NCBI GenBank assembly: GCA_013177895.1
Contig: JABLXV010000042.1
Coordinates: 1-32,566 of the forward strand
Direction: 5' to 3'
Length of the DNA stretch: 32,566 nucleotides
Source: Brevinematales bacterium
GTDB lineage: Bacteria; Spirochaetota; Brevinematia; Brevinematales; GWF1-51-8
The first letter of the stretch is position 1, and each line of letters opens with the position of its first letter. A program made the position numbers and the translations under genes. Below the pieces are notes generated by a model. It did no database searches and was not told the DNA's origin. It was given only the letters and a program-made list of their open reading frames with translations. This document shows positions 1-32,566 of this stretch, in pieces.

Positions 1-36
1 GCGTTCGCTCTGAGCCAGAATCAAACCCTCCGTTAT
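1..36 (-). rRNA. rrs: 16S rRNA, extreme 5' end (partial)
   Basis: The reverse complement of this edge reads GGGTTTGATTCTGGCTCAG followed by AGCGAACGC, the universally conserved 5' start of bacterial 16S rRNA (the site of the 27F primer). By comparison with E. coli, where GAACGC ends at nucleotide 36, the mature 5' end falls near position 36. The rest of the gene lies outside the window to the left. Only about 36 nt are visible, so it is not useful for taxonomy. Confidence 0.88.
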
Positions 37-157
37 CAATGCTATTAGCTTGCTTTTTATGCTCGTTTACTGTACTTTTCAGTACGTCGCTTTCTCTTCC
101 CACTCACCTTTGTACTATTATCGTGTAGTTTCCCCTCTTGCAATCTTTCCAGAGGGC
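37..157 (-). other. rRNA operon leader with two small hairpins
   Basis: This is the presumed transcribed leader between the rRNA promoter and the 16S 5' end. On the plus strand CCCTCT (133-138) can pair with AGAGGG (151-156) across a 12-nt loop. GTACT (72-76) can pair with AGTAC (81-85) across a 4-nt loop. Such structures are typical of rRNA leaders (processing or antitermination), but I see no clear boxA. The function of these two hairpins is inferred. Confidence 0.4.
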
Positions 158-164
158 AACTATA

Positions 165-193
165 ATTTTACTTTTTTTTACACGTTTTGTCAA
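165..193 (-). promoter_or_regulatory. rRNA operon promoter
   Basis: Read on the minus strand: -35 TTGACA (188-193, perfect consensus), a 17-nt A-rich spacer, and -10 TAAAAT (165-170). Predicted transcription start is near 157, about 120 nt before the 16S 5' end. It is the only near-consensus promoter in the 230-nt gap between rpmB and the rRNA gene. Confidence 0.7.
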
Positions 194-268
194 GCCCTTG
201 AGCGCGGTTTAATAAAATATTTTTCTTTCGACGCGATCTTCTTCTAGGGCAAAATGATTTATCGGCAT

Positions 269-490
269 TTATCCGATTTCAGTTGAGGCTTTTTTCCTAT
301 GATATGATATGTTTACCTTTCCGGCGCTTAAACAATCCATACATATCTTTATCTTCTTTTCCTTTCCGTCAATCATTGCGTTGATACTGCGAAGGTTGGG
401 CACCCAACGAGTCCGGGTCTTTTTGTGCGAGTGCGAAACCGAGTTACCGGTTACAGGCCCCTTGCCGCAAAGGTCGCATTTTCTAGACAT
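269..490 (-). CDS. rpmB: 50S ribosomal protein L28
   Basis: This gene encodes a 73-residue structural protein of the large ribosomal subunit. The N-terminus reads SRKCDLCGKGPVTGNSVSHS, the hallmark start of bL28. Two cysteine pairs (CDLC near residues 5-8 and CMDC near residues 50-53) form the zinc-ribbon version of the protein. Length matches the family (60-80 residues). The ATG at 488-490 is preceded by a GGAGG ribosome site about 7 nt upstream. It appears monocistronic, with its own promoter at 528-556, and is transcribed towards the 16S rRNA gene. The presence of all four cysteines suggests there is no need for a zinc-independent substitute here. Confidence 0.95.
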   Translation of the reverse strand: MSRKCDLCGKGPVTGNSVSHSHKKTRTRWVPNLRSINAMIDGKEKKIKICMDCLSAGKVNISYHRKKASTEIG

Positions 491-527
491 CTATGTCCTC
501 CGAATTACTCTCATTTAAGCGTTAAGT

Positions 528-556
528 AGTATAACACATCCCTAAAATATTCGCAA
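528..556 (-). promoter_or_regulatory. rpmB promoter (extended -10)
   Basis: Minus strand: -35 TTGCGA (551-556), a 17-nt spacer, and -10 TATACT (528-533) preceded by TG plus one base, giving an extended -10. Predicted start is near 521, leaving a leader of about 30 nt before the rpmB ATG. Confidence 0.6.
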
Positions 557-568
557 ATATTCTGATAT

Positions 569-691
569 TTATTTTTTCTTTATTTCATCGCGGAATATTT
601 TCAGCATCCTGTTCCCGCCCTTTCGAAACTCATTATCCACCCGAACATCGCGCGGTATTCCGCGGACAGCCGCTTTATATTCAAATGCCAT
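569..691 (-). CDS. small hypothetical ORF (40 aa), doubtful
   Basis: A 40-codon reading frame from an ATG at 689-691 to a TAA at 569, just downstream of the last glycogen-binding paralogue. The product is basic and ends in a lysine run (EIKKK). No convincing ribosome site precedes the ATG (AT-rich sequence only), and a longer version starting at 760 would overlap the upstream gene in another frame. I recognise no family. It may be a real small protein translated from the end of the upstream operon, or simply the operon's 3' untranslated region. Confidence 0.2.
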   Translation of the reverse strand: MAFEYKAAVRGIPRDVRVDNEFRKGGNRMLKIFRDEIKKK

Positions 692-710
692 ATATATATT
701 CTCAGTCGAT

Positions 711-1130
711 TTATTTGACAATATAGTAGGCTGTTTTACCGCCAAACCCGTCATTTTCATACCCCTGGGGTCTCGGTTTCAGCGTGTTTTCATTCACAAA
801 GGTTTGCATATTATCAACCCACATTCCGTTAATAATGACTTTCATTTGATTCTTTGAATCCGCGAAAAGTTCGATAACTCCTGTAAAAGAACCGTCTTCC
901 TGTTTTTCCAGATTGTATTTCGGATTACTATTATCCCATTGAATATAATCGCAGGAAATATAGACCGTATCAGGAACAGGCTGGTCTTTCCCTGGCATAA
1001 AATAAAACATCACCTTCGGTAATGAGAGCGCGGCTTCGTACCTTTTTAGCGTATGCATCAGTACCTTTCCGCCGACCGGAACCGTACTGAATATGAAAAC
1101 AATGAAAAGTATTCCGTATATTTTTCTCAT
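711..1130 (-). CDS. Exported glycogen-binding (early-set/CBM48-like) protein, paralogue 1, not lipidated
   Basis: A 139-residue protein with a hydrophobic N-terminal segment (about residues 5-20) followed by one early-set beta-sandwich of the AMPK-beta/CBM48 type (about 39-139). Visible landmarks are the KVMFYFMPG first strand, DGSFTGVIEL, a MKVIINGMW strand and the C-terminal GFGGKTAYYIVK shared with two paralogues. Unlike its four neighbours it has no lipobox cysteine, so it is probably secreted or tethered by an uncleaved signal. The family's NxW glucan contact is present only loosely (IQWDNS), making this the most divergent copy. Its ATG directly abuts the TAA of paralogue 2 (GGGGGAG, TAA, ATG), so translation is coupled. 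It is last in the operon. Ligand binding is inferred from fold only. Confidence 0.72.
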   Translation of the reverse strand: MRKIYGILFIVFIFSTVPVGGKVLMHTLKRYEAALSLPKVMFYFMPGKDQPVPDTVYISCDYIQWDNSNPKYNLEKQEDGSFTGVIELFADSKNQMKVIINGMWVDNMQTFVNENTLKPRPQGYENDGFGGKTAYYIVK

Positions 1131-1559
1131 TTACTCCCCCACTTCGAGCGCCGCATAGACTGTATCCCCGTTCGTAATATACCGCGTAGGCTGGGGCATG
1201 ATTTTTCCCGCGACCTGCGCCATATCCTTCACCGGTACGCCGTTCAGGACATAAGTGTACTGATACGTCCCGGGCACGAGTTTGAGGGTGAGACGGTAGG
1301 AACCGTCGTCGGGATGAGCGAAAATATACCCTTCCGCCGACAACGCCCATTTATTCATATCCCCCGCGAACGCCACGCTATCGGGAGGAGTTTCCGCCCA
1401 TGCGGGGTTATATACGAATTCGATATTCCCGCAGGAATAACTCACCTGTGTGAACTCGGCGATACCGTTACCCAACGGCACTGGGTTGTCTTTAACAGGC
1501 TTTTCGCCGCAGCCGCTTAATAATAGAAAAAAAACAAGCCAAACTTTCGATATTTTCAT
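1131..1559 (-). CDS. Glycogen-binding-domain lipoprotein, paralogue 2
   Basis: A 142-residue predicted lipoprotein. The signal peptide ends in the lipobox LLSGC (acylated Cys17), followed by one AMPK-beta/CBM48-like early-set domain (about 43-142). Recognisable pieces are NIEFVYNP, SVAFAGDMNKW (equivalent to the GxFNxW motif of glycogen-binding domains), DDGSYRLTLKL and GTYQYTYVLNG. There is no catalytic domain. An AAAGGA ribosome site lies 7-8 nt before the ATG. A 47-nt gap separates it from the upstream paralogue, and it overlaps no gene. It probably sits on the periplasmic face of the inner membrane or on the outer membrane; lipid sorting rules for this lineage are unknown. Binding of alpha-glucan is inferred from the family, not shown by the sequence. 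Confidence 0.8.
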   Translation of the reverse strand: MKISKVWLVFFLLLSGCGEKPVKDNPVPLGNGIAEFTQVSYSCGNIEFVYNPAWAETPPDSVAFAGDMNKWALSAEGYIFAHPDDGSYRLTLKLVPGTYQYTYVLNGVPVKDMAQVAGKIMPQPTRYITNGDTVYAALEVGE

Positions 1560-1606
1560 AAATAGGTCCTTTGTTAAAATTCTTCAATCCATAAAACAGC
1601 ATCAGA

Positions 1607-2035
1607 CTATTTCAATACAATCACAACACCGGGGCCGCCGAAACAATCTTTATAGAACGAATCAGGCAGCGGGGCAATTTTATTCGTAATCGTTTCCATT
1701 CCGCCGGTAATAGTTCCCGCATCATATTTTAGCCAGTTTCCGTTGATCATATACTGATAGACGTATTTTCCCGCCGGTAATTCCAATTCAATTTTATAAT
1801 TACCGTTTTCCATTCGATAAAATTCATAATCGGGTAAACCTTCATTCCATTGGTTAAACGTCCCGGCAATATATACCGAGTCGACTTTCTCCCCGGGGTC
1901 GGGAATATATACAAACGTAATCTTCCCCGCCTTCAACGTGCCGTCGGGGTTATACTGGTTAAACGACTTAGGGTTATCCTTAATAGTCTTCGCTATCGAC
2001 GCGCACCCTGTGATAAACAACACTATAAATATCAA
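1607..2035 (-). CDS. Glycogen-binding-domain lipoprotein, paralogue 3 (start codon ambiguous)
   Basis: A lipoprotein of about 142 residues with lipobox FITGC and one AMPK-beta/CBM48-like domain (SVYIAGTFNQW, ENGNYKIELELPAGKYVYQY, MINGNW). It is the closest paralogue of the next gene upstream; the region from the lipobox through KITFVYIP is nearly identical. Coordinates here use the TTG at 2033-2035, but that gives a signal peptide without positive charges and no ribosome site. Seven codons upstream in frame, an ACG (2054-2056) sits 7 nt after a good GAGGG site (2064-2068) and would restore a classical n-region (RYPKYK). Either ACG is used as a rare start or an ancestral ATG has mutated. The domain body is intact, with no internal stops. 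Confidence 0.78.
   Translation of the reverse strand: MIFIVLFITGCASIAKTIKDNPKSFNQYNPDGTLKAGKITFVYIPDPGEKVDSVYIAGTFNQWNEGLPDYEFYRMENGNYKIELELPAGKYVYQYMINGNWLKYDAGTITGGMETITNKIAPLPDSFYKDCFGGPGVVIVLK
1911..2008 (-). repeat. Intragenic direct repeat, copy A (lipobox to first strand)
   Basis: 98 bp matching 2364-2461 with 9 mismatches and no gaps (offset 453 bp). It covers the codons from the lipobox cysteine to the first beta strand of paralogues 3 and 4, and weaker similarity continues towards 1880. This is direct evidence of a recent tandem duplication. Confidence 0.85.
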
Positions 2036-2089
2036 TTTATATTTCGGATATCGCGTGGTTGTACCCTCGTTTTACCTTATTAGCTAGTT

Positions 2090-2527
2090 TTATTCTACAT
2101 AAATAATTACTTTTATATCATCCCAATCATGGTAGAATTCTTGGGGTTCCGGTATAAAATGTTCTTTATAATCTTCTTCAGATCCATAATAATGTATCCA
2201 ATCATTATTAATAATATACATATACCTATACTTTCCGGGCGCAAGATCAATTTTTAGAATAAAATTCCCGTCCTCCGTTCGCTCGAATGCCTGCGTACTC
2301 CAATTATTAAAATCACCCCCGACGGAAACCGACTCGACTTTCTCTGTGGGTGATGGAATATACACAAACGTAATCTTCCCCGCCTTCAACGTGCCGTCCG
2401 GGTTATAGCTATTGAACGATTTCGGGTTATCCTTGATAGTCTTCGCTATCGACGCGCACCCGGGCAGTATAACAATAAAAAAGTATAATGACAATGATAT
2501 GACTTTATTTATCAAACTAGGTTTCAT
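2090..2527 (-). CDS. Glycogen-binding-domain lipoprotein, paralogue 4
   Basis: A 145-residue lipoprotein with a signal peptide ending in ILPGC, a short linker (ASIAKTIKDNPKSF), then one AMPK-beta/CBM48-like domain. SVSVGGDFNNWST closely matches the GSFNNWS sequence of eukaryotic AMPK-beta glycogen-binding domains, followed by EDGNFILKIDLAPGKYRYMY and IINNDW. The C-terminal tail (FIPEPQEFYHDW) differs from the GFGG type of paralogues 1, 3 and 5. The start is supported by a strong AGGAGGGG ribosome site. It follows the terminator at 2550-2576, so its expression probably depends on read-through from paralogue 5 or on an undetected promoter. It is the second gene of the cluster in transcription order. 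Confidence 0.82.
   Translation of the reverse strand: MKPSLINKVISLSLYFFIVILPGCASIAKTIKDNPKSFNSYNPDGTLKAGKITFVYIPSPTEKVESVSVGGDFNNWSTQAFERTEDGNFILKIDLAPGKYRYMYIINNDWIHYYGSEEDYKEHFIPEPQEFYHDWDDIKVIIYVE
2364..2461 (-). repeat. Intragenic direct repeat, copy B
   Basis: Partner of 1911-2008, lying in paralogue 4. The 98-bp alignment is ungapped with 9 differences, several at third codon positions, as expected after duplication of a coding segment under selection. Confidence 0.85.
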
Positions 2528-2549
2528 GCCCCCTCCTCTGATAACAAAG

Positions 2550-2576
2550 AAAGCAGGGGCCGGAAGCCCCTGCTTT
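2550..2576 (-). terminator. Strong intrinsic terminator between paralogues 5 and 4
   Basis: AAGCAGGGGC (2551-2560) pairs perfectly with GCCCCTGCTT (2566-2575) around the 5-nt loop CGGAA; an A-T pair extends the stem to 11 bp. On the minus strand a T-rich stretch (TTTCTTTG) follows. It lies 17 nt after the stop codon of paralogue 5 and 23 nt before the start of paralogue 4, so it would leave paralogue 5 mostly monocistronic and the other four genes at a lower level. Confidence 0.8.
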
Positions 2577-2592
2577 TAGATGATAAATTAAA

Positions 2593-3045
2593 TTATTCGA
2601 TTTCGAGAACCGCGTTCTTTCCGCCGTAACCGTCGTCAATGAAACGGGTAGGTTTCGGGGTGATAGCGTTCTCTTCGCACATCGCTTCCATACTCTGAGG
2701 CCACTGTCCATCGGGAACGAACTTATAGGGATAGCTGCCGGGATCCATTTCGAGAGTGAGGGTGAACGTACCGTCATCCTTCGCTTCGAACTCATAACTC
2801 GGGTCTCCAGGATTCCAACCGTTCAACTCACCCGCCCAGTTCAGTTTCTGGGGAGGTTCGGTATCAGGGCCGGGCTTAAATGTGAAAACAATTTCACCAG
2901 CCTTTAACGCCGCGCCTTCAGTTGCAGCCGCGCCGCCGGCATCTTTTCCACCCTTTTTACCGCCCTTTCCGGCAGCCTGACACGAAGTCAGAACCATACC
3001 TGCGGACAGCACCATAACAGCGGCTATCCATAAATACTTCTTCAT
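2593..3045 (-). CDS. Glycogen-binding-domain lipoprotein, paralogue 5 (promoter-proximal)
   Basis: A 150-residue lipoprotein with lipobox VLTSC, then a flexible Gly/Lys/Ala linker (about residues 23-45) and one early-set glycogen-binding domain. Matches include EIVFTFKPG, WAGELNGWNPGDPSYEF, DDGTFTLTLEMDPGSYPYKF and PDGQW, very close to the AMPK-beta pattern in which the DGQW tryptophan contacts glucan. It ends in GYGGKNAVLEIE. The ATG is preceded by GGAGG (6-nt spacing). It is the first gene of the cluster, with candidate promoters at 3071-3111 and an immediate terminator downstream, so it is probably the most abundant member. No catalytic domain is present. A stand-alone extracytoplasmic glycogen-binding lipoprotein is unusual; role in glucan capture is inferred. 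Confidence 0.85.
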   Translation of the reverse strand: MKKYLWIAAVMVLSAGMVLTSCQAAGKGGKKGGKDAGGAAATEGAALKAGEIVFTFKPGPDTEPPQKLNWAGELNGWNPGDPSYEFEAKDDGTFTLTLEMDPGSYPYKFVPDGQWPQSMEAMCEENAITPKPTRFIDDGYGGKNAVLEIE

Positions 3046-3070
3046 GAGGGACCTCCATATGTTTTTATTT

Positions 3071-3111
3071 ATGATAAAGGATTTTTATAAAAAATCAAGT
3101 CTTTTTATCAA
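3071..3111 (-). promoter_or_regulatory. Two overlapping candidate promoters for the lipoprotein array
   Basis: Minus strand, candidate 1: TTGATA (3106-3111), 16 nt, TATAAA (3084-3089). Candidate 2: TTGATT (3093-3098), 16 nt, TATCAT (3071-3076). Both are plausible in this AT-rich 140-bp gap, and I cannot choose between them. Either would give a leader of 20-40 nt before the first array gene. Confidence 0.45.
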
Positions 3112-3187
3112 ATTTCTTCCACTTTCTTTCCTTTATCATCCCTGTTTCTATATTACTCTCAAAAACGGCGCAGGTAACGGTTTTTTA

Positions 3188-6100
3188 TTAATCTTCGTGT
3201 ATCTTCATCGGCAGACGCTTCCGTATCGCGGAGTAGGCTGTCGGCACCACAATCAACGTGAATATCGTGGATATCGTCAGACCGCCGAGGATCGATAACG
3301 CAAGCGGCGCGTACAATTCGCCGCCCTGCCCGAGCCCGATCGCCATCGGTATCAGCCCGAGCACGGTCGTCAGCGTCGTCATCATCACAGGCCGCAACCG
3401 CCGTTCTCCCGCCATACGCGCGGCTTCGTCTATCGATATACCCTTCGCGTTCAGCTGGTTCACGTAATCGATCAGCACGATCCCGTTATTGATAACGATA
3501 CCTACCATCACCACTATACCCGCGGCGGAGGTAATATTGAGGGTCGACCCGCTGAGGAACAGGAATAACAGCGAACCCAGCGCCCCGAACGGTACGGCGA
3601 ACATGATAACGAACGGCGCGATCAGCGATTCGAACTGCGAGGCCATAATCGCGTATACCAGGATGATCGCGAGCAGGAACGCAAGCCCGAGCTGGACAAA
3701 CGAATCCTGCATATCCTTGAATGATCCGCCGTAGGTGATCGAGAACCCGGCGGGCAGGTAGACTTTATCCGCGATCGCCTTCTGTATCTCGGCGACCACC
3801 TGATCCACGGGACGCCCGTAAACGTCCGCCTTGATGATTACGTAACGGATCGCGTCCTTTCGTTTGATTAACGTAGGGCCGAATGTTTTCTCAAAATCCA
3901 CCAGCGAGAGCAGAGGTACCAGTTTCCCGGTCGGGGACGGCACACTCAGGCTCATCACGTCGTCAAGCGAGAGGCGATCCTCGGGACGGAGCCTCACGAC
4001 AATATCGATATCGGTTCCTTCTTTGGATTTAATCGTGGTGGCGACCTTTCCGGCGAAACCCGTCTTGATCGCGGCGGATATCGACATAGCGTTAAGGCCC
4101 ACCTTAGACGCGAGGTCGCGGTCGATGGTAATCTGAAATTCCGGGAGACCGTTTTCTTTATCTATCATCGGCTCGCGAACTCCGGGGATTTTCGAGATAA
4201 TAGCCAGAATCTGTCCCGCGAGCTTATCGGACATATCCATATCGTCGCCTTTCAGTTCTATCTGCACGGGGCTGCCGGATGACATGAAGCCGGACGACCC
4301 CTGAATACTGACATTTATTTTCGCGGGATAATTTTTCAGCTTCTGGCGGACCTTTTCGATGATATCTAAGATATTTACAGTTCGCTCGCCTACCGGCAGA
4401 AGATTGATGCGCATACTTGCTTTGTAATCCGACGCGCCTCTCAGCATACTGAAGATACCGCCGCCCTTGATTTGGGTCATTATTCTATCGAGGTCTTTCC
4501 CGATGACTTCCTGTATATCCTTCTCCATCTGCTTGGTTACCATATCCGTATATTCGGAACGGGTGCCCACCGGGAATGTCACCGATACGCTGAAACGTCC
4601 CTCGTCGACCTGCGGAAACCCTTCCTTACCGATCAGTATTCCGAATACCCCGAGCAGAACCAGTACTCCGAAGAAAGTCGGTATCAGCACCAGCTTCTTA
4701 TGCTTCAACGCTAGGGCGAGAAAACGCCCGTAGATATGGTCGACCTTATCCAGGAATTTTCCCGTACCGCCGACGACAGGTTTGATCACCTTGATCCGCG
4801 ACGTCAGCATCGGGATGACTGTAACAGAGATGACCAGCGACGATAATAAGGATATCGTTACCGTCAGGGAAAGGTCGCGGAATATCTGCGCTACAAGCCC
4901 CTCGACGAACACGATCGGTAAGAACACGGCGACAGTCGTAAAGGTCGATGCGGATATCGCGAGGAAAACTTCCTTCGCTCCGACAATACCTCCCTCATAT
5001 CGCCCCATCCCCTTCCGCCGGTGGTGATAGATATTCTCCAGCACCACGATCGAACTGTCCACCATCATACCCACCCCCAGCATCAAGCCGGAAAGCGAGA
5101 TAATATTGAGGTTTACCTTGAACGCCAGCATCAGGATGAATGTGGCGATAATCGAAAGCGGGATAGATACCCCGATTATGAGACTGGAGCGGAAATCCCA
5201 CAGATAGAAAAACAGTACGAGCAACGCGAGGATACCGCCCTGGATACCCGCGGACCATACGCCGCCGATCGAAGTACGGATGTCTACCGATGTATCCATC
5301 ATTTTTGTCAGTTTGATATCCGCCGGGAGGGTATTATTGAGATTAGCGACAGCCGCGTTCACATCGTCCGCGACCTGCACCGTATTCATCCCGGCTTCTT
5401 TATAGATAAACAATGTCAGCGCGGGCTTACCGTTTAACCGGACGATGGCGGTATCGGGATTGTAACTCCATTTTATATCCGCGACATCCCTCAGCTTGAT
5501 CGGTATCCCGTTCTTCGATGTAACGATAACATTACCTATATCGTCGAGGCTCTTAAACTCGCCGGTGGTACGCAGGACATATTTGTAAACGCCCTCGTAT
5601 GCATATCCCCCCGCGACGTTCTGGTTCTCAAGGTATAATATGCTAGCGATAGAATCGATATTCAGTCCGAACGCCATCAGTCGGTTTTTATAGACGTCGA
5701 CATGTACTTCTTTTTTCTGCCCTCCCGACATATCGACACTCGCCACACCCGGAACCTGCTCGATCTTCTTGCGTATCTGAGTATCGCAGAGGTCGTAGAG
5801 ATACCCGAGGTCGTCCGAACCGGATAGACTGAATATCATAACCGGTATCATCGACGTCGAGAATTTGAATATGATGGGCTTTCCGGCTCCATCGGGGAGC
5901 GCATTGTTGATCAGGTCGAGTTTCTCGCGGATGTCCGCGCTGGATGATTCCAGATTCGCCCCCCAGTTGAAATTCACCTGCACCACGGAATTCCCTTCCA
6001 TCGATGTGGATTCGATATAATTTATATCGTTGACGCCCCCGACCGCGTTCTCTATCAGACGGGTGACCGATTTCTCGACTTCCTTCGGCCCGGCGCCGGT

Positions 6101-6253
6101 ATAGGTCGTCACCACGGCAAGTGTGGGTATTTCGATATCAGGGAAAAAATCTATGGAAAGTTTTGAGAGGCTCACGATACCCAGAATAATGACGGCCACA
6201 ATAGCCATCGATACGGTTACCGGCTTCTTGACGGAAACATCTATTATCGACAT
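3188..6253 (-). CDS. RND-family efflux transporter, inner-membrane pump (AcrB/HAE1 type)
   Basis: A 1021-residue resistance-nodulation-division transporter, the proton-driven inner-membrane component of a tripartite exporter. The N-terminal PVTVSMAIVAVIILGIVS is the usual first transmembrane helix, followed by DFFPDIEIPTLAVVTTYTGA. The motif GMMVDSSIVVLENI carries the transmembrane-helix-4 aspartate needed for proton coupling, and VGIVINNGIVLIDYVN is the equivalent C-half motif. The internal duplication (two sets of helices and porter domains) is complete and the length is normal. Twelve membrane helices are expected. It is the last gene of the TetR-controlled operon, 18 nt after the adaptor gene, with a GGAG-type ribosome site. 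The substrate cannot be read from sequence; the single helix-4 aspartate (DSS rather than DD) resembles lipid or heavy-molecule exporters as much as drug pumps. Confidence 0.95.
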   Translation of the reverse strand: MSIIDVSVKKPVTVSMAIVAVIILGIVSLSKLSIDFFPDIEIPTLAVVTTYTGAGPKEVEKSVTRLIENAVGGVNDINYIESTSMEGNSVVQVNFNWGANLESSSADIREKLDLINNALPDGAGKPIIFKFSTSMIPVMIFSLSGSDDLGYLYDLCDTQIRKKIEQVPGVASVDMSGGQKKEVHVDVYKNRLMAFGLNIDSIASILYLENQNVAGGYAYEGVYKYVLRTTGEFKSLDDIGNVIVTSKNGIPIKLRDVADIKWSYNPDTAIVRLNGKPALTLFIYKEAGMNTVQVADDVNAAVANLNNTLPADIKLTKMMDTSVDIRTSIGGVWSAGIQGGILALLVLFFYLWDFRSSLIIGVSIPLSIIATFILMLAFKVNLNIISLSGLMLGVGMMVDSSIVVLENIYHHRRKGMGRYEGGIVGAKEVFLAISASTFTTVAVFLPIVFVEGLVAQIFRDLSLTVTISLLSSLVISVTVIPMLTSRIKVIKPVVGGTGKFLDKVDHIYGRFLALALKHKKLVLIPTFFGVLVLLGVFGILIGKEGFPQVDEGRFSVSVTFPVGTRSEYTDMVTKQMEKDIQEVIGKDLDRIMTQIKGGGIFSMLRGASDYKASMRINLLPVGERTVNILDIIEKVRQKLKNYPAKINVSIQGSSGFMSSGSPVQIELKGDDMDMSDKLAGQILAIISKIPGVREPMIDKENGLPEFQITIDRDLASKVGLNAMSISAAIKTGFAGKVATTIKSKEGTDIDIVVRLRPEDRLSLDDVMSLSVPSPTGKLVPLLSLVDFEKTFGPTLIKRKDAIRYVIIKADVYGRPVDQVVAEIQKAIADKVYLPAGFSITYGGSFKDMQDSFVQLGLAFLLAIILVYAIMASQFESLIAPFVIMFAVPFGALGSLLFLFLSGSTLNITSAAGIVVMVGIVINNGIVLIDYVNQLNAKGISIDEAARMAGERRLRPVMMTTLTTVLGLIPMAIGLGQGGELYAPLALSILGGLTISTIFTLIVVPTAYSAIRKRLPMKIHED

Positions 6254-6271
6254 AGAAAACTCCTTTTAATG

Positions 6272-7249
6272 TTACTTTTCGGGCTTTACCGCTTGCGCCG
6301 GCTGATTGGTACTTTTCTGGTTCGTGGAATTCGGAGCGCCGCCGTTCTCATCGATCTTGCTGAGTTCCTCTTCATAGATAGGCTTGATAGCCGCGCCATC
6401 CTTTAAAAACTCGCGCCCGAAGACGACCAATTCGTCCCCCTCGTTCAGGCCGGACTTGATCGCGACCTGATCCATATATTCGAACAGGTACTCCACTTTC
6501 TTCAGGACGGCGGTATTGGTGATATTCACATATACGAAATATTCCTTACCCTGCTTAAAAATGGCGCTGTTCGGCAATACGAACACGTTATCAGCCGAAC
6601 GCACGAAAATCGACACGTCGGAATACATACCGGGCAGGAGTTCTTTCGATTTGTTGTCTAACGATGCGCGCACGAGCAGCGTGTGGCTGAGCGGATCGAT
6701 GGACTTATCCTTCCTGTAGATCACGCCCTCGAACTTCTTATCCGGGAACGCCGGTACCGATATGTAAACCTTCTGCCCCATCTGGACTTCGTTGATCTTC
6801 GACTCCGGCACATAGATCAGAATATCGATTTTATCGATATTTCCCACGCTCGCCACGGGAACCGCCGGGGAAACGTTCTGCCCGACGCTCACCATAATAC
6901 GGGTGACATATCCGCTTAACGGGGCTTTCACCGGGGAAAGGGCGAACTCCGCGCCGACCTGGAAACGGTCAACATACATCACCGCCTGACCCTTGTAGAC
7001 GAATTTCCCCTCGAGCTGGGTGATATTGGCGATCTTCCCGTTGACGTCGGGATAAATATTTACTTCGTCGCGGGCTTCCAACGCGCCGCTCAGGTTCAGG
7101 TACTGTTCGAGCTTCCCTTTCTGGAGCTTCTGCACTATGACGCTGACGGCATTGTCTTTTTTGCCCTCGTCCTTTTTCCCGCCGCACGCGGTCACGCTCA
7201 TCAGCGCGGACAATACGATAAATGCGACCAGTATTCTATTTCCCTTCAT
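6272..7249 (-). CDS. RND periplasmic adaptor (membrane fusion protein), lipoprotein
   Basis: Periplasmic adaptor of the tripartite efflux system, linking the RND pump to the TolC-type channel. From the start chosen here it has 325 residues. The signal peptide ends in SVTAC (acylated Cys22), giving a lipid anchor in the inner membrane, as in AcrA. Barrel-sandwich/lipoyl halves are visible as NIYPDVNGKIANI and SPVKAPLSGYVTRIMVSVGQNVSP, with only a very short or absent helical hairpin between them. A beta-barrel and membrane-proximal domain follow (LPGMYSDVSIFV, VFVLPNSAIF). An ATG five codons earlier (7264) is possible but lies inside the AAGGAG ribosome site that serves the ATG at 7249, so 7249 is preferred. 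The C-terminal tail is Asn/Gln/Thr-rich. It sits 15 nt after tolC. Confidence 0.92.
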   Translation of the reverse strand: MKGNRILVAFIVLSALMSVTACGGKKDEGKKDNAVSVIVQKLQKGKLEQYLNLSGALEARDEVNIYPDVNGKIANITQLEGKFVYKGQAVMYVDRFQVGAEFALSPVKAPLSGYVTRIMVSVGQNVSPAVPVASVGNIDKIDILIYVPESKINEVQMGQKVYISVPAFPDKKFEGVIYRKDKSIDPLSHTLLVRASLDNKSKELLPGMYSDVSIFVRSADNVFVLPNSAIFKQGKEYFVYVNITNTAVLKKVEYLFEYMDQVAIKSGLNEGDELVVFGREFLKDGAAIKPIYEEELSKIDENGGAPNSTNQKSTNQPAQAVKPEK

Positions 7250-7264
7250 ACAATTCTCCTTCAT

Positions 7265-8629
7265 TTATTTCTTTTCGATTTGTTCAAACGAATCCACCCC
7301 GGTCATTCGACGGAGCTTCAGGACTGCCGATGCATAATCAAAGATGGCCTGGAGGTAATTCGCGAGAGCCTGCGAGTACAGGATTTGCGCGTCCGAAAGG
7401 TCGAGGCTGGAAATAGTACCGGCATAGAACTTATCGTTCGCGAGCTTCAACCCGAGCTTCGCCTGCGCGACATTCGCGTTCTGCCCCGCGAGCGTAGAAT
7501 TCGCCTCGTCGATCTGCATATAGAGCGTCTTGACCTGGAGCGATAGCACATCCTCATACTGCTTCATCGCGATCTTTATCTTATCTATCGACGAGTCCAT
7601 CTCGGCCATAGACGCCTCGGTCTTCGAGCCGGGAATCCAGTCGTCGACCGGAATACTGAGCGCCAATCCGAGATTCCAGTTGGGTTTAAATACGCGGTCG
7701 GCGTCGATACTCGCGTCCGTATTCTTTTTATAGTCCACCCCGAGATTGAAGAAACCGTTCAGCGACGGGTAATATCCCGCCGACGCCAAATCCTTCGATA
7801 TCTTGAGTGTCTCCATAGTGAACTTCATCCCGATTAGGGTGATGTCGTTGGATTTCGCGAGAACGGTCGAATGAGCGGCATCGTGCCCCGGAACACCGAT
7901 ATTAGTAATATCGTAGATACTGCCCCTGAAATCGGCGGCGGTATCCTGCGGAAGTCCCAGACTCTGGAAAAATGCCATGACGGCGATTTTATACGCGTTA
8001 CGGAGCTTCAGGAGCTTGGGCTGGTTATTCTGGTACTGCACTTCCATCCTGATGAGGTCGTACTTCGACACCATACCGGCATTATAATTCGCCTTGGTAA
8101 ATTTTAAGGTATTGGATAATTGGATATTCATTTCCTCGGTCAGCCGGATATTTTCCTGCAGGAGAAAGAGATTATAAAAATCCTTTTTTACCTGATAGAT
8201 AATATCGTTCTTTTTCGAATCCAGTTTCTTCTTAGCAAGTTCGAGATTGATCTGCTGGAGCTTCAGGCCGTTCTGGAGAGTGAATCCCAGAAAGATAGGC
8301 TTGCTCACTTTCAACGAGGCCGAGTAATTATCCGCCCATACATTGAAGTTTGTCACCCCCATGACGACCGGGTTTCCCGCATTGACGGTGTCCTGATCGA
8401 GGTAGGTAAAGGTGAAGCCGAGATTGATATCGGGATAGTACAACGACGCGACCGTCTGCTGGACTTTCGCCTGCGCGGTCCTGATATCCTGCTCGTATTG
8501 ACGGATATCCTGATTCTTCGATAGGGAAATATTGACCGCGGTATCCACATCTATGGTCATCGTGTCCGCGAACGAGAGATAGGGCGCGGCAATCAACAAT
8601 AAAAACGGGATAAGAAATTTCTTTACCAT
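7265..8629 (-). CDS. TolC-family outer-membrane efflux protein
   Basis: A 454-residue outer-membrane channel of the tripartite efflux system. The signal peptide is about residues 1-21 (cleavage after SFA). Two outer-membrane-efflux-protein repeats follow, recognisable by long helices rich in Lys/Gln/Asn, the strand motif ASLYYPDINLGFTF early in repeat one, its counterpart SAGYYPSLNGFFNLGVDY near residues 280-300, and YNAGMVSKYDLIRMEV / YAGTISSLDLSDAQILYSQA, the typical helix turns before the equatorial region. Length is typical of the family. It lies between the exported helical-repeat gene (12-nt gap) and the adaptor, and is co-transcribed with both under TetR control. Confidence 0.93.
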   Translation of the reverse strand: MVKKFLIPFLLLIAAPYLSFADTMTIDVDTAVNISLSKNQDIRQYEQDIRTAQAKVQQTVASLYYPDINLGFTFTYLDQDTVNAGNPVVMGVTNFNVWADNYSASLKVSKPIFLGFTLQNGLKLQQINLELAKKKLDSKKNDIIYQVKKDFYNLFLLQENIRLTEEMNIQLSNTLKFTKANYNAGMVSKYDLIRMEVQYQNNQPKLLKLRNAYKIAVMAFFQSLGLPQDTAADFRGSIYDITNIGVPGHDAAHSTVLAKSNDITLIGMKFTMETLKISKDLASAGYYPSLNGFFNLGVDYKKNTDASIDADRVFKPNWNLGLALSIPVDDWIPGSKTEASMAEMDSSIDKIKIAMKQYEDVLSLQVKTLYMQIDEANSTLAGQNANVAQAKLGLKLANDKFYAGTISSLDLSDAQILYSQALANYLQAIFDYASAVLKLRRMTGVDSFEQIEKK

Positions 8630-8640
8630 ACGTTGTACTC

Positions 8641-9351
8641 CTATTTCTTGAGTTTATCCTTGAACTCTTTTACCTTTTTATGATAGCTTTCCTGGAACTT
8701 AGGGTCCTCGATAAAAGGCTTAGCCATTTCGAGGTATTTCAGCCCGGAGGTATAATCGTTTTTCTTTTCACCCCAGTAAACGCCGTAGATAAAATAAACG
8801 AACCCCTTAAACTCCGGGCGCGCGTCCGAGGCAGGGAGTTTCTCGATTACGAATTTCATATCGCTCACACCGGTCTGCTCGTCCCCGCCCGCGAATCCCG
8901 GCAGGAATAGGTAGATCATCGCCCGATAAAAACGCGGCAGGTAATGATCGGGAAAACGTTTGACCGCGAGTTCGAACATCGTCTTGGCCTGAGTCCCCGC
9001 CTCGATTTTTTTAAACGGGTCGGGGTCGAATTGAGCCAGAGTGGCATACGCTACTCCGAGATAGGTATATGTATAGACATTTTTCTCGCTCTTGCAGAGA
9101 TCGGTAAGCAGTTTTACGGACTTTTTCGTATAGGATACGTTGGTCGTCATATTCCCGTAACGGTAATACACGAGAGCGGCCTGGAATTTACCGAGCGGAT
9201 CAGTCCCGTCAGTCTTAATTTCCTTGAGCGCCTGAATCGTCTTTGCCTTGAAAACATAATCCTCGATTTTCCGGTATTCCTCGTCGGAGGCGAAGGGTTT
9301 CCCTATCGAAATGGAAAAAGCCAGCAGCAGGGCCGCGTGAATAATATTCAT
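8641..9351 (-). CDS. Exported TPR-like helical-repeat protein in efflux operon
   Basis: A 236-residue protein with a short signal peptide (residues 1-21, hydrophobic core LLLAFSISI). The rest is helical, with tetratricopeptide-like spacing: YTYLGVAYATLAQFD, AKTMFELAVKRFPDHYLPRFYRAMIY and YTSGLKYLEMAKPFIED. I recognise no named family. It begins inside the tetR stop codon (TGATG overlap), so the two are translationally coupled, and it is followed 12 nt later by the TolC-like gene. A periplasmic scaffold or accessory role in the efflux system is plausible but inferred only from position. The same kind of small TPR protein is not part of the classic AcrAB-TolC set. Confidence 0.78.
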   Translation of the reverse strand: MNIIHAALLLAFSISIGKPFASDEEYRKIEDYVFKAKTIQALKEIKTDGTDPLGKFQAALVYYRYGNMTTNVSYTKKSVKLLTDLCKSEKNVYTYTYLGVAYATLAQFDPDPFKKIEAGTQAKTMFELAVKRFPDHYLPRFYRAMIYLFLPGFAGGDEQTGVSDMKFVIEKLPASDARPEFKGFVYFIYGVYWGEKKNDYTSGLKYLEMAKPFIEDPKFQESYHKKVKEFKDKLKK

Positions 9352-10025
9352 CAGTTATCTCCTACAATTTTTTCAACACCTAACCCTCTTAGAATCAGTT
9401 TTTTTAATTCGGTTAGACCCTCTTCCTTGGAAAATTCTGTCTTTTGTCCGAGCATATTTTTCATATCGGCAATTTCGCATGAAGCGCGAAAATACTGGTT
9501 AAAAGTCATAAAAATCAGTTCCGCCGAAAGATCCGTGCGAATATCGGGAAAAATCCTCTTCTGGGCTTTCCCCTTATCTAAAATATGCGCAATAATATCG
9601 ATCAGACGCTGCCTTGAATTGATAATGTGCGCGTACATGACCTTGATATCCATATTTTTCTGGAGCTCATTTTTTATAGTTAAAAAGCCTTCTTCCGATG
9701 AAATCGACTTCATAAACTCGCCGTTCTTTTGATTGAAGCGGAGCCCCGCCATAATATAGGCTTCGAGAGCGGTATCGAAATCCTCGATTTCATTTATTCT
9801 GTCGTACTCTTTTTCCCAATTATACATAATGTTCATAACGGTAAACAGAAATAACGTGGCTTTCTTCCCGAAATGGCGGTAAACGGTCGCTTTTCCGATA
9901 CCCGTCCGTTCGGCTATCAGATCGACGCTCGCCTTAAAATACCCCCGCTGCTCGAATTCTTTCCGGGATTCATCGATAATCCTGACTTCGAGCGGAGAAA
10001 GGTTTTTTATTTTTTTGAAATCCAT
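9351..10025 (-). CDS. TetR/AcrR-family transcriptional regulator of the efflux operon
   Basis: A 224-residue TetR-type repressor. The N-terminal DNA-binding domain is about residues 10-58, with the helix-turn-helix IAERTGIGKATVYRHFGKKA (residues 37-56) matching the family signature. The C-terminal part is helical and variable, as expected for the ligand-binding and dimer domain. It is the first gene of a five-gene operon (regulator, exported repeat protein, outer-membrane channel, adaptor, pump). Its promoter (10198-10227) is overlapped by a perfect palindrome, and two further palindromes lie in the 165-nt leader, so negative autoregulation relieved by a pump substrate is the obvious model. 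Start supported by AAGGGG 6-8 nt upstream. The ligand is unknown. Confidence 0.93.
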   Translation of the reverse strand: MDFKKIKNLSPLEVRIIDESRKEFEQRGYFKASVDLIAERTGIGKATVYRHFGKKATLFLFTVMNIMYNWEKEYDRINEIEDFDTALEAYIMAGLRFNQKNGEFMKSISSEEGFLTIKNELQKNMDIKVMYAHIINSRQRLIDIIAHILDKGKAQKRIFPDIRTDLSAELIFMTFNQYFRASCEIADMKNMLGQKTEFSKEEGLTELKKLILRGLGVEKIVGDN

Positions 10026-10099
10026 ATGCTACCCCTTCGGATGTATGGGTGAATCCGAAAACAGCTGTTTACAAACCGTTTCCATCGATATGCACCTGC

Positions 10100-10115
10100 C
10101 GGACGTACCCGTCCG
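10100..10115. promoter_or_regulatory. Putative TetR operator, distal box
   Basis: CGGACGTACCCGTCCG is a 6-4-6 inverted repeat differing at one central base from the box at 10166-10181. The two centres are 66 bp apart, about six helical turns. It lies in the leader of the TetR operon, downstream of the predicted start site. Binding by the adjacent TetR protein is inferred. Confidence 0.65.
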
Positions 10116-10165
10116 TCCGGTAAAACCCCAATGTACCCTATTTTATTACCTAACGCGATTATCGA

Positions 10166-10196
10166 CGGACGTACACGTCCGTTCGTAGGAACGGAC
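10166..10196. promoter_or_regulatory. Putative TetR operator, promoter-proximal overlapping palindromes
   Basis: Two overlapping dyads: CGGACGTACACGTCCG (10166-10181), nearly identical to the distal box, and GTCCGTTCGTAGGAACGGAC (10177-10196), a perfect 8-4-8 palindrome ending 1 bp from the -10 box. The second covers the predicted transcription start (about 10191), an ideal place for repression. Confidence 0.7.
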
Positions 10197-10197
10197 T

Positions 10198-10227
10198 ATT
10201 ATATATCAAAAGTGCAGGATATGTCAA
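10198..10227 (-). promoter_or_regulatory. TetR-efflux operon promoter
   Basis: Minus strand: -35 TTGACA (10222-10227) and -10 TATAAT (10198-10203), both perfect consensus, with an 18-nt spacer. Such a strong promoter directly abutting operator palindromes fits tight repression with strong induction. The leader is about 165 nt. Confidence 0.82.
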
Positions 10228-10283
10228 TACTAAATATAACTATATTTTCTTAAAAAGGGATGCATTTTCTAAAAATATATTTT

Positions 10284-11618
10284 TTATAGAGCGCGTACGA
10301 TACTCTTGAACACCTCGCCCCGTTCGTTATAGTTCTTGAACATATCGAAACTCGCGCATCCGGGAGATAAAACCACCACCTCGCCGGAAACCGCGTTATC
10401 ATGGGCGAACCTGACCGCGTCTTCCATATCCTTCGCGCGATACGCGTCGGGGAAACCCATCTCGCCCGCGATTTTTTCCGAGGCCTCGCCTATCACCACG
10501 AGCTTCTTGAGCTTCCGGTGCGCCAAGTCCTTCACCAGCGTGAAATCCAGCCCCTTGTCACGCCCCCCCGCGATCGCGATCATGGGGACATCGAAACTCA
10601 GGAGCGCCTTCTCGAGCGCGTTCACGGTCGTCGACTTCGAGTCGTTGTAATACTTAACCCCGTCGAGCTCGCGGACAAATTCTAAGCGGTGCGGGAGTCC
10701 CTCGAACTCCGCGAGCGCCGCGCGTATGGCGCTATCGGATATTCCGGCCGACTTCGCCATCAGTATCGCCGCCATCGCGTTCTCGACATTATGGATTCCC
10801 TGTAACGCGATCCCCGCGCGTTCGACAAATTTTTCACTATTATAGAAAACAGCCGATCCGTCGAAATAACAGTCGGCCTTGGGGTTCGCGCGGCTGAATG
10901 TCAGGATACGCGGGGCGATCCCCTTCGCGAGCGCGTCATAATACGGCGAATCGAGGTTCAGCACCGCGATATCTCCGGGAGTCTGGTTTCGGAATATCCC
11001 TTTCTTCGCGAGCATATACTGCTCGATCGATTCATACCGGTCGAGGTGATCCGCCGCGATATTGAGCACCGCCGAGACCTTCGGGCGGAAGTCCTTGATT
11101 TCCTCAAGCTGGAAGCTGGATAATTCGAGCGTTACAATCGTATCGTCCTTGATATCATGGTACAAATCGAATATCGCGGTGCCGATATTCCCGCCGACCA
11201 GCGCGGGCTTCTCGCGCTTGATGATCTCATACACGAGCGTGGTCGTAGTCGTCTTACCGTCGGTGCCGGTAATCGCGATATAAGTATTCGACGGGAAATA
11301 TCTATAAAAGAGTTCGATATCCCCGATAACTTCTATCCCCCGCCTGCGGGCTTCCGCGATCAGCGGGATGGAGAGGGGCACTCCCGGACTGGGGAGGATG
11401 AGGTCTACGGTAAATTCGTCGAGTATCGCGGGGTCCTGCCGTCCGAGAAGGTCGATAGTCGTCCCGAGCGGGGTTAGCCCGGCGAGGAGGGACTCCTTCT
11501 CCGGGTCGCGCGACGTATCGGATACGAGCACGGTATTCCCGAGCTCCAAGAGGATTTTCGACGCCGAGTACGATGTGCGTTTGGTGAACCCCGCGACCAT
11601 GATATTTTTACCGCGCAT
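10284..11618 (-). CDS. murD: UDP-N-acetylmuramoyl-L-alanine--D-glutamate ligase
   Basis: Cytoplasmic ATP-dependent ligase that adds D-glutamate to UDP-MurNAc-L-Ala in peptidoglycan precursor synthesis. It has 444 residues from the start chosen here. The three Mur-ligase domains are visible: an N-terminal Rossmann-like domain (KNIMVAGFTKRTSYSASKIL), the ATPase P-loop AITGTDGKTTTT (residues 115-126), and the C-terminal domain with YYNDSKSTT and the MurD-diagnostic LSPGCASFDMFKNYNERG. A longer reading frame extends upstream to 11735, but the ATG at 11618 has AAGGAGAT immediately upstream and begins exactly where the family does. It has its own promoter (11707-11735) and no other cell-wall genes beside it, so it sits outside a dcw cluster. 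Confidence 0.95.
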   Translation of the reverse strand: MRGKNIMVAGFTKRTSYSASKILLELGNTVLVSDTSRDPEKESLLAGLTPLGTTIDLLGRQDPAILDEFTVDLILPSPGVPLSIPLIAEARRRGIEVIGDIELFYRYFPSNTYIAITGTDGKTTTTTLVYEIIKREKPALVGGNIGTAIFDLYHDIKDDTIVTLELSSFQLEEIKDFRPKVSAVLNIAADHLDRYESIEQYMLAKKGIFRNQTPGDIAVLNLDSPYYDALAKGIAPRILTFSRANPKADCYFDGSAVFYNSEKFVERAGIALQGIHNVENAMAAILMAKSAGISDSAIRAALAEFEGLPHRLEFVRELDGVKYYNDSKSTTVNALEKALLSFDVPMIAIAGGRDKGLDFTLVKDLAHRKLKKLVVIGEASEKIAGEMGFPDAYRAKDMEDAVRFAHDNAVSGEVVVLSPGCASFDMFKNYNERGEVFKSIVRAL

Positions 11619-11648
11619 ATTGAAATCTCCTTTCGTACCCCAACCCCC

Positions 11649-11683
11649 GTCATTACGAAAGAGCGGAGCGAGTGACGTAATCC
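11649..11683. repeat. Short palindromic dispersed repeat in the murD leader
   Basis: GTCATTACGA at the left and GTGACGTAATC at the right form an imperfect inverted repeat around a GAGCGGAGCG core. The outer motif resembles the GTCAYTGCGA core of the larger elements at 21273-21388 and 24080-24272. It lies between the murD promoter and its start codon, so it is transcribed in the leader. Confidence 0.5.
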
Positions 11684-11706
11684 ATAGATAAAATTTATGA
11701 AACAGT

Positions 11707-11735
11707 ATTATAACGGGAGGGTGAAAGGAAATCAA
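11707..11735 (-). promoter_or_regulatory. murD promoter
   Basis: Minus strand: -35 TTGATT (11730-11735), 17-nt spacer, -10 TATAAT (11707-11712). Predicted start is near 11700, giving an 80-nt leader that contains the palindromic repeat. Confidence 0.72.
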
Positions 11736-11758
11736 GCGCCCGAAGGGTGCGTTTTATT
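11736..11758 (+). terminator. Weak terminator-like hairpin
   Basis: GCGCCC (11736-11741), loop GAA, GGGTGC (11745-11750, one G-T wobble), then GTTTTATT on the plus strand. There is no plus-strand gene just upstream, so it may only insulate hicA from stray transcription. It directly abuts the murD -35 box. Confidence 0.3.
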
Positions 11759-11866
11759 CCGATTTTAGTACTATACCGACATTTGCAAATAGCCCGTATT
11801 GATAAGTTTAAACGGTGTTGAAAACAATCCCATCAGCAAATCTGTATTTTAATATGCAGATAAATA

Positions 11867-11895
11867 TTTACATAAGCCTTCCGGTTTTATATAAT
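11867..11895 (+). promoter_or_regulatory. hicAB promoter, predicted leaderless start
   Basis: -35 TTTACA (11867-11872, five of six consensus), 17-nt spacer, -10 TATAAT (11890-11895). Transcription would start at about 11901-11902, at the hicA ATG itself. No Shine-Dalgarno sequence precedes that ATG. Confidence 0.65.
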
Positions 11896-11900
11896 ATTGC

Positions 11901-12110
11901 ATGAGTAAATGGGACAAACTTATTCGGAAAATTCTTTCGGGAAACTCCGATAGAAATATACTTTTTAGTGATATACTTTCTCTCTTGCAAAGTTTTCAAT
12001 TCGAACTACGCATTAAAGGAAGCCATCATATATTTTTCAAAGATGATATCGAAGAAATATTAAATTTTCAACCTGCGGGAAGTCTGGTAAAACCTTATCA
12101 AGTTAAGTAG
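11901..12110 (+). CDS. hicA: HicA-family toxin, interrupted by an in-frame amber codon
   Basis: Toxin of a type II toxin-antitoxin pair, a small double-stranded-RNA-binding-fold mRNA interferase. The visible product has 69 residues: LIRKILSGNSDRNILFSDIL, then LRIKGSHHIFFKDDIEEILNFQP with the catalytic histidine in GSHHIF, and KPYQVK at the end. After the TAG (12108-12110) the same frame continues with LRKLIIKYKLG to a TGA at 12156-12158, exactly the C-terminal helix usual in this subfamily (pattern KPYQVKQ-VR-ILKYKL). A CAG to TAG change at that conserved glutamine explains the stop. Full length would be 85 residues overlapping hicB by 8 nt. The truncated protein keeps the catalytic region but loses the last helix, so it may be inactive or weakened. 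Confidence 0.85.
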   Translation: MSKWDKLIRKILSGNSDRNILFSDILSLLQSFQFELRIKGSHHIFFKDDIEEILNFQPAGSLVKPYQVK

Positions 12111-12150
12111 TTGAGAAAACTAATTATTAAATACAAATTGGGAGTAGACA

Positions 12151-12366
12151 ATGAATGAAATAAAATACGAGATTCTTATTTACTGGAGCGAAGATGATAA
12201 TTCGTTTGTCGCCGAAGTACCCGAACTGCCGGGTTGTATGTCCGACGGATCCACATATGAGGAAGCCTTGAAAAATGTTGAAATAATTATCACCGAATGG
12301 ATAGAGACCGCAAAAGAAAACGGGCGCGCTATTCCCAAGCCGAAGGGAAAACTTTCATACGCTTAA
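12151..12366 (+). CDS. hicB: HicB-family antitoxin
   Basis: A 71-residue antitoxin with the HicB partial RNase-H fold: EIKYEILIYWSEDDNSFVAE followed by VPELPGCMSDGSTYEEALKN, the family signature, then a helix (VEIIITEWIETAKENGRAIP). It neutralises HicA by direct binding. This short form lacks the C-terminal helix-turn-helix or ribbon-helix-helix domain found in longer HicB proteins, so autoregulation by DNA binding is not evident. GGGAG 7-8 nt upstream of the ATG is a clear ribosome site. The open frame is intact although its partner hicA carries a stop, which would suit a pair in decay or one kept for other reasons. Confidence 0.9.
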   Translation: MNEIKYEILIYWSEDDNSFVAEVPELPGCMSDGSTYEEALKNVEIIITEWIETAKENGRAIPKPKGKLSYA

Positions 12367-12433
12367 AATCCTTCCATTACTTTATTCCCTCTGTCGTGCA
12401 TAATAACCCCCATTCATCTGCATACCCAGAGCG

Positions 12434-12459
12434 GCTTGTCCCCGAGTTTACGAAGGGGA
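12434..12459. repeat. Short dispersed repeat related to 22070-22093
   Basis: GCTTGTCCCCGAGTTTACGA followed by AGGGGA is an imperfect inverted repeat. It resembles the reverse complement of 22070-22093 (GCTTGTCCCGAGTGAAACGA, then GGGA). Two copies only, so the family assignment is tentative. Confidence 0.35.
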
Positions 12460-12480
12460 GTCGAACCATGTATCCGCAAT

Positions 12481-12509
12481 TTGACATATCCCCTTTCACC
12501 CGTTATGAT
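12481..12509 (+). promoter_or_regulatory. Promoter of the cobalamin-riboswitch operon
   Basis: -35 TTGACA (12481-12486, perfect), 17-nt spacer, -10 TATGAT (12504-12509). Predicted start is near 12516, at the first stem of the riboswitch aptamer. The 114 nt before it, after hicB, contain only the short dispersed repeat at 12434-12459. Confidence 0.8.
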
Positions 12510-12510
12510 A

Positions 12511-12676
12511 TTCACGGTTACGGCGCCCTTCGGGGCTTAATAGGGAATCCGGTAAGGCCATGCCTCAATCCGGAACGCTGCCCGGCACTGTAAACGGGAT
12601 AACGCTTTTTCCATCATGCCACTGGGGATTTCCCCGGGAAGGCGGAAAAAGCCCGTAAGTCAGGAGACCTGCCGTA
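12511..12676 (+). promoter_or_regulatory. Cobalamin (adenosylcobalamin-type) riboswitch
   Basis: The aptamer core is recognisable by its conserved segments in order: GGTTACGG, a GGGAATCCGGT block, CTGCCCGGCACTGTAA, GCCACTGG (12618-12625), CCGGGAAGGCGG and the B12 box AAGTCAGGAGACCTGCC (12657-12673). All conserved junction motifs of the class are present. It lies between a near-consensus promoter and a BtuB-like receptor gene, the classical arrangement for repression of B12 import by intracellular cobalamin. Of the gap 12367-12775, this and its promoter are the main content. Confidence 0.95.
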
Positions 12677-12741
12677 GTCTTTCCGTATCTTCCCCGGGAA
12701 CAGGGACTGATGGATACTCCTCTTGGCGTACCCGTCCTCTA

Positions 12742-12766
12742 TCCCGTGGAAGAAATAACCGCGGGA
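12742..12766 (+). promoter_or_regulatory. Possible Shine-Dalgarno-sequestering hairpin
   Basis: TCCCG (12742-12746) can pair with CGGGA (12762-12766), which is part of the CGGGAG ribosome site of the receptor gene (GTG at 12776). The loop is 15 nt. I see no T-tract terminator between the aptamer and the gene, so translational control is the more likely output. This pairing is short and inferred. Confidence 0.35.
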
Positions 12767-12775
12767 GCTCGGTAA

Positions 12776-14560
12776 GTGAATCGTTTCCTATTCATACCTG
12801 TTTTGATTCTCCTTTGCGGGATTTCCCCGTTGTTCCCTTATGTCAACCTCGGGGCGACCAACTATAACCCCGCGAATCCCGATTTCCTGATACCTCCCTC
12901 CCCCGGCCTCGACTACGAGCCCCTGCCGGTCAACTCCGCCGGCAGTATCGCGCTCGTCCTGCCGAGCTCGGCGGTCAGCGTACGCACTGCGGGCGGTATC
13001 GGGCAGGTCAACACGGTATCGGTCGACGGCGGACTGTCGTCGCACACGCGGTTCGCGTTCGACGGGATGGTGCTGGAATTCCCGCATAACCAGTCGTTCG
13101 ACATGGGGCTATTCCCCCTCGAGTTCGCCGCCCGCGTGGACATCTATAAAAACAACCTCGCGCCGTTCGGGTATAACGCATCGGGGGGTATGGTGGATTT
13201 CCGGCTCCCGGAGTTCCTCGCCCCTAAGCTCACGCTCGGCCTGTCGGCGGGCAGTCTCTACGAGGCGGGGGCGAAGGCGCTCCTCGCATTGCCTTACGGG
13301 AACGGCGGGCTTCTCGTGGGCGGGTCGGTCATCCTTTCGGAAAACAAGTTTATTTATACCGATTCCCTCGGCACGGACGCGCCCGCGTATAATCTCGACT
13401 TCCAGCGTTACAGCCTGCTCGCGAAATGGACTCAGGGCGGCTGGTACGCAGGGCTGGCGCACACCTCAAAACAGGCGGGCGCGGGGATGAAATATCCCGG
13501 CGAGGGGCGGCAGGCGGACTCCCTTTCTATCGCGAATTTCGGGCTTAAAGGCGCGGACTTTGCGTTCGGGGCGGGCTACCTGCTCTGGGTCAGCCGTTTC
13601 ACCAACTCCCTCGGTATGGACGATACCCATATCAGCCACACGTTCGACGGAGACTGCGAAACCCGTATCAAGGACGGGATTTTCGGCCTCAGCCTGAAAC
13701 TCTCGTCGAAAACATTCCTGCTGGACAGCACCAAACTCGGCATGCGCTCGGGTGAGGATATGAACGCGATAGCCGGGTTTTCCCTGTCGCCCGGCGCGTT
13801 CCAGTTCGGAGGAAACCTCAACCTGATATGGAGATGGGGCACAGGTCTCGTCCCGGTGCCGGGGGTCTCCGCCGAGTGGAAAGCGTTCGACGGGTTCTCG
13901 GCGCGCGTCTCGGTGTCCCGTCATTACCGCCCCCCGACGATGAACGACCTTTACTGGCCTTACGACGGGTTTTCCTCCGGGAACACCAACCTCCGCCCCG
14001 AGGAAGGGCTGATCGCGAAGGCGGGCGCGGTGTGGGTATCCGGCGGGCTGACCTTATCCGCATCGGCGGGATTAAGCCTGTTCGACGGGCTGATCCTGTG
14101 GAAGCCGGACGGCGGCGGGGTATGGTCTCCCGTCAATTCCGGCAAGGCAACCGCGTTGGTGGGGGATATTTTCCTCCGTTACGAGGGGATGTCGGGATGG
14201 TGGCGGCTCGGCGGGAGCGCGGGCTTCAGCTACAACCGCACATTCAATTCCGACGAGGCATCGGCGTACTTCGGGAAGCGCCTGACGTTCATCCCGCTCT
14301 ATAAGTTCACGCTGACCCTGCACGCCGATTACGCGAAGGAGTTCGGCGCGGAGGTTTCCCTGCGCGGGGTGAGCGAACGTTTCACCGATGACTGGAACAG
14401 CCATTGGCTCGACCCGTATTTCCTCGTCGACCTCCGCCTGCGGTATTCGATTTTCACCCTCCAGCTGAATAATCTGCTCGACGCCTCGTACAGCGAGCAG
14501 GACGGATACCCGATGCCGGGATTCAATATGTCGATTGGGATAAATATAGAAATTATCTAA
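12776..14560 (+). CDS. btuB: TonB-dependent receptor, BtuB-like vitamin B12 transporter
   Basis: Outer-membrane receptor that imports cobalamin using TonB energy. It has 594 residues, close to BtuB (about 614). A signal peptide (residues 1-22) precedes a plug domain (about 50-145: VRTAGGIGQVNTVSVDGGLS, FDGMVLEFPHN, RVDIYKNNLAPFGYNASGGMVDF). A 22-strand-type barrel follows, ending in FTLQLNNLLDASYSEQDGYP and MPGFNMSIGINIEII, the typical last strands. B12 specificity is inferred from the riboswitch just upstream and from the size. I could not find a clear TonB box, and the final residue is not aromatic. It starts with GTG, with a GGGAG site 8 nt upstream. G+C content is higher than in the neighbouring hicAB genes. 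Confidence 0.85.
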   Translation: MNRFLFIPVLILLCGISPLFPYVNLGATNYNPANPDFLIPPSPGLDYEPLPVNSAGSIALVLPSSAVSVRTAGGIGQVNTVSVDGGLSSHTRFAFDGMVLEFPHNQSFDMGLFPLEFAARVDIYKNNLAPFGYNASGGMVDFRLPEFLAPKLTLGLSAGSLYEAGAKALLALPYGNGGLLVGGSVILSENKFIYTDSLGTDAPAYNLDFQRYSLLAKWTQGGWYAGLAHTSKQAGAGMKYPGEGRQADSLSIANFGLKGADFAFGAGYLLWVSRFTNSLGMDDTHISHTFDGDCETRIKDGIFGLSLKLSSKTFLLDSTKLGMRSGEDMNAIAGFSLSPGAFQFGGNLNLIWRWGTGLVPVPGVSAEWKAFDGFSARVSVSRHYRPPTMNDLYWPYDGFSSGNTNLRPEEGLIAKAGAVWVSGGLTLSASAGLSLFDGLILWKPDGGGVWSPVNSGKATALVGDIFLRYEGMSGWWRLGGSAGFSYNRTFNSDEASAYFGKRLTFIPLYKFTLTLHADYAKEFGAEVSLRGVSERFTDDWNSHWLDPYFLVDLRLRYSIFTLQLNNLLDASYSEQDGYPMPGFNMSIGINIEII

Positions 14561-14573
14561 AAAGGAGAATATC

Positions 14574-15602
14574 ATGCGTTCAATAGTTTATGTTCTGTTT
14601 GCAACGCTTTTTGCCGCCGGGTGCTCGGAGTTTATCGGGACGCCGGACGGCGATAATAACAGAACTTCACTGCCGGTTCCGGCGGGGAGTATGCTGGTGC
14701 TGGACGAGGCGAACGGCCTGGTCCGCGCGGTCAATCTATCGAACGGGCAGGTTTCGCTGATAGCGACGCTAGACCAGTCCCCGACCGCGATCGCGTCCGA
14801 CGGGGTTTACTTTTATGTCGCGCATAACGGTTTCGGTACGCCGCAGTCCCTCCTGCGTCTCCCTCTGGGCGGCGGGCCGATTGCATCGGCGGTATTCCCC
14901 GGCGGTTCCGCGCCGTCTGCGGTGCAATGCTCCGGCGGTATGGTGTTCGTGCTGTTCGCGGGGTCTAATACCCTGCGCGTCATCGACGGCGGTAATTTCC
15001 CGAGCGCGGTCACCCAGATTAACCTTCCGACCCAGTACGCCTACGGCCTCGCGGTCAATTCGAACTTCATCTATATCGCCGATTCCGGGACTCTGTTCGA
15101 CAACACGGATGGCAAGCTCGTGGCGCTGTCCCGCGCGGATTACTCGGTAGTCACTCAAAGCGGCCCGCTGGTCAATCCCCAATCGGTCGCGCTCGACGGG
15201 ACGGGGCACGCGTATATCGCCTGCACGGGGGTGTGGACGAATACGAACACCTACGCGGGATACTACGAGGGAGGCGGACTTGTCCGCGTCAATCCCGATT
15301 GGAGTATGGATATACTGTCAAACGATTTGCAGTTGACCGGAGCCGGGTACGACGGCGGGATGGTCTATTGCCTCGACAGCGGCGCGGGCAAATCGAAACT
15401 CGGCCTCGCCGTCTTCGGTACGAACGGGTCGTTTATCACCAACATCCTTCCCGGCGCGAACTTCAAGGGACTCGGTTTCAATAACGGCAATGTCTATATC
15501 TCCGAAGGATACTACGGCACGAAGGCATACGCGGTCTCCACGAACGGGTGGGCGGCGCAGGAGTTCACGCTGCCGGGCACGGGCGCGCTGATGATTCCGT
15601 AG
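14574..15602 (+). CDS. Beta-propeller lipoprotein in the B12 operon (BtuG-like candidate)
   Basis: A 342-residue lipoprotein with lipobox FAAGC (acylated Cys17), followed by about six or seven repeats of 40-50 residues with the four-strand propeller rhythm: SMLVLDEANGLVRAVNLSNG, GVYFYVAHNGFGTPQSLLRL, GMVFVLFAGSNTLRVIDGG, NFIYIADSG, GHAYIACTGVW, GMVYCLDSGAG, GNVYISEGYYG. This resembles NHL/YncE-type propellers. It starts 13 nt after the receptor gene with an AAGGAG site, so it is in the same riboswitch-controlled transcript. In Bacteroides, BtuG is a surface beta-propeller lipoprotein that hands B12 to BtuB. The shared fold, anchor and operon position make this a functional counterpart candidate. 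Orthology is not shown by sequence. Confidence 0.8.
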   Translation: MRSIVYVLFATLFAAGCSEFIGTPDGDNNRTSLPVPAGSMLVLDEANGLVRAVNLSNGQVSLIATLDQSPTAIASDGVYFYVAHNGFGTPQSLLRLPLGGGPIASAVFPGGSAPSAVQCSGGMVFVLFAGSNTLRVIDGGNFPSAVTQINLPTQYAYGLAVNSNFIYIADSGTLFDNTDGKLVALSRADYSVVTQSGPLVNPQSVALDGTGHAYIACTGVWTNTNTYAGYYEGGGLVRVNPDWSMDILSNDLQLTGAGYDGGMVYCLDSGAGKSKLGLAVFGTNGSFITNILPGANFKGLGFNNGNVYISEGYYGTKAYAVSTNGWAAQEFTLPGTGALMIP

Positions 15603-15679
15603 CAGGCTACCGCGCCGTTATTAGCGCAAATCCGCCGGATGGGTTATAATAATCAATACCCCATCCGAGAGGGAGCCGA

Positions 15680-16696
15680 ATGATCGAAGAGAAACTGACC
15701 AATCCTATCCATCTATCCGAAGACATGGACGATTCGCTTAGGCCGCGCCTTTTGACCGAATTTATCGGGCAGGCGAAGGTCAAGGAGAATGTCCGCGTAT
15801 TTATCGAGGCCGCGAAAATCCGCAAGGCTCCGCTCGACCACGTGCTTCTCTACGGCCCGCCGGGATTGGGGAAGACGACGCTCGTCAGTATTATCGCGAA
15901 CGAGCTCGGGCGCGCGATCAAGATCACGAGCGCCCCCGCGCTCGAGAAGGCCGGCGACCTCGTGGCGATCCTGACCTCCCTCGAAGAAGGCGACGTCCTG
16001 TTTATCGACGAGATACACCGGATGAAACGGGTGCTCGAGGAAGTGCTGTACTCCGCGATGGAGGATTTCAAGGTGGACGTCGTGATCGGCGAGGGCACCG
16101 GCGCGCGCACTATCCGCCTCAATCTGCCGAAATTTACGCTCGCGGGCGCGACCACCCGCAGCGGCGCGATCTCGTCGCCGTTACGCTCCCGCTTCGGTAT
16201 TATCGAGCGCCTCGACTTCTACGACACCCCCGCGCTCCAGGCGATCATCTCGCGTTCCGCGCGGATACTCAATATCGTTGTGGATGACGGCGGATCGGAG
16301 GAGATCGCGCGCCGTTCGCGCGGCACCCCGCGTATCGCGAACCGTCTCCTGCGGCGCGTCAGCGATTTCGCGCTGGTGGAGAACCATGACGGTATCGATG
16401 GGAAATTCGCGGCATACGCCCTCGGCAAGCTCGAAGTGGACAAGCAGGGATTGGACTCGCTCGACAGGAAATTTCTGAATATCATCATCGACCATTATAA
16501 AGGCGGGCCCGTGGGGGTGTCGGCGATCGCCGCCGCGCTTAACGAGGAGACCGAGACGATCGAGGATATGTGCGAACCGTACCTGATCCAGATCGGGTTC
16601 GTGCAGCGTACCCCCCGCGGACGGATGGCCTCCCGAAAAGCCTACGAGCACCTCGGGGTGGAATACCGCGAGCAGGATCCCGGACTTTTCGGGTAG
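15680..16696 (+). CDS. ruvB: Holliday junction branch-migration ATPase RuvB
   Basis: Hexameric AAA+ motor that, with RuvA, drives branch migration of Holliday junctions. It has 338 residues, normal for the family. Walker A GPPGLGKT is at residues 59-66 and Walker B with DEIH at 110-113. The sensor/arginine-finger region [20 protein letters not shown] and the C-terminal winged helix ([33 protein letters not shown]) are both typical. A GGAG site lies 5-6 nt before the ATG. A TATAAT at 15645-15650 could be its -10, but no good -35 pairs with it, so it may be transcribed by read-through from the B12 genes. ruvA and ruvC are not adjacent. Confidence 0.97.
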
Positions 16697-16772
16697 TTTT
16701 TTCTCATAATATACTTTTGGTACAAATAGATTACATCGGTCGATCTTCTCTATCGTCTCCCAGTAATCAACC

Positions 16773-17762
16773 CTAATCCGCGCTGAAATACCCGACGGTC
16801 AATACACCGTCGGGATTTACAAGTACCTTGATCCATTCGTACCCGTTGATATCGATATCATAGGATTGACCGTCGCCGGGATATTTCGAGCTCTCCGGGA
16901 TTACCCCGGCGGCCTTGAAGTGCTGGAATACCTCGAACGGACGTATCCCGTAGAGGAAATAATAGGTCGTCACTCCGCCGCCGTAGCCCAGTTCCAGCCC
17001 GATAATCCGGCTATTCTTCAGGCGGTAAACCGTCACGGACGAATTGAAAATATTATAGGGATTATCGAAATCGATAAAACCCTTCAGTTCCGTTTTTTCG
17101 CATTGACTGAGATGGAAAATCATTCCGGGCAACTTCCATGCGTCGTCGGGAGTTTTCAGATTGACCGGTGCGTACAGCGAAAGGAACCCGTCGAACAGCC
17201 AACCGGTTTTACCCATAGCTTCGACCTTCACCCAGTACCCGGATATTTTATCCGTAGTCCACATATTCGCCGGTAATGGGTTTTCCAATATAGTCACCTT
17301 GCACCCGTGAGGGACATTCGTTACCTTCGTCCCGTCAAGCGACGGCGATTCCCGCAGGTTGACGCCGTTCTGGGAAAGCACATAGAGAGTATCCCCGGCG
17401 GAATAATAGACCGGGATTTCACCCTCGATCTTCGACGGTATCGACAGGTCGAACGGGGTCTCCTTACCCTTTTTATCTATCCACGCCAAATCGATATGCA
17501 CGCTATCCGTGACCAGTTTCGTCAGGACAAGAGCCTTACCGTTATTAAAGTGCGAAACCGCGAGATACTCCGGCGGGATAAGCACTTTCATGGTCTTACC
17601 GTCCGCGAATCCCCATTTGCCGTGATAGTAGAACCGCACCATCCCGTCGGATATAGGCCAGTCTTTAGTCGTGTATGACTTGTCGCCGTAGGTAAAACTC
17701 CCCGCATAAGCGGATACTGTAATAGATATAAACAGCCCAATCAATCCGCACTTATTTTTCAT
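16773..17762 (-). CDS. Exported protein with WG-like and bacterial SH3 domains
   Basis: A 329-residue protein with a signal peptide (residues 1-20, ending SAYA). Residues about 39-75 (DGMVRFYYHGKWGFADGKTM, VLIPPEYLAVSHFNNGKALV) match a WG-type beta repeat. Residues about 127-197 form a bacterial SH3 domain: GVNLRESPSLDGTKVTNVPHG, then YWVKVEAMGKTGWLFDGFL, a common cell-wall or peptide-binding module. The remaining C-terminal part (about 200-329) is unrecognised. It follows the TPM-like gene with only 3 nt between them, so the two are co-transcribed. A periplasmic, peptidoglycan-associated role is plausible. It converges with ruvB; the 76-nt gap between them holds no clear terminator. Confidence 0.8.
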   Translation of the reverse strand: MKNKCGLIGLFISITVSAYAGSFTYGDKSYTTKDWPISDGMVRFYYHGKWGFADGKTMKVLIPPEYLAVSHFNNGKALVLTKLVTDSVHIDLAWIDKKGKETPFDLSIPSKIEGEIPVYYSAGDTLYVLSQNGVNLRESPSLDGTKVTNVPHGCKVTILENPLPANMWTTDKISGYWVKVEAMGKTGWLFDGFLSLYAPVNLKTPDDAWKLPGMIFHLSQCEKTELKGFIDFDNPYNIFNSSVTVYRLKNSRIIGLELGYGGGVTTYYFLYGIRPFEVFQHFKAAGVIPESSKYPGDGQSYDIDINGYEWIKVLVNPDGVLTVGYFSAD

Positions 17763-17765
17763 CTA

Positions 17766-18533
17766 TCAATCCTTATCGTTCTTGTTGACGGTTCTGTTAT
17801 TAAACAGTTCGAATCCGAATATCAGGATATAAGCTATCACCGCGAGGAAGTCAGGAATAATACGGTATATCTGGAGAACAATCACGGGGATCAGGAATAA
17901 TAACAGGAACGGGAATCGTTTGAAGCTGCGTACGGTCATAATAATAAGCAGTACCGCCGCGGCAAGGAGGAGAAGCATGAATACGATGAATCCCGTATCC
18001 CGCAGGAACGCCCCGATATAGCGGTTGTTCTCATGCAGGAACTTGTCCCACGGCGAGAGGAAAAGTTCCTCGCGGATAAATGTATCCAGCTTTATCACGA
18101 AATTTGTACTTATCCCCTTGATGGTATTCGAGAGGGGGTATGTCCCGATCAGGTTGGATAATTCGGTCATCTGGTCATGATTGAATAAATTTTCCGGGCG
18201 CATGTTGAAAAGTATATCACAGGAGGAAGGCCCGAATGTCAGGATAAACATCGCGCGGCGGCCGCGGTTATTATAACTATAAAATAATTCCTGGTCGTTC
18301 TGCATGACCGTGTCGAGCGAGCTTTCCCCGTCCCAAAAATGCAGAAAGAAGGATATCTTTACCTGGTAATCCTGTTCGATCCGCTGAAGGATGGCCGCGG
18401 ATTGGTCGGCTTGCGCGGGAGTAAGAAGCTCCTGCCCCTGCACGATATACTCGGTAACCAGCAGGTTCGCCCACGCCGTACCGGATAACTGAACGAATAA
18501 AAAGAGCGCCGACGTCCAAAGGATTTTTTTCAT
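17766..18533 (-). CDS. Exported TPM-domain-like protein with C-terminal membrane helices
   Basis: A 255-residue protein with a signal peptide (1-22, ending TAWA). Residues about 25-150 resemble the TPM fold (VTEYIVQGQELLTPAQADQS, ILQRIEQDYQVKISFFLHFW, RRAMFILTFGPSSCDILF). In other TPM proteins this module acts outside the membrane, in photosystem repair or in proteins with phosphatase-like activity. Three hydrophobic segments follow (about 181-201, 207-223, 227-244). The C-terminus is cytoplasmic and charged (NKNDKD). It has its own promoter (18552-18579) and a GGGAGG ribosome site. Assignment to TPM is by pattern only; the Gly-rich tail common in TPM proteins is absent. Confidence 0.65.
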   Translation of the reverse strand: MKKILWTSALFLFVQLSGTAWANLLVTEYIVQGQELLTPAQADQSAAILQRIEQDYQVKISFFLHFWDGESSLDTVMQNDQELFYSYNNRGRRAMFILTFGPSSCDILFNMRPENLFNHDQMTELSNLIGTYPLSNTIKGISTNFVIKLDTFIREELFLSPWDKFLHENNRYIGAFLRDTGFIVFMLLLLAAAVLLIIMTVRSFKRFPFLLLFLIPVIVLQIYRIIPDFLAVIAYILIFGFELFNNRTVNKNDKD

Positions 18534-18551
18534 GCTTCCTCCCTTTCGGAT

Positions 18552-18579
18552 ATTTTACGGTATAGTATGGGAATGTCAA
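18552..18579 (-). promoter_or_regulatory. Promoter of the TPM-like/SH3 operon
   Basis: Minus strand: -35 TTGACA (18574-18579), 16-nt spacer, -10 TAAAAT (18552-18557). Predicted start is near 18545. The -35 box begins only 1-2 nt after the T-tract of the preceding terminator. Confidence 0.72.
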
Positions 18580-18580
18580 G

Positions 18581-18609
18581 AAAAAAGCCCCGGTTTTACC
18601 CGGGGCTTT
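18581..18609 (-). terminator. Intrinsic terminator of the pullulanase-like gene
   Basis: AAAGCCCCGG (18584-18593) pairs with CCGGGGCTTT (18600-18609) over a 6-nt loop, a 10-bp stem. On the minus strand it is followed by six T residues. It lies 17 nt past the stop codon of the GH13 lipoprotein gene. Confidence 0.88.
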
Positions 18610-18625
18610 CATATGAAAATCTCTA

Positions 18626-21169
18626 TTACTGGAACAGTATCATACCGGTACCGGCGGGAACAGTTACGTCGCCGGTATATTTCTTCGCTTCCGCTTTGAG
18701 GGAGGATGCGCCGTCAACCATCACAGTCCATTCGCCGGCAGGCAGAGTAAAGAACGAGTCGTTCTTGATGTCGCCGTTCACGAGAACCGTGAAGCTCTTG
18801 CTATCGCCGGATACCGCTTTATCGTAGAAATATCCGACCGTGGCCTTGGTGTTCGGGGAGGATTTTTCACCCTTCTTGACCATAGCCTTGATAAATTTAA
18901 TCTTATCTATCGGATACAGACCGAACGACTTCGAGTACATTTTTCTGATCGCGATCAGACCCTTGTGATACAGGAACAGGTCGTTGTTCGCGGTCTTGAG
19001 ATCCCAGTTGAGCCAGTTACATTCGTTATCCTTCTCATAGGAATCGTGATCAACTCTCCACGGCTGAGCCTTACCGGACCAACCGACGGGATTGCCCTTA
19101 TTATCCTGCTGGAGCTTGTTGCCCCATTTATTGCCGGTCTTTTCCCACTGCGCGGAATTCGGGGGGAACACGCTTTCGCCGGAAGGCGGGAATACGACCT
19201 TCATTCTAGCGAATTCCGTACCTTCTTCTATCATAACAGGACCCTGCACTGTGTAGAGATACAACGCGGCGATCTTATTCATTTTCATCATCTTTTCGTC
19301 CAGAGTAGCCGTCTTAATATAATCGGCGGGCATGATTTCCAAAGAATCCTTAAATCCGCCGACGTTCTTTCGCAGATAATCCGCGAGAGTGTTGTTATCG
19401 TGCGAGCCGAAATAGCTCAGGGAGAACTTCGGTACGATAAACGTGCCGGGCATACCCTTGACGCCGTCTTCGAGGCTGACTGTTCCGGCGACACCCTGCG
19501 CGAGAGACTTAATCTGCTCGCGGACTTTATCGTTCCATGCCGCTATGCCGTGCTTCGCCATACCCTGAGGAGAGTATCCGCCGCCGTCAAACGGCTCGCC
19601 CTTGTGCCCGCCCATCCAAGGCTCCGCCACAAGGAAAGTCTCGGGATTGAATTTATAGACTGCTTTCTTGATCTTTTCATAGGTAGCCCAATCGATGATC
19701 GTACCGAGGTCAAAGCGGTAACCGTCGACATGGTATTCGTTGACCCAGTACGCACAGCTATCCACGACCAATTTACTGGACATCGGACGGTAGGTGTTAT
19801 AGTCATTACCGCATCCCGATTTAGCGTCATAGGTACCGAGAGACGTCATCCAGAAATAATACTTCTTATCGATCAGTTTCAGCGCGTTTTTATCGTACTG
19901 GGATACATGGTTATACACCACATCCATCACGACCGCGATACCGTTCTGGTGGAATACGTCGACCATCTTCTTAAACGCGTAGACCTGTTCGCCGGAGGCG
20001 CCTATCCATGCGTTCTCTTTGATCTTACCTTCATAGTAGAAGGCTTCGGGCGAGAAGAAGTTCGCGGTCATATAACCCCAGTGGTTTCTGCCGTAAACAT
20101 TCCATGTATTATACGCGAAGGTTTTAGACTTGGTCAGGTAAGGGGCTTCGATTTCGTTAAACTCCTGTGTCGGTAAAAGTTCGACGGCGTTCACGCCCAA
20201 ATCCTTGATATGAGCGAGACCGCCCTGTTTGCCGTCCTCGACCAGACCCTCAAAAGTACCTTTTTTATTCACATCCTTGGAGAGCATGGTCAAATCGCGG
20301 ACATGCATTTCATAAAGGATATATTGTTCCTGCTTGAACCCGGCATACTTCTTCGCGGATTTCCACGAATACTTTGAAGTATCGATGATAACCGTCAGAT
20401 GATGCTGGGGAGCCATTTCTTTCGTGGTGATCGCCTTCGAATAAGGGTCGGCGACAATGACGTTGGGGTCAAATTCTTCGGAGGCTCCGTCGGGACCGGT
20501 GACACGGTAACCGTAGTACTTACCGTAGAGTTCGCCGTTTACGGACGCTTCCCACACTCCGTCCTTGTCCATCGTCATCTCTATCTGCTTCTCGCCTTCC
20601 TGTAACGGCTTATCGACGTCGTCGGTATAAGGCTTGTCGAACATACAAACAACGATCTTTACCGCGCGGGGTGAGAAGACACGGAATGTAGTCTTACCGC
20701 CCTTGACGGTACATCCGAGTTCCTTCTCGGAATAGAACTTATTGAGGAAATCGTCGGAAAGCTGTCCTTCGCCGACGTTGGTGATCAGTTTCCCCTTTGC
20801 ATCGTCGAACGAAATAACGCCGACGAGGAAGTTCTTATTCATAGGTAAAGGCTTTGCGGTGAGAATACTGTATTTCTTTCCTTTCGCGTCGCCTTTAACC
20901 GAGGTAATTTCATAAGCGTTCTTCGTACCGTATTCGAGAACCACAAAATTGCTGACAGTATAATCGGCGGCTTTGAATTTTAATTCGGCCGATAATTCCG
21001 TTTCAGATACACGGATAACCCCGCTCAGTTTGTTGGCGCTTTTACCGCCGGAAGTTTCAGGCTGGGTTCCCGCACCTCCGCCTTCTCCGCATGCGACAGG
21101 CGCAATCAGTACGGCAAATAACAGTGCGATCCATTTCATTCCTTTCTTGGATTCTAGTCTTAACTTCAT
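18626..21169 (-). CDS. Pullulanase-type GH13 lipoprotein (alpha-1,6-glucan debranching enzyme)
   Basis: An 847-residue predicted lipoprotein: signal peptide ending APVAC (Cys27), a Gly/Ser/Thr linker, an unassigned beta-rich region (about 48-145), a CBM48-type domain (about 150-245: KTTFRVFSPRAVKIVVCMFD, DGVWEASVNGELYGKYYGYR), then a GH13 barrel. The catalytic regions are DVVYNH (416-421), GYRFDLG with nucleophile Asp487, VAEPW with acid/base Glu516, and GSHDN with Asp591. The usual type I pullulanase YNWGYDP motif is replaced by YGRNHWGYMTANFFSPE, so substrate range may differ. A C-terminal beta domain ends in PAGTGMILFQ. AGGAGG lies 6 nt before the ATG. It is monocistronic. It probably acts outside the cytoplasmic membrane on alpha-glucans, alongside the glycogen-binding lipoproteins. 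Confidence 0.88.
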   Translation of the reverse strand: MKLRLESKKGMKWIALLFAVLIAPVACGEGGGAGTQPETSGGKSANKLSGVIRVSETELSAELKFKAADYTVSNFVVLEYGTKNAYEITSVKGDAKGKKYSILTAKPLPMNKNFLVGVISFDDAKGKLITNVGEGQLSDDFLNKFYSEKELGCTVKGGKTTFRVFSPRAVKIVVCMFDKPYTDDVDKPLQEGEKQIEMTMDKDGVWEASVNGELYGKYYGYRVTGPDGASEEFDPNVIVADPYSKAITTKEMAPQHHLTVIIDTSKYSWKSAKKYAGFKQEQYILYEMHVRDLTMLSKDVNKKGTFEGLVEDGKQGGLAHIKDLGVNAVELLPTQEFNEIEAPYLTKSKTFAYNTWNVYGRNHWGYMTANFFSPEAFYYEGKIKENAWIGASGEQVYAFKKMVDVFHQNGIAVVMDVVYNHVSQYDKNALKLIDKKYYFWMTSLGTYDAKSGCGNDYNTYRPMSSKLVVDSCAYWVNEYHVDGYRFDLGTIIDWATYEKIKKAVYKFNPETFLVAEPWMGGHKGEPFDGGGYSPQGMAKHGIAAWNDKVREQIKSLAQGVAGTVSLEDGVKGMPGTFIVPKFSLSYFGSHDNNTLADYLRKNVGGFKDSLEIMPADYIKTATLDEKMMKMNKIAALYLYTVQGPVMIEEGTEFARMKVVFPPSGESVFPPNSAQWEKTGNKWGNKLQQDNKGNPVGWSGKAQPWRVDHDSYEKDNECNWLNWDLKTANNDLFLYHKGLIAIRKMYSKSFGLYPIDKIKFIKAMVKKGEKSSPNTKATVGYFYDKAVSGDSKSFTVLVNGDIKNDSFFTLPAGEWTVMVDGASSLKAEAKKYTGDVTVPAGTGMILFQ

Positions 21170-21206
21170 ATCAATCCTCCTACATCTTTAATAAACAACA
21201 CGGCTT

Positions 21207-21234
21207 ATTTTAACGCATAAATCCGAATAGTCAA
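21207..21234 (-). promoter_or_regulatory. Promoter of the pullulanase-like gene
   Basis: Minus strand: -35 TTGACT (21229-21234), 16-nt spacer, -10 TAAAAT (21207-21212). Predicted start is near 21200. The palindromic element at 21273-21388 lies directly upstream of it. The rest of the 322-nt gap (21170-21491) holds nothing else I can name. Confidence 0.65.
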
Positions 21235-21272
21235 TAGAAAACCTGAATTATTTGACCCGCCGCGGTAAATCA

Positions 21273-21388
21273 GGTATGTTGACAAACCCGGATTTGTCAT
21301 TGCGATGCCCCGCGTATCAAAAAACAATGCGGCGCGGGGTATCGCAGTGACAATAAAGAATAAAAAATCCGACTCCGTCATCAAGCCC
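21273..21388 (-). repeat. Palindromic dispersed element, copy A
   Basis: A 116-bp element with related ends (GGTATGTTGACAAA at the left; TCCGTCATCAAGCCC at the right, whose complement is GGGCTTGATGACGGA). Its core is the inverted pair GTCATTGCGATGCCCCGCG (21296-21314) and CGCGGGGTATCGCAGTGAC (21333-21351), two mismatches in 19. The complement of this copy aligns with the first half of the element at 24080-24272. No open frame of its own is convincing, so it is non-autonomous. Confidence 0.75.
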
Positions 21389-21491
21389 TTTCCCGGCCGG
21401 CCGCAGTATGCCATGAAAAATATTTTCCGTTCGGGTGACAGAATTCGCCCGGGGCATTGTTTCATCTAAGAAGCGACATAGGAGGAACAAA

Positions 21492-21917
21492 ATGTCTGAC
21501 ATGAAAAAGAAACTCGGAGCGATACTTATCCTGTCTTTTATCGGCGCATTATTCACGGGGTGTAATATCCAGATCGGATGGCATGACGCCGACGACAGGT
21601 ATATTGTCGATGACGACGGCAGTACCCCGCAAACTTATTCGCCCCCCTCGGCTGTAATCACCGCGCCCATGAATAACGAGACGGTATACAATATCACAAT
21701 CAACCTCAGCGGTAATGCCGCATGCGGAAGTTATCCTCTCGACGGGATTTATATTTCGGTGAACGACGGTATCTATATCAAGATCACCGCCGGCGATACA
21801 TGGAACCAGACGTTCTACGCCGGTGAGGGCGAATATAACTTCGACGTGTACGCGACCGATATCTACGGGAATTGCAGCACGACCAATTCCATCACGAATG
21901 TCCGTGTAGTAAAATAA
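21492..21917 (+). CDS. Ig-like-domain lipoprotein
   Basis: A 141-residue lipoprotein with signal peptide ending LFTGC, a short acidic linker (DDRYIVDDDG) and one Ig-like/bacterial early-set beta domain: SAVITAPMNNETVYNITINL, DGIYISVNDGIYIKI, EYNFDVYATDIYG. This pattern is seen in Ig-like repeats of surface proteins and glycoside hydrolases. The ATG at 21492 is preceded by GGAGG with 6-nt spacing; an in-frame ATG 57 bases earlier lacks a site. It stands alone between divergent/convergent neighbours and is followed by a terminator at 21982-22010. No ligand can be inferred. Adhesion or envelope structure are both possible. Confidence 0.78.
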   Translation: MSDMKKKLGAILILSFIGALFTGCNIQIGWHDADDRYIVDDDGSTPQTYSPPSAVITAPMNNETVYNITINLSGNAACGSYPLDGIYISVNDGIYIKITAGDTWNQTFYAGEGEYNFDVYATDIYGNCSTTNSITNVRVVK

Positions 21918-21981
21918 CACACGCCTATAGGTATCCGTATGCCCTTAACGGGGACATATGAATACCGCCCAACCCCCGATG

Positions 21982-22010
21982 AGGCCGTCTTTGCGACGGC
22001 CTTTTCTTTT
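21982..22010 (+). terminator. Intrinsic terminator of the Ig-like lipoprotein gene
   Basis: GGCCGTC (21983-21989), loop TTTGC, GACGGCC (21995-22001), extended by an A-T pair and followed by TTTTCTTTT on the plus strand. It lies 65 nt after the stop codon. Confidence 0.82.
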
Positions 22011-22034
22011 TAGTTTTTATGGGAAAGCCCACAG

Positions 22035-22109
22035 GCGGCCTTTTCTATTCAAACCATAAGGAAAAGCCCTCCCTCGTTTCACTCGGGACAAGCAAGCGGC
22101 CTTTTCTAT
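22035..22109. repeat. Pair of short direct repeats flanking a palindrome
   Basis: GCGGCCTTTTCTAT occurs at 22035-22048 and again at 22096-22109 (offset 61 bp), and a partial copy forms the end of the terminator at 21995-22007. Between them lies the dispersed repeat 22070-22093. The second copy overlaps the stop codon of the acetyltransferase gene. It may serve as a transcription end in both directions, but this is inferred. Confidence 0.5.
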
Positions 22110-22630
22110 AACTCGATCCAGTACCGCTGGAAGAGTTTCCCGGTCTCCGGGTCCTCGGCCTCCGAATCCAGCGCCCCGCCGTTCTTCAGGATCGTTTTCG
22201 CCGAGCCAGGATTGTCCTTATCGCACACGATCAGTACTTTCCTGATACCCATTTCCCCCATGATATCGAGGGCGAGACGGAGCTGTTCGGCGGCGTATCC
22301 CTTCCGGCGTTCGGACGGACGGATACCGTAGCCGATATGCCCCCCGCTTGCCGCAAGATGTTCGTTGAGACGGTGGCGGATATTCACACCGCCGAGCACC
22401 CTGCCGTATGAGTTTATCAGCCAGTAGGTCGAGTTTTCCACGAAGTCGGGAGGCACACCCACCCCGATGGAATAGCCCTTTAACTGCTCGACCAGCGCGG
22501 GAAAGTCCGACGGGTCAAGCCCGAGGCTCCACGGGGTAAACTCCTCCCCGCTCCGTTTCCATTCGTCGTACATCTCGAGATAGGAGTCCTTGTATACTTC
22601 CGACGGTTCCACCAAACGTAAATATTCCAT
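22106..22630 (-). CDS. GNAT-family N-acetyltransferase
   Basis: A 174-residue enzyme that transfers an acetyl group from acetyl-CoA to an amine. The GNAT core is visible: WLINSYGRVLGGVNIRHRLN (strands 2-3), HIGYGIRPSERRKGYAAEQL with the pyrophosphate-binding loop RPSERRKGYA at 104-113 (motif A), VLIVCDKDNPGSAKTILKNGGA (motif B, Asn for CoA) and RYWIEL at the end. It resembles the family of uncharacterised single-domain GNAT proteins; the substrate is not evident. It begins 26 nt after the preceding exported-protein gene, with only a weak AGG site, so is probably translated from the same mRNA. Confidence 0.9.
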   Translation of the reverse strand: MEYLRLVEPSEVYKDSYLEMYDEWKRSGEEFTPWSLGLDPSDFPALVEQLKGYSIGVGVPPDFVENSTYWLINSYGRVLGGVNIRHRLNEHLAASGGHIGYGIRPSERRKGYAAEQLRLALDIMGEMGIRKVLIVCDKDNPGSAKTILKNGGALDSEAEDPETGKLFQRYWIEL

Positions 22631-22656
22631 AGTAAATAACCTGCTAAAAATGATTA

Positions 22657-23937
22657 TCAGTCTTCGTGCAGATAGTTTTCCCCGCCGATATAAATCAGCG
22701 CGTCATCGATCTTGCCGTCTTTACGCACATGCGGGTAGAACGTCAGTTCCGCGATAGCGCCGTTGTCATAGCTTAGTACGATCATGTTATTCTTGATAAC
22801 ATACTTTCCCTTCTTCGACTTCTTCTCGGAAGAGGCGTCCACCCAATCGATCAAATTTCCATTAATCGAAGTTTCCGAGTAGTGGCTGCCCACATAGGAC
22901 GCCGATTCAAAATTCCCCTTCGTGTCAAACTTATAGGATGAACTTGACATATAGGAGAACTGATCCCCCAACCCGTAGGAAGACGAATAATAGTCGAATG
23001 CTTCGTATTTCCCGTTCAGCTTCATCCCGTCGCCCTTTCCGCTCAGCAATTTATACTCGTCCTTGTCCAGCGTGATTATCCCGCCGCTGTTTTTATAGGC
23101 GTATGTTACGGTTTTGCCGGATCCCAGCCATTTGATTTTAAGCTGCGATCCAGTTACCTGGTAAGTCCCGAGCTTTTTGGGATTATATAAATAATAGGCG
23201 GAGAGATCGAGATAGAGCGGATTCTCGGGAGCCTGCTCGCTGACATATCCGTTCTTATCGAAAATCAGCCAGTACTGCGTACCGCTGCCGTCGTAGTTAA
23301 TATGATACGGCCCCAGGTATACCCCTTCTAACGGATTACCCGGATTTGCCTTCGGCGGATTTTTTACCGCGTCGCCCATCTGAATACTATCCATCACCAG
23401 CTTGACCACAGGTAAAAGCTGCTTCTCCATCGCCGCAGGATTACCGCGAACCATCAGGGCGAACGCTCCCGCTCCGTTGGCGACAACAGCGATCGCGGCG
23501 TTTTCCTCGACCCCCTTCGCATTCTTCCCCTTCAGGAACAACTGATGCCCCTTTCCGCCGTTGATCTCCAGAGCGCTGGGGTCGGACACCGGTTTTAAAG
23601 CCGGGCTGCCCGATTGAAAATTTTTATAGAGCGCGATCAGTTCGGCTTTAGTATCGACTTTCTTTTTTTGGGGAGGGAGTATAAACATCATAATCATGCC
23701 CTGATATGACTTAGGATTACCGAGGTAAAGCTGGATAAAATGCACATCCCCGCTCTTGACCGGCCCGATCTGCGTCCATTGGGAGTCCGGCAGCTCGGGT
23801 ATCCGGAATACGACCGCGCCGTCCTTCCCGTAATAAAACCCATGATAATAGATATCGTCCTTTAGCTTGGCGTACGATGCTACGGTAAAAATCGTCACCA
23901 GCGCTCCGGCCAACAAACCATGAAGAAATCTCCGCAT
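22657..23937 (-). CDS. Exported protein of unknown function (two-part, beta-rich)
   Basis: A 426-residue protein not assigned to any family. A signal peptide covers residues 1-23 (ending ASYA). The first part (about 24-200) has mixed alpha/beta character with AELIALYKNFQSGSP and an Ala/Val-rich segment (EENAAIAVVANGAGAFALMV). The second part (about 215-426) is beta-rich with repeats of the form GxYxxxxYxxxxxxxYWLIFDKNG, resembling lipocalin-like lipid- or ligand-binding sandwiches. Tyr and Ser are frequent (YYSSSYGLGDQFSYMSSSSY). The ATG at 23937 follows GGAGGAGG with 6-nt spacing; an upstream in-frame ATG (23982) has no site. It is followed by the acetyltransferase gene in the same direction. 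Confidence 0.72.
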   Translation of the reverse strand: MRRFLHGLLAGALVTIFTVASYAKLKDDIYYHGFYYGKDGAVVFRIPELPDSQWTQIGPVKSGDVHFIQLYLGNPKSYQGMIMMFILPPQKKKVDTKAELIALYKNFQSGSPALKPVSDPSALEINGGKGHQLFLKGKNAKGVEENAAIAVVANGAGAFALMVRGNPAAMEKQLLPVVKLVMDSIQMGDAVKNPPKANPGNPLEGVYLGPYHINYDGSGTQYWLIFDKNGYVSEQAPENPLYLDLSAYYLYNPKKLGTYQVTGSQLKIKWLGSGKTVTYAYKNSGGIITLDKDEYKLLSGKGDGMKLNGKYEAFDYYSSSYGLGDQFSYMSSSSYKFDTKGNFESASYVGSHYSETSINGNLIDWVDASSEKKSKKGKYVIKNNMIVLSYDNGAIAELTFYPHVRKDGKIDDALIYIGGENYLHED

Positions 23938-24079
23938 TACACGCCTCCTCCATCGACAGTTTAATATATCATAATAGTACAAATAAATCCATAAAAGAAT
24001 AGCGTATTAATCGATTAAAGCAGGGCGGTTAGTTTAGCCGGAGGCACGAACTCAGGAAATGAAATACCCTTCGATACCC

Positions 24080-24272
24080 GGGCTTGTTGACGAAGTCGGT
24101 TTTTTATTCTTTTCTGTCACTGCGATGCCCCGCGATACAATATTTTTCGATACGCGGGGTGAAGCAGTCTGTTTTATTTAATAACCAATAATAAAATAGA
24201 TTGCTTCGGCTATGGTTCGGTAAGCTCACCATGACGCCTCGCAATGACAAAAAACAGTTCGTCAACACGCCC
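24080..24272 (+). repeat. Palindromic dispersed element, copy B (193 bp, terminal inverted repeats)
   Basis: Ends GGGCTTGTTGACGAA (24080-24094) and TTCGTCAACACGCCC (24258-24272) are inverted repeats matching at 14 of 15 positions. Inside, GTCACTGCGATGCCCCGCG (24116-24134) is nearly identical to the core of copy A. A second inverted block (TTGTCANTGCGA type) appears near the right end (CGCAATGACAAAAAAC). It lies wholly in the 349-nt gap 23938-24286, which otherwise contains only promoter-like AT-rich sequence near 23960. No transposase is encoded, suggesting a MITE- or REP-like element. Confidence 0.78.
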
Positions 24273-24286
24273 TACCCGGCAGGGGG

Positions 24287-24829
24287 TCAGTACAGCATCG
24301 CGCTTTTCAGCTTATCGGCGGAAGCCTGCCCCGCGAACTTCGCGACTATCGAGAGCGCGAACACGCCCGCTGTTCCGGCGGCGCGGCTTGTTACCAGGTT
24401 TCCGTCCCATACCACCGTATCGGTCGAGTAATGCACGTCCGGCATCTCGGCGTCCGTGCCCGGGAACGACGTCACCCGTTTCTGGTTGAGTATCCCCGCC
24501 GCGTAAAGCACGGTCGGAGCGGCGCAGATAGCCCCGGTCAGTTTGCCACGGTTGTAGAACTGACGGACCAGTTCCGCTACACGCGGGTCGGCCTTCAGGG
24601 TCTTCGTGCCCGGCCCGCCTCCCGGCAGGATAATCATGTCGAAGTCGTCCGCGCGGATAGAGTCGATACCCGTATCCGGCGTCACAGGAATAGCATGCGC
24701 GCCGGTGATATTTCCCGGCTTCAGCCCCGCCGTAACCACATCCAGATTCGCCCGCCGCAGGATGTCTATTATCGTTATCGCCTCGATTTCCTCGAAACCG
24801 TCGGCGAGCAGAACCGCTATTTTCGGCAT
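24287..24829 (-). CDS. DJ-1/PfpI family protein
   Basis: A 180-residue cytoplasmic protein of the DJ-1/PfpI superfamily. KIAVLLADGFEEIEAITIID has the conserved glutamate (Glu16, in GFEEIE) that lowers the pKa of the nucleophile. FDMIILPGGGPGTKTL and KLTGAICAAPTVLYAAGIL carry the nucleophilic elbow with Cys102. TDTVVWDGNLVTSRAAGTAG matches the C-terminal motif. Length and order match DJ-1/YajL. Members act on glyoxal-modified substrates or as chaperones; which applies here cannot be told. The GGAGG site 6-7 nt upstream supports the start. It is preceded by its own promoter at 24858-24885 and abuts dispersed element B on its 3' side. Confidence 0.93.
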   Translation of the reverse strand: MPKIAVLLADGFEEIEAITIIDILRRANLDVVTAGLKPGNITGAHAIPVTPDTGIDSIRADDFDMIILPGGGPGTKTLKADPRVAELVRQFYNRGKLTGAICAAPTVLYAAGILNQKRVTSFPGTDAEMPDVHYSTDTVVWDGNLVTSRAAGTAGVFALSIVAKFAGQASADKLKSAMLY

Positions 24830-24857
24830 CGTCGGCCTCCTGAATAGTTATTATATA

Positions 24858-24885
24858 ATATTATATTTTTCAACGAAAATGTCAA
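24858..24885 (-). promoter_or_regulatory. Promoter of the DJ-1/PfpI gene
   Basis: Minus strand: -35 TTGACA (24880-24885), 16-nt spacer, -10 TAATAT (24858-24863). Predicted start is near 24851, about 20 nt before the ATG. The sequence from 24886 to 25042 has no recognisable feature. Confidence 0.65.
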
Positions 24886-25042
24886 GGTACTGCGTACGCT
24901 GAGTATGCTAGCCCCATTACGATATACTTCAAATAGTTCGAGAGTGAGCCTGCGACGAATGCCGGGCGCTGGAGGAACGCGTCCGGGGTGAAAGTTTTAT
25001 TTTCAGAAAGTTATTGCCTGACGACGGAATATCAGTTGTGCA

Positions 25043-25762
25043 TTATTTCGGCTGAGGTGGGACGGGCGGCTTGTTGGTCGGTAACGAGACCGATATATTG
25101 GTCTTCATCTCGTTGGTCAATGATACCCCGGGAAGGTTAGTCGCGGCGGCCGGCAGGAGTTTTTCCTTCGGCTTGGGAGCCTTGGGCATCTGCGACGGGA
25201 ATCCCATCACGAAATCGATACCCACCTGAAACCAGTGGCTCATCCGGAACCCCACCTCGCTCGAGACGATAAACAACCCGTTATAACTCGCCGTAAACTC
25301 GATGCCGTAAAGGAAGCTCAGGTCGAGTATCCTGCTTCCGCCGAGAGTCCAACGGTATCCCGCGCCGAGCTGGTATCCGAACGACGGTTCCATAATATAG
25401 GCATTGCCGGTGGCGAGATGATAATACGGTATATTGAGAAGCCCGCCCTCGATGTTGGCGTTGAAAAAGTACCCGGTCAGGAAATTATTATTGAAGTAGT
25501 ATCGCCCCCCGAAACCGAGAAAGAACTTCCACGCGTCCCCGTAATAAGGGGATTCGTTCAGCGCGACATCCTTCCCGAACTGGAAAGCGAGCATCCATGT
25601 AAATTGACGGGCGAACTCGGTCTCGCTGAAAAGGAGCACCTTCGGGCTGATACTGATACCCCCGTTGAAAAAGGTCGAGTTCGCGGCGTTCAGTTTCCCG
25701 AAACCCGCGAGTAGAAGCAGAAACGCTCCGGCGGTAATTATCCCATTCAGCCCTTTCATCAT
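25043..25762 (-). CDS. Putative outer-membrane beta-barrel protein with Pro/Thr-Asn tail
   Basis: A 239-residue exported protein with signal peptide 1-26. The middle is made of alternating aromatic/polar strands with Gly turns (KFFLGFGGRYYFNNNFLTGY, IEGGLLNIPYYHL, GYQLGAGYRWTLGG, EFTASYNGLFIVSSEVGF, WFQVGIDFVMGFPSQ), as in small outer-membrane barrels. The last 45 residues are Lys/Pro- and Thr-Asn-rich without strand character. It starts 6 nt after the stop of the cytoplasmic GH13 gene (AAGGA, then ATGATG), so the two are co-transcribed. A porin-like role in oligosaccharide entry would fit the operon, but no family match supports it. Confidence 0.7.
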   Translation of the reverse strand: MMKGLNGIITAGAFLLLLAGFGKLNAANSTFFNGGISISPKVLLFSETEFARQFTWMLAFQFGKDVALNESPYYGDAWKFFLGFGGRYYFNNNFLTGYFFNANIEGGLLNIPYYHLATGNAYIMEPSFGYQLGAGYRWTLGGSRILDLSFLYGIEFTASYNGLFIVSSEVGFRMSHWFQVGIDFVMGFPSQMPKAPKPKEKLLPAAATNLPGVSLTNEMKTNISVSLPTNKPPVPPQPK

Positions 25763-25768
25763 CAGTCC

Positions 25769-27070
25769 TTATAACGACGTATAGAGAATCCGTATATCCG
25801 ACGGATTGAGCATATATTCGAACTGGGAGACCGCGACATCAGTCATCGGATGCTCGAACGACAGGTCGATTATTTTCCCGCCCGGTTTCGCGCCGATCAC
25901 TCCCGCGAGGTCGCTGAAGAACAGACGCTGGCGGTTAAACGGGTCTTTATTGATAACGATCATCACTTTTTCTTTGCCGTTCTGCGAAGTTTTCAGGAGG
26001 CAGATGATATTCGCCCAGTTATCGTTATGCACGATCTCGATCCTGCATTCCTCGTTAAATATCCGGTACTTGGAACGGGTCTCGTTGATCCCGGTGATCA
26101 ACCCGCTGATGTCGTAGTTGACCTCTTCCCAATCCTTGGGGTACGTGCTGACCACATCGGTCTTGTTCTTGAAGCCGAACTCCATCCCGATAGGAACCAT
26201 CCACCCGGTCGAGAAAAACGCGGTAAATATGATGCGCTGTTTGATGAGCGCGATATTGTTCTGGTATTCGTATGCCAGACGCGGGGTATCGTGCGACTCC
26301 GGGAACGCGATCGACGGGGCGACCTCGCGGGTCTGGTTATATTGACGGAGGAGCCAGTCCTCCTGAAAATTCCAGTACTTAGAACTATTGAACAGGTAAT
26401 CGAACCCCGCCTCGCCGAGAGCGAGTGCCTGTTCCTGGGTACACCCGAGGCTTTCCGCGAAGAAGCGCACGTCCTTATTCTTCTTCTTACCCGCCTCGAT
26501 GAGGTACGACCATAATTCCGCGGGAACTTGGTACGCCGCGTCCGCCCGGAACCCGTCCACACCCTTATCGATATAAAACTCCACCAGTTCCTTCCAGTAT
26601 GCCCAGAGTTTCTTCTTATCCGGGGAATTCGCGTTATTGATCTCGGCGAGGTCGCCCCATTCGTTATAGTTCGGGCCGTCCCATGCGCCGGGGCTTTTCA
26701 CTTCGCCCTTCTCGTTCATTTCATACCAGTCGGGATGGAGCTTCACGAACGGGTGATCCTTCGCGGTATGATTGATGACCAGGTCCATCATCACCTTTAT
26801 CCCGCGTTTCTTGGCCTCGCCCATAGCGTTCTGGAGCTGTACCATCGGCGGTATCGCCGAGCTTTTATCCGCGAAAATAGGGTTGAAATCGTAGTAATCC
26901 TTGGGGGCGTAGAGACTCCCGGAGAACCCCGGATAATGGAACGGGTTGATATAGAGCCAGTCGAATCCCATAGCGGCTATCCGGTCGTAATGCTGAACCC
27001 AGTCATGCATATATCCCACCAGACGGGGGAAAAGGTTATAGATTTTCGGGCCGGTGTTGAATTGCGCCAT
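25769..27070 (-). CDS. Cytoplasmic GH13 alpha-glucan-active enzyme (maltosyltransferase/amylase-like)
   Basis: A 433-residue GH13 family enzyme without a signal peptide, so cytoplasmic. The sequence KIYNLFPRLVGYMHDWV with AAMGFDWLYINPFHYPGFSG is reminiscent of the maltosyltransferase/GlgE-like GH13 groups. Catalytic regions are DLVINH (96-101), VDGFRADAAY with nucleophile Asp177, FFAESLG with acid/base Glu206, and FPESHDTPR with Asp261. All three acidic residues are present. The ATG at 27070 has GAGGAGG 7 nt upstream; the longer frame from 27115 has none. It is first in a two-gene operon with the outer-membrane protein. Possible roles are maltodextrin remodelling or glycogen synthesis; the exact reaction is not determinable here. 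Confidence 0.87.
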   Translation of the reverse strand: MAQFNTGPKIYNLFPRLVGYMHDWVQHYDRIAAMGFDWLYINPFHYPGFSGSLYAPKDYYDFNPIFADKSSAIPPMVQLQNAMGEAKKRGIKVMMDLVINHTAKDHPFVKLHPDWYEMNEKGEVKSPGAWDGPNYNEWGDLAEINNANSPDKKKLWAYWKELVEFYIDKGVDGFRADAAYQVPAELWSYLIEAGKKKNKDVRFFAESLGCTQEQALALGEAGFDYLFNSSKYWNFQEDWLLRQYNQTREVAPSIAFPESHDTPRLAYEYQNNIALIKQRIIFTAFFSTGWMVPIGMEFGFKNKTDVVSTYPKDWEEVNYDISGLITGINETRSKYRIFNEECRIEIVHNDNWANIICLLKTSQNGKEKVMIVINKDPFNRQRLFFSDLAGVIGAKPGGKIIDLSFEHPMTDVAVSQFEYMLNPSDIRILYTSL

Positions 27071-27202
27071 AGAGCGCCCTCCTCGGAGTGGAAATCGTTT
27101 CATAACAGGATTCATTTTAAGGGTATCCGGCTTAAAAGTCCATAAAACGGGGTATCCGTTTTCGTTGGGATTCTGCGTCTTCCCTACACTTCAGCGCGGG
27201 GT

Positions 27203-27238
27203 GGTCATTTCATTTACTCCCAATTCTGAAATGACCAT
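27203..27238. promoter_or_regulatory. Perfect 11-bp inverted repeat upstream of lptD
   Basis: TGGTCATTTCA (27203-27213) and TGAAATGACCA (27228-27238) are perfect inverses separated by 14 nt. The repeat ends 3 bp before the lptD -35 box and lies between divergent genes (GH13 operon and lptD). A third, partial CATTTCA occurs at 27246-27252. It could be a regulator-binding site or part of an RNA hairpin; the function is unknown. Confidence 0.5.
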
Positions 27239-27241
27239 AAA

Positions 27242-27270
27242 TCGACATTTCACGAAACCTGAAGTATAAT
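27242..27270 (+). promoter_or_regulatory. lptD promoter
   Basis: -35 TCGACA (27242-27247, five of six), 17-nt spacer, -10 TATAAT (27265-27270). Predicted start is near 27277, 20 nt before the gene. Confidence 0.72.
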
Positions 27271-27298
27271 CTTAGTTACTAAAAAAGGATAATAATTG

Positions 27299-30200
27299 AT
27301 GGCGCGCTTTCGTTTTATCCCGGCGGCCGGGGGGCTATTTCTCTCTTTACTCTTTACCTTCTCCCCGCTTTTCGGGCAAACTACTCCTGTAACTAATCAG
27401 AATTCCACCAACTCCGGGAAACCCGAGTTTGTCGAGGATGTCAATATTAAAGGGGCGAACGTCAACGAGAATATCATTTTCGATAATTTCGACGAGGTCT
27501 TTATCCAGAACTACGATAAGGAAGACCTGCGGGAGATTCACTTTATCGGGAACGTGCTGATTCGTTTCGAGGGTAATGTCCTGAAGGCGCGTAAAGTCGT
27601 CATCACGGTCAAGGGCGACAAGGTGCTGGAGATTTCCGCGTTCGGTAACGTCGAGTTCACGCTCGGGACGGATATTTACCTCGCGGACAGCCTGTCGTTC
27701 GACCCCGAGCAGAAAAAGGGCGTCCTCAAACAGGTGCGTTCATTTATGAAGGGTTCGAGTTCCGGCGCGCCCATCTCGTCGTCGACCGGATGGTATTATA
27801 CCGCCGAGAAGGCGACTATCCTCTCGCAATCGAAGGTCTATCTCGAAAACGTCTATTTCACGACCAGCGATGAAAAATTCCCGCATTATAGCTTTTTCGC
27901 CCAGCAGCTATGGTACTACCGGAGCGAAATCATCTTCGCGACCGGTATCATGTATACCGTCGGGCAGGCCGACTTTTTCTACTTCCCGTTCTTTTTCCGC
28001 TGGGAGCAGACCTCGGAATTCAGGACGGCGTTCGGATGGGAAAAACGTATCGGCTGGTACCTGATGAACACGTTCCAGATCAGCACCGCATTCGGTAACT
28101 TTGAAATGTATCTCGATATCTACGAACGCCTTGGGGAGTATTTCCAATTAAATTACCGCAATATCAAACCCCTCGGCAACCTGAAAACACTATCCCTGTT
28201 CCTCGAGCTCGCCGACGATATCCGCATATTCAAGGACGGCGACCGTTATACATGGCTGACGGACGCCGATTTTGACAATTCCTATGAGGCCATCCGGCAG
28301 TTCTCATGGCACTATAAGCTCAACCTGAACTATTCCATACCGGATTTTTCCCTGAGCGGTTACTGGGAAGCGCTGAACGACCCGTTCTTCACGACGAAAT
28401 ATACCCAGCGGAAAAAAGCGTTCGATATCAAGGAAATCCTCCAGTACGACCAGAACACGTTCTTCACCTACTCGGACACCCTTTCGGGAATCACCGCCCT
28501 TGCGCGCGGTTTTTCCATCTCGGCGGGAAAGCTGTCGCTCAGCGGAAACTGGAACTTTTTAAGGATTGAAAATCAATCGATCACCAACAAGTACCTGAAC
28601 GAGCGGTACAGTTTCGTACTGGACAGCACCACATTCCCTACTCTCGGATATACGATGCCGTCCATCACGCTCATCAGTAACCTGAGTTTCGATACCCCGA
28701 TGTCCAAGACTATCAAGCTCTCGAATACGAACCTGACCGTACCGATCAATACGGACGTACCCGAATATCTCGCGAAATATCTCCAGATAATGAAAAATAA
28801 AGCGGCATTGAAGGCGATTTCCTCGTCCAATTCGTTAACGAATATGCAGACGAATATGGCGCTAACACTGACAAATCTGCCGGTAACCCCGCTGAAGCCG
28901 ACGAACGCCCTGACGAACCTGAAGGCGACGAACTCGATGTTAAAAATCACCAATATGCCGGGGGTTACCAATAAGCCGGGGTTGACGAATACCGGAACTA
29001 ACACCGCGCCCGTGAAGCCCGCGCCCCTTTACACGATAACGACCAACAACCTCGCATGGTACAAGTTCACATCCAGTCTGAACGCCAGCTTCGGGTATAC
29101 CACCTCTGAAAAAGTCGATACCAACGGCGACCCGGTGTCGGACTCCTATTCGCATACTGAGAACGGCGGCATCGTTTTTAACGGCGGATTCTTTAATAAT
29201 CTAATCACGATGAATAACACGTTATCGTTTATGAACCGTAAGCGTTGGTCGAGCTTCGAGATCAACCAGAACAACGACCAGAAATATTCGGGAAGCGAAC
29301 TGTCCTATCGCGGAGGGCTCGGCTTTAACCAGACGGGCACTGTTTTCAAGACGTCGATATTTGAATTTAACTTCCCGCTCAGCCTTTCCCATTCGATCGC
29401 ATACCAGCTTCTACGCACCACCTATGGAGAAAAGCCGCTGGAAATCAACCATTCCACATCGCTGGGAACCGGATTCAATCTCGCGAAAAATAATATAGCA
29501 TTCAGCGTCAGCGGGTCTCATTCCATCACCTACCGGCAGACCAACGGGGTGGACGATATTTACCTGAACAATACCATCCTGCGCAGCGCGTCGGCGAACG
29601 CGAGTCTGAAAATATTCTGGTTATCCGCGTCGACAGGCTTATCGCTCGACCTCCTGGAAACGAAAAGCAACATGCTCGAATTGGATTACGCCGATTTCAC
29701 GAACCGTCTCCGAAGCGGCTTCCCCAAACTGACCCTTACATTTACGCCGCCTCAGCCGCTCCCGTCAATTTCATACGTGTATGATTTCATCAAGCAGACC
29801 AACGTCAGTTTCGATATATCCAGTTCGTACTCGCTCAAGGATATTAAAATCCCGCTGTTCTACAATCTCGAATCGATGAACTTTTCCGCGCAGTTCCATT
29901 ACGACTTCCTCAGCCCGCGTCAGACCTATTTCACGCTATCCTTCTCCATGACGCTATGGATAGACAAGTACTGGAAACTGACCTTCTCCACGCGTATCAA
30001 GAATACCAAAATATTCAGGTATTTCGAGGATAATCAGGATATTTTCCTCGCGGGCGAATACTACGTCAATTTCTGGGACAACCTCTGGGACGGTATCAAT
30101 ATATTCGACTACGAAGGACTCAAACGGAGCTTCTTCAAGATACAGGGTCTGAACTTCGATCTGGTGCATAACCTCGACGAATGGGAGCTCCACGCCATCT

Positions 30201-30340
30201 TTAATATCAACCGGAAGGTCGATAACGTAAAATTGGTATCCTACTGGGAACCGGAAATCCGCCTCGAATTCCGATTGGTCGGTTCGAGCGAACAGTTCCC
30301 GCCATACAGCCATAAATTTGTCCCGGCGGAGTACCAGTAA
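27299..30340 (+). CDS. lptD: LPS-assembly protein LptD-like (OstA family) outer-membrane protein
   Basis: A protein of about 1013 residues that inserts lipopolysaccharide-type lipids in the outer leaflet. A signal peptide (1-28) is followed by an OstA/LptA-like beta-taco (about 40-150: IHFIGNVLIRFEGNVLKARK, FGNVEFTLGTDIYLADSLSF) and a long barrel rich in aromatic strands ending in EIRLEFRLVGSSEQFPPYSH. Residues about 510-580 form an unusual Thr-Asn-rich linker (SLTNMQTNMALTLTNLPVTP style, repeated TN pairs) inserted in the barrel region. Start choice is uncertain: ATG 27299 is preferred, but a TTG at 27296 is better spaced from the AAGGA site. Its partner LptE is not in the window. tgt follows immediately. 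Confidence 0.85.
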   Translation: MARFRFIPAAGGLFLSLLFTFSPLFGQTTPVTNQNSTNSGKPEFVEDVNIKGANVNENIIFDNFDEVFIQNYDKEDLREIHFIGNVLIRFEGNVLKARKVVITVKGDKVLEISAFGNVEFTLGTDIYLADSLSFDPEQKKGVLKQVRSFMKGSSSGAPISSSTGWYYTAEKATILSQSKVYLENVYFTTSDEKFPHYSFFAQQLWYYRSEIIFATGIMYTVGQADFFYFPFFFRWEQTSEFRTAFGWEKRIGWYLMNTFQISTAFGNFEMYLDIYERLGEYFQLNYRNIKPLGNLKTLSLFLELADDIRIFKDGDRYTWLTDADFDNSYEAIRQFSWHYKLNLNYSIPDFSLSGYWEALNDPFFTTKYTQRKKAFDIKEILQYDQNTFFTYSDTLSGITALARGFSISAGKLSLSGNWNFLRIENQSITNKYLNERYSFVLDSTTFPTLGYTMPSITLISNLSFDTPMSKTIKLSNTNLTVPINTDVPEYLAKYLQIMKNKAALKAISSSNSLTNMQTNMALTLTNLPVTPLKPTNALTNLKATNSMLKITNMPGVTNKPGLTNTGTNTAPVKPAPLYTITTNNLAWYKFTSSLNASFGYTTSEKVDTNGDPVSDSYSHTENGGIVFNGGFFNNLITMNNTLSFMNRKRWSSFEINQNNDQKYSGSELSYRGGLGFNQTGTVFKTSIFEFNFPLSLSHSIAYQLLRTTYGEKPLEINHSTSLGTGFNLAKNNIAFSVSGSHSITYRQTNGVDDIYLNNTILRSASANASLKIFWLSASTGLSLDLLETKSNMLELDYADFTNRLRSGFPKLTLTFTPPQPLPSISYVYDFIKQTNVSFDISSSYSLKDIKIPLFYNLESMNFSAQFHYDFLSPRQTYFTLSFSMTLWIDKYWKLTFSTRIKNTKIFRYFEDNQDIFLAGEYYVNFWDNLWDGINIFDYEGLKRSFFKIQGLNFDLVHNLDEWELHAIFNINRKVDNVKLVSYWEPEIRLEFRLVGSSEQFPPYSHKFVPAEYQ

Positions 30341-31486
<1,146 letters not shown>

Positions 31487-31507
31487 AACAATATTTTTTA
31501 CGCTTTA

Positions 31508-31536
31508 TTGACATAATATTCTTACAGATGTACAAT
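31508..31536 (+). promoter_or_regulatory. Promoter of the PHP-domain gene
   Basis: -35 TTGACA (31508-31513), 17-nt spacer, -10 TACAAT (31531-31536). Predicted start is near 31543; a GGGAG ribosome site precedes the ATG at 31563. Confidence 0.75.
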
Positions 31537-31562
31537 TTCCTTATATAAAATAAGGGAGATAT

Positions 31563-32534
31563 ATGAAAAAAAAGGATGATTTATTTAAATATGGTTCTAT
31601 TTGGCTAATAGCGGATTTTCATCTGCATACTAAATCAGATAAAGAATTTGAGTTTAACAACAACGATGAAGAATTTGTTAGTCAATATATAAACCAGTTA
31701 GAAAATAATTTTATAGGGATTGGTGTTGTTTCGAATCATAATAAGTTTAATCGTGATGAATATGAATTACTATATAAATCAGGTAAAAACAAAGATATAT
31801 TCCTTTTACCAGGAGTCGAATTATCTGTAAATGATGGTTCTAATGGGATTCATTGTATTATTGTTTTTGACAATAGAGAATGGATAAAAGGAAGAGATAA
31901 TTTCATTGAACAATTCCTTAGTTCTGCTTTTGAAGGTATTGCAAATAGAGAAAATGAAAATACAAGATGTAAATATAGTTTATTAGACTTATGTAAAAAA
32001 CTAGAAGAACATCGTAAAGAAGGAAGAGATTCCTTTGTTATTATGGCACATATAGAACAATCTTCTGGTTTTTATAATGAATTGAAAGGGGGAAGAATTT
32101 CACAAATAGTTAGAGATGAATTGTTCAAAAGAAGTGTGTTAGCTTTCCAAAAACTAAGAACATATAATATTGTTGAAAAATTAAAAGAATGGTTTGGTGA
32201 TGAAAAATCTTTACCTGCCTTGGTTGAAGGATCAGATTGTAAAAATATTGAAGAAGTCGGAGTATGTGGCTATCAAAAAAATGAAAATGATGAAACGATA
32301 GAGAAGAAAACTTTTATAAAAATAGGGTCTTTTACTTTTGAAGCAATAAAATATTCATTAATTGATAAAGAGAATCGTTTACGTAAAGATAATTTTTTTG
32401 AAATTAAAAATTCATATATAAAATCGATTTCATTTGTAGTGTATTGGCCCCAATTAATCAAGCAATTTTTAAGCCTAATTTTTCCTGATTCTCACGGTAA
32501 CAAACCGGGGATTGATATCCCAATCGTTCTATAA
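31563..32534 (+). CDS. PHP-domain protein, probably truncated TrlF-like defence protein
   Basis: A 323-residue AT-rich gene. The PHP phosphoesterase metal motifs are ADFHLHTKSD (17-26), SNHN (57-60), PGVELSVN with Glu86, MAHIEQ (His near 162) and EGSDCK. The opening KYGSIWLIADFHLHT and the region ending in IKSISF match, from memory, the start of TrlF-type proteins, which continue with a Walker A (GGRGxGKST) SMC-like ATPase. Here the sequence departs after IKSISF (about residue 290) and stops at 323 with an unrelated tail (WPQLIKQFLSLIFPDSHGNK), so the ATPase is missing. Base composition is clearly lower in G+C than the neighbours, suggesting horizontal acquisition. It has its own promoter. 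It could act as a stand-alone PHP nuclease, but a decayed defence gene is more likely. Confidence 0.72.
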   Translation: MKKKDDLFKYGSIWLIADFHLHTKSDKEFEFNNNDEEFVSQYINQLENNFIGIGVVSNHNKFNRDEYELLYKSGKNKDIFLLPGVELSVNDGSNGIHCIIVFDNREWIKGRDNFIEQFLSSAFEGIANRENENTRCKYSLLDLCKKLEEHRKEGRDSFVIMAHIEQSSGFYNELKGGRISQIVRDELFKRSVLAFQKLRTYNIVEKLKEWFGDEKSLPALVEGSDCKNIEEVGVCGYQKNENDETIEKKTFIKIGSFTFEAIKYSLIDKENRLRKDNFFEIKNSYIKSISFVVYWPQLIKQFLSLIFPDSHGNKPGIDIPIVL

Positions 32535-32566
32535 TCCAATGATGATTATAGTTCACAATAAAGTAT

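Follow-up and report, generated by a model that had tools for sequence, protein, structure and literature searches.

Exported AMPK-beta-type domains in a Brevinematales spirochete: a conserved, probable glucan-binding lipoprotein and its unstable tandem duplicates

Why would a spirochete carry, side by side, five genes for small exported proteins that each consist of a single AMPK-beta-type CBM? Such an array is found on a contig (C42) of a Brevinematales spirochete (genome of 3.60 Mb, 95% complete) whose nearest named relatives are the Brevinematales/Spirochaetes MAGs DeMMO6_14, GWF1_49_6 and GWF1_51_8. The stretch of DNA analyzed, hereafter the window, is this entire contig (32,566 nucleotides). 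From the contig start, the order is the 5′ end of a 16S gene, rpmB (both recognized by eye), the five copies named c1 to c5, and an operon encoding an RND permease, an adaptor and a TolC-like protein (3188..8629, minus strand), the array neighbors being conserved within the genus. Truncation of the array by the contig edge is ruled out, since rpmB and the 16S start, as read from the sequence, lie between the two. The five consecutive minus-strand ORFs (711-3045; 139-150 aa) were confirmed as real genes: c1 (711..1130), c2 (1131..1559), c3 (1607..2035), c4 (2090..2527) and c5 (2593..3045).

Export of all five proteins, as originally proposed, is predicted from their N-termini, and four of them (c2-c5) have a lipobox cysteine; signal peptides and lipoboxes were assigned by reading. 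c1 and its orthologs have a hydrophobic N-terminus without this cysteine. The start of c3 is doubtful: the region 1607-2074 offers no ATG or GTG, only a TTG, and the charged n-region of the signal peptide lies upstream of it. A TTG start that excludes the charged n-region makes the expression of c3 uncertain; to judge by its reading frame, the gene may be poorly expressed or decaying. A role in AMPK-like energy sensing was rejected, as the array proteins are exported.

The assignment to the AMPK-beta fold was borne out by structure prediction. The most canonical copy, c5, and the least canonical one, c2, were modeled with AlphaFold from only 15 related sequences. In both, the domain is predicted confidently (ten-residue block means of 89-98), and Foldseek ranks AMPK-beta/SNF1-beta glycogen-binding domains first, with target-normalized TM values of 0.84 (c5) and 0.82 (c2). 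As modeled, c2 is an AMPK-beta-type domain. Pfam profiles recognize the domain in part of the array, well above chance: c3 and c4 exceed the AMPK1_CBM cut-off (PF16561, E about 1e-8) and c5 that of the related PF22058 X25 (E 7e-7), c2 gives a weak match below the cut-off (E 0.008-0.04), and c1 has no Pfam match. c1 and c2 were assigned to the array family by alignment with the other copies. The FNxW motif first noted for the array is literal in c3 and c4; its W is invariant, and the motif reads YIQW in c1, MNKW in c2 and LNGW in c5. By profile, the nearest solved relative of c5 is the N-domain of a Thermococcus pullulanase (5OT1, E 2.6e-16), with which the c5 type has in common the segment WV.DM...P....DGYGGKNAV.

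Which copies retain a sugar-binding site? We took the sugar contacts of AMPK-beta1 to be W100, K126, W133 and N150, and mapped these positions by alignment on its sequence. In c5 they correspond to W77, K108, W115 and N144, and the set is complete in 12/12 orthologs. The c1 protein of the window has three of the four (W K W T), with a pattern that varies between genomes. Two are found in c3 (W Q W G; K to Q, N to G) and two in c4 (W M W K; K to M, N to K). As for c2 (W T P Y), the first W alone is kept, in all four genomes of the genus. The first W is thus present in every copy, and the second in all copies except c2. At these positions, the original description of five glycogen-binding proteins is supported for c5 and not for the array as a whole. 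A control alignment with the CBM48 of wtsFae1B, for which absence of starch binding is reported (PMC8040265), shows W, K and W lost and N alone retained, so that in this one example the contact residues separate a non-binder from binders. All four contacts are complete in a lipoprotein encoded on contig C20 of the same genome and in six free CBM lipoproteins of other phyla that were examined.

The c5 gene stands apart by its distribution. Searches with the array profile gave one match per genome in eight further genomes of the class (E 1e-30 to 1e-35), well apart from other CBM matches (about 1e-12); of 393 genomes sampled from the phylum, only three more passed 1e-14. The orthologs are lipoproteins of about 140-160 aa, and two further Brevinematia families (f2 and f5) have a single one in each genome. 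They adjoin the RND operon in the present genus, unrelated genes in f2, and cfpA, encoding a cytoplasmic filament protein, in all five f5 genomes (L149-L153; identified by an NCBIfam match in one and by sequence start in the others). Directly 3′ of c5 lies an intrinsic terminator with a 12-bp stem (2550..2576, minus strand). A hairpin occupies the same site in 8/8 other c5 orthologs folded, with stem sequences that differ between families, so that c5 seems to be transcribed as a unit of its own. Within the genus, c5 is 83-93% identical, with a dN/dS of 0.07-0.12, near that of the neighboring adaptor gene (0.06-0.08). Its codon adaptation lies at the 95th percentile of 175 ORFs, a narrow range that makes this weak evidence of high expression. 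c5 is the probable ancestral anchor copy of the array.

On the other hand, c1 to c4 are specific to the genus and unstable, with a copy number that varies among four sister genomes. DeMMO6_14 and GWF1_49_6 have c5, c2 and c1, GWF1_51_8 has c5, a c3-like copy, c2 and c1, and all five are found in the genome of the window. GWF1_49_6 retains a remnant of the c4 signal peptide between c5 and c2 (50% identity over 36 aa); in the same genome, an ORF labeled by eye as methyltransferase-like sits between c2 and c1 (L093:952-2552). Identity within the genus is 36-45% for the fast-evolving c1 and 61-87% for c2. The conservation of c2, together with a dN/dS of 0.15 (two measurable pairs), indicates that it is not a pseudogene. 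Its residue pattern suggests that it has probably departed from glucan binding.

The window also encodes a pullulanase-like GH13 lipoprotein (18626..21169, minus strand) with CBM48 and GH13 domains and a pullulanase beta domain (Pfam, NCBIfam), the last being a sub-threshold match. The lipoprotein pullulanase and c5 occur in an identical set of 12/18 genomes of the class, in line with the partnership first proposed, and pullulanase orthologs are absent from all six genomes without c5. The relation between the two families that lack c5 is not resolved by an rpoB tree, so that this co-occurrence amounts to no more than one or two joint losses and is only moderate evidence. Glycogen synthase and phosphorylase are uninformative in this respect, since glgA and glgP are present in all 18 genomes. 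No alpha-glucan gene adjoins c5 in any family examined. The "cytoplasmic GH13 operon" at 25043-27070, to which the array had also been tied, turned out to be a GH13 gene (25769-27115) and a separate exported protein without family assignment (25043-25762) encoded directly downstream of it; no link between this GH13 gene and the array was found. Neither SusC nor SusD is encoded beside the array. The only TonB-dependent receptor recognized in the window (12776) was considered as a glucan porin and rejected, as it sits behind a cobalamin riboswitch; this arrangement (12504-14560) corresponds to B12 uptake. Elsewhere in the window (27296-30340), a 1014-aa exported protein looks LptD/OstA-like by eye and has no Pfam or NCBIfam match.

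Free-standing, lipid-anchored domains of this kind had been called unusual, which proved too strong. The genome contains 25 AMPK1_CBM matches at E<=1, among which are six other single-domain CBM lipoproteins (on C20, C47, C57 and C14), a two-domain protein (C1), an esterase fusion and GH13 enzymes. At E<=0.01, the number of matches is 17-20 in sister species, 1-7 in the remaining genomes of the order and class, and 0-5 in most of those sampled from the phylum, which points to an expansion of the domain in this genus. On C20, a GH13 gene is followed by a free CBM lipoprotein. The 25 matches also include proteins encoded at two other loci. In one (L025:7362-8382), an ECF sigma factor gene precedes that of a short membrane protein, in an anti-sigma-like position, whose AMPK1_CBM domain lies outside the cytoplasm; three of the four sugar contacts are lost in this protein. 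In the other (L028:8932-14619), a SpoIIE-type phosphatase, whose N-terminal part has a CBM-like domain flanked by membrane segments, is followed by a multi-CBM TPR protein, and the pair could possibly act in envelope sensing.

Free CBM lipoproteins also occur in four other phyla, in operons with CBM or GH13 lipoproteins. In 13/13 loci from Neomarinimicrobiota (and bin TMED161), Cloacimonadota, Eisenbacteria and Elusimicrobiota (L103, L104, L107, L110, L113-L115, L119-L121, L126, L132 and L133), a free exported CBM protein is encoded 4-66 bp after a gene for an N-terminal CBM followed by about 550 residues. This remainder ends in F, is barrel-like by eye and matches no Pfam family beyond the CBM; the fusion, carrying its own binding module, may act as a glucan porin. 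The downstream protein was checked in three loci (L103, L107 and L133) and is in each a GH13 lipoprotein enzyme with two to four CBMs. From this gene order, the 13 loci are an apparent alpha-glucan operon in several phyla. The recurring linkage of free CBM lipoproteins to alpha-glucan enzymes supports a functional class, and not the role of the array itself. The free proteins are, like those of the array, exported and single-domain (130-178 aa), and the contacts are kept in the six examined; they differ in lying directly after the CBM-plus-barrel-like gene and in lacking the c5-type segment. Literature searches for AMPK1_CBM or isoamylase-early-set lipoproteins returned nothing on free-standing bacterial ones, and those on Brevinematales nothing useful.

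Comparison with known systems places the array more closely. With the AMPK-beta glycogen-binding domain (1Z0M/1Z0N; PF16561, CBM48), the array shares the fold and c5 shares the four contacts. In contrast to it, the array proteins are exported, mostly lipid-anchored and free-standing, have no kinase partner and carry an extra segment between the second W and N, while c1-c4 lack one to three contacts. In the Thermococcus kodakarensis pullulanase (5OT1), the N-domain is fused to the GH13 enzyme, whereas here it is a separate lipoprotein; such a fusion fits a link between c5 and the pullulanase. SusE and SusF are lipid-anchored. They have two or three modules and belong to the Bacteroidota sus locus, whereas the array has one domain per protein and the window no sus-like locus. 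Both they and the X25 modules of R. bromii Sas20/Sca5 are non-catalytic, extracellular starch-binding beta-sandwich modules (PMC9112005). The CBM48s of CE1 feruloyl esterases (wtsFae1B, 6RZN; DmCE1B) have the same fold and lack the starch-site residues, as c2 partly does; unlike the free-standing c2, they are fused to the esterase and reported not to bind starch (PMC8040265). Overall, the system belongs with the non-catalytic starch-binding lipoproteins as a variant and is not a new kind.

It is quite probable that c5 binds alpha-glucan. Counting against this role, isolated CBM48 domains can fail to bind every glycan tested. The fuller reading, which we favor by a narrower measure of belief, is that c5 holds alpha-glucan near amylolytic lipoproteins of the envelope, in the manner of SusE/SusF, while its duplicates diverge by birth and death. 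On this view, c5 is an old lipoprotein of the Brevinematia, and its one AMPK-beta/CBM48-type domain would bind an extracytoplasmic alpha-glucan, be it glycogen, starch or maltodextrin. The lipoprotein would be located at the surface and keep the glucan close to the envelope, within reach of amylolytic lipoproteins and chiefly of the pullulanase at 18626-21169, as a free-standing equivalent of the CBM that Thermococcus fuses to its pullulanase. In this genus, c5 would have been duplicated in place, its copies being under birth and death: c2, its sugar site lost, would have been fixed for a different role, c3 and c4 would have decayed in part or changed their specificity, and c1 would be evolving fast. 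Envelope alpha-glucan capture, as first proposed for the whole array, is thus retained for c5 (contacts, pullulanase co-occurrence, 5OT1), and not for the array as a whole or for its link to the cytoplasmic GH13 enzyme.

A more tentative reading is that the array repurposes the glycogen-binding fold, with c5 still binding glucan and c2, perhaps together with c3, c4 and c1, recognizing other ligands or protein partners. The anti-sigma-like protein and the SpoIIE-type phosphatase, with their related domains, would fit such a use of the fold as a general surface-recognition scaffold. It is rather doubtful that all five proteins form one envelope capture system with differing preferences for chain length or branching, as the original prediction held. 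Every copy has or aligns to the fold, only c2 departs from the pair of tryptophans, and GH13 and CBM proteins are numerous in the genome; however, the loss of K, the second W and N from c2 in 4/4 genomes, and of K and N from c3 and c4, argues against it, and the c2 pattern approaches that of the CBM48 reported not to bind starch. It appears equally unlikely that the whole clade, c5 included, uses the E-set fold for an envelope-structural, protein-docking or other-ligand role, the adjacency of the array to the efflux genes being due to chance. CBM48 domains without detectable glycan binding exist, c5 has no glucan genes nearby in any family and always adjoins cfpA in f5, and a housekeeping role is suggested by its presence as a single copy with a terminator of its own and by how strongly it is conserved. 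Against this, all four contacts of c5 have been kept over deep divergence although c2 shows that they are free to change, its distribution matches that of the pullulanase, and no solved protein is closer to it than a pullulanase N-domain. Finally, it is highly improbable that the array serves the neighboring RND efflux operon as an accessory, and as a general role this was rejected: the adjacency is kept in all four members of the genus, yet c5 has its own terminator and its orthologs in other families are separate genes that do not lie beside RND genes.

If c5 does act as a glucan-holding lipoprotein, Brevinematia would handle external alpha-glucan by pairing a lipoprotein pullulanase with a glycogen-binding protein that is separate and lipid-anchored, an arrangement not described for spirochetes in the literature searched. 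In addition, the tandem copies would provide a natural experiment in how duplicated genes retain or lose a glucan-binding site, with c5 and c2 differing at three contact residues while both are under purifying selection.
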